Positions 1 to 52,385 of a stretch of DNA of 52,385 bases are shown here, piece after piece (positions within the stretch are counted from its first letter, which is position 1; each line of letters opens with the position of its first letter). Made by a program: the position numbers and the translations under genes. Source of the DNA: a virus. The notes under the pieces were generated by a model. That model had not been told where the DNA came from, did not search any database, and was given only the letters and a program-made list of their open reading frames with translations. Location of the stretch: positions 1 to 52,385 of IMG/VR virus record IMGVR_UViG_3300044691_000213. The stretch is one strand, 5' to 3'.

Positions 1-284
1 CTCAGGTTGGTGCCGCTCAGGTTGGTGCCGCGCAGGTCGGTGCCGCGCAGGTTGGCGCCGCTCAGGTCGGCGTCGCGCAGGTCGGTGAAGCTCAGGTTGG
101 TGCCGCGCAGGTCGGTGCCGCTCAGGTTGGTGCCGCGCAGGTCGGTGCCGCTCAGGTCGGTGCCGCTCTTCGCCGCGATCTCAACCGCCGCCCGCATCCG
201 ATACTGCGGAAGCGTATCTTCCGGGATTTCGATTTTCAGAGAGGGCCGTGAGACCCAAGGGCGAAATGTTATGAGCTGCTTCAT
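1..284 (-). CDS. Pentapeptide-repeat protein, C-terminus off the left edge
   Basis: The minus strand reads from ATG at 284 (Shine-Dalgarno GGGAG about 8 nt upstream) through a 41-residue leader into at least 11 tandem pentapeptides of the form G-T-(D/N)-L-(S/R), with variants [10 protein letters not shown] and GANLR. The repeats show as 15-nt tandem units. Pentapeptide repeats fold as a right-handed quadrilateral beta-helix. Some members (MfpA, Qnr) mimic DNA and bind gyrase; whether this one does is unknown. The ORF is still open at the edge, so its length cannot be given. Its promoter carries two copies of the immunity operator, so it should be silent in the lysogen and expressed early after infection or induction. 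Confidence 0.85.
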
Positions 285-346
285 GGTGGGGTCTCCCATC
301 GTCTGCGCCGGATGCGCTGTTGAGTTGATGTCGCGCTATATGGAAG

Positions 347-375
347 ACGATACAGGGCATCGTTGCCCCATGCAA
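347..375 (-). promoter_or_regulatory. Leftward promoter of the pentapeptide-repeat gene
   Basis: On the minus strand a -35 TTGCAT (370-375) is separated by 17 nt from a -10 TATCGT (347-352). The spacer is filled almost exactly by an operator palindrome (354-369), the usual position for repression. The start would fall near 340, giving a leader of about 55 nt before the ATG at 284. The assignment rests on sequence match only. Confidence 0.5.
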
Positions 376-390
376 GGGCATAATTGCCCT
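354..390. promoter_or_regulatory. Tandem immunity operators O1 and O2
   Basis: Two palindromes share the pattern AGGGCA-N4-TGCCC(C/T): 354-369 (spacer TCGT) and 375-390 (spacer TAAT), 21 nt apart start to start, two helical turns. The same pattern recurs at 1129-1144 between the repressor and the Cro-like gene. They are most simply read as repressor binding sites. Confidence 0.6.
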
Positions 391-593
391 ATCGCGTGAT
401 TTTCCGCCGTGGTATAAATCTGCGGTGGTGTGATGCTTTTGTTAAGCATGCAAGACGCAACATGGCACCAAGCCGCGCAACGCTAGGCGGCTCGGGCGTA
501 AATATACCAGGGTGGAAAGCTAGCAATGGTTGATGCAAGAACAGCGCGTCGGCTGCTGGAAATCTGTCTTCAGCACCGCTCGCGGCAGAAATC

Positions 594-1097
594 CTATTTG
601 ACCGGCGTAGCCGCTAAGGCCGCCATCACGGCCTCTGCCGTATCTGCGGCGTCGGAGGCCGACTGTTCGTCGGATTTGCCGTCCAGGGAGAACTTTTCCA
701 GCAACCGGTAAACCTGGGCAGCAGCGCTGGATTCGAAGATATCCGCATCATCTGAATTGTCGAAGCCGGTTCGCGCCATGACCGATCGCGTGATCGAGAG
801 GGCTTGGCGCAATCGGTCGGCATTGATCAGCGACGGATATTTGACGCCCGCATTCGAGGCCGGCTCAAGAAGCTCGGCGATAGATATCCCGAGCTTGCTG
901 GCGATGATTGCCAGGTTGCGCAGGGTGGGCCAATGCCCGTCGCGCAGGTTCTTGATCTGATGCGCAGATATGTCCGCACGTGCGCGCGCGGTGCTCTTGC
1001 TCTCGCCGAAGTTGGCTAGGGCAAGTTCGATCCGTTCGGCGATTAGCTGAGGGGTTATGTCAATCATGGGCCGGCAGTTTGCCACGTGCAGGTTCAT
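594..1097 (-). CDS. Phage repressor-like XRE-family HTH protein
   Basis: This 167-residue protein has an N-terminal helix-turn-helix at roughly residues 30-70 (ARADISAHQIKNLRDG, then LRNLAIIASKLGISIAELL) and a variable, Ser/Ala-rich C-terminus. It is transcribed divergently from a Cro-like gene, the classic place for the lysogeny repressor. ATG at 1097 is chosen because AGAGGCG lies about 6 nt upstream; the internal Met at 1067 has no such site. A TATAAT -10 lies at 1129-1124 and operator O3 abuts it, so the gene is probably autoregulated. No S24 autocleavage domain is visible, so induction may not be by RecA-stimulated self-cleavage. The 391-593 region downstream holds no gene I can support. 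Confidence 0.8.
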   Translation of the reverse strand: MNLHVANCRPMIDITPQLIAERIELALANFGESKSTARARADISAHQIKNLRDGHWPTLRNLAIIASKLGISIAELLEPASNAGVKYPSLINADRLRQALSITRSVMARTGFDNSDDADIFESSAAAQVYRLLEKFSLDGKSDEQSASDAADTAEAVMAALAATPVK

Positions 1098-1115
1098 TTT
1101 TCGCGCCTCTAAGTT

Positions 1116-1152
1116 TGCCCTTGATTATAGGGCACTTTTGCCCCATTATCGG
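1116..1152. promoter_or_regulatory. Divergent immunity promoters with operator O3
   Basis: Leftward: -10 TATAAT (1129-1124), with a weak -35 CCGATA (1152-1147), for the repressor. Rightward: -35 TTGATT (1121-1126), 17-nt spacer, -10 CATTAT (1144-1149), for the gene at 1157. Operator AGGGCA-CTTT-TGCCCC (1129-1144) fills the rightward spacer, and a half-site TGCCCT lies at 1116-1121. The leftward -10 overlaps the rightward -35, so the two promoters are probably mutually exclusive. Confidence 0.65.
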
Positions 1153-1156
1153 TTTC

Positions 1157-1396
1157 ATGGAAACCAGGGACACAATCGTTGCGCGCTTCGCGGCGACGCT
1201 CGAACAGATCGGATGCTCCGAAAGGTTCTTCGGTGATCGGGCTGTTGGCGATCACAAATTCATGCATCGCCTCCGGCATTCATCCGTGACGCTTTCTCGG
1301 ATCGAGCGCGCCGAGCAATGGCTTTCCGATCGTGTCCGGCTCGGCGATTTCGCTCAAATAAAGCGCGCCGGCAAAATCGCGAGGATTGCGGAATGA
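1157..1396 (+). CDS. Cro-like small regulator
   Basis: A 79-residue basic protein. The region KFMHRLRHSSVTLSRIERAEQW fits the short HTH proteins often placed opposite phage repressors, in which a fixed RLR-x(3)-VTLS segment precedes a recognition helix. The only in-frame ATG near the promoter is at 1157, 8 nt after the -10 hexamer and without a Shine-Dalgarno, so the message may be leaderless. Function is inferred from position and motif; there is no clear family assignment. Confidence 0.65.
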   Translation: METRDTIVARFAATLEQIGCSERFFGDRAVGDHKFMHRLRHSSVTLSRIERAEQWLSDRVRLGDFAQIKRAGKIARIAE

Positions 1397-1491
1397 CCTG
1401 CATTGACCTGTTTCTCGAATTCTGGGCGGCCGCCAATCTCGTCGGTATCGCCCATTTCGGCCTCGTCGTGATGTTCGATCGCGGCTCCTGA
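1393..1491 (+). CDS. 32-residue hydrophobic peptide coupled to the Cro-like gene
   Basis: ATG at 1393 overlaps the preceding stop (ATGA). The product starts MTCIDLFLEFWAAANLVGIA and is largely apolar, so it could be a single membrane helix. It is the last reading frame before a strong terminator. The overlap arrangement, used all over this genome, is the main support. Confidence 0.45.
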   Translation: MTCIDLFLEFWAAANLVGIAHFGLVVMFDRGS

Positions 1492-1536
1492 CTTTCTCCC
1501 TGCCCGTGGGTGATTTCCACCCTCCCACGGAACTTG

Positions 1537-1577
1537 CCGGCGGCGCGGCAATGTCGTTGCCGCCGGTCTTTTCTTCT
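1537..1577 (+). terminator. Rho-independent terminator after the first early genes
   Basis: CCGGCGGC (1537-1544) pairs with GCCGCCGG (1559-1566). An inner GCAA/TTGC stem lies in the loop, and the pyrimidine tract TCTTTTCTTCTCTC follows. It separates the immunity transcript from the downstream early genes, which therefore need read-through or another promoter. I see no convincing promoter in 1578-1661. Confidence 0.7.
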
Positions 1578-1661
1578 CTCTCATTTCGCCTCGTTTTACT
1601 ACGCATCACGGAAACCCCAGTTCGTTTCAACCCCTCTAGCATCTGAGAAGGAGCGCGTGAA

Positions 1662-2579
1662 ATGTCGAAAATATCATGCGGAATTCCCTCACGCGCCGCA
1701 GTTGATCTCTCGGATTTCACGCCATCCGGCTTACGTGAATACATGGTTGCAAGTATCGATGCCCTTCTACGGCAGATCCCCGGAAATTCGATCAATGAAA
1801 AAATGCCGACTATCTGCCGAGCCCTTGGTTTTCGAGAGGGTCGCGTCAACGAATATCGTCATCGCAAAATCAATAGGCCCTACGCCGATGAGGTGTGGGC
1901 CGTAATCAATCACGCGGAGCGGGTTGCTGCCGGCAATGTTCGGCGCGCAGAACTGCGTCGCAATAACGAGGATCTCAAAAATGCATTTTCTGGGATGGGT
2001 GATCAGGCTGAATGCCAAGCTGCACTATTACGCATCGCTGGCGATGACGCGATTCAGCGAAATGTCGGCGGCAGTTGCCAAGAGTTGGCAGGAGCGCACG
2101 GCATTCCTCATTCTGCGCTCGGTCGCTTTGCGGGAGGAGTCCTCGATGTCCAAGAAATCGGCATCGACGGCGCAAGACATTCCCATCAGCGCATCATCGA
2201 AGCGATCGGCCAAACGGCGGGCGAGTTCACGCTAGCCGTTTCCGAAGAAATGGAACGGCTCGGCCTCGCCGATCTAACGTGGCTCTACCGCGCAGAAGAG
2301 GCCCTTCCGACGCTCCATGTTGGTAACGGCATCAACATCCTGTCGGCAGAGGACCGCGCTCGGATCGTGGGAAACCCCATTGCCGAACAGCCCTTGCCGC
2401 CCGCACTCCTGTCGCTCGTGTCCGCGCACCTGCACGCATGCATGCACGAGAAGGCGCGGCCCACGGTCCATCGGATCAAGGCGTCCATCGGCGGCCGCAT
2501 CCATGTCTACGATCGTCTCGCCGTGCACTTTCCGAGAAGCCATCTGGTTGCCAGTGCGTGCGCGATGGTGGCGGCATGA
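1662..2579 (+). CDS. Early protein with N-terminal HTH-like region, unknown function
   Basis: 305 residues, with a strong AAGGAG upstream of ATG 1662. Residues about 45-85 (MPTICRALGFREGRVNEYRHRKINRP) resemble short phage HTH segments that precede a basic Y-(R/H)-x-R-K motif. The rest is not recognised; the C-terminal part contains several His and Cys residues. It overlaps the next gene by 4 nt. Another forward frame at 1924-2235 is open inside it, but this frame is longer and better coupled to its neighbours. Confidence 0.65.
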   Translation: MSKISCGIPSRAAVDLSDFTPSGLREYMVASIDALLRQIPGNSINEKMPTICRALGFREGRVNEYRHRKINRPYADEVWAVINHAERVAAGNVRRAELRRNNEDLKNAFSGMGDQAECQAALLRIAGDDAIQRNVGGSCQELAGAHGIPHSALGRFAGGVLDVQEIGIDGARHSHQRIIEAIGQTAGEFTLAVSEEMERLGLADLTWLYRAEEALPTLHVGNGINILSAEDRARIVGNPIAEQPLPPALLSLVSAHLHACMHEKARPTVHRIKASIGGRIHVYDRLAVHFPRSHLVASACAMVAA

Positions 2580-3214
2580 GTGCTCGGGACTGGTTCGCAA
2601 CCCACGGCATCTCGCTCCGACGAACGTCATTCCTCGATCTCGTTCAGGCGCGCAGGGCGGCATCGGAACTCTATGATGCCGCGCCGATCTTCCCGACGTT
2701 CGATCCGACGCGGACGAATATCGAGGGGATTGCGTGGGTCGGAACGCGGGGTGGCGCGCTCATGGCGACCGGCGCCGCAGTCATCCGGGAATGTCCGAAT
2801 GGCCTGAAGCGTGCCGTCGATGATCTGTCGCTGTTCAGTGATCTCGTGACGCCCGGCGAATTCGCCAGCCTGCATGGCGAGACAGCCATGCTCGATCACG
2901 TCACGGACCGCATTGTGGTTGCCGGCGCCGTGTGGCGCGCTCCGGAGGCTGGCGGCGGCTTCCTGGCGGCGTTCTGGCCCATCCTCGTTCGAGCGTCAAT
3001 CGAAGACCTGGGCGCGGACTGGATTGTCGGGATGATCCGCGGCGGCAAGCATGAGGCCATCGGATTTCGAATCGAGGGCTTCCGCCATTTCTGGGAGGGC
3101 GTGAGCTACCGCGATCCGGATTGGGGCGGTGGCTATCAGACCGACGATTTCGTGCTCTGCGCCATGAGCCGCCGGGAGGCACTTGAAAGGGTGCTGGGAC
3201 GCGAGACTGGCTGA
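2576..3214 (+). CDS. Hypothetical early protein, 212 aa
   Basis: ATG at 2576 overlaps the stop of the preceding gene (ATGA). The protein is soluble-looking and rich in Gly and Trp in its second half (WIVGMIRGGKHEAIGF, WEGVSYRDPDWGGGY). I do not recognise a family. It is the last gene before the terminator at 3261, so it closes a two-gene unit with the HTH-like gene upstream. Confidence 0.7.
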   Translation: MSARDWFATHGISLRRTSFLDLVQARRAASELYDAAPIFPTFDPTRTNIEGIAWVGTRGGALMATGAAVIRECPNGLKRAVDDLSLFSDLVTPGEFASLHGETAMLDHVTDRIVVAGAVWRAPEAGGGFLAAFWPILVRASIEDLGADWIVGMIRGGKHEAIGFRIEGFRHFWEGVSYRDPDWGGGYQTDDFVLCAMSRREALERVLGRETG

Positions 3215-3260
3215 CCGAACCCCAGCGCCGCATGGGTTCTTGCGGCACCCTCCAAACTCT

Positions 3261-3305
3261 CCCCGCGCATGTGTCAGCGCATGCTGCCATGCGCGGGGGC
3301 CTTTT
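3261..3305 (+). terminator. Strong rho-independent terminator
   Basis: An 11-bp perfect stem, CCCCGCGCATG (3261-3271) with CATGCGCGGGG (3288-3298), is followed by gcCTTTT. It sits directly before an HNH endonuclease gene. This fits a selfish gene inserted downstream of an operon end. Confidence 0.8.
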
Positions 3306-3322
3306 CTACCTCGGAGATTTGC

Positions 3323-3820
3323 GTGATCACCTTCGATCGAGCCCAGGAGATTGTTTCTTACGATCCAAAAACCGGAATTTTCCGGTGGGAGAAGCCTGCG
3401 CATTACTTTGGTTCCAAAGGCGATATCGCCGGATACACGCAAAAGGAGCCAGACAATTATGTAATTCTTGGTTTAGACGGGAGAAACTATAAGGCTCACC
3501 GCGTCGCATGGTTGCTGATGACCGGTACGTGGCCCGATTCATCCTTGGCTGTAGATCACATAGACCGAAATCCTTCGAATAACGCATGGCCCAATCTCCG
3601 ATTAGCGACCCCGAGGCAGAACCGGCTCAATTCGCGGGTGATGTCCAATTCGACCTCTGGGCTGAAGGGTGCCGAAAAGGCGCGCAGAGGAAGATGGGCG
3701 GCGAGGATCACGGTTGATGGCGTCCGGATCAGATTGGGTCAATACGGCACTCCCGAGGAAGCGCACGCGGCCTATCGGGTGGCCGCAGTCAAGTACTTCG
3801 GAGATCGTGCTGGATTCTAG
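3323..3820 (+). CDS. HNH homing-type endonuclease with AP2-like C-terminus
   Basis: 165 residues from GTG 3323 (GGAG 7 nt upstream). An HNH core of the HNH_3 type lies at residues about 70-105 (HRVAWLL, then VDHIDRNPSNN, then NLRLATPRQN). A C-terminal AP2-like DNA-binding segment follows (TSGLKGAEKARRGRWAARI, ITVDGVRIRLGQYGTPEEA). This HNH plus AP2 layout is standard for free-standing phage homing endonucleases. It lies alone between a terminator and a 184-nt spacer, consistent with insertion as a mobile gene. It probably nicks or cleaves a site in endonuclease-free relatives. Confidence 0.9.
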   Translation: MITFDRAQEIVSYDPKTGIFRWEKPAHYFGSKGDIAGYTQKEPDNYVILGLDGRNYKAHRVAWLLMTGTWPDSSLAVDHIDRNPSNNAWPNLRLATPRQNRLNSRVMSNSTSGLKGAEKARRGRWAARITVDGVRIRLGQYGTPEEAHAAYRVAAVKYFGDRAGF

Positions 3821-4004
3821 CGCCACCAGCAATATTCGCCCTTCCCAACCTCGCTAGGTGCGCCCTGCGAGGCCGAGGCGTCAGAGAGTGCCGTGTCCTG
3901 GCGCGGGGCCACTGAAGGCTAGTGACTACGCCCCTTCCTGCTCCCGGTTTAAAGGCACCTTCGCATACGGCGCTCTCGCACCATTCGTTCAAGGAGGACA
4001 GACC

Positions 4005-4175
4005 ATGTGTATCGCCGCAACCGCCAGCAGGCGCCGAGCCCAATGCGCGAATGGATATCGCCATATCGATAAGATGAAGCGCCCCCATTACTCCAAGATC
4101 GACAGCGGCATTTCTGCCCAACGCATGGCGCAGCGCATCGCGACCGAGAAGCGCATTCGCCAAGGCAAGAAATAG
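4005..4175 (+). CDS. Small basic protein, 56 aa
   Basis: ATG 4005 follows a strong AAGGAGG. The product is Arg/Lys-rich (SRRRAQCANGYRHIDKMKR, ending RIRQGKK), as expected for a nucleic-acid-binding peptide, but no family is recognised. It precedes the GapR-like gene by 34 nt. The 184 nt upstream hold a short GC hairpin but no clear promoter. Confidence 0.6.
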   Translation: MCIAATASRRRAQCANGYRHIDKMKRPHYSKIDSGISAQRMAQRIATEKRIRQGKK

Positions 4176-4209
4176 TCGATCGAAGCTTAATTCCCCGGAG
4201 ACAATCACC

Positions 4210-4503
4210 ATGGCAACACCCACATCCGGACAGGTCGGCGGCATCGCGGCGGACCAACTGCGCGCCATCATCGATCGGTTGGAGCGGCTTGAGGCCGAGC
4301 GCAAGGCCCTAGCCGACGATATTTCCGACATTTATTCAGAATCCAAGGGCAACGGGTTCTGCAATAAGACAATCAAAAAGATCATCGCCATGCGTCGCAA
4401 GGACAGCGCCACGCTCGATGAAGAACAGATGATGCTCGATGTTTATTGCAGGGCAATCGGCATGGGCCCGGACTTCGAATCCGACGAGCAAGAGGCTGCC
4501 TGA
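4210..4503 (+). CDS. gapR: GapR-like DUF2312 DNA-binding protein
   Basis: 97 residues matching the DUF2312/GapR family over nearly the whole length: LRAIIDRLERLEAERKAL, then DDISDIYSESKGNGF, a basic IKKIIAMRRKD helix, and MMLDVYCRAIGMG. Caulobacter GapR is a nucleoid-associated protein that encircles overtwisted AT-rich DNA and helps topoisomerases ahead of replication forks. A phage copy in the early region could assist its own replication or interfere with host GapR through mixed oligomers; that part is inference. The Cys in GFCNKT and the acidic tail ESDEQEA look like local variation. Confidence 0.92.
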   Translation: MATPTSGQVGGIAADQLRAIIDRLERLEAERKALADDISDIYSESKGNGFCNKTIKKIIAMRRKDSATLDEEQMMLDVYCRAIGMGPDFESDEQEAA

Positions 4504-4505
4504 TC

Positions 4506-4709
4506 ATGGCCGTCATGGACGCCGAGATCCGAGACGCGATCTACACCGCATCATCCGTAGGACTGCGGGGAGATGGCTACATGCGATCCGTATTGCCGAG
4601 CGATGCGCAGATCAATCTCCAGACCGCGCGCCTGGTGCGGTTCCTGTCCGAGCTCGACGGCGACCTGACGGTATCGGACTTGCTCGAACAGATGCGGGGC
4701 GATGAGTGA
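4506..4709 (+). CDS. Hypothetical protein, 67 aa
   Basis: ATG 4506 lies 2 nt after the gapR stop and the stop overlaps the next ATG (TGATG). The sequence AIYTASSVGLRGDGY followed by an amphipathic QTARLVRFLSELDGDLTVSDLLEQM suggests a small helical protein. No family recognised. Confidence 0.65.
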   Translation: MAVMDAEIRDAIYTASSVGLRGDGYMRSVLPSDAQINLQTARLVRFLSELDGDLTVSDLLEQMRGDE

Positions 4710-5065
4710 TGGCTTGCGAGCGCGAGATCCAAGCGGCCGTGGCGCAGTTCCTAAACTTCGCGCTCCCTGCCGACGCCATGTTTCATCACAGTCCGATGGA
4801 AGGCAAGCGCGGCTGGAAAGCCCAAGCAGACCTGAAGTCGAGCGGTGCCCAGGCCGGGTTCCCTGATATCGTCATTCTGTGGCAGGGCAGGGCCTTCACG
4901 ATCGAGTTGAAGGCGCCGAAGAAATACCTCTCACCAGTTCAGAAGGTTGCCCATCGGCGACTTGAAAAGGCCGGCATCCCTATCCGCGTCTGCCATAGCG
5001 TGACCGAAGTCGCGATGACCCTGGCCGACTGGTCCATCCCGTTGTCCGCGCGTGTCGCAGCGTGA
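4709..5065 (+). CDS. VRR-NUC domain nuclease
   Basis: 118 residues, essentially one VRR-NUC domain. The early E-x-x-I-Q helix is EREIQAAVAQFLN. The catalytic PD-(D/E)xK elements are GFPDIVILWQG (Asp) and FTIELKAPKK (Glu, Lys). The C-terminal region (SPVQKVAHRRLEKAGIPIRVCHSV) is typical of stand-alone phage VRR-NUC proteins. Such nucleases are thought to act on branched DNA or in recombination and repair. The overlap with both neighbours places it in the early operon. Confidence 0.9.
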   Translation: MACEREIQAAVAQFLNFALPADAMFHHSPMEGKRGWKAQADLKSSGAQAGFPDIVILWQGRAFTIELKAPKKYLSPVQKVAHRRLEKAGIPIRVCHSVTEVAMTLADWSIPLSARVAA

Positions 5066-5277
5066 GCAACCGTCCCCACACCCAGATCAAGCCGCCCAAG
5101 CGCTCCGCCCGCGCCGATCGGGAATCCGCGTTCGCCCAAGCCGACAACGATCTCCTGGCCGCTGCCCGATGTGAAGGACAGCGCGCCGCCTATTCACATG
5201 CTCTCGATCTCGCCCGGGAGTATCCATCCTCCTGCGCGGCTGAGATCGAAAGCGTCCTCCATGAACTTCCGAGATGA
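5062..5277 (+). CDS. Hypothetical protein, 71 aa
   Basis: GTG 5062 overlaps the VRR-NUC stop (GTGA). The product is helical, with an acidic C-terminus (AQADNDLLAAARCEGQRAAY, AAEIESVLHEL). No recognisable family. Kept because of the coupled start. Confidence 0.6.
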   Translation: MSNRPHTQIKPPKRSARADRESAFAQADNDLLAAARCEGQRAAYSHALDLAREYPSSCAAEIESVLHELPR

Positions 5278-5290
5278 TGGGAGCATTTTG

Positions 5291-5746
5291 ATGAACTTCA
5301 AGGAAGCCAAAGACCTCGGCGCCGTCCATTACGATGGGGCGCCATGCAAGGCCTGTGGCAACACCCTCCGATACACGTCGACCTATGGCTGCGTCATGTG
5401 CAAGCGGACAGGAAAGACGACGCTAACCGCCATATCCGCCGAGAAGCAGCAGGAACAAGCGCTCCGCGATGCCGCCGCCAAACTCGGGCAGCAGCGCTAC
5501 CAGGGGCGTGATTGCCTGCATGCCCATGGCGGCCTGCGCTACTCGACAAACGGCGCCTGTGTGGCATGTCGACGAATGGTCGAGGTCGCGGCCAACGAAC
5601 GAAAGAAGGCCGAGCGCGAGGTGCAGAAGCAGCGTCGCAAAGCCCCCCCCATAGCCCGTCCCAATCCGACCCCGGATATGAATGGTTGGGTCTCCTGCAT
5701 CAAGCCTCCCACCCTCGCAATGCTCATGGGGAGGCGTGCACCATGA
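5291..5746 (+). CDS. Protein with two treble-clef-like zinc modules
   Basis: ATG 5291 has GGGAG 8 nt upstream, better than the ATG at 5261. The protein holds two copies of a C-x2-(C/H)...C-x2-C module: GAPCKACGNTLRYTS with YGCVMCKRTG, and GRDCLHAHGGLRYST with GACVACRRM. A charged, Lys/Arg-rich helix and a proline-rich tail follow. A third copy forms the N-terminus of the next gene, so the pair probably arose by tandem duplication. Similar zinc modules occur with phage HNH-type nucleases, but no nuclease residues are evident here. A nucleic-acid-binding role is inferred. Confidence 0.75.
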   Translation: MNFKEAKDLGAVHYDGAPCKACGNTLRYTSTYGCVMCKRTGKTTLTAISAEKQQEQALRDAAAKLGQQRYQGRDCLHAHGGLRYSTNGACVACRRMVEVAANERKKAEREVQKQRRKAPPIARPNPTPDMNGWVSCIKPPTLAMLMGRRAP

Positions 5747-6123
5747 CCAGAGAAGAAGCGCGCCTCGCCGGCCTGACGCGATACAACAGCGGCAAACCAT
5801 GCCGCTACGGGCACGAGCCGATCTACTCGGTCCATAATTATTCATGCTGTGAATGCAAGCGCGTCCGCGAGATCGCCAGATATGCGGAGAAACGCGCCGG
5901 CCAGCAACCGACGCCGCCTCGTGCCAAGACCGCATCACCGAACATGACGCCGTCGCATCTGCGCCAGGCTGCGGCGAAGGGTTCGAAAAAAGCCGCATCA
6001 CACGGCGACGGGCGGCACGAGCATATCGTGGCCGAGGCCAACGCAATTCTAGCGCTCCCTCCGAACCCCGACTTCATCGCTAGGGCTGAGGCTCGCATAC
6101 AGGCCGCGAGGGCCGGATCGTGA
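5743..6123 (+). CDS. Protein with one treble-clef-like zinc module
   Basis: 126 residues from ATG 5743, with GGGGAGG upstream and an ATGA overlap with its relative. The N-terminus TRYNSGKPCRYGHEPIYSV, then SCCECKRVREIA, is the third copy of the module in the preceding gene. The remainder is basic and low-complexity (Ala/Lys), ending in a helical segment. Function unknown; probably a DNA- or RNA-binding protein. Confidence 0.7.
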   Translation: MTREEARLAGLTRYNSGKPCRYGHEPIYSVHNYSCCECKRVREIARYAEKRAGQQPTPPRAKTASPNMTPSHLRQAAAKGSKKAASHGDGRHEHIVAEANAILALPPNPDFIARAEARIQAARAGS

Positions 6124-6371
6124 AAGCCCACACCTTCACCCCAGACGCCGCAGCCCGAGAGGCCGACCTCCTGGCCTGGAATAATCTCGGCAAGGCGTTT
6201 GACGACCGAGCCGCCGCAAAGGCGAAGCGCGCCGCCTCCGTCATCGAATGCCGATGGCTCAAGCATGGCGATTCCGTGCCAGAGGGATGGAGTGTGTCTT
6301 CCAAGGATCCGGCTATTCTGAAGCACCACGGAGCGTATTGCGTGCTGATCGAACGGACGGTGTCGGCATGA
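6120..6371 (+). CDS. Hypothetical protein, 83 aa
   Basis: GTG 6120 overlaps the previous stop (GTGA), and its own stop overlaps the methyltransferase ATG. Contains WNNLGKAFDDRAAAKAKRAA and a C-terminal GWSVSSKDPAILKHHGAYCV. No family recognised. Confidence 0.65.
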   Translation: MKAHTFTPDAAAREADLLAWNNLGKAFDDRAAAKAKRAASVIECRWLKHGDSVPEGWSVSSKDPAILKHHGAYCVLIERTVSA

Positions 6372-6967
6372 TCGAGCACGACATCGCTACGGCCATCAGC
6401 GCCGGCCAGAAATGGCAGATCATCCTGGCAGATCCGCCGTGGAGGTTCGCCACCTACTCGACCAAGGGTGAGGGCAAGTCGCCGCAGAAGCACTACGAAT
6501 GCCGGAGCATAGAGGAGATCTGCGCGCTTCAGGTTGCCCAGGTCGCGGACAAGAATTGCGCCATGCTGATCTGGTGCACCTGGCCGACGATCTTCATGGC
6601 CGAGAAGGTCATCAAAGCGTGGGGGTTCAAATATTCCGGCCTAGGATGGGAATGGATAAAGCGCAATCCCAAGACCGGGAAATATTCGTTTGGCGGGGGT
6701 TACGGCACTCGGAAAAACCTGGAGCCGTGCCTGCTTGCCCGACGCGGGTCGCCGAAGCTCTATAGCCGGTCCGAACGAGACTTCATGTTCGCTCCCCGTC
6801 GCGAGCACAGCAGGAAGCCCGACGAGCAATACGCCCGGATCGAACGGATGTACCGCGGCCCGAAGCTGGAGTTGTTCGCGCGTCAGGCCTGGCATGGATG
6901 GGACGCATTTGGTGATCAACTCGGTCTGTTCCAGCCAGAAGCGCGCCTGCCTGGAATTGCAGCATGA
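6368..6967 (+). CDS. MT-A70 family N6-adenine DNA methyltransferase
   Basis: 199 residues. The catalytic motif DPPW is at residues 22-25 (IILADPPWRF). The family's C-terminal signature is present as GYGTRKNLEPCLLARRG, and the end of the domain is ELFARQAWHGWDAFGDQ. MT-A70 enzymes transfer a methyl group from S-adenosylmethionine to adenine N6. In phages they are usually orphan enzymes that mask sites from host restriction. No cognate endonuclease is adjacent. It pairs with the cytosine methyltransferase two genes downstream. Confidence 0.93.
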   Translation: MIEHDIATAISAGQKWQIILADPPWRFATYSTKGEGKSPQKHYECRSIEEICALQVAQVADKNCAMLIWCTWPTIFMAEKVIKAWGFKYSGLGWEWIKRNPKTGKYSFGGGYGTRKNLEPCLLARRGSPKLYSRSERDFMFAPRREHSRKPDEQYARIERMYRGPKLELFARQAWHGWDAFGDQLGLFQPEARLPGIAA

Positions 6968-7236
6968 CCACCTTCCCCAAGATCCACGCCGCTGTCGGAG
7001 AAAAGCTCCGCTGCACCAATGGTCATGAGGTGGCCCGTTTCCGCGAGCCCCTGATCGACGGCCAGCCCTTCGACGCCCCGCATCACCTGTCATCCTGGAT
7101 GATCTCCGACACGGACATACTCGTAGGACGATGCTCCTGCGGGTTGCCGTGGAGAGCGGGATATGGGGCATCAACTCAAGTTCGGGTTGGGAGTGAGTGG
7201 GTGCCGGTGGCTGCGGACGAGGGAGCGGGAGAATGA
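6964..7236 (+). CDS. Hypothetical protein with Cys pairs, 90 aa
   Basis: Starts at ATG 6964, overlapping the MT-A70 stop, and ends overlapping the next ATG. CTNGHEVAR near the N-terminus and RCSCGLPW near the C-terminus could form one zinc site. It lies between the two methyltransferases, but its role is unknown. Confidence 0.65.
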   Translation: MTTFPKIHAAVGEKLRCTNGHEVARFREPLIDGQPFDAPHHLSSWMISDTDILVGRCSCGLPWRAGYGASTQVRVGSEWVPVAADEGAGE

Positions 7237-8564
7237 GCCCGCTCGTATACGGCAGCGTCTGCAGCGGGATCGAAGCGGCGACCGTTGCATGGCATCCGCT
7301 CGGCTGGCGCCCAGCCTTCTTCAGCGAGATCGAGGCGTTCCCCCGCGCGGTGCTGTCTCACCATTATCCGGCCGTACCGCTTCACGGCGACTTCACCACC
7401 ATTGAGGCGGGCCAGTATGACCCAATTGAGCTTCTTGTCGGCGGAACCCCCTGCCAGAGCTTCAGCATCGCCGGGCTCCGTGGGGGACTGGGAGACGACC
7501 GTGGTAACTTGGCCCTCGAATATCTTCGGCTGGCTGACCGCCTGCGGCCCCAGTGGCTGGTTTGGGAGAACGTGCCCGGCGTCCTGTCATCGAACGGAGG
7601 ACGGGATTTTGGAGCCATTCTCGGGGGCTTGGTCGAACTCGGGTATGGGTTCGCCTACCGAGTGCTTGACGCTCAGCACTTTGGAGTTCCCCAGCGACGG
7701 CGTCGCGTCTTCGTTGTCGGATATCTTGGAGACTGGCGACCTGCCGCAGCGGTACTTTTTGAGCGCCACAGCCTGCAAGGGCATATTGCGCCGCGCCGCC
7801 AAACGCGGGAAAGCGCTACCGAAGGCGCTCAACGATGCTCTTTCGCAATCGGCTCACATGCTGGAGCGGCCGATGGAGATCAAAGCAATAGATCCCATGC
7901 AGCAGGAGGCCCGGTAGGATTAAATATCAGCGATGAACTCGCCTATAGCCTAAGAGCCGGCCGCAATCAATCGGGCGCATTCGGCGGAAATAACACGCGC
8001 GGTCCGATCGATGTGGCATGCGCCTTGAACGCCTCCGGCACCGCCTCCGGCAGAATGGACTTCGAGAGCGAAACCTTCATCGTCGGCACGCTGAATGCCA
8101 ACGGGAAAGCGGCCGGGAGCGCCACACAGCAGGATGCCGAGAGCGGCATGCTCATCACTCACGCGCTGACCGCCAACGGCTTTGACGCTAGCGAGGACGG
8201 GACGGGGCGGGGCACGCCGCTCGTACCGGTCGCGTTCTCCTGCAAGGACCATGGTGCCGACGCGGGCAGCATATCGCCGACCCTACGCTCTATGGGCTTC
8301 TCCGGCAGCCACGCCAATGCTGGTGGACAGGTCGCGGTTCAGAATCACGCTGGCGTCCGCCGCCTGACGCCACGCGAGTGCGAACGGCTCCAGGGCTTCC
8401 CCGACGATTACACAGCCGTCCCGTATCGCGGAAAGATCGCCGCAGACGGACCCCGGTATAAGGCCCTTGGAAATTCCATGGCGGTTCCCTGCATGTCCTG
8501 GATCGGCCAGAGAATTGAACTCGTGCGCGCCATCCTAGCTCAGCATAAGGCGCGAGCAGCATGA
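7233..8564 (+). CDS. C5-cytosine DNA methyltransferase (Dcm-like)
   Basis: 443 residues. Motif I is GSVCSGIEAATVAW; the catalytic Cys is at 74 in GGTPCQSFSIAG; motif VI is WENVPG (about 110-115); motif VIII is VPQRRRRVFVV (about 151-161). The C-terminal LTPRECERLQGFPDDYT with ALGNSMAVPCM closes the domain. A long Gly/Asn/Thr-rich target-recognition region of nearly 200 residues lies between. All catalytic motifs are intact. It is probably an orphan anti-restriction methyltransferase. ATG 7233 is chosen by its ATGA overlap with the preceding gene. It converges on a leftward gene 10 nt away, and no terminator is visible between them. Confidence 0.94.
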   Translation: MSPLVYGSVCSGIEAATVAWHPLGWRPAFFSEIEAFPRAVLSHHYPAVPLHGDFTTIEAGQYDPIELLVGGTPCQSFSIAGLRGGLGDDRGNLALEYLRLADRLRPQWLVWENVPGVLSSNGGRDFGAILGGLVELGYGFAYRVLDAQHFGVPQRRRRVFVVGYLGDWRPAAAVLFERHSLQGHIAPRRQTRESATEGAQRCSFAIGSHAGAADGDQSNRSHAAGGPVGLNISDELAYSLRAGRNQSGAFGGNNTRGPIDVACALNASGTASGRMDFESETFIVGTLNANGKAAGSATQQDAESGMLITHALTANGFDASEDGTGRGTPLVPVAFSCKDHGADAGSISPTLRSMGFSGSHANAGGQVAVQNHAGVRRLTPRECERLQGFPDDYTAVPYRGKIAADGPRYKALGNSMAVPCMSWIGQRIELVRAILAQHKARAA

Positions 8565-8573
8565 CCGCCGTGA

Positions 8574-8756
8574 TTATTCATCAAGCGGTCCAAACCGCTC
8601 AATATAGCGCGTCAGCGGTTCGGCCATGGGATCAACGCGCCTGCGTTCGTCCTCCCAATTCCGATAGGTCTGGACGGGCTTGTTCATCGCGCGCGCGGCT
8701 TGAACTTCGCTCAACCCAAGCCGTAGCCGCCACGCGCGGAGATCTTCGGCAGTCAT
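8574..8756 (-). CDS. Small XRE-type HTH protein
   Basis: 60 residues that are almost entirely helix-turn-helix: LRAWRLRLGLSEVQAARAMN, then VQTYRNWEDERRRV. It is the second gene of a two-gene leftward unit (ATGA overlap) lying against the early operon. Its likely binding sites are the direct repeats at 8998-9047 upstream of the pair. The layout is a self-contained regulatory island. Confidence 0.75.
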   Translation of the reverse strand: MTAEDLRAWRLRLGLSEVQAARAMNKPVQTYRNWEDERRRVDPMAEPLTRYIERFGPLDE

Positions 8757-8950
8757 TGCGCGGTAACGACGCGAAGATCACCGAGCATGTGGTTCATGAT
8801 GAACTTCCCGTCCTTCATGCTCACGAGGCGAGCGTACGACCACGGGCTGTTGTCGGTCTGGAAGATGTCCGCAACCCGCAGGGCTTGGCTGCAACCATCA
8901 GCCGTCTTCACGACATCTCCGACCTTCGCGTCTTCAGCTACCAGCGCCAT
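8753..8950 (-). CDS. Hypothetical protein paired with the small HTH gene
   Basis: 65 residues from ATG 8950 (GGAG 6 nt upstream), with a GTG alternative at 8962. The sequence DAKVGDVVKTADG and YARLVSMKDGKFIMNHMLGDLR suggests a small beta-rich fold. It is the first gene of the leftward pair. Function unknown. Confidence 0.6.
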   Translation of the reverse strand: MALVAEDAKVGDVVKTADGCSQALRVADIFQTDNSPWSYARLVSMKDGKFIMNHMLGDLRVVTAQ

Positions 8951-8993
8951 TTCGATCTCCACCGTTGCGCCTCAGCGCGTTGTTCATGGAGAG

Positions 8994-9047
8994 AATATGC
9001 GCCAATGGGACATGTTCGTCAATCGAATAAATGCGCCATTGGGATAT
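8994..9047 (-). promoter_or_regulatory. Leftward promoter with two direct-repeat operators
   Basis: On the minus strand -35 TTGACG (9022-9017), 17 nt, -10 CATATT (8999-8994). Two 16-nt direct repeats, TGCGCCAATGGGACAT (8998-9013) and TGCGCCATTGGGATAT (9032-9047), match at 14 of 16 positions and start 34 nt apart. One overlaps the -10 edge and spacer; the other lies upstream of -35. Probably autoregulated by the HTH protein at 8574-8756. Confidence 0.6.
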
Positions 9048-9103
9048 TTTTTGGGAACGTCTTGTCTCCGTCCTCCCCCTCTGTAGTGGTGGGGGACTGA
9101 CCC

Positions 9104-9331
9104 TTGAACCCCTCCCATATCATCACCCCCTCCCCAGAGCAGGAAGCCGCATCCGTGGCATTCGAGCATGCCGCCTGGTGGCGCCTACGCGGGCTTACGG
9201 CTGCCGAGGCATGCGACGCCCTCGGGATAGCCCACGACTGCCATTGGGACCGCGTTGAGCAAGCCCTGCGCAGGCGGTGGCGTGAGGCGGTCCAGACCAA
9301 GGCGCAGAGCGCACGTAGGAGCGCCGCGTGA
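9104..9331 (+). CDS. Hypothetical protein, about 75 aa, start uncertain
   Basis: The frame is open from TTG 9104 (GGGGGA about 8 nt upstream) or GTG 9154, and ends overlapping the next gene (GTGA). The core WWRLRGLTAAEACDALGI with HWDRVEQALRRRWREAV reads like a short helical DNA-associated protein, positioned before the replication gene. Confidence 0.55.
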   Translation: MNPSHIITPSPEQEAASVAFEHAAWWRLRGLTAAEACDALGIAHDCHWDRVEQALRRRWREAVQTKAQSARRSAA

Positions 9332-10215
9332 GCAAGCCAAAGTACATCTCGATTTCGATTGCCGAGTTCCTGGCCGATATCGCAGGCGAAGTCGATCTCG
9401 CCGAGTTGGGCGCCTATTGGCTCGTCTGCCTGCTCATTTACAGCCGCGCGGACGCGATTAAAGACGATCCGGAATGGATCTCTGGGAAGCTCCGGAAGGT
9501 CAATCCGAGGACCGTCCGGGCCGCTATCGACGGCCTGGTTCGCATGGGGAAAGTGACGCGAATTGACGGCGAACTGATGGTGAACCGGTGTCGAACCGAG
9601 ATCGAACGCACCACGAACCGCATTCGAACCGCGTCTGAAAACGGATCTAATGGCGGCAGACCTTCAAAGAAAACAACGACTTCCGAAACCGAAGCCTTAA
9701 TTTACGAAAAAACTATAGTGAAGGTGAATGAAGGTAAGGGTGAAGAAGAAGAACCAGTAGCTAACGCTATTGTTGTGCGATCCGCACCAAAATCTTCCTC
9801 GATAGACGAATCAGAATTCCAGGAATTCTACAACGTGTTTCCGCTCCACAAGGCGAGAGGGGGCGCCCTGAAGGCCTACCTGTCCGCTCGCAAGAAAGGC
9901 GCCAGCCATGAAATCCTTGTCCGAGGCGCTGCCAGCTATGCCGACCATTGCCGACGAACCGGAACCACGAAGCAATTCACCGCGCACCCCGCTACTTGGC
10001 TCAACGAACAGCGCTGGCTTGACGATCTCTCCGACGATCAACCCGCTTGCGCTCGTCCAGGCAGACCGACCGGAGGATACCGACAAGGCGGTCGAAGCGA
10101 TGTTGAAATCATTGCCGACCTTGTCGCTGAGGCCGAGCGGCAGGAGCAAGGTGGGGGATTACGGCTGGGAGACGACGACGACGGGTTTTTCGGTGGGCTC
10201 CGCGTTGTCTCGTGA
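9328..10215 (+). CDS. Replication initiation or helicase-loader-like protein (DUF1376-type)
   Basis: 295 residues. The N-terminal about 90 residues (ISIAEFLADIAGEVDLAELGAYW, WISGKLRKVNPRTVRAAIDGL) form a DUF1376/YdaU-like winged helix. A low-complexity acidic linker (EGKGEEEEPV) follows. The C-terminal domain FYNVFPLHKARGGALKAY, then HPATWLNEQRWLDD, is the familiar end of phage replisome organisers. Such proteins bind the phage origin and recruit helicase. The middle of the gene, around 9650-9800, is markedly richer in A/T than its flanks and could hold an origin; that is inference. Confidence 0.85.
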   Translation: MSKPKYISISIAEFLADIAGEVDLAELGAYWLVCLLIYSRADAIKDDPEWISGKLRKVNPRTVRAAIDGLVRMGKVTRIDGELMVNRCRTEIERTTNRIRTASENGSNGGRPSKKTTTSETEALIYEKTIVKVNEGKGEEEEPVANAIVVRSAPKSSSIDESEFQEFYNVFPLHKARGGALKAYLSARKKGASHEILVRGAASYADHCRRTGTTKQFTAHPATWLNEQRWLDDLSDDQPACARPGRPTGGYRQGGRSDVEIIADLVAEAERQEQGGGLRLGDDDDGFFGGLRVVS

Positions 10216-10588
10216 CCACGCCGCGATGGCCCTGCGCACCCTGGATGCAGCGTGCCAGCCGCTGGCGAAGTCGGAGGTGCTGAAAGAACTCGGCGCCCTC
10301 CGATCTCTCACCAAAATCAAGGATGCCGGTGAGGGCAGTTCTGAATTCCAGATCCGTGTCTATGCCCGGAAGCTCTCGGTTTACCCGGCCGACGCGGTCA
10401 GGTTCGCGCTGCGCCAATGGGCGGATTATTCGCCTTGGTGGCCGTCCTGGCATGAGTTGAAATCCGGCCTCGATCAACTCTGCGAAACCCGCCTGATGAA
10501 GCGCGACGCCCTGCGCCTGGTCGTGGAGGCACACGAAACGGCTGCCGAGAAGCAGCGCCAGATCGAGATGGAGGCGCCCCGTGGCTAA
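10205..10588 (+). CDS. Hypothetical phage protein, replication-associated position
   Basis: About 127 residues if it starts at TTG 10205 (…SRDHAAMALRTLDAAC), or 120 from ATG 10226. The sequence IRVYARKLSVYPADAVRFALRQW, then WWPSWHELKSGLDQL, matches a type of small protein often found after DUF1376 genes in alphaproteobacterial phages, where cytosolic helicase-loading roles are suspected. The open frame extends far upstream, but there it overlaps the previous gene. Confidence 0.65.
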   Translation: MSRDHAAMALRTLDAACQPLAKSEVLKELGALRSLTKIKDAGEGSSEFQIRVYARKLSVYPADAVRFALRQWADYSPWWPSWHELKSGLDQLCETRLMKRDALRLVVEAHETAAEKQRQIEMEAPRG

Positions 10589-10802
10589 GACCAACCTATT
10601 TGACCACAAGCACCCGGCATCGCCGCTGTTCGAACTCGACGTCGGCGACGAGTGGATCGCCCGCATGGTTGGCTACAACGAAGGCCGCCGCTGGCTGACA
10701 TGGTTATGGGGGCCGGCGCCCGGAGAGCCTGGATGCACCGTGCCCCGTGAACTGTTGGGCGCGATCACATGGCGGGACACCAAGACGGGGAGGGCGGCTT
10801 GA
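10581..10802 (+). CDS. Hypothetical protein, 73 aa
   Basis: GTG 10581 lies within the end of the previous gene. Trp-rich (WIARMVGYNEGRRWLTWLWG). No family recognised. Ends overlapping the next ATG. Confidence 0.6.
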   Translation: MAKTNLFDHKHPASPLFELDVGDEWIARMVGYNEGRRWLTWLWGPAPGEPGCTVPRELLGAITWRDTKTGRAA

Positions 10803-10972
10803 TGCCACTCGCATTCGTCTTAGTCGCCGTTCTCATGAGCGGACCAATGTCCCCGGCCTACTTCGCCACCTCTATCGCATGCGGGGAGGCAAAGGCTTGG
10901 ATCATCCGAAATCATGGGCAAGCCGAATGCTTCCCCACTGGCGCCGCAACAATCTCTCACCTTGAGGAATGA
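10802..10972 (+). CDS. Small protein with N-terminal membrane or signal segment
   Basis: ATG 10802 shares a base with the previous stop (TGATG). The N-terminus MPLAFVLVAVLMSGPMSPAY looks like a signal peptide or one membrane helix. The remaining about 35 residues carry two Cys (IACGEA, AECFPTG). Possibly an exported peptide; function unknown. Confidence 0.55.
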   Translation: MPLAFVLVAVLMSGPMSPAYFATSIACGEAKAWIIRNHGQAECFPTGAATISHLEE

Positions 10973-10975
10973 CCG

Positions 10976-11182
10976 ATGATCCGCACAATTATCAGCCTTG
11001 TTCGACGGTTGCTGCGACTTCGTCCCAGATATCGTTTCGTTGAACGCACGGGAGGGCGCGCATTGGTGACGAGCGATTATATCACCAAGCGCGAGATCGC
11101 CAGACTCAAAGACGATTGGGCTAACAAGCGATATGCCAATTACGGCATCCCGGCCGAAATAATTGCCAAGTTCGAGGAATAG
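10976..11182 (+). CDS. Small basic protein, 68 aa
   Basis: ATG 10976, with GAGGAATGACCG just upstream. The N-terminal 20 residues are strongly basic and hydrophobic (MIRTIISLVRRLLRLRPRYR), followed by KREIARLKDDWANKRYANYG. It could associate with membrane or nucleic acid. Unknown function. Confidence 0.6.
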   Translation: MIRTIISLVRRLLRLRPRYRFVERTGGRALVTSDYITKREIARLKDDWANKRYANYGIPAEIIAKFEE

Positions 11183-11185
11183 CAC

Positions 11186-11746
11186 ATGACCAAGCGCCGC
11201 GGCCGACCAAGAGCCAGCACAGTCAAGCGTGAATCGAACGGGCAGAAGCTCCGATCCGCGCCCGTCAAACCGGAATTCGTCGTCGCGCAGAGGGAATCAC
11301 TCGTGGGGAAAGATCAAGCCACCAATCCGATCGCGGGCCAGCCGATCGGCATCCTGCTACTCAACAAATTCGTGACGCAGGCGCAGTTCCTAGCGGCCGA
11401 TAATTTCGAGCGCGACTGGAAGCGCTGGATCTCACTCACTGGCGCAGGACCGCACCACACGAGGGCAACGGAGCGCGACGGCGGGGGTATGGGGCAAGAT
11501 CCGAGCGATGCATCGTATAGCCGCGCCAGGATCGCTCACGAGGGCGCCTCGGCATGCCTGAACGCCTGTGAGCAATCCAAGCTCATCTGGTCAATTCTCG
11601 ACACGTTGCTGATGGAATGCGTGTTGCCCCATACATGGAAGACCGCATCCGGCCTCGTGCTGCCGGACATCGTCACCGTGGCGCTGCGTCGTGGATTGGA
11701 TGCGCTGTGTCGGCATTATCGGATCAAAGAGGAGCGCGCGGCATGA
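11186..11746 (+). CDS. Hypothetical phage protein with basic N-terminus, 186 aa
   Basis: Starts MTKRRGRPRASTVKRESNG, an AT-hook-like Lys/Arg/Pro segment, followed by a helical domain (LLLNKFVTQAQFLAADNFERDWKRW; VLPDIVTVALRRGLDAL). Proteins of this layout recur just before the packaging genes in alphaproteobacterial prophages and may regulate late transcription. That role is inferred from position only. Its stop overlaps the next ATG. Confidence 0.65.
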   Translation: MTKRRGRPRASTVKRESNGQKLRSAPVKPEFVVAQRESLVGKDQATNPIAGQPIGILLLNKFVTQAQFLAADNFERDWKRWISLTGAGPHHTRATERDGGGMGQDPSDASYSRARIAHEGASACLNACEQSKLIWSILDTLLMECVLPHTWKTASGLVLPDIVTVALRRGLDALCRHYRIKEERAA

Positions 11747-11997
11747 AAAAATCACCACCCGACGATCAACGGCCCCGCACCATGGAAGACATGGCCGCGC
11801 TTCCGGAAGGCCCGGAGTTTGGCCAGACGGATATCATTGTGAACGGCCTCAAAGTCGTTATTCCGGTCGCCCCTGCGGTTATGACGTTCTGGTCAGAAGA
11901 GGGCGACCCTCTCAGCTATAGAGATGCCGACCATGTCCACTGGAGCCTAGGCCGCTACGCCGATGGGCGCTGGTATCGGCAGAGGCGCGAATCATGA
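11743..11997 (+). CDS. Hypothetical protein, 84 aa
   Basis: ATG 11743 (ATGA overlap). Contains VIPVAPAVMTFWSEEGDPLSY and WSLGRYADGRWY. It is the last gene before the probable late promoter at 12038. No family recognised. Confidence 0.6.
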   Translation: MKKSPPDDQRPRTMEDMAALPEGPEFGQTDIIVNGLKVVIPVAPAVMTFWSEEGDPLSYRDADHVHWSLGRYADGRWYRQRRES

Positions 11998-12037
11998 CGT
12001 TCCATGGCGATTGATACGCCATCCGTTGCGTAAGGGC

Positions 12038-12065
12038 TTGACGCCGCCGCAACATCGTGTATTCT
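12038..12065 (+). promoter_or_regulatory. Probable late promoter
   Basis: TTGACG (12038-12043), 16-nt spacer, TATTCT (12060-12065), on the plus strand in a gap before the HNH-terminase genes. It is the best promoter-like match between the early operon and the packaging module. Transcription would start near 12072, just upstream of a strong hairpin. Confidence 0.55.
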
Positions 12066-12086
12066 GTGATTAATAGATGCTGAGTA

Positions 12087-12120
12087 ATTGCGCCTGATTG
12101 GGAAACTGGTCGGGCGCAAT
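12087..12120 (+). promoter_or_regulatory. 13-bp leader RNA hairpin at the start of the late transcript
   Basis: ATTGCGCCTGATT (12087-12099) pairs fully with GGTCGGGCGCAAT (12108-12120) around an 8-nt loop GGGAAACT. Three of the 13 pairs are G-U, which pair only in RNA copied from this strand; the opposite strand would have A-C mismatches. No U-tract follows, so it is not a simple terminator. A cis antitermination or put-like element, or an RNA-protein site, is possible. Confidence 0.5.
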
Positions 12121-12138
12121 CGCATTTCGGGGCATGTG

Positions 12139-12339
12139 ATGAGCGCACGGATGTACGCATTCGGCCGAAGCCCATCCAAGTCGTTCCGTTCCGGCCGAGC
12201 TGCCAAGCACTACGAGGCAGAGAGCCGCACCGCTGTGCCGCGCGCTGTCATGGGCACCATCCAGGCATGGCGGCACAGCGACGGCTTCGCGGCGATGCCT
12301 AAGCACATGTCGTGGATATGGTTCAGCGCAGCCGCATAG
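12139..12339 (+). CDS. Possible small protein, 66 aa
   Basis: ATG 12139 follows TCGGGGCATGTG. The product is basic (SPSKSFRSGRAAKHYEAESR, WRHSDGFAAMPKHMSWIWF). It is the first open frame after the late promoter and hairpin. No family recognised, so it may be a chance ORF. Confidence 0.4.
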   Translation: MSARMYAFGRSPSKSFRSGRAAKHYEAESRTAVPRAVMGTIQAWRHSDGFAAMPKHMSWIWFSAAA

Positions 12340-12410
12340 AGATCCGCCCGTCATCGGGCAACGAGTTGAGACGGCCAGCACCGCGCCCCAATGATCCCAC
12401 GGGACAGGGC

Positions 12411-12788
12411 ATGAACGGAATCGTTCGACGGGTCGCACGCCGCCTCATTCAACACGAGGGAAATGTGACCCTCACCAACCTTCTCCCCCGCATAGCCACA
12501 CTGGATGTCAGGACCGCCATCCCGGCAGCCAAGAAGGCCGAGCCGTTCTACCTCACGCCCGCATGGCGCAAGCTGATAGCGGAGATCATCGAGAAGCGCG
12601 GGCGCATCTGTCAGCACTGCGGTAAGAAGGGATGTAGGATCTTCGGCGACCACGTGGAGGAACTGAAGGACGGCGGGGAAGCGCTCGATGAGAGCAACGT
12701 CGAACTGTTGTGCGGTGGCTGCCATACGCGCAAGACCGCGAAGGCCAGGGCAGCACGCATGCAAGCGCCCGCATTGAGCACCACATAG
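12411..12788 (+). CDS. HNH endonuclease next to terminase
   Basis: About 125 residues from ATG 12411; the frame is open back to GTG 12312 and ATG 12318. It has the compact phage HNH fold: YLTPAWRKLIAEIIEKRGRICQHCGKKG, then FGDHVEELKDGG, then NVELLCGGCHTRKTAKARAA. Two C-x2-C pairs bind zinc, and D-H plus the C-terminal H form the active site. In HK97-like phages an HNH protein beside the terminase is needed for specific cos cutting (HK97 gp74), and the same role is likely here. Confidence 0.88.
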   Translation: MNGIVRRVARRLIQHEGNVTLTNLLPRIATLDVRTAIPAAKKAEPFYLTPAWRKLIAEIIEKRGRICQHCGKKGCRIFGDHVEELKDGGEALDESNVELLCGGCHTRKTAKARAARMQAPALSTT

Positions 12789-12791
12789 GGG

Positions 12792-12920
12792 ATGCGAGAC
12801 GCGCCCGGCCCATCAAATAAGGATGGTGACCGCAGCCATGCGCGTGTGACATCCACGTTGCACGACACCATGCGTTTGACGCGGGGCATGGTGGCACAAT
12901 TCTTGCCGACCTTGGGATGA
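12792..12920 (+). CDS. Possible micro-protein, 42 aa
   Basis: ATG 12792 lies 3 nt after the HNH stop, and the frame ends in an ATGA overlap with another short frame. The sequence GDRSHARVTSTLHDTMRLTR is basic. No recognisable ribosome site. The coupled layout is the main support, and the stretch could instead be part of the cos region. Confidence 0.35.
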   Translation: MRDAPGPSNKDGDRSHARVTSTLHDTMRLTRGMVAQFLPTLG

Positions 12921-13012
12921 AACAACCGCTCATGGGGCCATTTGGACAAAATCCATGCCGGTCTGATTTTTCCCGGCAGTTTTGCTTGGGTTGCCATCCA
13001 GACCGCCTTTGA
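12917..13012 (+). CDS. Possible Cys-rich micro-protein, 31 aa
   Basis: ATG 12917 overlaps the stop of the preceding micro-ORF (ATGA). The sequence NPCRSDFSRQFCLGCHPDRL has three Cys and a His that could hold one zinc. It ends 20 nt before the small terminase. A coding role is plausible but unproven. Confidence 0.4.
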   Translation: MKQPLMGPFGQNPCRSDFSRQFCLGCHPDRL

Positions 13013-13032
13013 TTTGACCGGAGTTCTTTGAA

Positions 13033-13395
13033 ATGCCGCGAGGGGGATATCGACCGAATGCCGGGCGGCCGAAGGGCTCGACCAAGGCATCGATCGCGGC
13101 AAAGAAGGCTGCTCCTAAAATCGTCAGGCCAACCCCGTTGAAAGCGGAAGCCACATCCGATCCGGCGACGGACACGAGCCTGGATTATCTCATGCAGGTT
13201 ATCCGCGGCGAGGTTCATGCCACGTCTGAGGAAAGGTTGCGCGCGGCCATCGCGGCGCTCCCCTTCCAGCATCCGAAGTTGGCCGAAGCGCAGGGCGGGA
13301 AAAAGACCGCTGCGGCGGATGCTGCCAAGACGGCTGGTGCCGGAAGGTTCGCTCCACCGTCCGCGCCAAAGCTGGTCGCCGATAACACGAAGTGA
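13033..13395 (+). CDS. terS: Terminase small subunit
   Basis: 120 residues. The N-terminus PRGGYRPNAGRPKGSTK is the usual opening of many phage small terminases. The core SLDYLMQVIRGEVHATSEERLRAAIAALPFQHPKLAE is the conserved helical part. It binds packaging sites and stimulates the large subunit. Its position directly before the large subunit (GTGA overlap) and after the HNH gene fits. The C-terminus is Ala/Lys-rich and variable. Confidence 0.85.
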   Translation: MPRGGYRPNAGRPKGSTKASIAAKKAAPKIVRPTPLKAEATSDPATDTSLDYLMQVIRGEVHATSEERLRAAIAALPFQHPKLAEAQGGKKTAAADAAKTAGAGRFAPPSAPKLVADNTK

Positions 13396-15143
13396 AGGAT
13401 TGGGATACGGCCTGCCCCGACTGGCAAGAGCGCATAGTCGAGGGGCGGGGGCTGATCCCGTTCAAACCGCTGTTTCCCCAGGAGGCCGCAGCGGCCGGCG
13501 ATGTGTTCCGGCAGTTGCAGATCGTCGACGCGCCCGGAAGCCCGATGATCGGCGACGCCTGCCGGCCATGGGTGTTCGATTTCTGCGATGCCGTCTTCGG
13601 CGCCTACGATGCGGAATCCGGTCGGCGGCTGATCCGAGAATTCTTCCTCCTGGTGAGCAAGAAGAATTCCAAATCGACCATCGCCGCAGCGATCATGTTG
13701 ACGGCCCTGCTGCGGAACTGGCGGATCTCGGGCGAGTTCATCATCCTCGCGCCGACGATCGAGATCGCGGACAATTCGTTCAAGCCGGCCTCGGACATGA
13801 TCCGGGCCAACGAGGAACTGTCGCAACTCCTTCACGTGCAGTCGCACATCCGCACGATCACGCACAAGACCACGGGCGCCACGCTCAAGTCGGTTGCGGC
13901 CGATAATGAGACGGTCGGCGGCAAGAAGGCAATCGGCGTGCTGGTCGACGAGTTATGGTTGTTCGGCAAACGGCCGAATGCGGAGAACATGCTGCGCGAG
14001 GCGTGCGGCGGTCTGGCGTCCAGGCCAGAAGGCTTCGTAATCTACCTGTCGACGCAGTCGGACGATCCTCCGGCCGGCATCTTCCGGCAGAAGTTGAACT
14101 ACTTCAGGGGCGTGCGGGACGGACGGATCAAGGACAAGAAATCGCTCGGCGTGCTCTACGAGTTCCCGGATGCGATGCTGCAGGCCAAAGCCGAACGGTT
14201 GCCGCAAAACTTCCATATCACGAACCCAAACATCGGCGCCTCGGTCGACGAGGAATTCCTCGAAAGCGAATATCTGAAGGCCGAGCAGGGTGGCGAGGAA
14301 TCGCTCCGCGGCTTCCTGGCGAAACATCTGAACGTCGAGATCGGGCTCGCGCTGCGGTCTGATCGTTGGACCGGCGCGGATCTCTGGGAAGCGGCCGGCG
14401 ATAGGGCTCTCACCCTGGAAAGCCTGATCGAGCGCTCGGAAGTTGTGACGGCCGGCATCGACGGCGGCGGCCTTGATGATCTTCTCGGGTTGGCCTTCAT
14501 CGGCCGCGATGCCGAAACGCAGAAGTGGCTGCATTGGTCGCACGCCTGGGCGCACAAGATGGTGTTGAAGCGTCGGCAATCTGAGGCGCCGTTGCTCCGG
14601 GATCTTGAACGGAACGGCGAGTTGACGATCGTCGATGAATTGCCGGACGACGTGACCGAGTTGGTTGAGTTCGTCCAACAGGTCGAGGAATCCGGCAAAC
14701 TCTCCGGCGTCGGCCTCGATCCCATGGGCGTCGGCGCGATCGTTGACGCATTGGAAGCGATCGGGATCAACGGCGAGCGCGTCGTTGGCATTCCGCAGGG
14801 CTGGCAGATGATGGGCGCGATCAAGACGACGGAGCGCAAGCTGTCGGATCGGACGTTCATCCACGGCCTGCAGCAGTTGATGAGTTGGGCGGTCTCGAAT
14901 GCGCGGGTCGAGCCCCGCGGCAACGCGATCACGATCACGAAACAGGCGGCCGGCACGGGCAAGATCGATCCGCTGATGGCGACATTTGACGCGGTCGCGC
15001 TGATGTCGCGCAATCCGGAGGCTCGCAACGGCCGGTCGGTCTACGAAGAGATCGCCGCCTCAAACGCCGCAGCCAGAGAGCAAGCGCCGGCAGCCGCCGT
15101 GCCAGTGAGAAGAAGGGGCGGCTGGGAAGATGAAGATCTCTGA
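13392..15143 (+). CDS. terL: Terminase large subunit
   Basis: 583 residues from GTG 13392. The ATPase has a Walker-A-like VSKKNSKST at about 88-96 and a Walker-B VLVDE at 183-187. The C-terminal nuclease has acidic GIDGGGLDD at about 355-363 and DPLMATFDAVALM near 550. It follows the Terminase_1 (HK97/phiC31-like) pattern: packaging motor plus headful or cos nuclease. The neighbouring HNH gene favours cos packaging. It overlaps the portal gene by 14 nt. Confidence 0.96.
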   Translation: MKDWDTACPDWQERIVEGRGLIPFKPLFPQEAAAAGDVFRQLQIVDAPGSPMIGDACRPWVFDFCDAVFGAYDAESGRRLIREFFLLVSKKNSKSTIAAAIMLTALLRNWRISGEFIILAPTIEIADNSFKPASDMIRANEELSQLLHVQSHIRTITHKTTGATLKSVAADNETVGGKKAIGVLVDELWLFGKRPNAENMLREACGGLASRPEGFVIYLSTQSDDPPAGIFRQKLNYFRGVRDGRIKDKKSLGVLYEFPDAMLQAKAERLPQNFHITNPNIGASVDEEFLESEYLKAEQGGEESLRGFLAKHLNVEIGLALRSDRWTGADLWEAAGDRALTLESLIERSEVVTAGIDGGGLDDLLGLAFIGRDAETQKWLHWSHAWAHKMVLKRRQSEAPLLRDLERNGELTIVDELPDDVTELVEFVQQVEESGKLSGVGLDPMGVGAIVDALEAIGINGERVVGIPQGWQMMGAIKTTERKLSDRTFIHGLQQLMSWAVSNARVEPRGNAITITKQAAGTGKIDPLMATFDAVALMSRNPEARNGRSVYEEIAASNAAAREQAPAAAVPVRRRGGWEDEDL

Positions 15144-16467
15144 TCGCCTCCGCTCGATCGTCAATCGGGCGACGCAATCCTTCATGCCCAGCCGGGCAAC
15201 GCGGATTGTCTATGTGCAATCGACGATCGCGGGCGTTCGGGTCAGTCCGGACACGGCGCTCCAGCAGGGCGTCGTCTGGGCGTGCACGCAGGTTCTGTCG
15301 AAGTCGGTCGGGCAGTTGCCGTGGCGGGTGATGCAACGGATCGACGCAAAATCGAGCGTGATCGCAGACGGCTACAGCCTAGACTACCTCCTCCACACCC
15401 GGCCGAACCCGGAAATGTCCTCGATGGTCTGGCGTCAGACCATGATGGGCCATGTGCTGCTGTGGGGGAACTGCTACTCCGAGATCGAGCGGGATACCGC
15501 CGGGCGGGTGATCGCGCTCTGGCCGATCGAGCCGGATCGGGTGCAGATCTACCGGCGCCCGGCGACGAACAAGCTTTATTATCAGGTGACGAACCAGACC
15601 AAGGGCATCGCCGAGATCGAGCCCGAGGATATGTTCCATGTCCGCGGGCTGAGCTTCGACGGCATCACCGGCTATCCGGTCGCTGGTTATGCGGCGCAGA
15701 CCATCGGCCTTGCCATGGCGATCGAGCGGTTCGGCGCGGCGTTCTTCGGCAACAACGCGATGCCTGGCGGCTTCATCAAGAACAAGCGGACCAATCTATC
15801 GGCCCCAGCGCGCGAAACGCTGCTGGCGGAAGTGAACGCCAAGCATGGCGGCCCGGATCAGGCATTCAAGGTCCATTATCTCGATGACGATATGGACTTC
15901 CTGCAGAACAAGGTCGAGAACGACAAGGGCCAGTTCATCCAGTCCCGACAGAATCAAGTCGAGGAAATCTGCCGGTGGTTCGGTGTGCCGCCGCACAAGG
16001 TCATGCATCTGCTGCGCTCGACCAACAACAACATCGAGCATCAGGGCATCGAGTTCGTCACAGACGGCATTCTGCCTTGGACCACGCTGTTCGAACAGGA
16101 AGCCGATTTCAAGCTGATCCCGACCAACAGCCGGCGGATCTATACCCGCATGGATGTGCGCGCTCTGCAGCGCGGCGATCTGGCGGCTCGGAGCGCATTC
16201 TATACCGCCATGTTCGACCGCGGCGTGTTTTCGCCGAACGACATCCGCGAGCAAGAGGGCATGAACCCGATCGGCCCGGATGGCGACAAGCGGTTCGTCA
16301 TGTCCACGATGATGACGCTCGACAGTGCCGGCGAGTTGACGGACCCCGAGGGTACGGTCGAGCCGGATCAACCGACGACGGCGGACGACCCGAATGCGGG
16401 TACGACGGATGAGCCAGGCGGCGGCAGCGATGCCGGGTCGGGCGATGGCCCGTCACAGGGAGGGTGA
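15130..16467 (+). CDS. HK97-family portal protein
   Basis: 445 residues. Conserved elements are GVVWACTQVLSKSVGQLPWRVM, PNPEMSSMVWRQTMMGHVLLWGN, the Trp-rich ALWPIEPDRVQIYR, NKVENDKGQFIQSRQNQVEEICRWFGVPPH near 255-290, and FSPNDIREQEGMNPI. It forms the dodecameric DNA-entry ring at one capsid vertex. The last about 45 residues are an acidic Gly/Asp/Thr tail. Confidence 0.96.
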   Translation: MKISDRLRSIVNRATQSFMPSRATRIVYVQSTIAGVRVSPDTALQQGVVWACTQVLSKSVGQLPWRVMQRIDAKSSVIADGYSLDYLLHTRPNPEMSSMVWRQTMMGHVLLWGNCYSEIERDTAGRVIALWPIEPDRVQIYRRPATNKLYYQVTNQTKGIAEIEPEDMFHVRGLSFDGITGYPVAGYAAQTIGLAMAIERFGAAFFGNNAMPGGFIKNKRTNLSAPARETLLAEVNAKHGGPDQAFKVHYLDDDMDFLQNKVENDKGQFIQSRQNQVEEICRWFGVPPHKVMHLLRSTNNNIEHQGIEFVTDGILPWTTLFEQEADFKLIPTNSRRIYTRMDVRALQRGDLAARSAFYTAMFDRGVFSPNDIREQEGMNPIGPDGDKRFVMSTMMTLDSAGELTDPEGTVEPDQPTTADDPNAGTTDEPGGGSDAGSGDGPSQGG

Positions 16468-16468
16468 G

Positions 16469-17233
16469 ATGAACGATCGCCAACTCACCGCCCTGCGCCA
16501 TCTCGATATTCGCAATGAAGCGCCGATCACGGGCGCCCGCGGCTACTCCATGAAGGCGGCCGGTAAGACCGGCGAAATCGTGCTCTATGACAGCATCGGC
16601 GCCGATTGGTTCGGCGGCATCTCGGCCACGCAGTTCAAGGCCGATCTCGACAAGCTCGGCGCGGTGACGCTGATCAACCTGCGGATCAACTCGCCAGGCG
16701 GCCAGGTCTTCGACGGCCTGACCATGCACAACCTCTTGGCCTCGCATAAGGCGCGGGTCGTGACCCACATCGACGGGTTGGCGGCCTCGATCGCCTCGGT
16801 CATCGCCATGGCCGGGGATGAAATCCGCATCGCCGACAATGCCATGATGATGATCCACAACGCGGCCGGCGGCGTGTTCGGCGGCTCCGAAGAGATGCGC
16901 AAGACGGCCGATCTGATGGACACGATTTCGTCGACCATCTGCGGCATCTATTGCAAGCGCAACGGCGAGACCGACGCCACCATGGCGGCGCTGATGGATG
17001 CCGAGACCTGGATGACGGCGGCCGACGCGGTCAAATGCGGCCTGGCCGATAAGGTCGTCGATCCGATGAACGTCGACAATTGCCTCGCGGCCTCGCGCCT
17101 GACCTTCAAGCGCGTCCCTGAGACGCTGAAGACCATCGCGAACACCGCACCCAAGACGAGCCAGAATCGGTTCGCCGCCAAATTCGAAGCGCTGCGCAGC
17201 CGCGCTCTCCGCGAGCAGACGCGCCGCCCCTAG
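16469..17233 (+). CDS. ClpP-like head maturation protease
   Basis: 254 residues from ATG 16469 (GGGAGGG upstream). ClpP/S14 fold: LINLRINSPGGQVFDGLTM at about 68-86, the nucleophile in IDGLAASIASVIAMAG (Ser about 107), and the catalytic His in NAMMMIHNAAGGVFG (His 130). It should cleave the N-terminal delta domain of the capsid protein during prohead maturation. The gene order portal, protease, capsid is standard. Confidence 0.94.
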   Translation: MNDRQLTALRHLDIRNEAPITGARGYSMKAAGKTGEIVLYDSIGADWFGGISATQFKADLDKLGAVTLINLRINSPGGQVFDGLTMHNLLASHKARVVTHIDGLAASIASVIAMAGDEIRIADNAMMMIHNAAGGVFGGSEEMRKTADLMDTISSTICGIYCKRNGETDATMAALMDAETWMTAADAVKCGLADKVVDPMNVDNCLAASRLTFKRVPETLKTIANTAPKTSQNRFAAKFEALRSRALREQTRRP

Positions 17234-17331
17234 GTTCACCGAGACCGGCCCCGGTTCGGGCCGAGCCCCTATCGCCCTTTGGCAAGGCCGGCCGCCGCGC
17301 CGAACGCGGCACTTCCAAATGGAGACTTCCC

Positions 17332-18786
17332 ATGCTGCACAGCCATTCGCTGTCGGTGCCGGCTGTCCTCGCCCTGCTGGCGGGAAGCCCGAATATTTTC
17401 GTCACCAATGATGCGTCCTCGATCGAGGCCCTGACCGGCCGTCTGATCGAACTGAACGACCGCGCCCAGGAGATCCAGGCCAAGGCGAAGTCCGAGGCCG
17501 ATCGCGATTTCACCGATGACGAATCGAACGAACTCGATGCGATCTTCGCGGGCGTCGAGAAGACCACGGGCGAAATCGCGCGCCGTGAGCGCATCGCCAA
17601 TATCGCGGTCGACCTCGGCACGCCGCGCGGTCGTCAGAGCGAGCCGAACGCCGCCATCCAGGTCGAGGGCGATCACGTTCAGCCTGTCGCTGCGGCCGGC
17701 GCCCCGCGTCGCACCGTTCCAGCAACCGTGATTGTCGATTCTGGCAAGCGCGGCTTCCGCAACATCGGCGACTTCGCCATGTCGGTCGCCCGTGCGGGCA
17801 AGCCGGGCGGTTCGGTCGATCCCCGCCTGATCCAGAACTCGCCCACGACCTGGGGCTCGGAAGGCGTCGGCGCCGATGGCGGCTTCGACGTGCCGCCGGA
17901 TTTCCGCACCAACATCCAGTCGCTGCTGATGGGTGAGGATTCGCTCCTGCCCATGTGCGACCTGATCGAGACGACCTCCAACACCCTGACGATCCCCAAG
18001 GACGAGAACGCCCCGTGGGATACCACGAACGGCATCCAGGCGACGTGGGATGGCGAGGCGACCCAGGCCAATCAGAGCAAGATCCAGCTTGGCGAGAACA
18101 CGATCAAGCTGCACAAGTTGCGGGCGTTGGTGCCGGTCACGTCCGAACTGCTGGACGATGCTGCGGCGCTCGGTTCCTACATCAACAAGAAGGCGCCCGA
18201 GAAGCTGAACTTCAAGGTCAATCTCGCCTTGGTTCAGGGCACGGGCGTCGGCCAGCCCCTGGGCTTCCTGAACGCGCCCGGCACGATCTCGGTCGCCAAG
18301 GAAAGCGGCCAGGCGTCCTCGACCCTGCTGTTCCAGAACATCGTCAAGATGTACGGGCGTTTGTATTCGCCCTACCGCAATGGCGCGGTCTGGCTGGTGA
18401 GCCAGGACATCGAGCAGCAGATCATGCAGATGGCCTTTCCGGTCACGACCTCGGGCGCGCAGATCCCGATGTTCATCCCGGCGGGCGGCATGTCGAACAG
18501 CCCCTATGCGACGCTGATGGGCCGTCCGATGATCTCAACCCAGGCCATGAACGCGCTCGGTTCGCAGGGTGACATCGCGTTCGTCAACATGAAGCAGTAC
18601 ATGGCGGCGCAGAAGGTCGGCGGTATCCGTAGCGACATCTCGATTCATCTGTTCTTCGACTACGACATGACGGCGTTCCGCTTCATCCTGCGCCTCGCCG
18701 GCCAGCCGTGGCGCTCGACCCCGGTCAGCCCGCGCGCTGCCGGCGGGGCGACGCTGTCCGATTTCGTGGTCCTCGACGCCCGCTAA
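17332..18786 (+). CDS. HK97-fold major capsid protein with delta domain
   Basis: 484 residues, GGAG 6 nt before ATG 17332. Residues about 35-90 are the helical scaffold (delta) region (LNDRAQEIQAKAKSEADRDF, VEKTTGEIARRERIAN). The shell domain starts near GGFDVPPDF at about 185 and includes the E-loop and P-domain motifs NTLTIPKDENAPWDT and LRALVPVTSELLDDA. A Pro/Ala-rich stretch after residue 95 is a plausible processing site. The 98 nt before it hold only the ribosome site. Confidence 0.95.
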   Translation: MLHSHSLSVPAVLALLAGSPNIFVTNDASSIEALTGRLIELNDRAQEIQAKAKSEADRDFTDDESNELDAIFAGVEKTTGEIARRERIANIAVDLGTPRGRQSEPNAAIQVEGDHVQPVAAAGAPRRTVPATVIVDSGKRGFRNIGDFAMSVARAGKPGGSVDPRLIQNSPTTWGSEGVGADGGFDVPPDFRTNIQSLLMGEDSLLPMCDLIETTSNTLTIPKDENAPWDTTNGIQATWDGEATQANQSKIQLGENTIKLHKLRALVPVTSELLDDAAALGSYINKKAPEKLNFKVNLALVQGTGVGQPLGFLNAPGTISVAKESGQASSTLLFQNIVKMYGRLYSPYRNGAVWLVSQDIEQQIMQMAFPVTTSGAQIPMFIPAGGMSNSPYATLMGRPMISTQAMNALGSQGDIAFVNMKQYMAAQKVGGIRSDISIHLFFDYDMTAFRFILRLAGQPWRSTPVSPRAAGGATLSDFVVLDAR

Positions 18787-18850
18787 TTCCTGAGAGCGGC
18801 GCGGCTCCGGTCGCGCCGGCCTTTCTCGACCCATCACAAGGAATACCGTC

Positions 18851-19348
18851 ATGGCGCTTTCGAACAACCTCTTTGTCGAGGAAAACCATGTCGTGGTTGC
18901 GCTCAGCAACACGACCCCGTCCTCGTCCTCGCCGGCCCGCGTCTCGCTCAAGAATTACGAGCGCTGCGTCATTCTCATTCAGGCGCTGAATGCGACCACC
19001 GTCACCGGCTCGGCCATTACGCTGAAGCAGGCGACCGACATCGCCAATGCGAACACGGATGAGAAGGCCGTCGCCTTCTCGACCGCCTATCGCATCCTCG
19101 ACACCGCTGCCGGCGACACGCTGTCGTCCTTCGCAGTCGCGGCCAGCACCTTCACCACGGACGCGACCAATTCCAAGAGCCTGCTGTACGTGATCGAAGT
19201 CGACCCGACGATGCTCGATGTCAACAACGGCTTCGACTGCCTGCGCGTCGGCACCGGCAACGCCACCGCCTCCACGCTGACGGTGACGATGATCCTGACC
19301 GGGGCCAAGTACGGAAAGTCGTTCCCGGCGACCGCTGTCACGAACTAA
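18851..19348 (+). CDS. Structural protein after the capsid gene, possibly head decoration
   Basis: 165 residues, AAGGA before ATG 18851. Rich in Thr, Ser and Ala with alternating beta pattern (NATTVTGSAITLKQATDIAN, TASTLTVTMILTGAKYG). No family recognised. Being alone between the capsid gene and a strong terminator suggests high expression and a head-surface role; that is inference. Confidence 0.75.
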   Translation: MALSNNLFVEENHVVVALSNTTPSSSSPARVSLKNYERCVILIQALNATTVTGSAITLKQATDIANANTDEKAVAFSTAYRILDTAAGDTLSSFAVAASTFTTDATNSKSLLYVIEVDPTMLDVNNGFDCLRVGTGNATASTLTVTMILTGAKYGKSFPATAVTN

Positions 19349-19362
19349 GCCTGATCGTCCAT

Positions 19363-19390
19363 AAGACCGCTCCTTCGGGGGCGGTCTTTT
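19363..19390 (+). terminator. Rho-independent terminator inside the structural operon
   Basis: AAGACCGCTCC (19363-19373), TTCG tetraloop, GGGGCGGTCTT, then a T-run. The 11-bp stem is textbook. It should reduce expression of connector and tail genes relative to capsid, so read-through or antitermination sets the ratio. Confidence 0.88.
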
Positions 19391-19406
19391 ACTTGGAGTC
19401 TGCCGC

Positions 19407-19769
19407 ATGTCGGACGCAACGAAGGTCGTTCGCTTCACGCGGACTGAAAAATATAAGTGCGAAGAGACGGTGCATTACTATCGCGAAGGCGATGTGCATC
19501 GCTTCATCGATGATTTCGCCAACAAGTGGCTGCAGTTGCAGGCCGCCGTGCTGGCCGAGGGCGACTTCGCCGATCTGGAATTGACGCCGCGCCCCGAGCC
19601 GCATGTGCCCGGTGTGCCGGTCGCCAGCGCGCCGACCGTGTTCGAGAAGCCGCGCCGCAAGGCCGCGCCTGCACCGGAACCAGTCGTGCCCACTCCCGAG
19701 CCCGCGCCGGCTGTCCCAGTCGTCGAGCTGGCCGCTCCTGTGCCCGTCGCGCCCGCCCCCGCCTCGTAA
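19407..19769 (+). CDS. Hypothetical structural-region protein with Pro/Ala-rich tail
   Basis: 120 residues. A compact N-terminal about 55 residues (RFTRTEKYKCEETVHYYREGDVHRF) is followed by a disordered Pro/Ala/Val tail (PEPVVPTPEPAPAVPVVEL). It could be a flexible adaptor at the head; unknown. Confidence 0.7.
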   Translation: MSDATKVVRFTRTEKYKCEETVHYYREGDVHRFIDDFANKWLQLQAAVLAEGDFADLELTPRPEPHVPGVPVASAPTVFEKPRRKAAPAPEPVVPTPEPAPAVPVVELAAPVPVAPAPAS

Positions 19770-19795
19770 CCTCCGACTGACGCGGGAGCCGCATC

Positions 19796-20152
19796 ATGCC
19801 CGGCTATATCGATCTTGAAGTCTTCCCGGCCACGATCCTCAGCGGCACAGCCCTGTCGGCCGCCGTCAATATCGGCTCCAAGCAGATCGTCGGCATCGCC
19901 ATGCCGGCCGCCTGGACCGCCGCATCGATCTCGCTGCAAGTCAGCCTGGACGGCGGCACGACCTGGCTGGAACTGATCAACACCGCCGGCGCGGTGTCCT
20001 ATACCGTGGCCGCCAGCCAGTTCCTGGCGCTCGACCCCGCGACCCTTCATGGCGTGAATGCGATCAAGGTCCGGTCGGGCACGTCCGGTTCCGCAGTGAA
20101 CCAAGGCGCGGATCGCATCGTCGGCCTCGCGGTTCGTTCGCTGATCGCCTGA
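19796..20152 (+). CDS. Hypothetical structural-region protein, 118 aa
   Basis: Mostly beta, with SISLQVSLDGGTTWLELINT and ALDPATLHGVNAIKVRSG, resembling a small immunoglobulin-like or beta-sandwich decoration protein. No family is certain. Its stop is 2 nt before the connector gene. Confidence 0.7.
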   Translation: MPGYIDLEVFPATILSGTALSAAVNIGSKQIVGIAMPAAWTAASISLQVSLDGGTTWLELINTAGAVSYTVAASQFLALDPATLHGVNAIKVRSGTSGSAVNQGADRIVGLAVRSLIA

Positions 20153-20154
20153 TC

Positions 20155-20808
20155 ATGGACCGCATCGTTACCGTTACCGTCCCGGCAACATCGCGCGATC
20201 TGACCACGATCGCCCGCGTCAAGCTCAACCTGGGCATCACGGACACGAACAGCGACACGCTGCTATCGGGACTGGTGACGGGCGCGAGCGGTGCCGCCGC
20301 CAAGTTCTGCAAGCGCGCGCTGATATCGGAGACCGTCTCGGAGCGGTATCGCGCCTATCCGTTCGTTGACAGCGCGTCACTGACCAACCACCCGTCCTAT
20401 CTCTATCTGACCCGTCGCCCGGTCACGGCGATTGCCTCGATCGTCGAGGATGATGTAGCGCTGACGGCGGGAACCGATTTCGAATACGACGGCGAGACCG
20501 GCAAGCTGATCCGGCTGCATTCCGACCTGCCGACGCGTTGGCGCTTCCGCAAGCTGACCGTCGTCTATACCGGCGGCTACACCTATCCGGCCCTGATCCA
20601 GTCCCAGGCGCCCGATATCGAGAATGCGGTCGTCGAACTCGTCAAGGATCTCTGGTTCTCCAAGGGCCGCGACCCGCTGCTGAAAAGCATCGACCAGGCA
20701 TCCGGCATCGGCCGCCAGGAATGGTGGGTCGGCTCGACGGGCCAAGTCGGTGATTGGCCGCAGAAGTTCGTCGATTTCCTTGCTCCCTATGTCGACGGGG
20801 GCTTCTGA
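20155..20808 (+). CDS. Head-tail connector protein (gp6-like)
   Basis: 217 residues. The opening VKLNLGITDTNSDTLLSGLVTGASGAAAKFC is the helical gp6/YqbG-like adaptor. A beta insertion follows (YLTRRPVTAIASIVEDDVAL, KLTVVYTGGYTYP), then the C-terminal helix IENAVVELVKDLWFSKGRDP. It forms the ring that docks under the portal. The stop overlaps the next ATG (TGATG). Confidence 0.85.
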   Translation: MDRIVTVTVPATSRDLTTIARVKLNLGITDTNSDTLLSGLVTGASGAAAKFCKRALISETVSERYRAYPFVDSASLTNHPSYLYLTRRPVTAIASIVEDDVALTAGTDFEYDGETGKLIRLHSDLPTRWRFRKLTVVYTGGYTYPALIQSQAPDIENAVVELVKDLWFSKGRDPLLKSIDQASGIGRQEWWVGSTGQVGDWPQKFVDFLAPYVDGGF

Positions 20809-21308
20809 TGTACGAGATGAAGGTCTCGCTCGTCGGCAGCAACAGCGTGCGCCAGCGCTTCGAGCGCATGCCGGTCGAGATCCACGACGCGCTGAAGGAC
20901 AAGCTTGAGACGGTACGCGGTCGGCTTGAAGCCGCTGTGCTGGCGGCGACACCGTACGGGACGGGGCGCGGACCGCTTGGTCATCTTCGTGATCTGATCC
21001 AATCCGGCCTGGAGGATCGCCAAGGCCGCATCCGCGCCTGGGTGTCGTATGCCGGCAACGCGGATTTCAAGAAGATCTCGGCACTCGAATACGGCAACGA
21101 CAAGGTCTTCGACATTAAGGCGGCGACACGCCAGCGCAGCGTCGTCTTTGGCCGAATGGTGACCCCGTTCCAATTGTCCGTCAGCGCCTATAGCCGCCTG
21201 AACAACATCGTCGCAATGCGGTTCCTGCGCGATTCGTTCGATCAGTTCGGAAAGCCCGCGCTGGAAGACATGAAGGCAGCGGCCCAAACGGCGGCAGAAA
21301 AAGCATGA
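20808..21308 (+). CDS. HK97 gp10-like head-tail joining protein
   Basis: 166 residues. The N-terminal helix is RFERMPVEIHDALKDKLETVRGRLEAA, then ATPYGTGRGPLGHLRDLI, and the beta part SALEYGNDKVFDI, with a C-terminal amphipathic helix. The pattern and gene position match the HK97_gp10 family of neck and tail-completion proteins. Confidence 0.8.
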   Translation: MYEMKVSLVGSNSVRQRFERMPVEIHDALKDKLETVRGRLEAAVLAATPYGTGRGPLGHLRDLIQSGLEDRQGRIRAWVSYAGNADFKKISALEYGNDKVFDIKAATRQRSVVFGRMVTPFQLSVSAYSRLNNIVAMRFLRDSFDQFGKPALEDMKAAAQTAAEKA

Positions 21309-21736
21309 ACGTCTCCCGCGAGACCGTCGAGGCGGCGCTGTTCGCGCTGCTGTCGGCATCCGCCAGTTTCGCCACGACCGGCCGCCGGCTCAAATATTGG
21401 GGCGATGTCGCCGAGCAGCCGGCCCTGTTCCTGCGGTCGACCGGTGAGCATCACGCCGTGCAAGAGGGCTGGGGCCAGCCGCAGAAGGTCATCCTCGAAT
21501 ACGACGTGTTCATCTACGTCAAGACCGGCTCACCCACGGCAATCCCGAGCCAAGCCATCAGCCCATTGCTGGATGCGCTCGACGCGGCCCTGAAACCGTC
21601 ACCCATGACCGGCGTGCAGCAGTTGGGCGTCCCTGCCGTGCAGCATTGCTGGCGCGAAGGCCATACCCCGATCGATACCGGCGACGCGATGGATCAGGCC
21701 GTCGCCGTCGCGTCGATCCGCGTTCTCGTCGTCTAG
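21305..21736 (+). CDS. Tail terminator or completion protein
   Basis: 143 residues, ATGA overlap with the gp10-like gene. Contains ETVEAALFALLSASASF, GEHHAVQEGWGQPQKVILEY and AISPLLDALDAAL, typical of lambda gpU-like or DUF3168-like tail terminators placed before the tail tube. The assignment rests mainly on order and length. Confidence 0.7.
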   Translation: MNVSRETVEAALFALLSASASFATTGRRLKYWGDVAEQPALFLRSTGEHHAVQEGWGQPQKVILEYDVFIYVKTGSPTAIPSQAISPLLDALDAALKPSPMTGVQQLGVPAVQHCWREGHTPIDTGDAMDQAVAVASIRVLVV

Positions 21737-21747
21737 GAGATCCCGAT

Positions 21748-21984
21748 ATGTCCGATGAGATCGAACCGGCAGACGCCGGTCCCGAAGTGCTGCCCGAACC
21801 GATCCCGGAACCCGTTGCGGCACCCGTTCCCGCACCCGATCCGGCCGGTGAACTCGTCTCCCGCTGGGTCTTTGACTGTATCCACAACTCGCCGGTCGCC
21901 CAAGCGACCGAGGCCTTCAACCATTTGGTGACGACCGCTCTGCCCGAGCTTCGGCGCCGTCTCGAATCTCTGGGCAAGGAGTAA
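21748..21984 (+). CDS. Small Pro-rich protein before the tail tube
   Basis: 78 residues from ATG 21748. An acidic Pro/Glu/Ala repeat (EVLPEPIPEPVAAPVPAPD) precedes a helical end (SRWVFDCIHNSPVAQATEAF). It resembles the tail of the protein at 19407-19769 in composition. Unknown function. Confidence 0.65.
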   Translation: MSDEIEPADAGPEVLPEPIPEPVAAPVPAPDPAGELVSRWVFDCIHNSPVAQATEAFNHLVTTALPELRRRLESLGKE

Positions 21985-21989
21985 TCACG

Positions 21990-22727
21990 ATGCCTTTCGC
22001 AGTCTTCGGTCCCGGCACGGTCTACGTCCAGCGCACGGACATCGCCAACGCCACCCCGGTCAATGTCGGTTATGCCAACGAGTTCTCGATCGATGAATCG
22101 AGCACGACCAAGTCGCTCTACGGCGAAAACCAGTATCCGCTCGTCACCGCCCGCGGCACGGTCAAGACGACCGGCAAGTTGAAGGCGGCGATGATCTCGG
22201 GCATCGCGCTCGATGTCTACCACGGCCAGGGCCTGACCACCGGCCAGTTGCTCGTCGCCGTGCGCGAGGCCGGCACCGTGCCGGCGTCTACGACCTATAC
22301 CGTCACGGTCGCTAACTCGGCGACCTTCGACACGGATCTTGGCGTGGTCTATGCCTCGAACAATCTGCCCTTCGCCAAGGTCGCATCGGGGCCGACGATC
22401 GGCCAATATTCGGTCGCGGCGGGTGTCTATACCTTCGCCGCTGCGGATGCGAGTGTCGCGGTCGGGATCAGCTACGCATCCACGGCGACGGGCGGCCAGA
22501 AGAAGATCGTCACCAACAAGAAGATCGGCACGACCCCGACATTCCAGTTGGATTATGCCACGTCGCTGAATGGCAACCCGTATGTCGTGCGGCTGTTCCA
22601 GGTCATCGCGTCGAAGCTAACCCAGCAGTTCAAGCTGGAGGACTTCATGATGCCGGAACTTGACTTCGAATATTTCGCCAATGCGGCGGGTCAAGTCTAC
22701 GAGGTCTCATATCCGCAGGTTGGGTGA
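21990..22727 (+). CDS. Major tail (tube) protein
   Basis: 245 residues, directly before the tail chaperone pair, which identifies it. The sequence TPVNVGYANEFSIDESSTTKSLYGENQYPLV and RGTVKTTGKLKAAMISG fits a beta-sandwich tube subunit with a long loop. The C-terminal FKLEDFMMPELDFEYFANAAG is characteristic of tube proteins. It polymerises around the tape measure. Confidence 0.85.
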   Translation: MPFAVFGPGTVYVQRTDIANATPVNVGYANEFSIDESSTTKSLYGENQYPLVTARGTVKTTGKLKAAMISGIALDVYHGQGLTTGQLLVAVREAGTVPASTTYTVTVANSATFDTDLGVVYASNNLPFAKVASGPTIGQYSVAAGVYTFAAADASVAVGISYASTATGGQKKIVTNKKIGTTPTFQLDYATSLNGNPYVVRLFQVIASKLTQQFKLEDFMMPELDFEYFANAAGQVYEVSYPQVG

Positions 22728-22732
22728 TATAG

Positions 22733-23155
22733 ATGACTGAGCCCAACGCCGCCTTCCTGGATGGTGTGACCCCCACGGTTACGCTGTCCGGCAGGGACTG
22801 GCCGATTCCGACCATGGCGATCAAGCAGAATCGCCGTCTGCATCCGGTCCTCATTCGCTTGGCCGCCCGCATCCTCGGCAAAGAGACGCTCACCTTGGGC
22901 GATCTCTCCGAAGAGGATTTGGACGATCTGGCGGATGCAACCTTCGTCGGCTTGACGAGGGCACATCCAAGCCTGACGCGGGCCGAGTTCGAGGACATGA
23001 CGGCGACGCCGCTCGATCTCGTTGGGGCGGCTGGCGTGATCCTGTTCCAGACCGGCATGTGGGTCCGCAAGGACGCCAAATCGGGGGAAGCCAGGGGGGT
23101 CCCGACGAGCCCCCCGACTTCGACCGAATCGTCGCCCGCGTCTCCCGCCGCCTAA
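22733..23155 (+). CDS. Tail assembly chaperone, short form (G-like)
   Basis: 140 residues. The helical N-terminal chaperone part is TLSGRDWPIPTMAIKQNRRLHPVLIRLA, then LTLGDLSEEDLDDLADATFVGL. A Ser/Thr/Pro tail follows the frameshift site. It sits between tube and tape measure, as lambda G does, and binds the tape measure during tail assembly. Confidence 0.88.
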   Translation: MTEPNAAFLDGVTPTVTLSGRDWPIPTMAIKQNRRLHPVLIRLAARILGKETLTLGDLSEEDLDDLADATFVGLTRAHPSLTRAEFEDMTATPLDLVGAAGVILFQTGMWVRKDAKSGEARGVPTSPPTSTESSPASPAA

Positions 23156-23385
23156 GCCGGCCCTGGGACGAAATCGAAGACACATTAACGATCGATCGGT
23201 GGCAGGCCTACGAGCGCGAATGGCGCGACTGTCCGCCGGTTGACGAACTCGTCGCCCATTATCTGGGCTACGAGAAACCCATCGATATCAAGCAAGCACA
23301 AGCCAGCGGCCAGAGCATGGACGCCGCCGCCTTTGCCCGTTGGGTCGAGGCGACGGGCGGCAAGAAACTCGGTCCCGGCTCTTGA
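22733..23385 (+). CDS. Tail assembly chaperone, frameshifted long form (GT-like)
   Basis: A -1 shift at 23110-23116 would join 22733-23116 to 23116-23385 and give 217 residues. The T-like part begins DFDRIVARVSRRLSRPWDE and ends ATGGKKLGPGS. It has no good start of its own (GTG 23059 lacks a ribosome site) and its stop is 26 nt before the tape measure ATG. This is the conserved G/GT layout of long-tailed phages. Confidence 0.8.
23110..23116 (+). promoter_or_regulatory. -1 ribosomal frameshift heptamer C CCC CCG
   Basis: In the G frame the codons are CCC (23111-23113) and CCG (23114-23116), preceded by C. Slipping back one base keeps CCC and CCC, so the P-site pairing is perfect and the A-site differs only at the wobble position. 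The new frame then reads GAC TTC. A G-rich stretch (23084-23099) lies upstream. A second, poorer site is G GGG GAA at 23083-23089. Confidence 0.75.
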
Positions 23386-23410
23386 GCGGGATCGGTAAGG
23401 GGAGGGGCTT

Positions 23411-26400
23411 ATGTCGAATCTGACCCTGTCCCTGACCGCCAATATCTCCGACGCCCAGACCAAGCTTGCGGTCCTGCGTTCTGCCTTGACTGATGTCAAC
23501 GCCACGGTTCGCCAACAATCGGCCGCCTATGTCGAGGCCGACAACGCCGCCCGAGCGACGATGCTTCCGGCGTTGCAGGCTGTGACAGCCGAGCAGAAGA
23601 ACCTGCAGGCCGGCGTCAATGCCGCGACGATCGCGGTCAAGGGGCACGGCGAAGCGCACCAGGGCCTATTCGCCAAGCTTCAGCAGAACCGTGCAGCCCT
23701 CCAGGAAGTCGAACACTCCATCCGCGCCAGCATGGATGCGCTCGCGGCCGGCGCCTCGCCGATGAAGGTTGCCAGCCAGGAACTTCCGCGCATCATCCAG
23801 GCCTTCACCGAACTGAATGGCGTTTCGCTCTCGACGGTCCTGGCGATGGCAGGGGTTGCGGCGGGAGTGATCGCGGTCGGCGGCGGTCTGGCGGCCTTGG
23901 TCATCCATGCCGAGAACGTCGATGAGATGTTCGGCAAGATGCAGGCCGCCTTTGAGGCGACGGGCCGGGGCACCGAATTCACGCGCGCCGGGGCGATCGT
24001 ACTTATCGATGCGCTGCGCTCGCTGCATGGCGTCTCGACCCAGAACGCCGAAGACATGGTACAGGGCTTCGCCCGCATCCGCACGATCGGCATCGGCTCG
24101 TTCCTCGATCTCGGGACCGCCGTTGCGGGCTATGCGCGCGTTTCGGGCGGCGATGTCAAATCGGCACAGGAGACGCTGACTCGCGCGCTTGAGGGCGGCT
24201 ATGAGAGCGTCCGTAAGCTCGATGAGCAATGGCAGATCTTCACGCCCGGGCAGGCCGAGATCGCGCGTAAATTCAGCGATACCGGCGACAAGGCCGGGTT
24301 CATGGGCGTGGCGATTTCAGCGCTCAAAGACAAATTCGGCGCGCTGATCGATACCGGCCTGACTCCGACGCAAAAGGCTTCGAATGACCTCGGCGTGGCA
24401 TGGAACAATCTCATGCACACGTTCGGCCAGAACTCAGCCATCAACGGCGCGCGCGATGCGATTGCCCGTCTGCTGGAGACGATGGCCGGCGGGATCAATA
24501 CCGATGCCCTAGAGACCGCCAAGGCGAAACTCACCGAACTGCAGCAGATCAAAACCAATTCCAATCCGAACAATCCGCTCGATGCCGTCTTCTTGCCGGG
24601 CATCGACCGCGATATCGCGAAGCTACAGGATTTTATCGCGCTTCAGGAAAAGGCTAAGGCCGCCGCGATCCCGACCGGTGAGGCAGTCCCAGACGCGCAG
24701 CAGGAACTGACCAAGCAGGCGCTGGACGATTACCACAAGCAGACCGCCGCCAAGGCCGAACAGGAGAAGATCGAGAACAAGATCGCCGAATACCAGAAGG
24801 CGCAGCAGGGCACGACCGGAGAGACCTTCGACGCGCTCCAGCACGGCATCGACGCGTTGCGGGTCAAGATGCAGTCGCTCAAGGATGCCGGCGGCCAGAC
24901 GATCGTCCAACAGCTTCAGGTCGAACTAGATCAGCGCATCGCCAAGGAGCAGGTGTTCGGCGCTCAGGCGAAGGCGCTCGAACTGAAGTTCTGGACCGAT
25001 AAACTCGCGCTCATCAAGACGGCCGCCGATCAGGCCAATGGCGAAATAGAGGCCGGCAGCCGCGCCGCCTACCAGATCCAGCAGAAGGCGTTCACGCTCA
25101 GCCAAGCTGTGCATTCGGAAGAAGTTGCCGCGACCAAGAAGGAAATCGCCGAGAAGAAACAGGCGACCGAGCAATGGTGGCGCGACTACTCGACCGGCAT
25201 GGAACAGGCCATCAAGCAGTCCGCTGGCAACTACGATCAGATGAAGGCGCTCGCCAAGGACTGGGAAGATACCGGAAAGATCCTATTCGGCGATCATATC
25301 GCGCATTTCAAATCCGCCTCCGACGCCATCTTGAAGATCGATGCCGAGGAAAAGGCGCAACTGCGCAAGAATGCCGAGAAGGAAGCGGCATTCGAGGCCG
25401 AGCAGGCGCGCCATGCGCAAGCCATGAGCCAGATCCAGGCCAAGCCGGATGCCGGCGAGTTCAAGGTCAATGCCTTCGATCTGGTGTTCTCCGATGGCGC
25501 GACCAAGCTTCAGGAGCAGATCCAGGCGCAATCCGACGCGCTGACGACCGGGCTTAGGGCGGAACTGGCCGATCTCCAATCCGAGATGGAGGCCGCGACC
25601 ACGGCCGGCGATTCCAATCGATATCAGGCGGCGCTTGACAAGCAGGTTGAGGCGCAGGCACGCACGACCCAGCAGATCACGGCATTGCAGGCTCGGGCCG
25701 CGACGGCCACTGAGGCCGCCTGGGAAAAGGCGCTATCGCCGATCGATCGGGCGTTCAGTTCGTCGGTCCAAGGCATCCTGGAAGGCACGCAGACCACGGC
25801 GCAGGCCATGAACAAGCTGGCCGAATCCATCGTCATGTCGTTCATCAATGCGGCCGAACAGGATCTCGTGCATTGGATTGCCCACGAGCTCGCGAAGACG
25901 ACCGCGACCACGACGGGTACGGCCACACGAAAGGGCGTTGTCGCGGCCGGAGCCACGTCGGAGACGGTTGCGGAGAACGCGAGCGGCGTTGCCTATGCGG
26001 GCGTCGAGACGGCGAAGACCGCCGCAGCGGTCGAGGGATCGACGATACGGTCGACCGCTGCAACGGGAGAGGCCGCCGCGGGCAAGGCCGAATCCGCTGC
26101 GGCAGGCTCAACCTCGATCATGAACGATGCCTATAAGGCCGCCGCCGCGACCTATGCGAACGTCGCAGAGATCCCCTATGTCGGCTGGATCTTGGCGCCA
26201 GTTGCGGCGGCAGGAGCCTTTGCCGCCGTCGCGGCCTACGATGTGCTGTCGGCTGAGGGCGGCGCGTGGGAGATCAACGGCACCACGCCGGCCGTGCTCC
26301 ACCATCAGGAATCGGTGCTCCCCGCCGCCGTTGCGGCACCGATGCGTGATTTCTTCTCGAATGGTGCGGCCGGCGCGCTGCAATTGTCCGTGCCGCAGAT

Positions 26401-26605
26401 CCGTGATGGCATGAACTTCTCGGCGCCCCCTGCCGCAGCGAATGCGGCCACGAGCCAGTCGGCGGGAGGCGACACTTACCACGTCACCGTCCAGGCGATC
26501 GACACTCAGGCCGGCGCGCAATTCATCCAGCAGCACGCCAGGACCATCGTCACGGCGCTGCGCGCCCAGGTTCGCAACGGCACGCCGCTTCCAGGGGTGC
26601 GGTAA
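23411..26605 (+). CDS. Tail tape measure protein
   Basis: 1064 residues, the longest protein in the window. Long alpha-helical and coiled-coil stretches fill the middle (EQEKIENKIAEYQKAQQG, KKEIAEKKQATEQWW). Hydrophobic membrane-active segments lie near residues 130-160 (LSTVLAMAGVAAGVIAVGGG) and 930-950 (YVGWILAPVAAAGAFAAVAA). At about 0.15 nm per residue (the known tape-measure scaling) it predicts a tail of roughly 160 nm. It is followed by the first tail-tip gene with a 1-nt overlap. Confidence 0.95.
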   Translation: MSNLTLSLTANISDAQTKLAVLRSALTDVNATVRQQSAAYVEADNAARATMLPALQAVTAEQKNLQAGVNAATIAVKGHGEAHQGLFAKLQQNRAALQEVEHSIRASMDALAAGASPMKVASQELPRIIQAFTELNGVSLSTVLAMAGVAAGVIAVGGGLAALVIHAENVDEMFGKMQAAFEATGRGTEFTRAGAIVLIDALRSLHGVSTQNAEDMVQGFARIRTIGIGSFLDLGTAVAGYARVSGGDVKSAQETLTRALEGGYESVRKLDEQWQIFTPGQAEIARKFSDTGDKAGFMGVAISALKDKFGALIDTGLTPTQKASNDLGVAWNNLMHTFGQNSAINGARDAIARLLETMAGGINTDALETAKAKLTELQQIKTNSNPNNPLDAVFLPGIDRDIAKLQDFIALQEKAKAAAIPTGEAVPDAQQELTKQALDDYHKQTAAKAEQEKIENKIAEYQKAQQGTTGETFDALQHGIDALRVKMQSLKDAGGQTIVQQLQVELDQRIAKEQVFGAQAKALELKFWTDKLALIKTAADQANGEIEAGSRAAYQIQQKAFTLSQAVHSEEVAATKKEIAEKKQATEQWWRDYSTGMEQAIKQSAGNYDQMKALAKDWEDTGKILFGDHIAHFKSASDAILKIDAEEKAQLRKNAEKEAAFEAEQARHAQAMSQIQAKPDAGEFKVNAFDLVFSDGATKLQEQIQAQSDALTTGLRAELADLQSEMEAATTAGDSNRYQAALDKQVEAQARTTQQITALQARAATATEAAWEKALSPIDRAFSSSVQGILEGTQTTAQAMNKLAESIVMSFINAAEQDLVHWIAHELAKTTATTTGTATRKGVVAAGATSETVAENASGVAYAGVETAKTAAAVEGSTIRSTAATGEAAAGKAESAAAGSTSIMNDAYKAAAATYANVAEIPYVGWILAPVAAAGAFAAVAAYDVLSAEGGAWEINGTTPAVLHHQESVLPAAVAAPMRDFFSNGAAGALQLSVPQIRDGMNFSAPPAAANAATSQSAGGDTYHVTVQAIDTQAGAQFIQQHARTIVTALRAQVRNGTPLPGVR

Positions 26606-27246
26606 TGTCAACCGCCGTCTATCCCACCAACACCCAGTTGCCGGGCGTCACCTATACCGTCAAGCGCACGCCGCAAGTCCAGAGCCGGATTCAGATCTCG
26701 ATCAGCGGCAAGGAAACCCGGATCTCCGACTGGTCGTATCCGCGCTATAATTACGAGCTCCAATACGAGTTCCTGCGCACCGCCGCGGCTTTTCAGGAAT
26801 TGCAGCGCCTCGGGGCGTTCTACGTGGCGCGGCTCGGGCCGTTCGATTCCTTCCTGTTCAATGATGTTGACGACAATGGTGTGACCGGCCAGGTCATCGG
26901 CACGGGCGATGGGGTAGCGACCTCATTTCAACTGGTCCGCACCTATGGCCCCTCCGGCACCGTCGCGGTCGAGCCGATCTTCGCCCCGAATGTCGTCTCG
27001 GCCGTCAAGGTCAACGGCGTGCTGCAGACGGTCGATGTCGATTATGGCGTCGGCAATTGGGAGAACGGCGTCACGCCGAACGGCACGCTCGCCTTTTTCT
27101 CGGGCGCGCCTGCCGATGGCGCCGTCATTACCGCCGATTTCACCTTCTATTGGCCGTGCCGCTTCTCAGACGACACCCTCGATCTTGAGAAGTTCATGAA
27201 CGGGCTTTGGCAGGCAAAATCCGTCAAATTCATGAGTTTGAAGTGA
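26605..27246 (+). CDS. DUF2460 tail-tip protein
   Basis: 213 residues. Signature elements are QVQSRIQISISGKETRISDWSY, FQELQRLGAFYVARLGPFDSFLF, the duplicated insert with VEPIFAPNVVSAVKVNG, and the final FYWPCRFSDDTLDLEKFMNG. DUF2460 proteins correspond to the distal tail component in gene transfer agents and related siphophages, the ring between tube and hub. The order tape measure, DUF2460, DUF2163, NlpC/P60, hub is conserved in such tails. The stop overlaps a GTG (GTGA) that starts the next gene. Confidence 0.9.
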   Translation: MSTAVYPTNTQLPGVTYTVKRTPQVQSRIQISISGKETRISDWSYPRYNYELQYEFLRTAAAFQELQRLGAFYVARLGPFDSFLFNDVDDNGVTGQVIGTGDGVATSFQLVRTYGPSGTVAVEPIFAPNVVSAVKVNGVLQTVDVDYGVGNWENGVTPNGTLAFFSGAPADGAVITADFTFYWPCRFSDDTLDLEKFMNGLWQAKSVKFMSLK

Positions 27247-28601
27247 AGCCGATCTCAGACGCGCTCAAAGCGCTCCTGGCGACGCGCCAGTTCTATGCCG
27301 CCGACCTCTATACCTTCACGCTGGTCGGTGACGGCCCGGTCGCGCCATCGCCGCCGCCGCCGCCCTCACCACCGCCACCACCGCCGTCTCCTCCACCACC
27401 GCCACCACCGCCGTCTCCTCCACCACCGCCTGCTCCTGGTGGCAGCTATTACACGATCGGCCGCTACTGGTACGTCGCCACGACCGGCAATGATTCGACC
27501 GGCACCGGTACTGTGACCAATCCCTGGCGCACCATGCAGGGCGCGAACGATAGCGGCGTGCTACAGGCGGGCGACGCGGTCAATTATGCCGATGGCACCT
27601 ATACCCTGACCATCCAGACGAATCTCTCGGCCGGCGGCAACACCAACAGCCCGCTAGGCTACGTCGTCCATCGCGCAATCAATTCGCATGGCGCCAAGCT
27701 CGTGGCCGCGGGGTCGTTCTACGACATGATTGTCGCGACCGGAAACTACATTATCGTAGACGGCTTTGAGATCGACGGCAGCAACGAAGGGCTTTCGTCG
27801 AGCCCGGTGACTGCGGGGAGCGGCTTCGTCGGCCAGGGCCATCACATAATCGTCATAAACAACCTGATCCACGACTTTGGCGGGGCTGGAATAAGCTGCC
27901 TATATAAGGACTGGTACACGATCGACGGCAACACGGTACACGATTGCGCGAAGTTCAACGGGTTCCATGACTCTGGAATTGGCATCTACGAGCCGGCAGC
28001 GACGAGCTATACGCCTTCAGCCGCCGATATCGCCGCAGGTAGTCGTCACATCATCATCCAAAATAACACCTGCTATAATAACGCTGAAACCTACGTCCCG
28101 TTTAGCCTCCCGAGCAATCCTCACACGGACGGCAACGGCATTATTCTGGATGACTTCCAAAACACCCAGGGCAACAACCCATACGTATCGGTAAACACCA
28201 ACTATCCGTACAACAGTTATGTTTACAAAAACACCAGCTATAACAACGGCGGTCGGGGAGTTCACCTATTCTTTACTGACAACGTAACCGTCGACAGTAA
28301 CATTTGCTACACTAACAACCTCGACACGATTGTTACCGGCATCTGGCGCGGCGAATTGTCGAACGCCTTTGGCAACAATAACACTTGGACGAACAACAAA
28401 GCCACTTGTACCAGCACCACGAGCGGTGTCACGGCGAACAACACCGCCGTTCTCGACGGCAGTTCGTCGACTGTGAGCGTCACCTGGAACAACAACGCAA
28501 ACTACGATACCAGGACGGGCGCGCGCAGCTACAGCATAGACAACTCGGCGCGGAACGCCGCATTCCCCGGCGCCAACCCCCTAGGCGGACCCCTGCCGTG
28601 A
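27243..28601 (+). CDS. DUF2163 N-terminal stub fused to a beta-helix domain
   Basis: 452 residues from GTG 27243. Residues 1-33 (KPISDALKALLATRQFYAAD, then LYTFTLVGDG) are the N-terminus of a DUF2163 tail protein. Residues about 34-65 are a Pro/Ser linker, and the rest is a right-handed beta-helix of the pectate-lyase-like type, with repeats such as NYIIVDGFEIDGSNEGLSS, GIILDDFQNTQ, GRGVHLFFTDNVTVDSN and WRGELSNAFGNNNTWTNN. The DUF2163 body resumes as the next gene. The beta-helix stretch uses ATA and other A/T-rich codons more than its neighbours. A depolymerase or receptor-binding role is inferred. A close paralogue lies at 40285-41850. Confidence 0.85.
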   Translation: MKPISDALKALLATRQFYAADLYTFTLVGDGPVAPSPPPPPSPPPPPPSPPPPPPPPSPPPPPAPGGSYYTIGRYWYVATTGNDSTGTGTVTNPWRTMQGANDSGVLQAGDAVNYADGTYTLTIQTNLSAGGNTNSPLGYVVHRAINSHGAKLVAAGSFYDMIVATGNYIIVDGFEIDGSNEGLSSSPVTAGSGFVGQGHHIIVINNLIHDFGGAGISCLYKDWYTIDGNTVHDCAKFNGFHDSGIGIYEPAATSYTPSAADIAAGSRHIIIQNNTCYNNAETYVPFSLPSNPHTDGNGIILDDFQNTQGNNPYVSVNTNYPYNSYVYKNTSYNNGGRGVHLFFTDNVTVDSNICYTNNLDTIVTGIWRGELSNAFGNNNTWTNNKATCTSTTSGVTANNTAVLDGSSSTVSVTWNNNANYDTRTGARSYSIDNSARNAAFPGANPLGGPLP

Positions 28602-28615
28602 TCCGGAGGCAATAG

Positions 28616-29428
28616 ATGGCGACGCTCTATTATTGCTCCGGCGACCGGGACATCACTGTTGACGGCATTACCTACCTGTGCGGCAAGAGCCTGACGGGTG
28701 GTCAGGGCGGCCCGTTCTTCGGCGTCAATACCAAGTTCGCGCTACATCAGAAAATCGGGCTCGAAACCGACACCATCACGTTCGATGTCATCCCCGGCGA
28801 CGGCCAGGTCTTCGGCGAGCCATTTCTGAGCGCATGCCAGGACGGCACTTTCGACGGCGCCACGGTCCAGATCGATCGGGCCTTCATGCCGACCTATGGC
28901 AATGTCGCGGCCGGGATCGTCAATGTCTTCACCGGGCGGGTGGGTGAAGTGGATGCCGGTCGGTCGGTCGCGACCTTCATGGCGAATTCCTGGATGGAAC
29001 TGCTCAATCAGGTATTGCCGCGCAATGTCTATCAGGCGAGCTGCGTGAACAATCTCGGCGATAATATGTGCGGCGTGCATCTGGAATCCTACGCGCAGAA
29101 CTTCACGATTCTGGCGGGATCGACCAAGGCAGTCCTGTTGATCGGCAGCACGGCGGGCAGCGGAGCGCCATACCAGCTTGGCAAGGTCATTGTGCAGACC
29201 GGCTTGCTCGCTGGCCTCTCGCGCTCGGTTCGGGCCTGTGCGTTTTCCGGAGGTACGGGAACGGTCACCCTGTTGGGACCGCTGCCGTCCGCGCCAGCAG
29301 TGGGCGATTCCGTCCGGCTTTACTACGGCTGCGACAAGAGCCAGGGCGCGCAGGGCTGTCCGAAATTCGCCAATATCGCGAATTTCAGGGGATTTCCGTA
29401 TATTCCTCAGCCCGTTACGGCCGTGTAA
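28616..29428 (+). CDS. DUF2163 tail-tip protein lacking its first ~30 residues
   Basis: 270 residues, ATG 28616 with CCGGAGG 6-7 nt upstream. It begins ATLYYCSGDRDITVDGITY, which normally follows the YTFTL segment inside DUF2163 proteins. It continues with KIGLETDTITFDV, then NVYQASCVNNLGDNMCGV and the C-terminal CDKSQGAQGCPKFANIANF, then RGFPYIPQP (phage BR0599-type end). DUF2163 is the hub partner between DUF2460 and NlpC/P60. Its missing N-terminus sits on the gene upstream. The good ribosome site suggests that the body is made separately and still works. Confidence 0.88.
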   Translation: MATLYYCSGDRDITVDGITYLCGKSLTGGQGGPFFGVNTKFALHQKIGLETDTITFDVIPGDGQVFGEPFLSACQDGTFDGATVQIDRAFMPTYGNVAAGIVNVFTGRVGEVDAGRSVATFMANSWMELLNQVLPRNVYQASCVNNLGDNMCGVHLESYAQNFTILAGSTKAVLLIGSTAGSGAPYQLGKVIVQTGLLAGLSRSVRACAFSGGTGTVTLLGPLPSAPAVGDSVRLYYGCDKSQGAQGCPKFANIANFRGFPYIPQPVTAV

Positions 29429-29429
29429 A

Positions 29430-29927
29430 ATGCCGACCGAAAGCGAAATCGCCATCGAGCGCGCCGCCGTTGTGGCCGAGGCAGAGGCGTGGCTTGGGAC
29501 GCCGTTTCACCATGAGGCCAGAGTCAAGGGGGCCGGAGTTGACTGCGCTCAACTCCTGGCCGGCGTCTACCATAATGCCGGGCTCATCCCGAACCTGAAT
29601 ATCTCGCACTACCCGCACGACTGGCACATGCACCGGGATGCCGAGCGCTATCTGGCGACGGTGTTTCAATATGCCGTCGAAGTGCAGGGCCTTGAAGACC
29701 GAACTCCGTTGCCGGGCGATATCGTCGTCTTCCGCTTCGGCCGCACCTTCTCGCATGGCGCGATCGTCACCGCCTGGCCGATGGTCATCCATGCCTATGT
29801 CGGCAAAGCGGTTTCGGCTGAGGACGTTTCGACCAGCGCCTATTTGCAGACGATCGGCGAGAACACCGCCGACAAGGGCCATCCAAGGCCCATGCGCGTC
29901 TTCATTTTGAAGCGGTGGGCCGAATAA
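29430..29927 (+). CDS. NlpC/P60 cell-wall peptidase of the tail tip
   Basis: 165 residues. The catalytic Cys 39 lies in GAGVDCAQLLAGVY and His 109 in RTFSHGAIVTAWP, with an upstream ALAYLGTPFHH-like region (WLGTPFHHEARVKG). This family cuts peptidoglycan cross-links and works from the tail tip during DNA entry. Starts 1 nt after the DUF2163 stop and overlaps the hub gene. Confidence 0.92.
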   Translation: MPTESEIAIERAAVVAEAEAWLGTPFHHEARVKGAGVDCAQLLAGVYHNAGLIPNLNISHYPHDWHMHRDAERYLATVFQYAVEVQGLEDRTPLPGDIVVFRFGRTFSHGAIVTAWPMVIHAYVGKAVSAEDVSTSAYLQTIGENTADKGHPRPMRVFILKRWAE

Positions 29928-32785
29928 TGGCAGGCATCTTCGGCTCCTCTTCGCAATCCACCCAAACCCCAGCGGTCAGCGGCTTCAACGTCCAGACCTC
30001 GGCCTATGGCAAGTGCATCCCGATCGTTTTCGGCTTTACGCGCCTCGCGCCAAATCTGCTGTGGTATGCGAATTTCCAGGCCCACGCCCATCAGCAGAAG
30101 GTCGGCAAGGGCGGCGGCGGGTGTTTCCTCGGCCGCGTTACTGTCGCCACCCCGCAAGGCCCGCGCCCGATCGGCGAGATGGCCGAGGGTGACGAGATCT
30201 ATTGCCGCAATCCCCTCACTGGCGAGCGGGAAATCGGCCAGGTCGTCGGCACCTCGATTCATCGGCTCGGCGACACGCCCAATCGGTTGGTCAAGATCTC
30301 ATACGAAGGAGATCGCGTCCTCGACGGCATCACCGACAATCACCATGTCTGGCTCGATCCGCAGAATTACAGCGAGGCCGGCGGTCTGACGGCCGATCAT
30401 CTGTTGGAGATGGTCGACGGTTCCATGGCGCGGGTAAGCGGCATCGAAGATATCGCGTCGGACCCGGATGATCTCGTCCATAATTTGGTTGTGCTGCCCT
30501 GGCACAACTATTTCGCCGATGGCGTGCTGGTGCATAATGGCGGCGGCGGCAAGGGGCCGGTCTCCTATACATATACCGTCGACCTGATCCTCGGAATCTG
30601 CGAAGGCCCGCTTTCCACTGGAGCGGCCGACTCCCCTCTCTGGGTCGGCAAGACGAAGACAACCGCCGCCGCGCAGGGCATGTCGTATATCGACGGCGTC
30701 TGGCCCTATCTCGCCACCAAATATCCGTCGCAGGCACTGGGCTACAACTCCGTTACGCTGCTAGTGGGGGCGAGCTATAATCTCGGAAATAACACGCAGT
30801 TGCCGAACTTCAATGTTGAAGTTGGCTTTACGTCATTGGGCGAGATTGCCAATGGGGACGAATTTCCGCACCTGATAGCACTTGAACTTCTGGGTAACTT
30901 TCAATATGGGCTGGATCTTGGCTATTACGGCGATTCATCTTCCGTGGTTGGAAGCTGGTATTTCTATCGGGATGGGTCCGGCTCATTTGTCTGGGATACA
31001 TATTACAACTATATTGTCGCCTCCGGCCTGTTCATGTCGGTTGCCTATACCAACCAAGTTCCTGCGGCGCAAATGCTGCAGGAGATCGCGACCTTCACCA
31101 ACAGCGAATGGGTCTGGTCGAACGGCAAGTTGTTCCCCGTTCCCCGCGGAACGGTGTCGCTCTCGGCCACATTTCCCGATCCATCGCTCGACGTTACCTA
31201 CACGCCGCCGACGCCCGTATTCGATCTGACCGACGATGATTTCCTGCTGAACGTCTCCGGCAGCACGACATCGACCTCGAATGACCCGATCATCGTCTCG
31301 CGCAAGCGCGTCTCGGATCAGAACAACGTCGTCACGCTGGAATGGCTCGACCGCAGCAATGAATATGCGCCGGCCATCGCGGAAGCCTCCGACCAGGCAC
31401 TGATTGATGTCTACGGACGGCGCACGACCGGCACGCAGCAGGCGCATCTGTTCGCGACCGCTTCTTGCGCGAACAATTCCGTGCAACTCCTTCTCCAAAA
31501 GGAATATGTCAGGAACACCTACAGCTTCACGCTCGATGCCCGCTATGTCGTGCTCGACCCGATGGATATCGTCACGCTGACGGACGCCGCGCTCCGGCTG
31601 GATCACGCCTGGGCGCGCATCACCGAAATGACGGAACAGACGGACGGCACGATCGCGTTTCTCGCCGAGGAAGTTCCCGAGGGCGGCGGCCAGCCGGCGC
31701 TCTATAGCTTCGCGACCGGCCAGGGGTTCAGCCCGAACTATGGCGCCGATCCGGGCATGGTCAACACGCCGATCATCTTCGCCGCCCCGACGCAATTGAC
31801 CGGCGGCGATCTGGAGGTGTGGGGGGCGGTCTCGGGCGCCAGCGCCAATTGGGGCGGCGCCAATATCTGGATCTCGCTTGACGGCGGCTCAAGCTATACC
31901 TTCATCGGCACGCAAACCGGCTCGGCGCGGATGGGCGTGCTCAATACGCTCCTGCCGGTCATGGCTGATCCCGATATCACCGACACACCGACCGTCGATC
32001 TCACGGAATCGTTCGGCGAACTCTTCTCGGTCTCCCAACCCGAAGCCGACCAAGCGCTGACGCTCTCGATCGTTGATGGCGAGTTGTTCGCCTATGAGAC
32101 GGCAACCCTGACGGCACCCTATACCTACCAACTGTCCTATCTGCGTCGCGCGCTCTACGGCACGATCCAGGCGACCCATGTTTCGGCACCGTTCGCGCGG
32201 CTCGACAACCAGATCTTCAAGTACCCCTACAAGTCGAGTCAGATCGGCCAGACCGTCTTCCTTAAATTCACCTCGTTCAACATCTATCAGGAAGCCGAGC
32301 AGAGCTTGGCCGATGTCGTGGCCTATCCTTACGTGATCGGCACGGCGCCGGATTCCAATCGCTTCACCCTGGCACAAGCATCCTCGCCAGATTGGCCCGG
32401 CACGCTCTCCGGGTTCCTCAAGACCTGGGACGGCATCCTGGTGCCCGACAGCACCCTAGGCGCCAACGCCCACACCAACGCGCAATTGTTCACGCAGTTC
32501 GTGCCGTTCCCCGTGTCGAGCCCGACCTATCAGGGGCCGGCGTTCGATATCGGGATTTCGGAGCCGGTCAACGTGACGATCCGGCCGGCGGCGTCTGCGC
32601 CGAATGGCGGCGTCGCGGTCAATGCGACGGCCCTTGATCACTGGTCGACCGGATCTGACCCGAATACCTTCGCCGCGTTCTCGACCGGCAGCATCACGGG
32701 GCGGTATTTCCGCGCCCAGATCACGCAGGACACCTCGGTTGCGCCGTCCTATGTGACCGCGCTCGCCCTCAACATCTTCAATTAG
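29927..32785 (+). CDS. Tail-tip hub protein carrying an intein-like domain
   Basis: 952 residues from ATG 29927. Residues 1-65 and 205 onward belong to a GTA gp15-like / phage tail_3-type hub: FNVQTSAYGKCIPIVFGFTR, KGPVSYTYTVDLILGICEGP, QEYVRNTYSFT-like LLQKEYVRNTYSFTLDARY, and PMDIVTLTDAALRL. Between them is a 139-residue Hint domain (66-204) in the glycine loop that usually reads K-G-G-G-K. The hub binds DUF2163 and the fibre and opens during infection. If the Hint domain cleaves, the protein would be separated into a short N-terminal piece and a 748-residue body. Confidence 0.92.
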   Translation: MAGIFGSSSQSTQTPAVSGFNVQTSAYGKCIPIVFGFTRLAPNLLWYANFQAHAHQQKVGKGGGGCFLGRVTVATPQGPRPIGEMAEGDEIYCRNPLTGEREIGQVVGTSIHRLGDTPNRLVKISYEGDRVLDGITDNHHVWLDPQNYSEAGGLTADHLLEMVDGSMARVSGIEDIASDPDDLVHNLVVLPWHNYFADGVLVHNGGGGKGPVSYTYTVDLILGICEGPLSTGAADSPLWVGKTKTTAAAQGMSYIDGVWPYLATKYPSQALGYNSVTLLVGASYNLGNNTQLPNFNVEVGFTSLGEIANGDEFPHLIALELLGNFQYGLDLGYYGDSSSVVGSWYFYRDGSGSFVWDTYYNYIVASGLFMSVAYTNQVPAAQMLQEIATFTNSEWVWSNGKLFPVPRGTVSLSATFPDPSLDVTYTPPTPVFDLTDDDFLLNVSGSTTSTSNDPIIVSRKRVSDQNNVVTLEWLDRSNEYAPAIAEASDQALIDVYGRRTTGTQQAHLFATASCANNSVQLLLQKEYVRNTYSFTLDARYVVLDPMDIVTLTDAALRLDHAWARITEMTEQTDGTIAFLAEEVPEGGGQPALYSFATGQGFSPNYGADPGMVNTPIIFAAPTQLTGGDLEVWGAVSGASANWGGANIWISLDGGSSYTFIGTQTGSARMGVLNTLLPVMADPDITDTPTVDLTESFGELFSVSQPEADQALTLSIVDGELFAYETATLTAPYTYQLSYLRRALYGTIQATHVSAPFARLDNQIFKYPYKSSQIGQTVFLKFTSFNIYQEAEQSLADVVAYPYVIGTAPDSNRFTLAQASSPDWPGTLSGFLKTWDGILVPDSTLGANAHTNAQLFTQFVPFPVSSPTYQGPAFDIGISEPVNVTIRPAASAPNGGVAVNATALDHWSTGSDPNTFAAFSTGSITGRYFRAQITQDTSVAPSYVTALALNIFN
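30122..30538 (+). other. Hint / bacterial intein-like (BIL, A-type) domain
   Basis: 139 residues in frame inside the hub gene. Block A is CFLGRVTVATPQGPRPIGEM with Cys1. Block B is the T-x-x-H motif TDNHHVW (T71, H74). Block F/G is VHNLVVLPWHNYFADGVLVHN, ending His138-Asn139. The domain is bordered by GGGG on both sides. There is no homing-endonuclease insert. The residue after Asn139 is Gly, not Cys, Ser or Thr, so full canonical splicing is not expected; N- and C-terminal cleavage is. This matches A-type BIL domains. Confidence 0.88.
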
Positions 32786-32793
32786 GTGACAGA

Positions 32794-35700
32794 ATGGCCG
32801 TAGGGACCTTTCTACAGTCGAACTATGCCACCCTCTCGGGTTCGGCCTATCCGCTCGCGATCGATGCGAGTTTCGCCGTCTCGAAACGGTTCATTGACGC
32901 CTTCGCGCCGCACGAGGCCGCATCGCCGAACATGACGGTCCTGCTCGATGCAGGGCACGTCTACAACGTCTCGACAAACGCCCTGACCGAAGTCGCACAG
33001 CAGACGACCTCGACCATTACGGCGCCAGTCACGCATCCGCGGATCGACCGGATCGTGGTCGATGCCGGCACGGGCGTCTATACGCGGGTCGGGGGAACCG
33101 AGGCGACCAGCCCCGTTGCGCCCGCGATCCCGGCCGGCAAGATCCCCGTCTGCCAGATCCTTCTTCAGACGACCTCGACCACCATCACGAATTCGATTCT
33201 GACGGACGAGCGCGCGTTGTGGATGAACGGGTCTCTCGCCAACCCGATGACGACAGCGGCCGATCTCATCGTTGGCGGCAGCGGCGGAGCGCCTGCGCGT
33301 CTCGCCGTTGGATCGAACGGGCAGGCGCTGATCGTCTCCGGCGGCGCAATTGCCTGGGGTATTCCGGCGCTCGCCGCGATTGCTGACGGCGATGTGCTGG
33401 CGAATACGAGCGGCGGCTCGGCCGCTCCGGTCGCCACCACGATCTCCACCGTGATCGATCATGCGCTGGGCAATACTCAGGGCGATGTACTCTACAGGAA
33501 TTCGTCGGGCTGGGTGGTGCTGGCTCCGGGAACCTCGGGCCAAGTCCTGACGACGGGCGGCACTTCCGCCAATCCTTCCTGGACGACCGTATCGGGCGGT
33601 GGTGGCAGCGGCACCGTCACCAGCGTGGGCGTGTCCTCGACCGATCTCAGCGTATCGGGTTCGCCGGTCACCACCTCCGGCTCGATCACGCTCAACGTCA
33701 ACAGCAATGCCATCACGAACGCCAAGCTGGCGCAGATGGCGGCCCACACCTACAAGGGCAACAACACCGGCTCGACCGCGAACGCCATCGACCTGACGGC
33801 AACGCAATTGACGGCCGAACTGAACGCAGTGGTCGGCGATACCGGCTCGGGTGGCACGAAGGGCATGGTTCCGGCACCAGGCTCTGGCGACGCCTCCGCC
33901 GGCAAATTCTTAAAGGCGGATGGCACCTGGGAAATTCCGCCCGGCGGTGGCGGCGGCGGCGGCTCCGTTACGAGCGTGGGCGTGTCCTCAACGGACTTCA
34001 GCGTGTCGGGCTCCCCGATCACCAGTTCTGGCTCGATCACGCTCAACCTGAACACCACGGGCGTTACCGCCAGCACCTATAAGTCCGTGACGGTCAACAC
34101 CAAAGGACAAGTCACCGCCGGTACGAACCCGACGACCTTGTCCGATTACGGGATTACCGACGCCCTGGCTCTGGCGGGCGGCGCGATGTCCGGCGCTATC
34201 GCCATGGGCACTTTTGGGATTACAGGGCTCGCAACGCCTGTCAATCCGGCCGACGCCGCAACCAAAGCCTATGTGGACGGGGTGACTTCTGGGCTTAGCA
34301 TACGCGATAGCTGCGCCGCCGCGACGAATGGCGCGCTTCCGAACACGCCCATCTACAGTAACGGCTCGTCCGGTGTCGGCGCTACGCTAACGGGTGTGGG
34401 TTTTGCGGCGCTTGTCGTCGACGGCTACACAGCGGCGGTGAACGACCGTATCCTGGTCAAGGACCAAGTGACCGCCGCGAACAACGGCATATACACGGTT
34501 ACGGTCGCGGGCAGCGGCGCGGCCGTATACGTGCTGACGCGCGCAACCGACTGCAACTTCGCTAGCAACATATTCTCTGGGATATTCACCTTCATCGAAC
34601 AGGGCACCGCCAATACGGGCGCGGGCTTCACCTTGACCACGGCCGGCGCTATCACGGTCGGTACGACGGGGCTAACCTTTACGCAGTTCAGCGGCGCCGG
34701 AGAGATTACGGCCGGCACGGGGCTTGCCAAGAGCGGCAACACTCTGTCCCTCGCGACGATCGCCAACCATGACGTGCTCGCCAACACGAGCGGCGGCACG
34801 GCGGCGCCCGTCGCTACAACGCTCACCGCACTGATCGACGACGCGATTGGGTCCACGCAGGGGGCTATCCTCTACCGCAACTCGTCGAGTTGGGTCGTTT
34901 TGGCGCCAGGCACAAGCGGCCAGGTTCTCCAGACAGGCGGCGCTTCCGCCAATCCGTCCTGGACGGCGGCCGGAGGCGGTTCGGGCACCGACATCCAGGA
35001 GTTCACCTCCAGCGGCACCTGGACAAAGCCGGCCAGCGCGACATCGACATCCTCTATCGAAGTCATATGCGTCGGCGCGGGCGGCGGCGGCGGGGGCGGA
35101 GCTGGTGGCGCTACGGGCACCTCCCGCATCGGCGGCGGCGCCGGGGGTGGAGGCGTCCGGATAACACGAGTATTCAAGGCGGCCGATCTCGGTTCCACCG
35201 AAACGATAACTGTCGGCGCGGGCGGCACTTCCGGGACGGCCGGCTCTTCCGGGGTTGGCTCCGCGGGCGGCGCGGGCGGCAACAGCAGCGTCGGCTCGAA
35301 GCTGACCGCCTACGGCGGCGGCGGCGGCGGCGGCGGTGCTGCCACCGGCACGTCGGGAAGCGGCGGCGGCGGCGGGGGCACGGGTGGTGCTGGGGGAACA
35401 GGCTCCGCGACAACTACCATCTCCGGCGGCCTCCCGGCGTCTGCGGCGAACGCTGACGGTATAAGCGGGCAGGGTGGTGGTAGCAGTTCCTCGCAGTCGG
35501 CAAAACGAGGGGAGTTCGGCGGCGGCGGAGGAGGCGGCTGCTTGTCGAGCGGTTCACCTCTTGTGGGCGGAGACAGCCTGTACGGCGGCGGCGGCGGCGG
35601 TGGTGGCGGTGGCGTTAGCACAGGCAACGGCGCCTCGACCGGTGCGGCTGGCGGCGGCGTACAGACCTACAGTTCTGGCAACGGCGGGGCCGGCGGCGCC

Positions 35701-35919
35701 CCCACGGGAGCGGTTGGCACTGCGGGAACGTCCGGCAACTCAACGAAGGGCGGCACTGGCGGCGGCGGCGGCGGTAGTAACGGAAGCGGTACTGCCGGCG
35801 CAGGCGGAGCGGGGGGCGCCATTGGCGGCGGTGGCGGTGGCGGCGGCGGCGGCACTACGGCGGGCGGTGCGGGAGGTGCCGGTGGCGCGGGCTACGTCCT
35901 GATCATCACTCATCCGTAG
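32794..35919 (+). CDS. Tail fibre with glycine-rich tip
   Basis: 1041 residues. The N-terminal about 130 residues (LAIDASFAVSKRFIDAFAP, VLLDAGHVYNVSTNALTEVA) look like the attachment domain. The middle has two repeat types: LYRNSSGWVVLAPGTSGQVL units and VTSVGVSSTDFSVSGSPITS units. The region AAVNDRILVKDQVTAANNGIY is a common fibre-shaft domain. From about residue 750 it is a glycine-rich beta domain (EFTSSGTWTKPASA, then long Gly runs), like polyglycine tips of phage adhesins, ending GYVLIITHP. It binds the host surface. No chaperone gene follows. Confidence 0.9.
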   Translation: MAVGTFLQSNYATLSGSAYPLAIDASFAVSKRFIDAFAPHEAASPNMTVLLDAGHVYNVSTNALTEVAQQTTSTITAPVTHPRIDRIVVDAGTGVYTRVGGTEATSPVAPAIPAGKIPVCQILLQTTSTTITNSILTDERALWMNGSLANPMTTAADLIVGGSGGAPARLAVGSNGQALIVSGGAIAWGIPALAAIADGDVLANTSGGSAAPVATTISTVIDHALGNTQGDVLYRNSSGWVVLAPGTSGQVLTTGGTSANPSWTTVSGGGGSGTVTSVGVSSTDLSVSGSPVTTSGSITLNVNSNAITNAKLAQMAAHTYKGNNTGSTANAIDLTATQLTAELNAVVGDTGSGGTKGMVPAPGSGDASAGKFLKADGTWEIPPGGGGGGGSVTSVGVSSTDFSVSGSPITSSGSITLNLNTTGVTASTYKSVTVNTKGQVTAGTNPTTLSDYGITDALALAGGAMSGAIAMGTFGITGLATPVNPADAATKAYVDGVTSGLSIRDSCAAATNGALPNTPIYSNGSSGVGATLTGVGFAALVVDGYTAAVNDRILVKDQVTAANNGIYTVTVAGSGAAVYVLTRATDCNFASNIFSGIFTFIEQGTANTGAGFTLTTAGAITVGTTGLTFTQFSGAGEITAGTGLAKSGNTLSLATIANHDVLANTSGGTAAPVATTLTALIDDAIGSTQGAILYRNSSSWVVLAPGTSGQVLQTGGASANPSWTAAGGGSGTDIQEFTSSGTWTKPASATSTSSIEVICVGAGGGGGGGAGGATGTSRIGGGAGGGGVRITRVFKAADLGSTETITVGAGGTSGTAGSSGVGSAGGAGGNSSVGSKLTAYGGGGGGGGAATGTSGSGGGGGGTGGAGGTGSATTTISGGLPASAANADGISGQGGGSSSSQSAKRGEFGGGGGGGCLSSGSPLVGGDSLYGGGGGGGGGGVSTGNGASTGAAGGGVQTYSSGNGGAGGAPTGAVGTAGTSGNSTKGGTGGGGGGSNGSGTAGAGGAGGAIGGGGGGGGGGTTAGGAGGAGGAGYVLIITHP
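33391..33600 (+). repeat. 210-bp internal fibre repeat, first copy
   Basis: This stretch encodes DVLANTSGGSAAPVATT through GQVL, then TSANPSW. It is repeated in the same frame and at the same length at 34771-34980. The copies have diverged at many synonymous sites, so the duplication is not recent. A second internal repeat (VTSVGVSSTD…SGSITLN) lies at about 33610-33710 and 33970-34055. Confidence 0.8.
34771..34980 (+). repeat. 210-bp internal fibre repeat, second copy
   Basis: Second copy of the unit at 33391-33600, encoding DVLANTSGGTAAPVATT through GASANPSW. It lies just before the glycine-rich tip domain, so shaft-tip junctions flank both copies. Homologous repeats of this type can support exchange of the distal fibre. 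Confidence 0.8.
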
Positions 35920-35920
35920 C

Positions 35921-35962
35921 CAAGGCGGCGCTGGTTACGTTCTCGTTATCACGCACATCTAA
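35921..35962 (+). pseudogene. Vestigial second fibre 3' end
   Basis: Just after the fibre stop (35917-35919), in the next frame, the DNA reads QGGAGYVLVITHI followed by TAA (35960-35962). This nearly duplicates the fibre's own end, GGAGYVLIITHP. The two copies differ at many third positions. It is best read as the remnant of an alternative fibre tip left by recombination. Confidence 0.7.
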
Positions 35963-36150
35963 CGAGCGAGCATGTCGGCAATGGCCTTGCGCTCAATCAA
36001 TAGCGCCACAATCCACGCCGCCCATTTCGGGATCTCATCCTCTCGTATCCACCGATAGACTGTCGATCGGTGGGTGCCAGATCTCTCCGCGAACTGATCC
36101 ACCGATAATCCGATGGATGTGAGCGCGGTGGCGAGTTCGGCGCCGGTCAA
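35959..36150 (-). CDS. Small HTH protein
   Basis: 63 residues from TTG 36150, which overlaps the membrane-gene stop (TTGA). The sequence LTSIGLSVDQFAERSGTHRS, then TVYRWIREDEIPKWAAW, is a clear helix-turn-helix of the excisionase or XRE type. It is the second gene of a leftward pair placed between fibre and lysis genes, so it is probably transcribed apart from the late operon. Confidence 0.72.
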   Translation of the reverse strand: MTGAELATALTSIGLSVDQFAERSGTHRSTVYRWIREDEIPKWAAWIVALLIERKAIADMLAR

Positions 36151-36431
36151 AACGCGTTCAGCACGTTGCTGACCACAACTGCGGCATAAAGCCCAACCAT
36201 GCCGACCGCGATCCACCTGGCCCGCAACCCATCCACGCGCAGCATCGCGAACGCAATGAACGCGATGATTGCGACCTTCGGCAACCACCATTCACTGCCC
36301 AACACACCTTGGCACCACGCCATGACTGGGTTCGCCTCCACGATACCGGAGACGGTGAGGGCGGCGTTCGTGCTCAGCACGTCGGCAACCTGGAGAGCGG
36401 CAAGGGCCGCGATGAGTGCGATTTTGACCAT
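36147..36431 (-). CDS. DUF5658-like integral membrane protein
   Basis: 94 residues with three hydrophobic stretches: MVKIALIAALAALQVADVLS, VAIIAFIAFAML, and WIAVGMVGLYAAVVVSNVL. The motif D-x-L-S-T-x8-G-x2-E-x-N-P (DVLSTNAALTVSGIVEANP) is typical of the DUF5658 group. A minus-strand -35 TTGAAG and -10 (A)CATATA put the start almost on the ATG. Likely an independently expressed accessory (moron) gene. Function unknown. Confidence 0.75.
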   Translation of the reverse strand: MVKIALIAALAALQVADVLSTNAALTVSGIVEANPVMAWCQGVLGSEWWLPKVAIIAFIAFAMLRVDGLRARWIAVGMVGLYAAVVVSNVLNAF

Positions 36432-36524
36432 GGTCTATATGTCGCATTCCGCTACGGGCCTTCAAGCAAATCGTTCGTTATTTTCGTCAAAATGTCTCGA
36501 TATGACGCCTCGGGAGTCCGCAGC

Positions 36525-36812
36525 ATGCCAATGGAACGGGTAATCGGGCTCACGGAGGAGCATCTAAAGCTCGTCATAGCCGAAGGCGTGAAGCAGGGCG
36601 TCACGGCCGCGCTCATCACGCTGGGGGTGGATCTTTCGGATGCGGACAGCGTGCAGGACTGGCACGACGAGCGCGCCTATGTGCGGAAAAAATACCGGTC
36701 TGACGAACAGCGCATGATCGCGCTGCGCAATGGTCTGGCTGCGGCAGTCCTGGGAAGTGTGGCGACGTGGTTCGTCACGCACTTCATCGGCACGCCGCCG
36801 ACCGGACATTGA
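36525..36812 (+). CDS. Small phage protein with C-terminal membrane segment
   Basis: 95 residues from ATG 36525 (CGGGAG 8 nt upstream). Helical N-terminus TEEHLKLVIAEGVKQGVTAALITLG, basic middle, and a membrane-like GLAAAVLGSVATWFVTHFIG. It resembles small DUF6127-type phage membrane proteins. It may be an accessory lysis protein, which is uncertain. Confidence 0.65.
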   Translation: MPMERVIGLTEEHLKLVIAEGVKQGVTAALITLGVDLSDADSVQDWHDERAYVRKKYRSDEQRMIALRNGLAAAVLGSVATWFVTHFIGTPPTGH

Positions 36813-36815
36813 ATC

Positions 36816-38195
36816 ATGCCCCGCTACCAATTCCCCAAAGGCATCACGCCAGTCAACAAAACGAGCGATGCGGATTTGGCTCTCGCATTAGGTGCGTGGC
36901 TAAAGCACGGCAAGTCATTGGCGATGGCGGCTCGCGAACTTGGGCTGACTTACGACGCCTTGCGGATAAGAAAGGAGAAGGCAATCAAGCGCGGCATCAA
37001 GCCTCGGGTCCGGATTTCGACAACGCTGCTCGACGAACCGCCGCCGCTAGTGCGCGCACGGGAGATTCCGCGCAGGCGGACGGAGTTCGAAGTGCCGATG
37101 TCTGAGGATGCGGCCCGCTTCCATGAGGAATGGACTGCAGACCAGTGCGTTGCCGAGCTCCGTAAGTTCGCACTCGCCCAACCCGACAAGGTCATCACGC
37201 GTAACTTCTTCCGCAATGAATCTCGGATCTCCGAGGCGACGTGGAACCGCTATTTCGGCACGTTCGAGGAATTCAAGCGCCAGGCTGGCATCACGCTCAG
37301 TCGCCACGCGCATCGCTTGGAACGGAGCATCGCCAAGCATGCCGCGGCAGATAGCTACCGGGTGATGAATGCCGACAAGGCCGGATGGGAAGGTGCCTTC
37401 CTTCGTCCCGACACCCGGCGCTATCAGACGGTGCTAGTCGGCTCGGATGTGCACGACAAGAACTGCGATCCGTTCTGGCGACATTGCTTCATCGACACCG
37501 CTCGACGGGTCCAGCCGGAAAAGATCGTGATCGATGGCGATCTGTTCGACCTGGCCGAGTTCGGGAAATACACCGTCGATCCGCGGGACTTCGACATCAT
37601 TCCGTCGATCCGATGGGTGCAGGCGTTCCTCCGGGATATTCGGGAAGTGGCGCCGGACGCCGAGATGACGATCATCGAGGGCAATCACGAGTTCCGCCTT
37701 ATCCGGCATCTAGCCGAAGCCACGCCGGCCATGCGCGTCGTGCTGTCGGAGTTGCACGGCTTCACGGTGCCGAAGCTGCTGGGGTTGGAAGAGTTCGAGG
37801 TCAACTACATCGCCCGGATGGATCTGGCGGCTTGGACGGAGCGTGACATCAAGGAAGAACTCAAGAAGAACTACGCCATCCAGTATGACGCGGTTCTCTG
37901 GCACCACTTCCCCGAGGGCCGCTTGATGGGCTTTCCGGGTGCTAACGGCCACCATCATAAGACCAAGAGCGATCCGGCATACAGCCCGACCTTCGGTCCA
38001 TTCAACTGGCACCAACTCGGCTGCGGTCACGCGCGATCGGCGAGCTACACGGCTGGCGAGAAATGGCAGATGGGCTTCATGCTGGCCCACGTCGACACCC
38101 AGACGAAGCACAGCGTCTTGGACAACATCGAGGTCAAGCAGGATTTCTCGATCATCGGTGGCCAATGGTATCGGCGCGAGGATATCGCGGAATGA
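36816..38195 (+). CDS. Calcineurin-like metallophosphoesterase with N-terminal HTH
   Basis: 459 residues. Residues about 15-60 resemble a sigma-region-4/HTH segment (LKHGKSLAMAARELGLTYDALR). A second basic helical region spans 100-175. The phosphoesterase follows: DVH at 211-213 (VLVGSDVHDKN), GDLFD at 241-245, GNHE at 289-292, and a C-terminal H/GH pair near NWHQLGCGHARS. All metal ligands are present. Phage members of the family are suspected DNA or nucleotide phosphoesterases. Its placement between tail and lysis genes is unusual. Confidence 0.88.
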   Translation: MPRYQFPKGITPVNKTSDADLALALGAWLKHGKSLAMAARELGLTYDALRIRKEKAIKRGIKPRVRISTTLLDEPPPLVRAREIPRRRTEFEVPMSEDAARFHEEWTADQCVAELRKFALAQPDKVITRNFFRNESRISEATWNRYFGTFEEFKRQAGITLSRHAHRLERSIAKHAAADSYRVMNADKAGWEGAFLRPDTRRYQTVLVGSDVHDKNCDPFWRHCFIDTARRVQPEKIVIDGDLFDLAEFGKYTVDPRDFDIIPSIRWVQAFLRDIREVAPDAEMTIIEGNHEFRLIRHLAEATPAMRVVLSELHGFTVPKLLGLEEFEVNYIARMDLAAWTERDIKEELKKNYAIQYDAVLWHHFPEGRLMGFPGANGHHHKTKSDPAYSPTFGPFNWHQLGCGHARSASYTAGEKWQMGFMLAHVDTQTKHSVLDNIEVKQDFSIIGGQWYRREDIAE

Positions 38196-38404
38196 GCCGA
38201 CGTGAGATCGACGTGATTGCGGTGGGCCATGTCACAACCATCGGCGCCCGTTGCGACGGCGAGAAGATCGAACTGACCACGGCTCATGATGGACTGTTCC
38301 TCGTCAAGGAAATAACACCGCTCCGCGCCATCGCCATCGCAGGCGATCTGATCCGCTTTGCCCAGCAGATGCTCGCCAAGGCCAAGCGCGACCACCAAGC
38401 CTGA
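38192..38404 (+). CDS. Hypothetical protein, 70 aa, coupled to the phosphoesterase
   Basis: ATG 38192 overlaps the phosphoesterase stop (ATGA). Contains DVIAVGHVTTIGARCDGEKI and a C-terminal helix AIAGDLIRFAQQMLAKAKRD. No family recognised. Co-translation suggests a functional partner of the enzyme. Confidence 0.65.
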   Translation: MSRREIDVIAVGHVTTIGARCDGEKIELTTAHDGLFLVKEITPLRAIAIAGDLIRFAQQMLAKAKRDHQA

Positions 38405-38424
38405 ATCCCCACGCCGAGGCCGCC

Positions 38425-39084
38425 ATGACCAACGCATCCCTGCTGCCGGCGGTCAAGGCCGCGCTCCGTGCGAACGAACTCGGGCCGGCCAATCCGTATC
38501 GGCTGAGCTTCGCCGATCTGGGCAAGAGCGGGGCATCGTTCGGCATCTTCCAAGCCGACACGGCGGCGAATATCGGCGCCCGGAGCGCGCTGCGCCTGAT
38601 CTTGACGGCGGCCGGATTTCCCGCGGCCAAAATCAGCACGATCCTGAACACGCTATCGGCGCCCTGCAGCAGCACGAGCCTCGCGCTGTGCGATCTCCTG
38701 GCCGTGAATGCCGCCATCGCCGCGCCGGCCGGTCAACATCTGGTCGACGAGATCGATGAGGTGACGCTCGACACGGTCCTGCGCCATCTCGACCAGGCGG
38801 CCGATGCGGCCGATGCGCAGGGCAAGACGATCGAGCCGCGCGGGCTGTTGATGATCGCGCTCTGGGTCAACATGACCGGTGCCCCGAACACGCTCTGTTC
38901 CTGGATCGAGGGAGCGACTGTCGCGCAAGTCCGACCGCCACCAAATCCCATCGTCTCGGCCGACGAGATCGAATGCTATCTGCGCGCTCAGCAGTATTTC
39001 GTCGCCAATCCACGCACCATTCCCCACTTCCTCGCCTCGGTTTCCGCTGGCGTTGCCCTCCTGCCGGTCGGAGCCGTCTCATGA
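38425..39084 (+). CDS. Probable endolysin (lysozyme-like fold)
   Basis: 219 residues. The pattern E18-L-G…Y…D-L-G-K-S-G-A-S-F-G-I-F-Q (residues 18-43) resembles the Glu…Asp-x-Gly-x-Ser-x-Gly-x-x-Gln core of lysozyme-like and GH46-like hydrolases, with Glu 18 as the candidate acid. The remainder is helical. The gene is followed by a small lysis-region gene and a holin, which supports the call. No signal peptide, so export would depend on the holin. Confidence 0.6.
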   Translation: MTNASLLPAVKAALRANELGPANPYRLSFADLGKSGASFGIFQADTAANIGARSALRLILTAAGFPAAKISTILNTLSAPCSSTSLALCDLLAVNAAIAAPAGQHLVDEIDEVTLDTVLRHLDQAADAADAQGKTIEPRGLLMIALWVNMTGAPNTLCSWIEGATVAQVRPPPNPIVSADEIECYLRAQQYFVANPRTIPHFLASVSAGVALLPVGAVS

Positions 39085-39314
39085 AAGCCGTGAAGCGTTA
39101 TCTCTGGGATGTCGCCGTCATGCTGGACGAGGCGGTCAACGTCATCGTCCTCGCCGGCAACCCGCATGAATCGATTTCTCAGCACGCCGCGTTCTCGCGC
39201 CGCGACGGCCGGCGTTGGGGCTGCTTGCTCTGCAAGGTGCTCGATAGCATCGCCAAGGATCATTGCGCCAATTCGATCGAGGGCGTGAACCGCGCCGCGA
39301 ACAGCGAAGGATAA
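39081..39314 (+). CDS. Small lysis-region protein, 77 aa
   Basis: ATG 39081 overlaps the endolysin stop. The sequence LDEAVNVIVLAGNPHESISQ, then WGCLLCKVLDSIAKDHCANS, belongs to a small protein type common in phage lysis cassettes. Its biochemical role is not known to me. Confidence 0.75.
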   Translation: MKAVKRYLWDVAVMLDEAVNVIVLAGNPHESISQHAAFSRRDGRRWGCLLCKVLDSIAKDHCANSIEGVNRAANSEG

Positions 39315-39318
39315 GACC

Positions 39319-39867
39319 ATGGCTGATTTCCTCGGGCAGCTTGGCGACATCCTCGCCCAAGTGGCGCCCACTGCCGCCTCCATGTTCGGCGGCCCGCTCG
39401 CCGGCACTGCCGTGACCTGGGTCGAGGGTCAATTGGGCATCACGCCCCCGGCCGGCTCCGGTCTCGCCGATCGCCAGCAAACGCTGTTGGGCGCCTTGCA
39501 AGGCCTGACCGGGGATCAGCTTGTCGCGGTGCGAAAGGCCGATTCCGATTGGAAGGTCGCGCTTGTCAATGCCGGCGTGTTGCTGGAGCAGACTGACGAG
39601 AAGGACCGCGAAAGCGCCCGGTCGATGGCCGCGGCGATGAAGGATCGCACGCCGATGATCATCGCGATTCTCGTCATCGCCATGTGGTGCGGCGTCGAGG
39701 CGTTTCTGATGTTCGGCACGCTCACGACAACCATGCAGGCGTCGTTTGAGACCGGCCAGCGCACGCTGCAGGACGTGCTGATGCTTGTCGTTTCTTATTA
39801 CTTTGGAAGCAGTGCCGGCCATCAACGCGCAACGGAATTGCTCGCCCAGAGCAGCCCGGCCTCATGA
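39319..39867 (+). CDS. Holin (GTA 3TM-type)
   Basis: 182 residues. An apolar N-terminal region (VAPTAASMFGGPLAGTAVTW) and two strong membrane segments: MIIAILVIAMWCGVEAFLMF (about 111-131) and LQDVLMLVVSYYFGSSAG (about 149-166). The ARSMAAAMKDRTP segment before them and the YYFGSSAG end are characteristic of the holin 3TM family in alphaproteobacterial phages and GTAs. It forms the membrane lesions that release the endolysin. Confidence 0.85.
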   Translation: MADFLGQLGDILAQVAPTAASMFGGPLAGTAVTWVEGQLGITPPAGSGLADRQQTLLGALQGLTGDQLVAVRKADSDWKVALVNAGVLLEQTDEKDRESARSMAAAMKDRTPMIIAILVIAMWCGVEAFLMFGTLTTTMQASFETGQRTLQDVLMLVVSYYFGSSAGHQRATELLAQSSPAS

Positions 39868-40226
39868 ACATTTCCGCGCTCGCGGCCATGATCGCGCCCG
39901 CAACCGTCATTCTCCATTCCCTAAATCCATTGCCATGGCTGCTCCGGATCTTCCGGAAGCCTCAGAAGGAGATCCCCATGTCAGACACTTCCATCGATCC
40001 GAATGCCGCCCCCGCCGAAGTCGGTGCGACCATCACGGCGCCTGTCGCATCGCCGCGCGGTCTCGCCGCCGTCATCGCCGATGTCGAGGCTGCCGTGTTG
40101 AAGATCCAGAACATCAGCCTTCAGCGTTCGGTCATCGATGCGGCCGAAGCCGAGGTCCGTGCGCTCATGGTCTCGCTCAAGGCCGAGTACGAAACTGAGA
40201 AGGCCAAGATCGAGGCCTTCTTCTAA
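39864..40226 (+). CDS. Lysis-region protein with possible dual start
   Basis: The long form (120 residues, ATG 39864 overlapping the holin stop) has an N-terminal membrane segment ISALAAMIAPATVILHSLNP and a coiled C-terminus, like an inner-membrane spanin. The short form starts at ATG 39978 behind AAGGAGATCCCC, the stronger ribosome site, giving a soluble 82-residue helical protein (AAEAEVRALMVSLKAEYETE). Both could be made. No outer-membrane spanin lipoprotein is visible. Confidence 0.65.
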   Translation: MNISALAAMIAPATVILHSLNPLPWLLRIFRKPQKEIPMSDTSIDPNAAPAEVGATITAPVASPRGLAAVIADVEAAVLKIQNISLQRSVIDAAEAEVRALMVSLKAEYETEKAKIEAFF

Positions 40227-40284
40227 GCCGCATCTTCCCTAAGCGCTCTGCACTCGCTGCGGGGCGCCTTCCTGGAGAAATCAG

Positions 40285-41850
40285 ATGCGCTATTTGACCG
40301 CTCTCATGGTGGGAGCGATGGCCCTTGCATGCCTGAATCCCGCCAGCGCCGCGATTGGCGCCCAACTCACCGCCGCGCCCCAGGCGCCCGCCGTCATGGC
40401 GAACCAATCACTGACGGTCAACCTCACTACTCATGCCATCGTTCCTGCGGGACAGAGCGCGTGGCTCACGTCGCTGGGGACATCGGGGACTCATGGGAAA
40501 GTGGCATGGGCCAGCGTCTACGCAATCACCTACACGCCGGGCAGCTATTACGCCGCCCTCGCGAAGGGGGCCAGCGCCACCGACAAGCTCACCTATTGCC
40601 TGACGGACAATGCCGGCGGCTCGAGCTGCAATACCGTCTCCGTCACGGTCTTCGGTACGGCGACGGCCACGATCCCGCCGGTGACGACCCCGCCCGTGAC
40701 GACCCCGCCGACGACCACGGCCAGCTACACCTGCGTGCGCAACTGGTACGTCGGTCAGAACGGGTCGGACAGTGCCGCCGGCACGGCGGCGACCGTGCCG
40801 TGGAAGACGCTGCAGCACGCGAACGACAGCGGTCTGCTGAAGGCCGGTGATTGCGTCAATGTCGCTCCCGGGACATACCCGATCGTCAACACGACGTACC
40901 TGACGCACGGCGGTAACGCGAATTCCCCGACCGGTTATGTCGTCTATCGCTCGACCACGCCCCAGGGGGCCAAGATCCAGGCGGCGGCCCAGAACATGTA
41001 CAATCTGGTCGAAGCCGATGGCGACTACATGATCTTCGACGGTTTCGAGATCGACGGTAAAAACGAAGGGCTTTCGTCGGCGCCGTTCACCATGGGCCAT
41101 GGCCTGGTCGGTGGCGGGCATCATTTCCAGGCTTTGAACAACGTCGCCCACGACTGCGGCGGCGCGGGGATCTCGACGGTCTACAAGGATTGGTACTGGA
41201 TCGTCGGCAACACGACCTACAACAACGCCCGGTTCAACGGCTACCAGGCGTCGGGCATCTCGATCTACGAGCCGCGCGCGGTCAGCTATACCGCGACCAG
41301 TGCCGACACGAGCGCCACGTATCACATCATCGTGAAGGACAACCTCTCGTACAATAATGACGAACGGTACGTGGCCGGAAACCATACCGACGGCAACGGC
41401 ATCATCATGGATGACTTCCGCAACTCGCAGTCGGGCCTGGCCGCCTATCCCTACAAGTCGCTGGTTCAGGGCAACACGACGTACGGCAACGGCGCTCGGG
41501 GCGTGCACCTGTTCTTCACCGACAACGTGACGGTGGATAGCAACGTCGCCTACAACGACAATCTCGATACGTTGATCATCGGAAGCTGGCGCGGCGAGCT
41601 GTCGAACGCCATCGGCAGCAACAACACCTGGACGAACAACAAGGCCGCCGCGACCAGCGTCCCGACCGACTGGCGCAGCTACAACACCGCCGTCCTCGAT
41701 GGCCATGCGGGTGCCGCCAACGTCAACGTGATCTGGACCGGCAACGCCAACTTCGACACAAGGACCGGCGGCAAGAGCTACCAGATCGACGACGCCACCC
41801 GCGCGGCGGCCTTCCCGGCAGCCAACCCGCTCGGCAAGGCGCTGCCGTAG
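40285..41850 (+). CDS. Secreted beta-helix protein, paralogue of the tail-tip beta-helix
   Basis: 521 residues. A signal peptide (RYLTALMVGAMALACLNPAS, then AA) precedes an Ig/cadherin-like region to about residue 120 (DKLTYCLTDNAGGSSCNTVS), then a Thr/Pro linker (PPVTTPPVTTPP), then a right-handed beta-helix closely similar to 27243-28601: DGFEIDGKNEGLSS, HTDGNGIIMDDFRNSQ, GARGVHLFFTDNVTVDSN, WRGELSNAIGSNNTWTNNKA. Codon use is GC-rich like the backbone, unlike the tail copy. It is probably a secreted polysaccharide-active or surface protein made at lysis; the substrate is unknown. The 218 nt downstream hold no gene I can support. Confidence 0.88.
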   Translation: MRYLTALMVGAMALACLNPASAAIGAQLTAAPQAPAVMANQSLTVNLTTHAIVPAGQSAWLTSLGTSGTHGKVAWASVYAITYTPGSYYAALAKGASATDKLTYCLTDNAGGSSCNTVSVTVFGTATATIPPVTTPPVTTPPTTTASYTCVRNWYVGQNGSDSAAGTAATVPWKTLQHANDSGLLKAGDCVNVAPGTYPIVNTTYLTHGGNANSPTGYVVYRSTTPQGAKIQAAAQNMYNLVEADGDYMIFDGFEIDGKNEGLSSAPFTMGHGLVGGGHHFQALNNVAHDCGGAGISTVYKDWYWIVGNTTYNNARFNGYQASGISIYEPRAVSYTATSADTSATYHIIVKDNLSYNNDERYVAGNHTDGNGIIMDDFRNSQSGLAAYPYKSLVQGNTTYGNGARGVHLFFTDNVTVDSNVAYNDNLDTLIIGSWRGELSNAIGSNNTWTNNKAAATSVPTDWRSYNTAVLDGHAGAANVNVIWTGNANFDTRTGGKSYQIDDATRAAAFPAANPLGKALP

Positions 41851-42068
41851 CACATTCTCGCATCAAGACCGCCCGGACGGGTCCACGGCCCCGAGACACG
41901 GTGGAGCGAGACGGAACGGTTCTCGGGAGCGTTCAGAAGCTGACGACGCATCGCCCGTCCAACCTTGGTGAGTCCGAAACCACGATCGAGATATCCGAGC
42001 ATATGAAGGGCGGTGATGGCCTGCGTCGCGGCCAAGATATCATCGATGGGCCGATCCATCAGCAGCCA

Positions 42069-42152
42069 TCATACCCACCCCATCAGAACAGCCAGAACAT
42101 AGGTCTTCGCGATGAATCCGACGAGGGCTAGCGCGCATTTTGCGGCGGTCAT
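42069..42152 (-). CDS. 27-residue single-membrane-segment peptide
   Basis: Starts at ATG 42152, overlapping the stop of the previous micro-gene (ATGA). The product TAAKCALALVGFIAKTYVLA, then VLMGWV, is one hydrophobic helix. It is the last member of a coupled chain (42537 to 42069). The chained overlaps make chance unlikely. Confidence 0.5.
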   Translation of the reverse strand: MTAAKCALALVGFIAKTYVLAVLMGWV

Positions 42153-42238
42153 GGTTCAAGTTCCTCGGTGCAGCCAGGCTCCCGGCATCCGGCGCACGCT
42201 GGCGACAACGGCTCGCCGGTCGTTTTCGGGTCACTCAT
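42149..42238 (-). CDS. 29-residue Cys-containing peptide
   Basis: ATG 42238 overlaps the stop of the 100-residue gene upstream (ATGA), and its own stop overlaps the next ATG. The sequence LSPACAGCREPGCTEELEP holds three Cys. Unknown function. Confidence 0.5.
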   Translation of the reverse strand: MSDPKTTGEPLSPACAGCREPGCTEELEP

Positions 42239-42537
42239 GTCTTTGGTTCCTCTACCAGGGCGGCGAGTGATGCCTCATCGAGCGCACGCATCAAAGGACA
42301 GCGCAATTCCTCGCCAGGATAGCGGCGCCGAACGTCATCGATCAGCGCTCGGGCTGCCGTTTTAACGGCTCGTAGCGCATGCGCCTCAGCCTTGAATGCC
42401 AGCGTATTGCGGAGTTGCCCGGCATGGGAGGCTTCCGCCGCCCGACGCGCCAAATGAGCGGCATCGAGTTCTCGCGCGGCATCCATCAGAAGGCCGCTCA
42501 CCGTTTCGAGCCGATCGCGAACCGTGCTGTCCGTCAT
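42235..42537 (-). CDS. Hypothetical helical protein, 100 aa
   Basis: Ala/Arg-rich, predicted helical throughout (RLETVSGLLMDAARELDAAH, AFKAEAHALRAVKTAARALI). No family recognised. Part of the leftward small-gene operon under the XRE regulator at 42955. Confidence 0.7.
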   Translation of the reverse strand: MTDSTVRDRLETVSGLLMDAARELDAAHLARRAAEASHAGQLRNTLAFKAEAHALRAVKTAARALIDDVRRRYPGEELRCPLMRALDEASLAALVEEPKT

Positions 42538-42549
42538 CTCTCCACCCTC

Positions 42550-42807
42550 TCAAACCGCCGCACTGGTTGATATCGAAGCACCGTTGCCATTTTCGCGCGC
42601 GGCAAACACTGGACAGGCGCTCGTCACGCTCGATCGGACCTGCTCTTTGTCGCTGTAGCAGTCAGACCAAACCCAGAAAGGCGCGGTCGCGAACGGGCGC
42701 TTCGGATCTCGGCCTTCTGGCGTCGAGAGATAGCCGCAGTTCCCGTCGCGGATGAAATATTTGCAGTCGCCGCAGCGTACCGGCTCCGTCGTCTTCGATT
42801 CAGGCAT
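42550..42807 (-). CDS. Small zinc-ribbon-like protein
   Basis: 85 residues from ATG 42807 (AGGAGG 6 nt upstream). CGDCKYFIRDGNCGYLST, with later Cys in SDCYSD and SACPVF, suggests a metal site. A protein of similar style is encoded on the other strand at 43503-43670. Function unknown. Confidence 0.7.
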   Translation of the reverse strand: MPESKTTEPVRCGDCKYFIRDGNCGYLSTPEGRDPKRPFATAPFWVWSDCYSDKEQVRSSVTSACPVFAARENGNGASISTSAAV

Positions 42808-42958
42808 CCGCATCCTCCTGGGCAAAGCGAGGCCGCAGCCTCGGCCATCTTCGTCTTGCGCTTGGTCTCATCCTCTGGATAGAGCCGGAACAGGATCGGG
42901 CGCGCCGGCCATCGTCGGTCGTCGCCCATCCGCGGAGTTCGGTCGTTTTATCGCTCAT
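42800..42958 (-). CDS. Hypothetical basic protein, 52 aa, possibly frameshifted
   Basis: ATG 42958 overlaps the stop of the XRE gene (ATGA), and the end overlaps the next gene. It starts MSDKTTELRGWATTDDGRRA and then becomes Arg-rich and unlike a normal protein. The adjacent frame from about 42890 reads ILFRLYPEDETKRKTKMAEA, which looks more natural, so a frameshift or sequencing indel near 42895 is possible. Confidence 0.4.
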   Translation of the reverse strand: MSDKTTELRGWATTDDGRRARSCSGSIQRMRPSARRRWPRLRPRFAQEDADA

Positions 42959-43146
42959 GGCACCCGATACCCCTTCTCGTGGATCCAAACGCAGAGCTTG
43001 AGATAGGCCGCCAAAAGTGTCGGAGGCTTCCGCTTGCCGGTGCGCCAGCGTGACACCGTCTCCTCGGTTACGTGGATGCGGCGCGCCAATTCGGCGCCCT
43101 TCCAACCAAGGATTTCGAGTTCCGGCAGAGGGATCTTTGATTTCAT
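42955..43146 (-). CDS. XRE-type HTH regulator, 63 aa
   Basis: The whole protein is a helix-turn-helix: LEILGWKGAELARRIHVTEE, then TVSRWRTGKRKPPTLL. It heads the leftward small-gene operon. The -10 hexamer (43158-43153) is 6 nt before ATG 43146 and no ribosome site is present, so the message may be leaderless. GAATG repeats upstream are candidate binding sites. Confidence 0.82.
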   Translation of the reverse strand: MKSKIPLPELEILGWKGAELARRIHVTEETVSRWRTGKRKPPTLLAAYLKLCVWIHEKGYRVP

Positions 43147-43152
43147 GAAATG

Positions 43153-43239
43153 AGAATGCCCGAGAATGAACCGACCGTCAACCGCCGAATGTCGAATGGA
43201 GAATGGAAAGTTGCGCGTTGGTCAATTTGGCGCTTGACC
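43153..43239. promoter_or_regulatory. Divergent promoter region with five GAATG repeats
   Basis: Leftward: TTGACG (43181-43176), 17 nt, CATTCT (43158-43153). Rightward: TTGACC (43234-43239), then GACATT at 17 nt or CATTCT at 19 nt. GAATG occurs at 43154, 43164, 43187, 43194 and 43201, so copies lie in the -10, the spacer and between the promoters. This looks like a second regulatory switch controlled by the XRE protein. Confidence 0.55.
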
Positions 43240-43307
43240 GCAATCCGCATCCGTGAGACATTCTGAGGGTGGACGCGGCGAGGTGCTGCGGACGGGTGGG
43301 AGTTGGG

Positions 43308-43475
43308 ATGATGGTCGGAACATTCGAAGACAAAATTCAGCAGTTGCGCGAGACGATTGCGATTGCCGCCGACGCCGTTAAGACGTTCGGGCCGAATAGC
43401 CCCTATGTGGCTTCGCTCGCCGTCGATATCAGCAAGCTGTTCGATGAGTGCTACGTGAAGATCATCGCGGCCTGA
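43308..43475 (+). CDS. Hypothetical protein, 55 aa
   Basis: ATG 43308 (or 43311), with GGGAGTTGGG upstream. A helical product: KIQQLRETIAIAADAVKTFG, then YVASLAVDISKLFDE. First gene of the rightward unit opposite the XRE regulator. No family recognised. Confidence 0.65.
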   Translation: MMVGTFEDKIQQLRETIAIAADAVKTFGPNSPYVASLAVDISKLFDECYVKIIAA

Positions 43476-43502
43476 CCTGTCCTTTAGTCATAAGGAATTC
43501 CC

Positions 43503-43670
43503 ATGTTCGAGATCGACTACGATGCAGAGATGAAGCTACCGGATCGCAAGACATGCGCCGACTGCGCGTATTCCCGACGATGTGCCGCACTGCTGTCGCG
43601 CGACCTGACTGAGACATCGTGCGACTGGCACCCGAGCCGGTTCCGCGAGCGCAACGCTGCTTCTATCTGA
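43503..43670 (+). CDS. Small Cys-rich protein, 55 aa
   Basis: ATG 43503 with AAGGAA upstream. DRKTCADCAYSRRCAALLSR, then TSCDWHPSRF, matches a small metal-binding protein pattern seen in many phages. Function unknown. Confidence 0.7.
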   Translation: MFEIDYDAEMKLPDRKTCADCAYSRRCAALLSRDLTETSCDWHPSRFRERNAASI

Positions 43671-43762
43671 TCAGCCCATTAGCAGAGCGTCGCACCGCGC
43701 GGCGCTCGACTAATGGACTGACAAACACATCCCCCGTTGGAGAGATGAAGAGGGAGATAGAG

Positions 43763-43918
43763 ATGCCCGACGAAATCGAACTCACTGAAGTGCAGAAAGC
43801 CATCGTTCAGCAGTGGGTCGATGGCGAACTCAATTACGACGAGGCTGCGGTCAAGCTCACCATAACCGGGATGAGCGGGGATCGAGCAGATGCCGCCCTT
43901 GACCTGGCATATCCCTGA
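43763..43918 (+). CDS. Hypothetical protein, 51 aa
   Basis: ATG 43763 (GGGAG 6 nt upstream) is preferred over 43745. Acidic N-terminus DEIELTEVQKAIVQQWVDGE, then a UBA-like helical pattern (DEAAVKLTITGMSGDRADAA). No certain family. Confidence 0.6.
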   Translation: MPDEIELTEVQKAIVQQWVDGELNYDEAAVKLTITGMSGDRADAALDLAYP

Positions 43919-43978
43919 TTCTCGGTCCTCTCTGGTGATCGACCAAGAGACTGACAACACCTAATCACCGAGGCACCG

Positions 43979-44191
43979 ATGACCGAAGATCAAATCAAAC
44001 ACATGGTTGGCCGCTTCCTTGGCTGGCGGCTGCCGGCGGATTTCCATCCGGACGCGGGCATCAACTTTAAGCCGGAATTCAACGAGCACACGCCGTTTCC
44101 GATGAAACACGAACCGTCCGGCACCAACCTGCTCGATGCGACGCAGGCCGATGCGATGGTCCGCCACATGCTCGACGGGATGCCAGCGTAA
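43979..44191 (+). CDS. Hypothetical phage protein, 70 aa
   Basis: Begins TEDQIKHMVGRFLGWRLPAD, then FHPDAGINF, and ends LLDATQADAMVRHMLDGMP, a pattern repeated in many phage accessory regions. Function unknown. Stands between two small genes in the rightward unit. Confidence 0.78.
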   Translation: MTEDQIKHMVGRFLGWRLPADFHPDAGINFKPEFNEHTPFPMKHEPSGTNLLDATQADAMVRHMLDGMPA

Positions 44192-44220
44192 CCTTACCCA
44201 ACCACCCGAGGAACCCGGCG

Positions 44221-44475
44221 ATGAGAGGCCAAACCCATCCAACGATCCCCTCAGTACACGTGCCTCATGGCTTCAAGCCGCATGATGGCAACAGCTTCCG
44301 CCCCGCCGACTGCCAGGGAGACAACCTCGTGCTGTTGCGGAGCGGCCGCGAAAGCCGGGCTGGGCGGGCGTGCATTTTCTGGGTCTGGGATAGCCGATCC
44401 CAGTTTTCCAACGACATCGTCGGATACGTTCCAAATCAACCCGATATTACGAAGCTCACATCTTCAGTCGGATGA
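44221..44475 (+). CDS. Hypothetical phage protein, 84 aa
   Basis: ATG 44221, GAGGAA upstream. The region DNLVLLRSGRESRAGRACIF, then WVWD, with DIVGYVPNQ resembles small phage proteins with an L-R-S-G…W…D-I-x-x-Y pattern. Last gene of the rightward unit. Confidence 0.6.
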   Translation: MRGQTHPTIPSVHVPHGFKPHDGNSFRPADCQGDNLVLLRSGRESRAGRACIFWVWDSRSQFSNDIVGYVPNQPDITKLTSSVG

Positions 44476-44908
44476 CGGAATCAACCTCTTTTTACGAATA
44501 CCCTTTTATTCCAGGAGGCCGGGATCTGTTGAGAAGCTGCGACCGAGTCTTGTTTACCGGAGTCGTGGCCGCCTGATGGCGGTAGACGGGGTTGGCCTGC
44601 GAGACATCGATACCCTGGAATGGTTCGGCCGCGTTGCCGAATGCCGCGAGGGCTGATCACCTAGGCGCCGGCCGCGCAAAACCGGTTAGACTCCGCCAAT
44701 GTGGCCCAAGGCTTTCTGCGGGGAAAATCACGCAAGGCGACTGGATTTTGTCTAACCGAAATCGGCAAATTATCTAGTCCTGTCAGCCGTTTAAATGGGT
44801 CGTAACCGATAAGGCTCCATTAACTCTGGCGGCAATTTCTACCGCAGAAACGCTCATATTTTCGGAGCGTTTTTGCTAACCGGTTAGTGCCGGGCGTTCC
44901 CGAGACGT
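44476..44908. other. Non-coding region next to int, candidate attP with repeats
   Basis: 433 nt without a supported gene. Four related motifs lie here: AACCGGTTAG (44680-44689), CTAACCGAA (44752-44760), GTAACCGAT (44802-44810) and the perfect palindrome CTAACCGGTTAG (44876-44887), the last 22 nt from the integrase stop. Such clustered repeats beside int suit integrase arm- or core-type sites. The core crossover cannot be fixed without attB. Confidence 0.45.
44848..44874 (+). terminator. Terminator of the rightward small-gene unit
   Basis: AAACGCTC (44848-44855), loop ATATTTTCG, GAGCGTTT followed by TT. The U-run is on the plus-strand copy, so it ends the 43308-44475 transcript. On the other strand the stem follows the integrase and may also help termination there. 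Confidence 0.7.
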
Positions 44909-45970
44909 TCATGACGCCTTACCGCGAGGGGTCTTTTTCGATGTGGACCGTTCCAGTTTCCGTATCGCAAGCTTCGTCATCTCGGGCATCCGCGGCAGGT
45001 ACGTCCGCAAGATCGTCTCGGCATTCTTGAGCGTATGGCCCGTCACGGAGGCGATTTCCGGAACCGTGCAACCGGCTTGGGCGAGCTTGACGACGGCAGT
45101 GCGGCGGAAGTCGCGGATCTGCATATCCTTGATCCCAGCCCTCCCGCAGACCGTATCGTACCAGTCCCGGAATCGCGTGGTTGAGATCGGCTGCCCAATG
45201 CGGTCGGTGACGATGTGCGTGCCCTTGGCAATAGCCTTGGCGGCCCTCAACTGCGCCGCCAGATCGGTATGGCACCAGATCCGCAGGAACGCCCCGGTCT
45301 TCTGCTGCCGAACCTCGATGCCATCGGTGTTCCAGCGCGCCCAGGTCATCGCCAGCACGTCGCCCGGGCGTTGGGCCGTATAGAGCAGCAGGGCAATGCC
45401 CAGGCGCAGCGCAGCGCCTTCCTCGTGGGCATCGGCCGCAGCGAGCAGCGCCGCAATCTGATCATCACCCCAGACCTGTGACCGAACCGGCGATGCCTCA
45501 AGCCGAAGGTCGCGCGTCGGGTTCTCGGTGATCAGGCGCAGATGCCGCGCCAGGTCGAGCAGATTGTTCAGCACGCCAATCGCGAGCTCGCGTGTTGCTG
45601 GCCGGTCGTTCAGGCCCTTGGCGAACTCATGCACCATCGGAAAGTCGATCTCGGCCGCTTGCAGGTCACCCCAATCGGTTTCGTATCGGTTCAGCCAGAT
45701 GCCGTAGGCTTTTTGCGTTGCCGCGGCCTTGGCCTTGAAGCCGTCGCTGTCGCGATACTCGCGCACGAGCCATCCGATCGAGTGGATATCGAAACCCGTC
45801 CCGCCCTTCTTCGCCTGATCCGCGCGCCGGTTCAGCCGCTCTGCCTCGCGGAACCGCGCGACCTCATTGTCTGACAACCGGACGAGCTTATTGCCCGGCC
45901 GCTGCCAGTACCAGATGATGCGGCCCCCGGCCTTAACCCGCTTTGTGACGTACCGCATTCTTACCAGCAT
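44909..45970 (-). CDS. int: Tyrosine recombinase integrase
   Basis: 353 residues (ATG 45970; ATG 45958 is an alternative). The N-terminal arm- and core-binding regions extend to about 165. The catalytic domain has Arg 201 (YTAQRPGDVL), Lys 224 (RQQKTGAFLRI), box II RDFRRT with Arg 289, His 312 (VTGHTLKNAE) and the nucleophile Tyr 324 (LRTYLPR). The usual box-II His (H-x-L-R) is Arg 286 here. It integrates and excises the phage at att sites. It is the last gene of the leftward operon and overlaps the excisionase-like gene. Confidence 0.95.
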   Translation of the reverse strand: MLVRMRYVTKRVKAGGRIIWYWQRPGNKLVRLSDNEVARFREAERLNRRADQAKKGGTGFDIHSIGWLVREYRDSDGFKAKAAATQKAYGIWLNRYETDWGDLQAAEIDFPMVHEFAKGLNDRPATRELAIGVLNNLLDLARHLRLITENPTRDLRLEASPVRSQVWGDDQIAALLAAADAHEEGAALRLGIALLLYTAQRPGDVLAMTWARWNTDGIEVRQQKTGAFLRIWCHTDLAAQLRAAKAIAKGTHIVTDRIGQPISTTRFRDWYDTVCGRAGIKDMQIRDFRRTAVVKLAQAGCTVPEIASVTGHTLKNAETILRTYLPRMPEMTKLAIRKLERSTSKKTPRGKAS

Positions 45971-46223
45971 TGGCTACGATCCGCTTCACGGCCTCGCGCT
46001 TGCGTTGCTCGGTCGTCAATTCAGCCGTTATGCCGGACATGGCGTCAAGCGCGCGGTCGAGTTCGACGCGATCCCACACCTTCCTCCGGCCGGCGTATGG
46101 CAGCGCGGCGGGCAGTCGGCGGGTCGAAACTTGCAGGTCGAAGTTGGAGACGGTCATCCCGCAATAGTCGGCCGCCTCGGCATGCGTGAGGCCGCGTTTC
46201 ATCGGAACGGCAGAGGTCGCCAT
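45933..46223 (-). CDS. Excisionase-like HTH protein
   Basis: 96 residues, GGGGAG 5 nt before ATG 46223. The motif LTHAEAADYCGMTVSNFDLQ, then RRLPAALPYAGRRKVWDRVE, is a MerR/AlpA-like winged HTH of the kind used by phage excisionases. Its overlap with int start supports a role in excision control. A long basic C-terminal helix follows. Confidence 0.8.
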   Translation of the reverse strand: MATSAVPMKRGLTHAEAADYCGMTVSNFDLQVSTRRLPAALPYAGRRKVWDRVELDRALDAMSGITAELTTEQRKREAVKRIVANAGKNAVRHKAG

Positions 46224-46224
46224 C

Positions 46225-46518
46225 TCACTCCCCTTTCGTTCGGCTGGAGCGGAGGGCTACCAGTGCAATGCGCTCCATCTGCTCTACGAGCTTGTTTTTG
46301 GTTGGGCCGCACGGGCGCAGGTGGACGATCTGATCCAACGCGTCCATCAGCTCGACCATCTCCTCACTGGCGGAGGATAGATCGGACTCGACCTTTGCCT
46401 CCGCGACGAGCCACGCGGCCCTGGCCTCTTTTTTCCATTCGCGCCAAGATTCCTCGTGACCGGAACAGCCCGAGATTGCGATTGCCATCGCTTTGATATC
46501 GGCAACGGTCGGGCTCAT
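46225..46518 (-). CDS. Hypothetical protein, 97 aa
   Basis: Helical, with Trp-rich SWREWKKEARAAWLVAEAKV and acidic SDLSSASEEMVELMDALDQI. Its start overlaps the stop of the next upstream gene. Unknown function. Confidence 0.7.
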   Translation of the reverse strand: MSPTVADIKAMAIAISGCSGHEESWREWKKEARAAWLVAEAKVESDLSSASEEMVELMDALDQIVHLRPCGPTKNKLVEQMERIALVALRSSRTKGE

Positions 46519-47057
46519 GATGCTTCACCAGCAGGAGGGGTGGAGATCCGGATGCGGTCTCCGAGGACGCGGCGAAGGGCTTCGGCCATACGAGTTTGCA
46601 GAGAATCGTGCAGATTTCGGGCGTTCACCAAGGACAGAAATGCGGAGGAGAGATTTATGCAATCCTCCATCGTGACCGTAACCGGCGTGGCGAGGAGGTG
46701 GGCGCGGTCGAGCGCTCCGACCACGGATTCGCTGGATGGAAATCCGAAGGCGTAAGTTCTGGCCTCGTCTATGGCGGCTACAGCACGAGCTCGCACGTCT
46801 TCCGGCACCTGTGGGGTGGCGGGAGGTGACAGGGCGGCGATGGCGGCGACGATGGTCCTGGCAACGTGCGGGGCGCACTCCAGGATATAGCCGTCAAGAC
46901 AGCGAATGACGGCCAGATACGCCGGGTCGTTTTCCGATACTCGGGACGCGCAGTCCGGGCATTTTTCCGAACGATAGGCATTTTCGCCGAAATCGAAGCC
47001 GCCGATCTCGCCCCGCCCGTCGCACGTAGCGCAGGCGGGATTGGTGAGCGTATTCAC
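46515..47057 (-). CDS. Zinc-ribbon protein with helical C-terminus
   Basis: 180 residues from GTG 47057 (GGGGAG 8 nt upstream, GTGA overlap). The N-terminal DnaJ-like zinc site CATCDGRGEIGGFDF, then KCPDCASR, is followed by a largely helical body (ARTIVAAIAALSPP, VRARAVAAIDEART). The longer open frame upstream is excluded by the coupled start. Unknown function. Confidence 0.72.
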   Translation of the reverse strand: MNTLTNPACATCDGRGEIGGFDFGENAYRSEKCPDCASRVSENDPAYLAVIRCLDGYILECAPHVARTIVAAIAALSPPATPQVPEDVRARAVAAIDEARTYAFGFPSSESVVGALDRAHLLATPVTVTMEDCINLSSAFLSLVNARNLHDSLQTRMAEALRRVLGDRIRISTPPAGEAS

Positions 47058-47209
47058 GGCTTGATCTCCCCGCACACCGGGCACAAAGGCCAATGCGAGA
47101 ACGAAAGCTTCCCGCAACCACACGCCGTCATGATCGAGGATTCCTTTACGGGTGGCGCAACGGCCGGAAGCGACGGATCTCGGAACGGCTGGCGGGCTGG
47201 TTTCGTCAT
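47054..47209 (-). CDS. Small Cys-containing protein, 51 aa
   Basis: ATG 47209 (GGAG upstream, ATGA overlap) to a GTGA junction with the next gene. The end MTACGCGKLSFSHWPLCPVC, then GEIKP, forms a compact zinc ribbon. Unknown function. Confidence 0.62.
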   Translation of the reverse strand: MTKPARQPFRDPSLPAVAPPVKESSIMTACGCGKLSFSHWPLCPVCGEIKP

Positions 47210-47424
47210 GACTTTCTCCGAAGACACCGGGTTACGATCAGGGCTTTTCCATCCCGCAGATCCCGATAGGCATCCGATGCAAACTGGACCTGGGCATCCG
47301 CGAGGACCGGGCATTGCAGTTCGCTGAATACGACTTTGGAGATCGAATCCTCGGCGTTGTCCGGCGTGCATTGGTCGGGAGGGATCGAAACTGAGCAGAT
47401 CAGGAGAAGGGCGAGGAACGTCAT
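47206..47424 (-). CDS. Small exported protein, 72 aa
   Basis: The N-terminus MTFLALLLICSVSIPPDQC is a short signal-like segment. The mature part has several Cys (ELQCPVLADAQV, TRCLRR) as expected for a periplasmic disulfide protein. ATGA-coupled on both sides. Confidence 0.6.
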   Translation of the reverse strand: MTFLALLLICSVSIPPDQCTPDNAEDSISKVVFSELQCPVLADAQVQFASDAYRDLRDGKALIVTRCLRRKS

Positions 47425-47594
47425 TTCAGCGGACCTTTCTCAACCGGACCGACCTGCACAGACACGCCCCACGCGGCCCACCAGCATTGGGTTGAGAGCG
47501 CGATTAGAGCCACGGCAACGGCCATAGGATCGGGCTGGACCGAGGCGGCACGAATGGCGCGGCGGTCGGCGAGGTTGATGATGGTGGCGGTCAT
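47421..47594 (-). CDS. Small membrane protein, 57 aa
   Basis: ATG 47594 overlaps the DUF1367 stop, and the stop overlaps the next ATG. The middle VAVALIALSTQCWWAAWGVS is a likely membrane helix. The basic N-terminus NLADRRAIRAA suggests the cytosolic side. Unknown function. Confidence 0.6.
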   Translation of the reverse strand: MTATIINLADRRAIRAASVQPDPMAVAVALIALSTQCWWAAWGVSVQVGPVEKGPLK

Positions 47595-48034
47595 GCGGCA
47601 TCCCTCCTGGTATCATCGAGCATCGCGTGAACCTCGGCCGCCAATTCCTCGAAATCCGCGCCCGGCAGGATGTGCTCGCAGATCAGCCGAACCGAATCAT
47701 CGAAGAATCGTCGGAACTGGTCAGACGGCATGCTCCCGAAAGAAATCGACTGCGGCGCCGGGACGACTTTTCCGCCAGGGAGTTTGATTAAATCGTATCG
47801 GCCGAGAGCGAGCTTGAGCGCGACGAGCAGGCGCTCCGGCGTCTCGAATTCGCTGGCCTCCGCGACCTTCGTCAGAAGTGAAAAATAAAGCCGATGTTGG
47901 TCGATACTCCTCGGACGGTGGACCTTGACCAGCACGCGCTCGCCGAGCTTGATCTTTTCCAGCATGTCGGCGCTGTCCGGGTTCGCCGGCTCCAGCCCGG
48001 CTTTCGTCCGCTTCATGACGAGGTTCGCTTCCAT
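47591..48034 (-). CDS. DUF1367-like phage protein
   Basis: 147 residues from ATG 48034 (CGGGAGG 7 nt upstream). EANLVMKRTKAGLEPANPDS, LKIGQAV-like EKIKLGERVLVKVHRPRSID, HRLYFSLLTKVAE and KLPGGKVVPAPQSISFGSM follow the DUF1367 pattern, a family of phage recombination-region proteins of unknown activity. It precedes the coupled small genes. Confidence 0.75.
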   Translation of the reverse strand: MEANLVMKRTKAGLEPANPDSADMLEKIKLGERVLVKVHRPRSIDQHRLYFSLLTKVAEASEFETPERLLVALKLALGRYDLIKLPGGKVVPAPQSISFGSMPSDQFRRFFDDSVRLICEHILPGADFEELAAEVHAMLDDTRRDAA

Positions 48035-48036
48035 GA

Positions 48037-49590
48037 TCAGCCTCCCGTCAGCAGGCGCGCGGGATCGGCCAGGTCTTCGGCGCCAACGATCTCGGGTTCT
48101 GCCGGCGCGGCGAGGCGTTCCTGGGTCGCCTTGATGGCCTTGCAGATCGATCCATAGACCTTGGGTCCACCCTTCTCGCAGAGGTCCAAGGCCTGCAGGT
48201 TCTCCATCTGCCAGCCGTTGCTTTCCTCGATCGTCCGGGATGCCTTCATGGCCGCAATGAAGGATCGGCCGAACTGGCCCCAATCCCGGGCGCCGGTTTC
48301 CGTCGCGGGTATCGCGATCGGGCGCGGCAGGAATTCATCAACCGCTTCGGCCTGGGGAACGATGACCTTCAATGCCAGCGCCGCGTCGTAGAGATCGACA
48401 ATCTCGCCGATGGCGATGTTTGCCGCCTCCATTTCCGCCAAGGCGTCTTGGTTGTGCTCCACGATCGCGATGACGACATCCGGCTCCGCGTCACGCACCA
48501 GGCCACCCAACATCGCGATTGCGCGCGGCGCCGGCCATTCGCCGACGATCTCGCCGAACTCATCGATGATCGTGATGTCTAGGGATGCGTCGACGGCGGC
48601 CTTAATGGGCTCGCCATCGAAATCGCTGCGGCGGGGGCGAGCCGGCGCGGTCTGTCCCGCGACCTGTTCCGGGTAGAACTCCTCGATCACGTCGCTTTCA
48701 TCGTCGCCCGGCAGCGGGGCATTGACTGGCGCATAGGACAGGAGACGCCGGGCCTCATCCTCGATATGGGCGATGCTCACATGCGTCGTGGCGCGGTCTA
48801 GCGCGATCTGGTGGCCGCGGTTCTGCAGTTCGGCCATATCTCCCGGGAATTCGAGCCCGACGACATAGATGGTCTGCTGCTTGCCTTCCGGGTCGGTCGC
48901 CTGTTTCGGTCGAACCTGAAGCGTGAGCGGCAGATTGGCGAGCGGGCCTCCGGTGATCTGGCGCAGGAACGCCATGGACGACATGATGCCGACGATCGTG
49001 TTGTATGAAGTCGTGCGGAACTTCCACACGCCGCCGATGCCGCCAGCGCCATCGATCAAGGTCGACAGAACTCCGTTCATCTTGCACTTATCGGCGCCCT
49101 TGTATTCCGGATCCTGGCGAAAGCATGTGCATGGGACATTTGACCGGCTTTTGCCGTCATCGCCCAATCGGCTGGCCGTCTCGCCGTCGCCCGAGCAGAA
49201 CAGCGTGCGCCCCTTGTAGGCCGCATACCGGGTCGGGAAATTCAGCGACGGATCGTCATAGAGCAACCGGACCTTGATATCGGTCGGCTTGTCGCCGATC
49301 GTGGCGTGGATGGCTTCATCCCGAGCGAAGTTTCCGTCTTCCTGCCGGTCGAGCGTCGTCACCACGAAATGATCTAGCTTCTGCGGCATCTGGAATTCAT
49401 TGCCGTTGCGGGATTTCGTTTTGGCGCCTTTGATGCCGATCTTTATGCGTCCCCTCTCCGGCAGAGCCGGGACGAGACCCTTGATCGAAGTGACTTGCCG
49501 AGAGCGCCGAGGAACGTATTCCTGGTCATCGGGCATCTTCCTGTGTCCGCCGTTGCCTTTTCCTGGGCGATGGGGAAGTGGCTTGGTCAT
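48037..49590 (-). CDS. Large early protein resembling Gp3-type directionality factors
   Basis: 517 residues from ATG 49590 (the ATG at 49537 is another option; neither has a strong ribosome site). The core LDHFVVTTLDRQEDGNFARD, NFPTRYAAYKGRTLFCSGDG, the Cys cluster NVPCTCFRQDPEYKGADKC, and LPLTLQVRPKQATDPEGKQQ recall proteins annotated as Gp3-like recombination directionality factors or metal-binding phage proteins. Lying in the int operon fits, but the link is tentative. The C-terminal about 200 residues are acidic then helical. Confidence 0.75.
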   Translation of the reverse strand: MTKPLPHRPGKGNGGHRKMPDDQEYVPRRSRQVTSIKGLVPALPERGRIKIGIKGAKTKSRNGNEFQMPQKLDHFVVTTLDRQEDGNFARDEAIHATIGDKPTDIKVRLLYDDPSLNFPTRYAAYKGRTLFCSGDGETASRLGDDGKSRSNVPCTCFRQDPEYKGADKCKMNGVLSTLIDGAGGIGGVWKFRTTSYNTIVGIMSSMAFLRQITGGPLANLPLTLQVRPKQATDPEGKQQTIYVVGLEFPGDMAELQNRGHQIALDRATTHVSIAHIEDEARRLLSYAPVNAPLPGDDESDVIEEFYPEQVAGQTAPARPRRSDFDGEPIKAAVDASLDITIIDEFGEIVGEWPAPRAIAMLGGLVRDAEPDVVIAIVEHNQDALAEMEAANIAIGEIVDLYDAALALKVIVPQAEAVDEFLPRPIAIPATETGARDWGQFGRSFIAAMKASRTIEESNGWQMENLQALDLCEKGGPKVYGSICKAIKATQERLAAPAEPEIVGAEDLADPARLLTGG

Positions 49591-49594
49591 GATG

Positions 49595-50545
49595 TCAGCG
49601 GATTTGCGTGGTGCTGGTTTCGGTGACCGTCGCGCCCGGCAGCGAACGGACATTGGCCCGAACCTGGCGGTCATAGATCTGCTGCACGGTGGCGAGGATC
49701 GCGGCCTCGTCCACCTTGCGGCAATGCTTAAGGGCGGCGGTTAGGTCGGTGATCTCGGCCTTCCAGGACTTCTTGCCGAACGCCTTGGGACCGTAACCGC
49801 TGCTGATTGGGGCTGCGACGCTCTGGGCGGCCTGACGATCCAGGTCGGTCGCCGCGTCCGCCAGCTTCTGCTGGTCGATCTCGGCCTGAAGGTTGCGCTC
49901 GCGAGTGGCCGCCTCCTCCGTGGCCCGGAGAGCATCGGCCGCCTCGCGCTGGCGTCGGGCCTCTGCTGCTGCGGCTGCGTTGCCAGCCCGCTGTGCGGCT
50001 TGCTCGGCCTCGCGAACCTTGCGATCGGCTTCGTCCTGGGCGCGCTTGGCTGCGGCTTCGGCGGCGAGCCGTGCATTCTCGGCCGCGACGGCGAGGGCGC
50101 GTTGCCTGTTGGCCTCTTCCTGAAGGCGCAGGCGCTCGACCTCGGCCTTGCGGTCCTGTTCCTTGCGGTAGGCATCGATCTTGCCCATCAGCACGGCGAG
50201 CGGGCCGCCGATCAGCTTCTTCTTGCTGTCCATCTCGGCCAGCACGAGGGCGATGTTGCCGAAGTGGGCGTCGACGGTGCGGCAGTTGTCCAGGAACGGA
50301 CGCTTGCGCTCCTCGCGAGTATCTTCGACCAGGGTCAAATGCTTCTTGATCAGGCCGGCGAGCAGCGTCGCCTTTCCAGCGGTGTCCTCGTCGGTGACGG
50401 TGGCGCGGCCGACGCCGGCCGCGAGATCCTGAGCCCGCTCAAGTAGCTTCTCGGTCTCATCGATCAGAACTTCGCTCAGCGGCGGGTTGTTGCCGCCAAT
50501 GCCGTGGCGGTCGAGGTCGTCTTTGGCAATAGCAAGTGCGGACAT
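49595..50545 (-). CDS. Coiled-coil phage protein, 316 aa
   Basis: An N-terminal alpha-helical domain (DRHGIGGNNPPLSEVLIDET, TLLAGLIKKHLTLVEDTREE) leads into a very long Ala/Glu/Arg coiled coil at about 120-235 (EQDRKAEVERLRLQEEANRQ and onward). A compact end carries SWKAEITDLTAALKHC, then DRQVRANVRSLPG. Such proteins accompany phage recombination genes. Function unknown. Confidence 0.78.
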   Translation of the reverse strand: MSALAIAKDDLDRHGIGGNNPPLSEVLIDETEKLLERAQDLAAGVGRATVTDEDTAGKATLLAGLIKKHLTLVEDTREERKRPFLDNCRTVDAHFGNIALVLAEMDSKKKLIGGPLAVLMGKIDAYRKEQDRKAEVERLRLQEEANRQRALAVAAENARLAAEAAAKRAQDEADRKVREAEQAAQRAGNAAAAAEARRQREAADALRATEEAATRERNLQAEIDQQKLADAATDLDRQAAQSVAAPISSGYGPKAFGKKSWKAEITDLTAALKHCRKVDEAAILATVQQIYDRQVRANVRSLPGATVTETSTTQIR

Positions 50546-50557
50546 GATTTTCTTTTC

Positions 50558-50725
50558 CTATTCGTCGACGTCATCGAAAATCGAGCGGTTGCCCTTTTCG
50601 TCGAGAAGGGTGCCGTCCTTGGCCCACAGCGGGCTGCCGTTCTGGTGCTTATGGTCGCGCCAACCGGGATGGATTTCGTCCAGCCTCGCCGTTTTCTCGG
50701 CGACCTCTTGTTCGGTGAAAGACAT
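50558..50725 (-). CDS. Small hypothetical protein, 55 aa
   Basis: ATG 50725 has AGGAGG 6 nt upstream. The sequence KTARLDEIHPGWRDHKHQNG, then PLWAKDGTLLDEKGNRSIFD, is compact and acidic. It lies 12 nt from the next gene. It is hidden inside a longer frame in another phase. Confidence 0.7.
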   Translation of the reverse strand: MSFTEQEVAEKTARLDEIHPGWRDHKHQNGSPLWAKDGTLLDEKGNRSIFDDVDE

Positions 50726-50734
50726 GCGCGCCTC

Positions 50735-51115
50735 CTAGAAAGGGCTTGGGAGCGTCGCGAGATCGACGCGGTGAGTTGGGTTGGCTTCGGGCAAATGCGG
50801 TGCGTTTTCTTTGGCCCATTCACGATCAGCCACGAGAAATTCGTATTCAGCCGCGGTGATCTCCCTGCCGCGACGTAACCAAATGTCATCGAGATGGCAG
50901 ACCGCGCCGTTCTTTCGAGCGGTCAGGATCGGCGACCGATCCATCAGGTTCGCCGGGTTGCCGGGCTCACACTCGGTACGCTCCCACCGGATGCAGCAGC
51001 CGACTTCGACGCCGCCCTTTGTGAAGGTCATCGCCCAATAGCCGGGCTTGTACTGGCCGAGAACGCGAACCTGCAGCAGGTCCCGCGCCGTGGGCTGGTA
51101 AGGGCGGCGGCTCAC
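50735..51115 (-). CDS. Hypothetical protein, 126 aa
   Basis: Basic start SRRPYQPTARDLLQVRVLGQ, middle VEVGCCIRWERTECEPGN, and end TAAEYEFLVADREWAKENAP. No family recognised. ATGA overlap with the gene upstream. Confidence 0.72.
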   Translation of the reverse strand: MSRRPYQPTARDLLQVRVLGQYKPGYWAMTFTKGGVEVGCCIRWERTECEPGNPANLMDRSPILTARKNGAVCHLDDIWLRRGREITAAEYEFLVADREWAKENAPHLPEANPTHRVDLATLPSPF

Positions 51116-51333
51116 GGCACAAATCCCTTAGAAACAGCCACCTCGAAACGGTAGACGCCGGCATCGGCCGATTTCGAGGTGTAGCCGCGGGCGATCGCGC
51201 GCCACCACAGACGATGCTCGCCGGACCAGATGACGACCAATTTGCCGCGCAGCTTGTCGCGCGTTTTGTGACCGCCCTTGCGCTGCATGCATCGGAGTTG
51301 GCGGGTGTATCCGCTTAGAATGGGCGCGGTCAT
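51112..51333 (-). CDS. Small basic protein, 73 aa
   Basis: Highly basic: RQLRCMQRKGGHKTRDKLRG, then HRLWWRAIARGYTSK. Possibly nucleic-acid-binding. Overlaps its neighbours on both sides. Confidence 0.68.
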   Translation of the reverse strand: MTAPILSGYTRQLRCMQRKGGHKTRDKLRGKLVVIWSGEHRLWWRAIARGYTSKSADAGVYRFEVAVSKGFVP

Positions 51334-51644
51334 TCCGCAGCCCTCGAAAAGTAGTCCGCCCGATCCCCCGCCAACTCCCGCAGATGGATCTGACCCTCAA
51401 GCCGGTAGACCGCCTTACCCAGCACCTTCCGGGGCTCGTGGAATGCATCCGTGAGCGCATCCGTGAGGGTGGCGTCGAACACCGCTCGATCGACGGTCAT
51501 GCCCGACATCACCTCGATCTGCTCGGCGTTCCGATCGAACACGACATGAGCGGCAATCCGGATTTGCTTCTCGGCAGCGGCGATGAAGTCGAGGGCGGCC
51601 CGTGCGTCGCGGTATTCACGGTCGAGATTGGCAATGGCGGACAT
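51330..51644 (-). CDS. Hypothetical helical protein, 104 aa
   Basis: Helical throughout (NLDREYRDARAALDFIAAAE, DRAVFDATLTDALTDAFHEP). No family recognised. In the overlap chain of the leftward operon. Confidence 0.7.
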   Translation of the reverse strand: MSAIANLDREYRDARAALDFIAAAEKQIRIAAHVVFDRNAEQIEVMSGMTVDRAVFDATLTDALTDAFHEPRKVLGKAVYRLEGQIHLRELAGDRADYFSRAAE

Positions 51645-51647
51645 GGG

Positions 51648-51914
51648 TCAGGCCCTCTCTTCAAAGGCCGTGCACGTCGGCTGCCCGTCGGCGCCGTACT
51701 GCCATTCGGTCGGGTAGGACTCGTCCTTCACGTCGTAGAAAAAGACCGCGCCTGCAATCATGCAGGGCTCGTCAGGACCGCTGCGCTTGCAGTGAACGCA
51801 ATAGGAGGATGCGAAATAGTCGCCCTCGGTCCCATTGCTCGGGCGGTACTTCTCGCCGGCACGCGCCTTGAAAAGATTCGCCTGCCCGGACGTGTAAATT
51901 CCACGGTCAACCAT
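51648..51914 (-). CDS. Hypothetical Cys-containing protein, 88 aa
   Basis: ATG 51914, AGGGGGAA upstream, is preferred over the longer frame from 51956. FASSYCVHCKRSGPDEPCMI forms a possible metal site, followed by an aromatic segment VFFYDVKDESYPTEWQYG. Unknown function. Confidence 0.65.
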   Translation of the reverse strand: MVDRGIYTSGQANLFKARAGEKYRPSNGTEGDYFASSYCVHCKRSGPDEPCMIAGAVFFYDVKDESYPTEWQYGADGQPTCTAFEERA

Positions 51915-52266
51915 TATGAAATTCCCCCTGATGCGGCGATTGGGAAGGGACATCACCAGCCCATATCCCGGTCGAGTTGCTCATGAGCTTCATCGCGCTC
52001 TTGGGCGAAGGCGTCCCTCGCGGCCCAACGGGCTTGGTCTGAACCGAGGCCACGAGATCGGCAGCGGCGGCGAAGGAATTGCCGAAGCCCTTCTGCATCG
52101 CCCCGGCACTCATCCCGTTCAGATAGACCGAGAAGCCATGATCGCTGCGGTAGACTTCCGCATGCGGGTAGCCCTTGGCCTTCAACTGATCGGTCAGGGA
52201 TTGGGCGGCCCGCGTCACGAGAGCGTGTGCGGCCTGGACGTCATCGGAATTGAGTTCGGTTGCCAT
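51907..52266 (-). CDS. Hypothetical protein, 119 aa
   Basis: ATG 52266 with AGGAGG 7 nt upstream. Helical start ATELNSDDVQAAHALVTRAA, then VYRSDHGFSVYLNGMSAGAM. No family recognised. Confidence 0.72.
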   Translation of the reverse strand: MATELNSDDVQAAHALVTRAAQSLTDQLKAKGYPHAEVYRSDHGFSVYLNGMSAGAMQKGFGNSFAAAADLVASVQTKPVGPRGTPSPKSAMKLMSNSTGIWAGDVPSQSPHQGEFHNG

Positions 52267-52268
52267 GA

Positions 52269-52385
52269 TCAAACCTCCTGCGGCTTGACATCGGCGATGC
52301 CGACGAGACCCATGAATTCCAAAACCCAGCCTTCGGTGATCTTGGATATCCGGCTCGTCTCAGGCGTGTCGCCCTTGCTTATGTT
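52269..52385 (-). CDS. C-terminal fragment of a leftward gene, right edge
   Basis: An open frame enters from the right edge and ends at TGA 52269-52271, 2 nt before the next ATG. Visible residues include GDTPETSRISKITEGWVLEF and GLVGIADVKPQEV. It is the farthest upstream member of the int-containing operon that can be seen; the start lies outside. Confidence 0.6.
   Translation of the reverse strand, partial: NISKGDTPETSRISKITEGWVLEFMGLVGIADVKPQEV

Follow-up and report, generated by a model that had tools for sequence, protein, structure and literature searches.

The window analysed here is the whole 52,385-nucleotide stretch of the virus record IMGVR_UViG_3300044691_000213, which belongs to a temperate phage. 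Its tail genes follow the order DUF2460 – hub – NlpC/P60 – megatron, the same as in RcGTA and in relatives whose hub is uninterrupted (Table 1). The place of the DUF2163 baseplate hub gene is taken by two open reading frames (ORFs). The first encodes 452 aa, namely a hub N-terminus of 31 aa, a linker of ~35 aa and a right-handed β-helix of 386 aa (PF13229, E 2.4e-7 in the Pfam profile search), and its GTG start overlaps the stop codon of the distal tail gene. The second, of 270 aa, has a PF09931 match that begins only at profile position 28 and is followed by PF09356, exceeds the cutoff of TIGR02218 (“phage/gene transfer agent baseplate hub protein”), and by alignment keeps the four conserved hub cysteines of the iron-sulfur cluster (C143, C152, C239 and C248). 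As a sequence-only reading of this DNA had proposed, a Pro/Ser linker thus leads into a β-helix, both halves are open, and the remainder of DUF2163 restarts behind a strong ribosome site.

Table 1. Features of the interrupted hub locus and of the second β-helix copy in the window.
Feature	Position	Strand	Evidence or remark
Distal tail protein (DUF2460, RcGTA g12-like)	26605..27246	+	PF09343, E 7e-44; 4-nt overlap with next gene
Detached hub N-terminus, 31 aa, opening fusion gene 27243-28601	27243..27335	+	Homology, profile join, model
Pro/Ser-rich linker, ~35 aa	27336..27440	+	Comparable linker before the β-helix in L078 and in exported copy L109
Right-handed β-helix domain, 386 aa, including stop codon	27441..28601	+	PF13229, AlphaFold (AF2) model, Foldseek
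Shine-Dalgarno GGAGG serving the restarted hub	28605..28609	+	
Remaining hub (strand 2 onward), 270 aa	28616..29428	+	PF09931 from position 28, PF09356, TIGR02218
NlpC/P60 tail peptidase (RcGTA g14 position)	29430..29927	+	PF00877
Megatron-like tail protein (RcGTA g15 position), without β-helix here	29915..32785	+	PF13550, PF23666
Second, exported copy: predicted signal peptide, Ig-like Big_9, same β-helix	40285..41850	+	Sequence similarity

The window contains no single uninterrupted hub chain. A TAG in the hub frame stands directly 5′ of the ATG at 28616 and the two ORFs lie in different frames, so the sequence as it stands encodes no extended hub and no readthrough or frameshift product, although rare recoding could still yield one. 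By DNA similarity to contig L078, the inserted cassette spans 27336-28604, its left edge being approximate since it falls in the low-complexity linker. The sequence-only reading had described about 1.29 kb inserted within one conserved gene and the loss of the first 30 residues to the new protein; the clean interruption and the transfer of the N-terminus stand, with a cassette of ~1.27 kb and a segment of 31 residues. The motifs GGTGACG (left) and GGCGACG (right) are alike and were considered as a target-site duplication, but a deletion between them fails to restore the frame, so they are not regarded as a scar.

Three further features of the window were recorded. The megatron, whose match to NF048004 is under that profile’s cutoff, carries in frame in its Gly-rich loop a 139-residue Hint/mini-intein-like segment (30122-30538, CFLGRV...VLVHN), which is absent from the L004 and L005 megatrons. 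Its profile matches are all below cutoffs (Hint_2 E 0.005, PT-HINT 0.006, Intein_splicing 0.03), and as it is followed by Gly and not by Cys, Ser or Thr it may not follow the usual splicing route. Behind the megatron lies a gene for a 1041-aa Gly-rich protein with internal DNA repeats and no Pfam match (32794-35919), possibly a tail fibre. A C-5 cytosine DNA methylase gene (PF00145) is found in the early region (7197-8564).

The YTFTL segment encoded from 27243 occurs once in the window and shares 81% identity with the start of intact hubs (E 2e-10). When its 31 aa are joined to the second ORF from residue 2, the product gives a contiguous PF09931 match over positions 1-159, followed in order by PF09356, and the PF09931 score is 115.3 bits, compared with 91.7 bits for the 270-aa ORF alone (+23.6), which is without positions 1-27. 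The joined hub has the same length as the intact hub of L009; nothing is missing, and the start methionine is the only addition. Judged from these comparisons, 27243-27335 is the N-terminus of a DUF2163 baseplate hub of the RcGTA g13 family, as the sequence-only reading had held, and the split of the hub is real.

In 57 distinct related contigs (39 + 3 + 15), including three bacterial MAG contigs, the hub gene runs uninterrupted through the split site within the same gene order, and none of them shows the start at the ATLYY position that would have refuted the sequence-only reading. Some of these contigs are near-copies of each other and they are not all independent; they were found via patterns in the N-terminal segment, and split relatives could therefore also have been caught. 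No split hub was found in other genomes, the window being the sole example, and a literature search, with most subscription journals outside its reach, returned no published description of one. The hub at L011:6001-6871 (the same contig as L051) has a frameshift ~50 codons in, downstream of the split site, attributable to sequencing error or decay, and that of L043 stops at the contig edge. When the intact second ORF was used in a short exact-pattern search, the hubs returned were all distant, and the hub of L002 is intact. The hubs at L057:5001-6155 and L059:3866-5026 are ~90 residues longer than the others; that of L057 has a normal N-terminal domain, and its extra residues are apparently C-terminal, where the PF09356 match is broken in two. 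The relatives of the hub in the PDB are the RcGTA and R4C hubs.

In RcGTA, hub residues 1-142 form the attachment domain that binds the distal tail protein and holds the baseplate to it (PMC7296036), and in both RcGTA and R4C each baseplate contains three hubs (PMC7296036, PMC10276861). The model of the intact relative L052 (mean pLDDT 77.4 and pTM 0.50, with 87-91 in the N-terminal helix/strand part) has a helix at residues 6-14 and strands at 18-26 and 32-36. The break is thus predicted to fall in the β1-β2 turn of the attachment domain, and the β-helix protein would carry helix 1 and strand 1 of the hub. The detached segment retains positions that are conserved across hubs (K2, S5, L27 and G31), and its codon changes relative to the nearest relatives are mostly synonymous or third-position changes. 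Compared with 23 intact hubs it averages 63% identity and the remaining protein 42%, a gap of 21.1 points; among the intact hubs themselves the same gap averages 11.6 (range -1 to 21.1), which places the window at the top of the range. The conservation is partly older than the insertion. The segment shows no drift, which, for the only split hub known, does not give the age of the insertion.

The AF2 model of the β-helix has a mean pLDDT of 84.8. Its Foldseek matches in the PDB are headed by PL9 lyases and AlgE epimerases; PL6 lyases and tailspikes rank lower. Neither the cassette nor a nine-row family profile found a sequence match in the PDB, PL9 lyases included. At the place of what we take to be the PL9 calcium-site residues, the cassette seems, by eye, to differ. 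The TM-scores are moderate (~0.5, at 10-16% identity), which limits the support to a domain that probably acts on or binds polysaccharide; with lyases, epimerases and tailspikes all among these moderate matches, no specific enzyme class or reaction is claimed.

The nearest relative of the cassette lies in the related phage L078, as the C-terminal domain of a megatron of 1708 aa (67% protein and 69% DNA identity), where a Pro-rich linker also precedes the β-helix and the hub is intact. The linker and β-helix are therefore found on two different proteins of one kind of tail tip. L078 DNA is 80-84% identical to the window over two stretches farther downstream, 36804-38197 and 38407-38993. No β-helix was found elsewhere in seven relatives with intact hubs, in a search of possibly incomplete records run without a positive control, and the cassette has no counterpart in isolate phages (tblastn and blastn, 50,697 phage records).

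A second copy in the window (Table 1), which the sequence-only reading had overlooked, is 57% identical to the cassette over 386 aa, the whole β-helix. It sits between the tail genes and the integrase gene (44909-45970), and hence within the phage part of the record. From end to end it is 63% identical to a protein of the alphaproteobacterial genome G284 (L074), encoded in a cluster with a sugar transferase, a Wzy-type ligase, Wzz, polysaccharide export, WecG, glycosyltransferases and another β-helix gene. The cassette itself is similar to the L074 protein over the full β-helix (53% identity over 391 aligned residues), and remoter relatives are annotated on Rhizobium plasmids. A recent duplication of the second copy as the source of the cassette was rejected: that copy groups with the bacterial gene (73%, support 98/100) in a β-helix tree whose deeper order is poorly fixed, and the cassette is closer to L078 (67%) than to the second copy (59%).

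Like the window, the records G334 (L079 with L109) and G335 (L080 with L081) each combine a fused copy with an exported one. A cysteine pair, YxC near the start and GDC ~40 residues on, is present in 4/4 exported and 0/5 virion-fused proteins among nine core sequences; the second copy in the window has both this pair and a signal peptide, and the hub fusion has neither. A scripted tally of cysteines and signal peptides gave 6/2/2/10 (Fisher p 0.019), and its four exceptions were judged by eye to be limits of the script, since the L085 and L086 matches begin past the first cysteine and the hydrophobic leader of L123 and L129 was missed by the rule. Loss of a putative disulfide by proteins folding in the cytoplasm would account for the pattern.

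A parallel arrangement is found in the head-closure protein Hc3. In the IMG/VR contigs L079, L080, L082 and L084, a β-helix of the same family stands behind ~54 residues that match the start of P22 gp10-like Hc3, followed by a repetitive linker; the L082 and L084 β-helices are identical. The Hc3 of L084, L082 and L080 is without the first 57 profile positions, which sit on the β-helix fusion, and in L080 and L084 the remaining Hc3 restarts (MPRNGPMRGLYT..., phrog_578 from position 58). Joining the L084 anchor to its Hc3 raises the phrog_578 score from 312.2 to 338.9 bits (+26.7) over positions 5-471. Hc3 is unbroken in PAE2, P26218, DSL-LC05 and phiAX1. In the phages with β-helix fusions, two ORFs bear the Hc3 anchor, the second of them with a different cargo, so one copy need not complete Hc3. 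The second ORF of L079 still continues into Hc3, and these phages look like a series in which an in-frame insertion of cargo was followed by a split, an order that we infer. The second cargo (L079:1865-4666, L084:7122-8792) has no assigned fold; it is in one frame with Hc3 in L079 and forms a separate ORF in L084. In Acetobacter phage phiAX1, a gene annotated as a cycloisomaltooligosaccharide glucanotransferase (L100:5023-6843), with no obvious Hc3 anchor, lies directly upstream of the intact Hc3, in the place of the β-helix fusions of L080 and L084.

Taken together, these observations make it probable that a two-chain hub refolds and displays a polysaccharide-active or polysaccharide-binding β-helix at the tail tip. 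A linker and β-helix module of exopolysaccharide-associated bacterial ancestry would have inserted into the hub gene where a turn links strands 1 and 2; the stop, the ribosome site and the new start would have come with it or been acquired. Two products would result, a β-helix protein with helix 1 and strand 1 of the hub in its first 31 residues and a hub that begins at strand 2. As the tail assembles, the detached 31 residues would refill their old place in the hub and complete the β-sheet in trans. Since the hub is trimeric in its solved relatives, up to three β-helices could be held on flexible Pro-rich arms at the tail tip, where they would bind or modify exopolysaccharide on the way to the cell. 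The signal-peptide copy would be made by the lysogen or the infected cell for export. The function of the 31 residues as an anchor is well supported by sequence comparison, from which we infer physical incorporation of the protein into the virion; the idea gains weight from the unrelated Hc3, which is likewise split for the same β-helix family.

It is unlikely, by comparison, that the shortened hub works alone, the 31 residues being a non-binding leftover and the β-helix protein soluble or lost. Such a hub would be missing one helix and one strand of the sheet in its tail-binding domain, even though its cysteines and downstream domains are retained; and while a single example could be a young insertion with little time to decay, the segment keeps its conserved positions without drift, and the same arrangement arose in a second gene. 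Less likely still is a hub broken by the insertion in a decaying prophage or defective phage. The interruption of a core tail gene, in a record that is a metagenomic contig, would fit such an origin, but all tested neighbouring head and tail genes are open and recognisable, and the hub itself has two open halves, a strong ribosome site at the restart and zero residues lost. The misjoining of two sequences during assembly is very improbable. The arrangement is known from the assembly of a single metagenomic record, yet an artefact would need two codon-exact junctions plus an added stop and ribosome site, and even the nearest relative of the cassette shares no more than 69% DNA identity with it.

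Tailspike exchange on dedicated anchor domains is well known in phages; in the window, a tail protein that itself bears load has apparently been cut, with its first strand as the socket. The Hc3 split and the pairing with an exported copy lift the finding above a single odd gene. With two unrelated proteins, the hub and Hc3, split for one β-helix family, and the exported copy paired in three phages, we lean slightly towards a general, repeatedly evolved way of mounting cargo on virions, by a split near the N-terminus and a detached anchor that completes the fold in trans. If true, one recombination step would turn a bacterial surface enzyme into a virion part, two structural proteins would offer ready split points for display tests with foreign domains, and hub or closure genes listed in databases as “truncated” may in some cases encode two-chain proteins. 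With one copy fused to the virion and another exported in the same phage, it may be asked whether the lysogen edits the exopolysaccharide that it makes itself.

Among known systems, the DUF2163 hubs of RcGTA (Rcc01696, g13; 6tba/6teh) and R4C (8gtc) share the family, gene order, four cysteines and predicted fold of the window hub, which differs in its two-chain encoding and in the β-helix fused to the first chain. The fold class of the cassette is that of PL9/PL6 lyases and AlgE/AlgG epimerases, with no sequence match in the PDB. The Hc3 split of L084, L082 and L080 shares the detached N-terminus, the linker, the β-helix family and the restarting gene; it differs in the unrelated protein, the other phage type, the anchor on two ORFs and a linker that is repetitive instead of poly-Pro, and L079, unlike the window, has Hc3 in frame with the second cargo. 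The upper baseplate protein of JBD30, whose entry is matched by the DUF2163 profile, combines with the distal tail protein to form the sites where fibres attach (PMC11445458), so the tail-hub region can carry external parts. The RcGTA protein TspA is also a β-helix enzyme on an RcGTA-type baseplate that acts on extracellular polysaccharide; it is a different protein without a hub segment and is loosely bound via several surfaces (PMC13420450), whereas the link in the window would be a hub strand. Tailspike depolymerases such as those of Dettilon and CBA120 resemble the fusion in having a virion-binding N-terminus followed by a right-handed β-helix and are among the fold matches. The window protein likewise places a right-handed β-helix, recognised by Pfam and by the model, behind an N-terminus homologous to a tail-binding domain, which was cut from a core structural protein and is not a separate anchor domain as in these tailspikes.

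Follow-up and report, generated by a model that had tools for sequence, protein, structure and literature searches.

A BIL-like Hint domain in the glycine linker of a phage tail hub, one of many such domains in the tail-tip proteins of uncultured phages

The window, by which we mean the entire 52,385 nt stretch of viral DNA analysed here (IMG/VR record IMGVR_UViG_3300044691_000213), carries a tail module with a gene order like that of the gene transfer agents (GTA), running from the tape measure through the DUF2460 distal tail protein, a gp84-type hub and an NlpC/P60 peptidase to the tail hub that contains the Hint domain. The features are collected in Table 1. An open reading frame for a beta-helix protein with a proline-rich linker (27207-28601) is inserted in the same module, and overlaps the end of the DUF2460 gene.

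Table 1. Positions in the window of the hub gene, its parts and its upstream neighbours.
Feature	Position	Strand	Remarks
gp84/TIGR02218 baseplate hub gene	28616..29428	+	
NlpC/P60 peptidase gene	29427..29927	+	upstream in the tail-tip module; PF00877 8.3e-6
GTA/lambda-J-like tail hub including Hint	29927..32785	+	952 aa from ATG, stop included
N-extein, 65 aa	29927..30121	+	KGGGG end; conserved strand region resembling the lambda gpI C-terminal region (TAPI-C)
GGGG preceding Cys1	30110..30121	+	
Hint domain, A-type BIL kind, 139 aa	30122..30538	+	Cys1, H47, ITDNH (block B), HNYFADGVLVHN (block F/G)
GGGG following Asn139 (+1 to +4)	30539..30550	+	
C-extein, 748 aa	30539..32785	+	Phage-tail_3 and Rcc01698_C hub domains

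The Hint-bearing protein matches Phage-tail_3 (2.3e-22), Rcc01698_C (4.3e-11) and the tail protein family phrog_1101 (7e-70), in agreement with its identification as a tail hub in an earlier note made from the sequence alone. Counted from the ATG at 29927, the N-terminal part, the Hint and the C-terminal part have the 65, 139 and 748 residues given in that note; a GTG at 29915 is a possible alternative start, adding four residues. The Hint is held between KGGGG and GGGGK, beginning with Cys1 (a TGT codon) and ending with Asn139 (AAT). Its GC content is 0.604, compared with 0.605 for the remainder of the hub gene; an insert of foreign base composition is thus ruled out.

Taken alone, the window Hint falls below every Pfam cut-off (Hint_2 0.066, PT-HINT 0.25). 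A profile built from 12 tail-tip Hints (that of the window and 11 relatives) matches solved BIL and intein structures, the best match in the PDB being the BIL domain of Clostridium thermocellum (2lwy, 5.1e-19). The AlphaFold2 model, calculated from an alignment of 65 sequences, is confident (pLDDT 93.9, pTM 0.88) and resembles solved BILs and inteins, with Z of about 19-21.5 over 126-142 residues. It is closest to BIL2 of Tetrahymena BUBL1 (6y75 and 6tmm; Z = 21.5 and 21.2, rmsd 1.8 with 139 residues aligned), followed by the C. thermocellum BIL (Z = 20.3) and DnaB inteins (Z about 20), and these are near ties, the lead of BUBL1 BIL2 being within about 1.4. Cys1, the T-x-N-H motif and the final His-Asn are all present, followed by glycine at +1. 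The Hint fold, anticipated from the letters of the DNA, is thus supported.

The domain has the character of an A-type BIL (Amitai 2003 and Dassa 2004, as cited in PMC7765530), as had been suggested: it combines a Hint fold, Cys1 and a terminal His-Asn with a +1 position free of Cys, Ser or Thr. It contains no Pfam match to a homing endonuclease, for which 139 aa leave no room. The Cys, Ser or Thr expected at +1 of an intein is replaced by Gly in 9/9 aligned hubs, including that of the window. Known BILs are described as lying in variable regions of non-conserved proteins (PMC7765530), whereas the window Hint lies in a conserved virion protein, though in a linker that itself varies, and in a kind of linker that bears Hints repeatedly in other tail tips; we therefore call it BIL-like, a variant, with the proviso that the variable-region criterion describes the known cases and not a mechanism. 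It shares fold and motifs with the inteins of phage helicases and terminases, but these lie in DNA enzymes and mostly have C, S or T at +1.

The N-terminal part of the hub resembles a region of lambda gpI. It aligns with the gpI C-terminal profile TAPI-C (hhalign 94.2%, score 37.1), where 200 column shuffles reached at most 17.7 and reversed sequences 17.3. TAPI-C in turn matches lambda gpI (8iyk, 2.1e-9), and corresponds to the region of gpI that is resolved in the tail tip. Compared directly with the PDB, the N-extein profile gives a marginal match to a tail assembly protein (E = 1.1). In the tip structures, as described in PMC11101478 and PMC10721106, lambda gpI is seen from residue 101 or 135 onwards, paired with strands of gpJ, while its N-terminal part is unresolved. 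The hub thus has the gpI C-terminal motif in its N-terminal part, and a gpJ-like body, marked by Phage-tail_3, behind the Hint. The very beginning of that body resembles the start of J weakly (prob. 4.9), and a putative J-like start there is weakly supported. Given this alignment of its N-terminal part with the gpI C-terminus, the window hub reads as a probable I-J fusion with a candidate cutter at the joint.

Fifteen relatives of the hub were collected, among them two pairs whose members are alike and three that come from 10 matching phage records. The linker could be read in all but two, and 13/13 of these hubs lack a Hint but have a Gly-rich linker in its place. A further set of 13 hubs have a Hint in that same glycine linker, six in viral contigs (the window among them) and seven in genomes or bins of bacteria. 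Genome contigs scanned for [ND]G-x-x-VHN-GGG yielded 30 matching stretches with five Hints, 5/5 in this type of hub. One bacterial bin (G002) holds four different hub-Hint copies, so that several related prophages or phages may share it. Among 385 genomes of the class of G002, 21 have a Hint match at 1e-10, two of which are of the hub type; to judge by their flanks, the other matches lie outside tail tips.

Hints of this kind also occupy the N-terminal Gly linker of many tail proteins of the lambda-J type, and proteins of the lambda-I type have them in their linker as well. A scan of viral sequences for VHN-GGGG gave at least 119 stretches, 68 of them with a Hint by profile among the matches listed. 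The 90 non-redundant complete Hints, with types assigned by the analyst, divide into 55 J N-terminal, 7 hub, 5 gpI, 4 J-internal, 4 in Gly-rich fibres and 15 others. The C-terminal parts of the Hint-bearing J proteins, scanned for 53/55 (one being too short and one a tandem copy), match phrog_31 central tail fiber J in 51/53, the gpJ FNIII-A domain in 47/53 and Phage-tail_3 in 38/53. Proteins of the gpI type have the order N-terminal part (phrog_32 tail assembly protein), GGGG, Hint, GGGGK and gpI C-terminal part, and the N-terminal part of gpI is Ub-like (PMC1779556). On these proteins Pfam finds Hint families and no gpI family, and their label is based upon the phrog_32 and TAPI-C profiles. 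The window domain is genuine and conserved, a BIL-type domain placed where the I and J parts of a tail hub meet, and it is one of many in tail tips. The earlier note had placed it in a glycine loop, which is correct, but had supposed that this loop was simply tolerant of insertion. That view does not hold, since Hints recur in the same linker in many distant phages, and since in the window hub the linker is the junction of the gpI-like and gpJ-like parts.

Hints occupy a number of other positions. The gpI-type arrangement, in which the Hint separates the Ub-like domain from the gpI C-terminal part, is seen in L048 (8894-10207), L121, L029, L076, L030, L072 and L118. In L019, L029, L056, L105 and L121 a second Hint lies deep within an open reading frame of 1455-1858 aa that is J-like by sequence; within the same phages this J-internal Hint follows GDVY.C or a similar motif, with G, R or M at +1. 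Tandem Hints number two in one J protein (L080) and three in another protein (L153). At one locus (L047) two open reading frames start with a Hint that lacks Cys1, which would permit C-terminal cutting only. At four loci the Hint lies in a Gly-rich protein resembling a tail fibre, and at another (L143) in a different large virion-like protein. No close relative of the window Hint alone was found in viral contigs, and tail-tip Hints were not seen in cultured phages when five Hint queries were compared with 50,697 records, among the matches listed (covering 30 of 75 matches for one of the five). The nearest named phage matches by BLAST are helicase and terminase inteins together with toxin-like Hints, and the plasmid matches to one J-type Hint are toxin-like, calcium-binding and unnamed proteins and one helicase.

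The catalytic residues are strictly conserved. Cys1, His47, the block-B His and the Gly at +2 are invariant in 65/65 aligned tail-tip Hints, this alignment comprising the window and 64 references of the J, hub and gpI types, chosen from 85 non-redundant ones; the other types, including the two Cys1-less Hints of L047, lie outside it. The ends of the Hints were located by the final Asn, so the invariance of that residue is partly built in; this does not apply to Cys1, the block-B His or the +2 Gly. Across eight relatives of the hub, the Hint has a median dN/dS of 0.112, as against 0.067 in the N-terminal and 0.077 in the C-terminal part, values that are rough given median dS of 0.95 to 1.47 (the window itself is too distant for dS). 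The Hint is thus under purifying selection, and together with the invariant Cys1 this argues for an active domain. The conservation of Cys1 indicates that the chemistry of the N-terminal junction matters too, beyond cyclisation of the Asn. In a phylogenetic tree the window Hint groups with those of other hubs (support 0.91), inside the J Hints, while the gpI-type and J-internal Hints of one set of phages are sisters (support 1.0). The latter relationship suggests that Hints may have been copied between tail genes.

The Hint might alternatively be a mini-intein, selfish or relict, that has settled in a tolerant loop, of no benefit to the phage and perhaps inactive. The repeats of Gly codons on both sides could have guided its insertion, the sister relationship in the tree implies spread between tail genes, and it has no endonuclease. 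However, an inactive insert should decay, and this is contradicted by the low dN/dS, with dS near or above 1, and by the invariant catalytic residues; we regard this explanation as unlikely.

To keep the comparison of +1 residues neutral to the flanks, solely 61 loci found by patterns inside the Hint were used, excluding two in which no Hint end was seen; the scans for VHN-GGGG, for [ND]G-x-x-VHN-GGG and for one further pattern, all of which use residues beyond the Hint, were kept out. In this non-redundant set C, S or T occupies +1 in 0/15 tail-tip Hints compared with 20/24 other Hints (p = 1.5e-7). The lack of a +1 nucleophile reported earlier is supported, but it leaves room for ligation: BILs that lack the nucleophile give 'predominantly cleaved products' (PMC7664689), yet for A-type BILs splicing by a different route is described 'in some instances' (PMC5874633).

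Our best reading, to which we give slightly better than even weight, is that the BIL-type Hint excises itself and leaves two non-covalently associated chains resembling gpI and gpJ. It would act as a self-processing domain in the glycine linker that connects a gpI-like N-terminal strand region to a gpJ-like hub body. Following folding, cyclisation of Asn139 would sever the Hint from the GGGG that begins the C-terminal part. At the other end, Cys1 would turn the peptide bond behind the first GGGG into a thioester, which would be hydrolysed. The Hint would then depart, and the 65- and 748-residue chains would stay together by strand pairing, in the manner of lambda gpI and gpJ. The model of the full hub is poor (pLDDT 59.3) and was not used, so that strand pairing across the cut remains a proposal.

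Cutting is the likeliest outcome, and joining comes next, at clearly lower probability. In that case the amine of the oligo-Gly C-terminal part, freed by Asn cyclisation, would attack the Cys1 thioester to give a single chain of 813 residues with an ordinary Gly loop. Glycine is the least hindered amine, Cys1 is conserved along with the final Asn (the latter partly by construction), and the joined loop would resemble that of the Hint-less hubs; indeed, the Gly linker runs on both sides of the Hint in the window and in most relatives, so that splicing would likewise restore a normal loop. The invariance of Cys1, which splicing or transfer would require as well, counts against a reading confined to cutting. 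Apart from the absence of a +1 nucleophile and the prevalence of cleavage among known BILs, joining is opposed by a subgroup of J proteins (seven loci among others) in which a motif like IAGSGGGG precedes the Hint and recurs behind it, as in GGHRDRFPVVAGSGGGG. Of four Hint-less J starts that were read, two begin M..LPLLIAG[SA]GG and two are less alike. Cutting would return the J C-terminal part alone to a normal J start, while ligation would leave two J starts; in that subgroup cutting is favoured.

The thioester might instead be transferred, so that the Gly-tailed N-terminal part becomes attached to a lysine or N-terminus of a neighbouring chain in a covalent cross-link of the tail tip, as in BUBL BILs. 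In BUBL genes BILs are combined with Ub-like domains, and the gpI-type loci likewise couple a Hint to one, the Hint following the Ub-like domain and GGGG. BUBL1 BIL2 is also the top structural match of the window Hint, within the near tie of BILs and inteins noted above. On the other side, BUBL1 is eukaryotic, the window N-terminal part is not Ub-like, the acceptor is putative and hydrolysis is simpler, and we consider transfer improbable. Equally slight is the chance that the Hints of tail tips together make up a widespread and hitherto unreported system by which siphophage tails mature, activating or cutting the glycine linkers between Ub-like, gpI and gpJ regions; in the gpI-type loci the Ub-like domain would end as a GGGG thioester, which could be passed to a tail amine in a built-in, BUBL-like conjugation. 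A possible counter-defence role of tail-tip Hints was also considered, the central tail fibre being the target to which one defence system attaches Ub-like proteins (PMC11364771).

The preferred reading, cutting at both ends of the Hint, has a precedent in a prediction for lambda gpI (TAPI), which belongs to the same tail-tip module and is sometimes fused to gpJ (TAPJ). Cutting at the glycine of its Ub-like domain was predicted in PMC1779556; the predicted JAB cutter is a separate peptidase there, whereas the putative cutter of the window hub is built in. Our searches of open-licence PMC papers turned up no description of a Hint or intein within gpI, gpJ or this hub.

Tail-tip Hints would supply protein engineers with naturally occurring oligo-glycine BILs, and the old prediction that the gpI glycine linker is cut in assembly (PMC1779556) becomes testable. 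The recurrence of the Hint in the same kind of linker across uncultured phages suggests that these tails may cut themselves into their final form. If true, the many BIL-type domains in linkers between the same tail-tip parts would amount to a maturation step that the siphophage tail drives by itself.

Follow-up and report, generated by a model that had tools for sequence, protein, structure and literature searches.

Why would a phage encode the same protein fold twice, once in its tail module and once behind a predicted export signal? This question is raised by a siphovirus-like viral record of 52,385 bases (hereafter the window, meaning the whole stretch of DNA that was analysed), in which terminase, portal, major head protein and integrase genes are present. 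Depolymerases of tailspikes and tail fibres, such as those of Sf6, P22, Det7 and CBA120, likewise place a right-handed beta-helix in a virion protein. Unlike those phages, the window phage encodes the helix a second time with a signal peptide. The tail module of the window phage is GTA-like, with DUF2460, hub, NlpC/P60 and Rcc01698-like genes, and the phage is probably temperate because a tyrosine integrase gene is present (44909–45970, minus strand; PF00589, E 5.5e-33 for phrog_1 and 2.8e-10 for the Pfam family). DNA methyltransferase genes of the MT-A70 type and the C-5 cytosine type occupy positions 6248–6967 and 7197–8564.

Two copies of one beta-helix in a single phage genome

The gene of the exported copy lies on the plus strand at 40285–41850, stop codon included, and encodes 521 amino acids from an ATG start, with a ribosome-binding-like GGAGAA at 40274–40279, 5 nt ahead of that start. 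As the initial annotation had proposed, the product carries a predicted signal peptide, an Ig-like region and a Thr/Pro linker, and the tail copy is without all three. The predicted Sec signal peptide, read from the sequence, covers residues 1–22 (40285–40350) and consists of MR, a hydrophobic core and NPASA, with a single hydrophobic segment at residues 6–24. Next come a Big_9 Ig-like domain (residues 32–121, 40378–40647; PF17963, E 1.3e-5, 26.5 bits with a Pfam cut-off of 23.6), which is of low confidence in the AlphaFold2 model, and the Thr/Pro linker (residues 126–147, 40660–40725), evident from the sequence and from pLDDT values below 50 at residues 123–143. The remainder (residues 148–521, 40726–41847) is a right-handed beta-helix according to the AlphaFold2 model and its fold matches.

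The gene of the tail copy (27243–28601, plus strand) encodes 452 amino acids from a GTG at 27243; we placed the start there, and the mechanical ORF list begins the frame at TTG 27207. The GTG overlaps the stop codon (27244–27246) of the upstream DUF2460 tail gene (26605–27246, plus strand; PF09343, E 7e-44), and a gene of baseplate hub type follows downstream (28616–29428, plus strand; PF09931, E 7e-26; PF09356, E 2e-18). Sitting between these two genes, the tail copy is by position a predicted virion protein. Its layout comprises about 33 residues (27243–27341), presumed from their position to be a virion anchor, then a Pro-rich linker and the beta-helix (27450–28598; Pfam Beta_helix, E 2.4e-7). 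The anchor peptide has no match in the phage records or in PHROGs. The same module includes a tail tip gene of the GTA Rcc01698-like type (29915–32785, plus strand; PF13550, PF23666; phrog_1101), the product of which contains a Hint/intein-like insert at residues ~70–207 that starts CFLGRVTVATPQG and ends VLVHN before GGGGKG. Pfam Hint_2 matches this insert at only E 0.066, under the cut-off, and the residue after HN is Gly, not Cys, Ser or Thr, so ordinary splicing is doubtful.

A tblastn search of the window with the 521-residue protein finds one other place, the helix of the tail copy on the plus strand, at which 221 of 386 residues (57%) are identical (E 1e-132), a homology far beyond chance. 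There is no third copy of the helix in the window, since the next tblastn match is noise (E 9.8), and a second search agrees. The near-identical stretches that had first drawn attention to the pair were all found: RGVHLFFTDNVTVDSN is identical at 16 of 16 residues, and the stretches WRGELSNA-x-G-x-NNTWTNN and DGFEIDG-x-NEGLSS match. One phage thus does encode the same fold twice, with one copy in the tail module and the other bearing a predicted export signal.

Over 371 aligned codons, the two window copies share 59% protein identity and 64% DNA identity. Residues 389–438 are the most alike and hold the longest identical run, and even there the same codon is used at 43% of the identical residues. 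Because of these values for DNA identity and shared codons, a recent duplication or gene conversion can be ruled out, and the likeness of this stretch appears to have been kept by selection or to stem from an old exchange rather than from recent copying. The tail copy is the more A/T-rich of the two (helix GC 0.563 versus 0.627), which the initial annotation had taken as a possible sign of a different history. The composition was seen correctly, but the argument for a foreign origin fails because the tail partner is A/T-richer in all three pairs that we examined (tail/exported GC of 0.563/0.627, 0.547/0.610 and 0.538/0.580), and because the codon score of the tail copy (-1.068) is no more extreme than those of 15 late phage genes, which span -0.81 to -1.148.

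Fold, conserved residues and export features

The model of the exported copy is a right-handed parallel beta-helix that is highly confident over most of residues 148–517, with 10-residue pLDDT means mostly of 85–98 across residues 151–510. When this model was used for a fold search of the PDB, the best match was pectate lyase Pel9A (Z 31.1, 2.4 Å, 297 residues, 18% identity), and the beta-helix enzymes and tailspikes as a group matched at Z 24–31. The enzymes included rhamnogalacturonan lyase, RbmB (a Vibrio lyase) and both epimerases and lyases of alginate, and the tailspikes included those of Sf6 (Z 25.7) and Dettilon (Z 26.5). The closest known structures are thus Pel9A, of polysaccharide lyase family 9 (PL9), and the alginate epimerase/lyase group (AlgE4, AlgE6, PL6), at 14–18% identity. 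A sequence search of the PDB with a 7-row profile gave only matches at E 0.03 and 0.37.

The predicted helix has the fold that characterizes PL9, a family with a lysine-based mechanism that employs a catalytic Lys and a calcium-binding Asp cluster. In an alignment of 18 family members, 28 columns are invariant, including H279, H280, H367, D369, N371, D376 and D428, and their core is the motif HTDGNGIIMDD (residues 367–377, 41383–41415). None of the 28 is a Lys, so the lysine-based PL9 mechanism is not supported. Both window copies retain the residues that are invariant in the 18 members, among them HTDGNGII, D376 and H279-H280. A shared fold alone demonstrates no function. Cutting or modifying of a polysaccharide is the natural inference from the modelled fold together with the genetic context described below, and both helices are probably depolymerases, either lyases or hydrolases.

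Two cysteines near the N-cap, Cys150 and Cys190, are found in all three exported phage copies and in none of five tail copies, a pattern that would fit an oxidising compartment for the exported form. Across 35 scored family members (six more of the 41 rows were unscorable), a crude heuristic called a leader in 11 of the 15 that have both cysteines and in 4 of the 20 others (Fisher p 0.002). One of those four calls, for the tail copy tailG1, is an internal stretch and probably false; the heuristic missed leaders that are visible by eye in L014, L018, phL032 and phL037; and L016, L019 and L021 are exceptions with a called leader and no Cys pair. Since leader-bearing bacterial relatives (L013, L015 and L017) have the same two cysteines, the pair is probably ancestral and was lost in the tail copies.

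Similar pairs in other phages

At the limits used, neither copy has a relative in a GenBank collection of 50,697 phage records, and the exported copy has no PHROG match. Relatives of the helix are held in IMG/VR. Among its records, the podovirus-like phages G001 (63 kb) and G002 (58 kb) carry two copies each, one tail-fused and one with a signal peptide. These two phages are mutual kin, with 90% identity in, for example, virion-type genes of 453 and 781 residues, and they are unlike the window phage. Their tail copy forms the C-terminus of a larger protein, the gene for which adjoins that of an Hc3 connector (phrog_578, E 2e-93 in G001), and their exported copies are encoded elsewhere in the genome, on the strand opposite to the structural genes. 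The exported gene therefore occupies different places, at the end of a late-strand block in the window versus an opposite-strand block in G001 and G002.

A third record of this podovirus-like lineage, G005 (62 kb; 71–73% identity in those two genes), lacks an exported copy and holds just the tail-fused one, which means that the pair is not obligatory, and the tail copy of a 25-kb record (G004) resembles that of G005. Among 15 viral records plus the window, the combination of a tail copy with a leader-bearing copy occurs in three records, and nearly all others have one family gene (nine of the 15 have one match and six have at least two, with the matches of G012, G013 and G015 being pieces of a single gene). 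The pair has thus turned up more than once without being universal, and its exported gene lies at different places in the different lineages.

In a relative (G003, contig L009, 12.6 kb), a 1708-residue tail tip protein like the GTA megatron is encoded at 1898–7021 and has the helix as its C-terminus, joined through a Pro-rich linker, so that the helix seems to have moved to another tail gene. This record carries a phosphoesterase gene like that of the window and ends before the place expected for an exported copy. Podovirus-like tail copies (L030:9170–11203 and L004:8621–11185) start with a peptide that resembles the beginning of the Hc3-type protein encoded by the adjacent gene, and this peptide is perhaps a duplicated virion anchor.

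Other arrangements were seen as well. A 110-kb record (G010; L035:2689–4917 and 11576–14497) encodes two leader-bearing helix members ~7–8 kb apart; several successive genes of another viral record (L012:5687–13455) start with signal-peptide-like leaders; and distant helix relatives in the viral records L088, L089 and L091 have a clear leader of the MNFKALLGAAFGAFLFSGQAFA type and the same Cys pair.

Bacterial relatives and exopolysaccharide loci

Relatives of the helix are also encoded on 15 bacterial genome contigs (26–42% identity) and 30 plasmid records, and choice-of-anchor Q proteins of exopolysaccharide clusters in Rhizobium and Rhodobacterales belong to the same helix family (35–38% identity over ~70% of the query). 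The family is rare, being present at E 1e-30 in two of 395 genomes of the order that includes Paracraurococcus and in eight of 390 of the order that includes Paracoccus. When these same two sets were searched for a possible host, none of their genomes was found to hold a member of the phage clade. Phage copies are by far the closest relatives of the exported copy, with bit scores of at least 600 versus at most 276 for those in bacterial genomes.

Five plasmid neighbourhoods were inspected, one of them without annotation, and at the four annotated loci the relatives lie amid genes such as those for sugar transferases or other glycosyltransferases, UDP-glucuronate decarboxylase and O-antigen ligase. 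In bacterial genomes, a priming sugar transferase (PF02397) is encoded within 20 kb of the relative in 9 of 12 cases, when 0.44 would be expected at random sites (P(≥9) 2e-11). A flippase (PF13440) is similarly placed in 8 of 12, and one or the other in 10 of 12. In this test, G017 was counted through its second copy, a flippase gene just past 20 kb in G569 was left uncounted, and G019, in which the relative is on a 10-kb contig, and G717, in which the distance exceeds 250 kb, were counted as misses. Because the bacterial relatives occur in loci for exopolysaccharide synthesis, the helix family is tied to exopolysaccharide, though not to one polymer.

By sequence, the bacterial relatives are exported too, through leaders or RTX repeats, and an export signal is therefore not peculiar to the phage pair. 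These proteins extend into a choice-of-anchor Q region, and some to RTX repeats, whereas all eight phage copies stop earlier. The anchor Q domain (NF041518) is absent from both window copies at E 0.1 and present in the relatives L060 (1.5e-8) and L014 (3.1e-10).

A possible mosaic history

The initial annotation had offered either duplication or separate capture as the source of the two copies, and separate capture from hosts is now disfavoured. In the whole-helix tree, all eight copies from phages fall in a single clade (support 96/97), rather than each grouping with unrelated families, and every one of them lacks the C-terminal region of the bacterial relatives and ends ...NPLG(G/K)xLP. The N-terminal half alone leaves this point unsettled, for there the eight-copy clade is weak (46/36), and in a 21-row tree the outside rows L013 and phL032 fall inside it. 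Trees omit phL037, phL012, phL035, L019 and L021, which are too distant or split, and phL035b, which has 60 residues; the 14-row tree further omits seven of the 21 rows (phL032, phL034, phL036, L017, L018, rhizL031 and rhizL033).

Whether the copies sort by role or by phage lineage was addressed with 15 clade questions in an AU analysis, of which five needed no test and ten were tested, with uncorrected p-values. For the whole helix, neither a clade of all tail copies (p 0.125) nor one of all exported copies (p 0.077) is rejected. With the helix split at residue 330, a position picked after viewing the alignment, the C-terminal half (331–521) rejects both the all-tail clade (p 0.0009) and the all-exported clade (p 0.001). 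In this half, podovirus copies of both roles group together (99/98), and the window copies are sisters (78/75 with 14 rows or 92/89 with 21 rows). The N-terminal half gives a weak signal in which the tail copies group (60/66 or 80/85) and lineage groupings are rejected (p 0.03 each). A single old split between tail and exported forms for the entire protein is thus rejected in the C-terminal half only.

Column patterns place the matching of both copies of one phage in residues 399–458 (41479–41658), which hold 7 of 13 and 8 of 15 lineage-matched columns and no role-matched ones. The lineage-matched columns cluster at 411–444, mainly at 411–413, 419–435, 442 and 444 (permutation p 0.003 and 0.006), and the 8 and 9 columns that match crosswise represent the level of background noise. 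Over residues 399–470, the exported copy of the window is 68% identical to its own tail copy versus 36–43% to the exported copies of G001 and G002. There is no enrichment of lineage-matched columns near the presumed groove strands (7 of 16 versus a background of 116 of 284).

Two histories remain for these patterns. Each lineage may have duplicated the gene on its own, in which case the Cys pair was retained or restored in the exported copies. Alternatively, a single ancient pair may have swapped C-terminal parts inside individual genomes, and such intragenomic exchange may better explain the N-terminal features that are shared.

Genomic setting of the exported copy

The exported copy had been described as lying behind the lysis genes, which could not be established, as none of the three genes upstream of 40285 matches a lysis family in Pfam, PHROGs or further family profiles. 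One of them (39319–39867, plus strand) encodes a small membrane protein with one hydrophobic segment that is a possible holin and matches phrog_1544, a family of unknown function (E 1.7e-12). No relative of the protein encoded at 38425 was found by additional searches. Distant kin of the 39319 gene in the Rhodoferax phage P26218 adjoins a gene annotated with GH108 and peptidoglycan domains, and this endolysin-like neighbour makes a lysis cassette plausible, with the label being a positional one.

The exported gene is the last large plus-strand gene of the late block and begins 58 nt past the preceding ORF on the same strand. Between 38100 and 42600, there is no promoter-like site in a scan for the sigma-70 consensus only and no plus-strand terminator-like site, which is compatible with a single transcript. 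The short same-strand spacing and the missing promoter-like site suggest that the gene is expressed late.

Discussion

A comparable pair in two viruses unrelated to this one suggests that a single host coating is attacked both at entry and at exit. Such a two-place attack, which the initial annotation had proposed, is plausible, and we give about an even chance to a scheme in which exopolysaccharide is opened by the tail copy at adsorption, while a late-made exported copy escapes at lysis and removes that polymer from the path of the progeny. One exopolysaccharide-directed beta-helix would then be encoded in two forms, both derived from one phage-borne family. The tail form (27243–28601), carried on the virion, would bind and cut host exopolysaccharide during adsorption. 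The exported form (40285–41850), produced from the end of the late gene block, would reach the periplasm through Sec, with a disulphide between Cys150 and Cys190 perhaps stabilising it, and on being freed at lysis it would cut that polymer too, which would keep progeny from becoming trapped by, or re-adsorbing to, slime and debris. Within each phage lineage, the resemblance of the two forms over part of the C-terminal half would have been preserved by selection, by intragenomic exchange, or by both. Enzymatic cutting, an identical substrate, export, the disulphide, late timing and a benefit at release are what we infer from the sequences and the model. Release at lysis as the sole role does not fit G001 and G002, in which the exported copy is located outside of the structural block.

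The alternative that survives best, although we consider it somewhat unlikely, is surface conversion or exclusion, wherein the exported copy acts in a lysogen or early in infection to strip or trim the polysaccharide that the tail copy recognises, and the cell thereby resists the same and related phages. An integrase is encoded by the window phage, and the exported gene is the last large plus-strand gene of its block, the end of a gene block being a usual place for morons. In G001, the gene next after the exported copy (L007:3010–4170) encodes an O-acyltransferase (Acyl_transf_3, PF01757, E 5e-26), a gene type known from surface conversion, but no such gene is beside the exported copy of G002. 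The transcription of both podovirus-like exported copies opposite to the structural genes is consistent with conversion, as are the matched C-terminal segments, which would fit a shared receptor. The close same-strand spacing in the window, with no promoter-like site in the sigma-70 consensus scan, argues instead against expression apart from the late block. A precedent is found in a 2020 review, where a free tailspike is proposed to strip cells and make them insensitive (PMC6966330). Release and conversion both predict shared specificity; it is timing and the phenotype of the lysogen that separate them.

A more elaborate proposal, which we advance tentatively and regard as unlikely, is a matched two-enzyme system directed against one host polymer. 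A virion-bound recogniser and cutter would be accompanied by an exported, receptor-destroying twin. Exchange between the paired genes inside each genome would keep the specificity segment of this twin in step with the tail enzyme, so that the exported partner follows changes in the target of the tail.

It is rather improbable that the exported copy is a moron of benefit to the host, modifying the exopolysaccharide or biofilm of the lysogen in a role unrelated to the job of the tail copy. Such a role would be in keeping with bacterial relatives that are proteins of exopolysaccharide clusters, and an enzyme of this kind exists in WceF of Pantoea stewartii, described as an exopolysaccharide-operon glycanase of 736 residues with a tailspike-like fold and a Tat signal (PMC7949094). 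However, the closest relatives of the exported copy are phage copies rather than bacterial ones, and its C-terminal half follows the tail copy of its own phage. Least probable of all is that a common soil-phage module was picked up twice, with likeness reflecting ancestry and no joint function. The single family gene of most other viral records might suggest this, but a tail-fused copy together with an exported one is seen in two phage lineages that are unlike each other, and the C-terminal halves sort by lineage.

Among known systems, PghP of phage phiNIT1 is a polymer-degrading enzyme outside of the virion that is released at burst (PMC6966330; PMC4497714). Its substrate is poly-gamma-glutamate, and the portion of the review that concerns it does not describe it as the twin of a tail protein (PMC6966330), whereas the window protein has a Sec-type leader and homology to a tail protein of its own phage. 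Depolymerases that are set free at lysis outside of the particle are described in reviews (PMC5380687), and free tailspikes made from alternative starts have also been proposed in the 2020 review (PMC6966330). WceF resembles the bacterial relatives of the window family in being an exported beta-helix encoded with exopolysaccharide synthesis genes, and differs in being a host gene product with a Tat signal and with no sequence link to the window family that we could find. In literature searches of open-licence papers, no phage combining a tail beta-helix with an exported paralogue was found. Soluble phage depolymerases and tailspike-fold enzymes of exopolysaccharide operons are thus already known, and it is the pairing of a tail protein with an exported paralogue that appears to be new.

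The escape of progeny from the slime of the producer cell and the avoidance of binding to debris have mostly been guessed from plaque halos. If the exported copy serves release, then the deletion of one gene would make this question of escape testable. Moreover, if the two copies share their specificity, they would constitute a natural pair for finding the residues that set the polymer specificity of a beta-helix.
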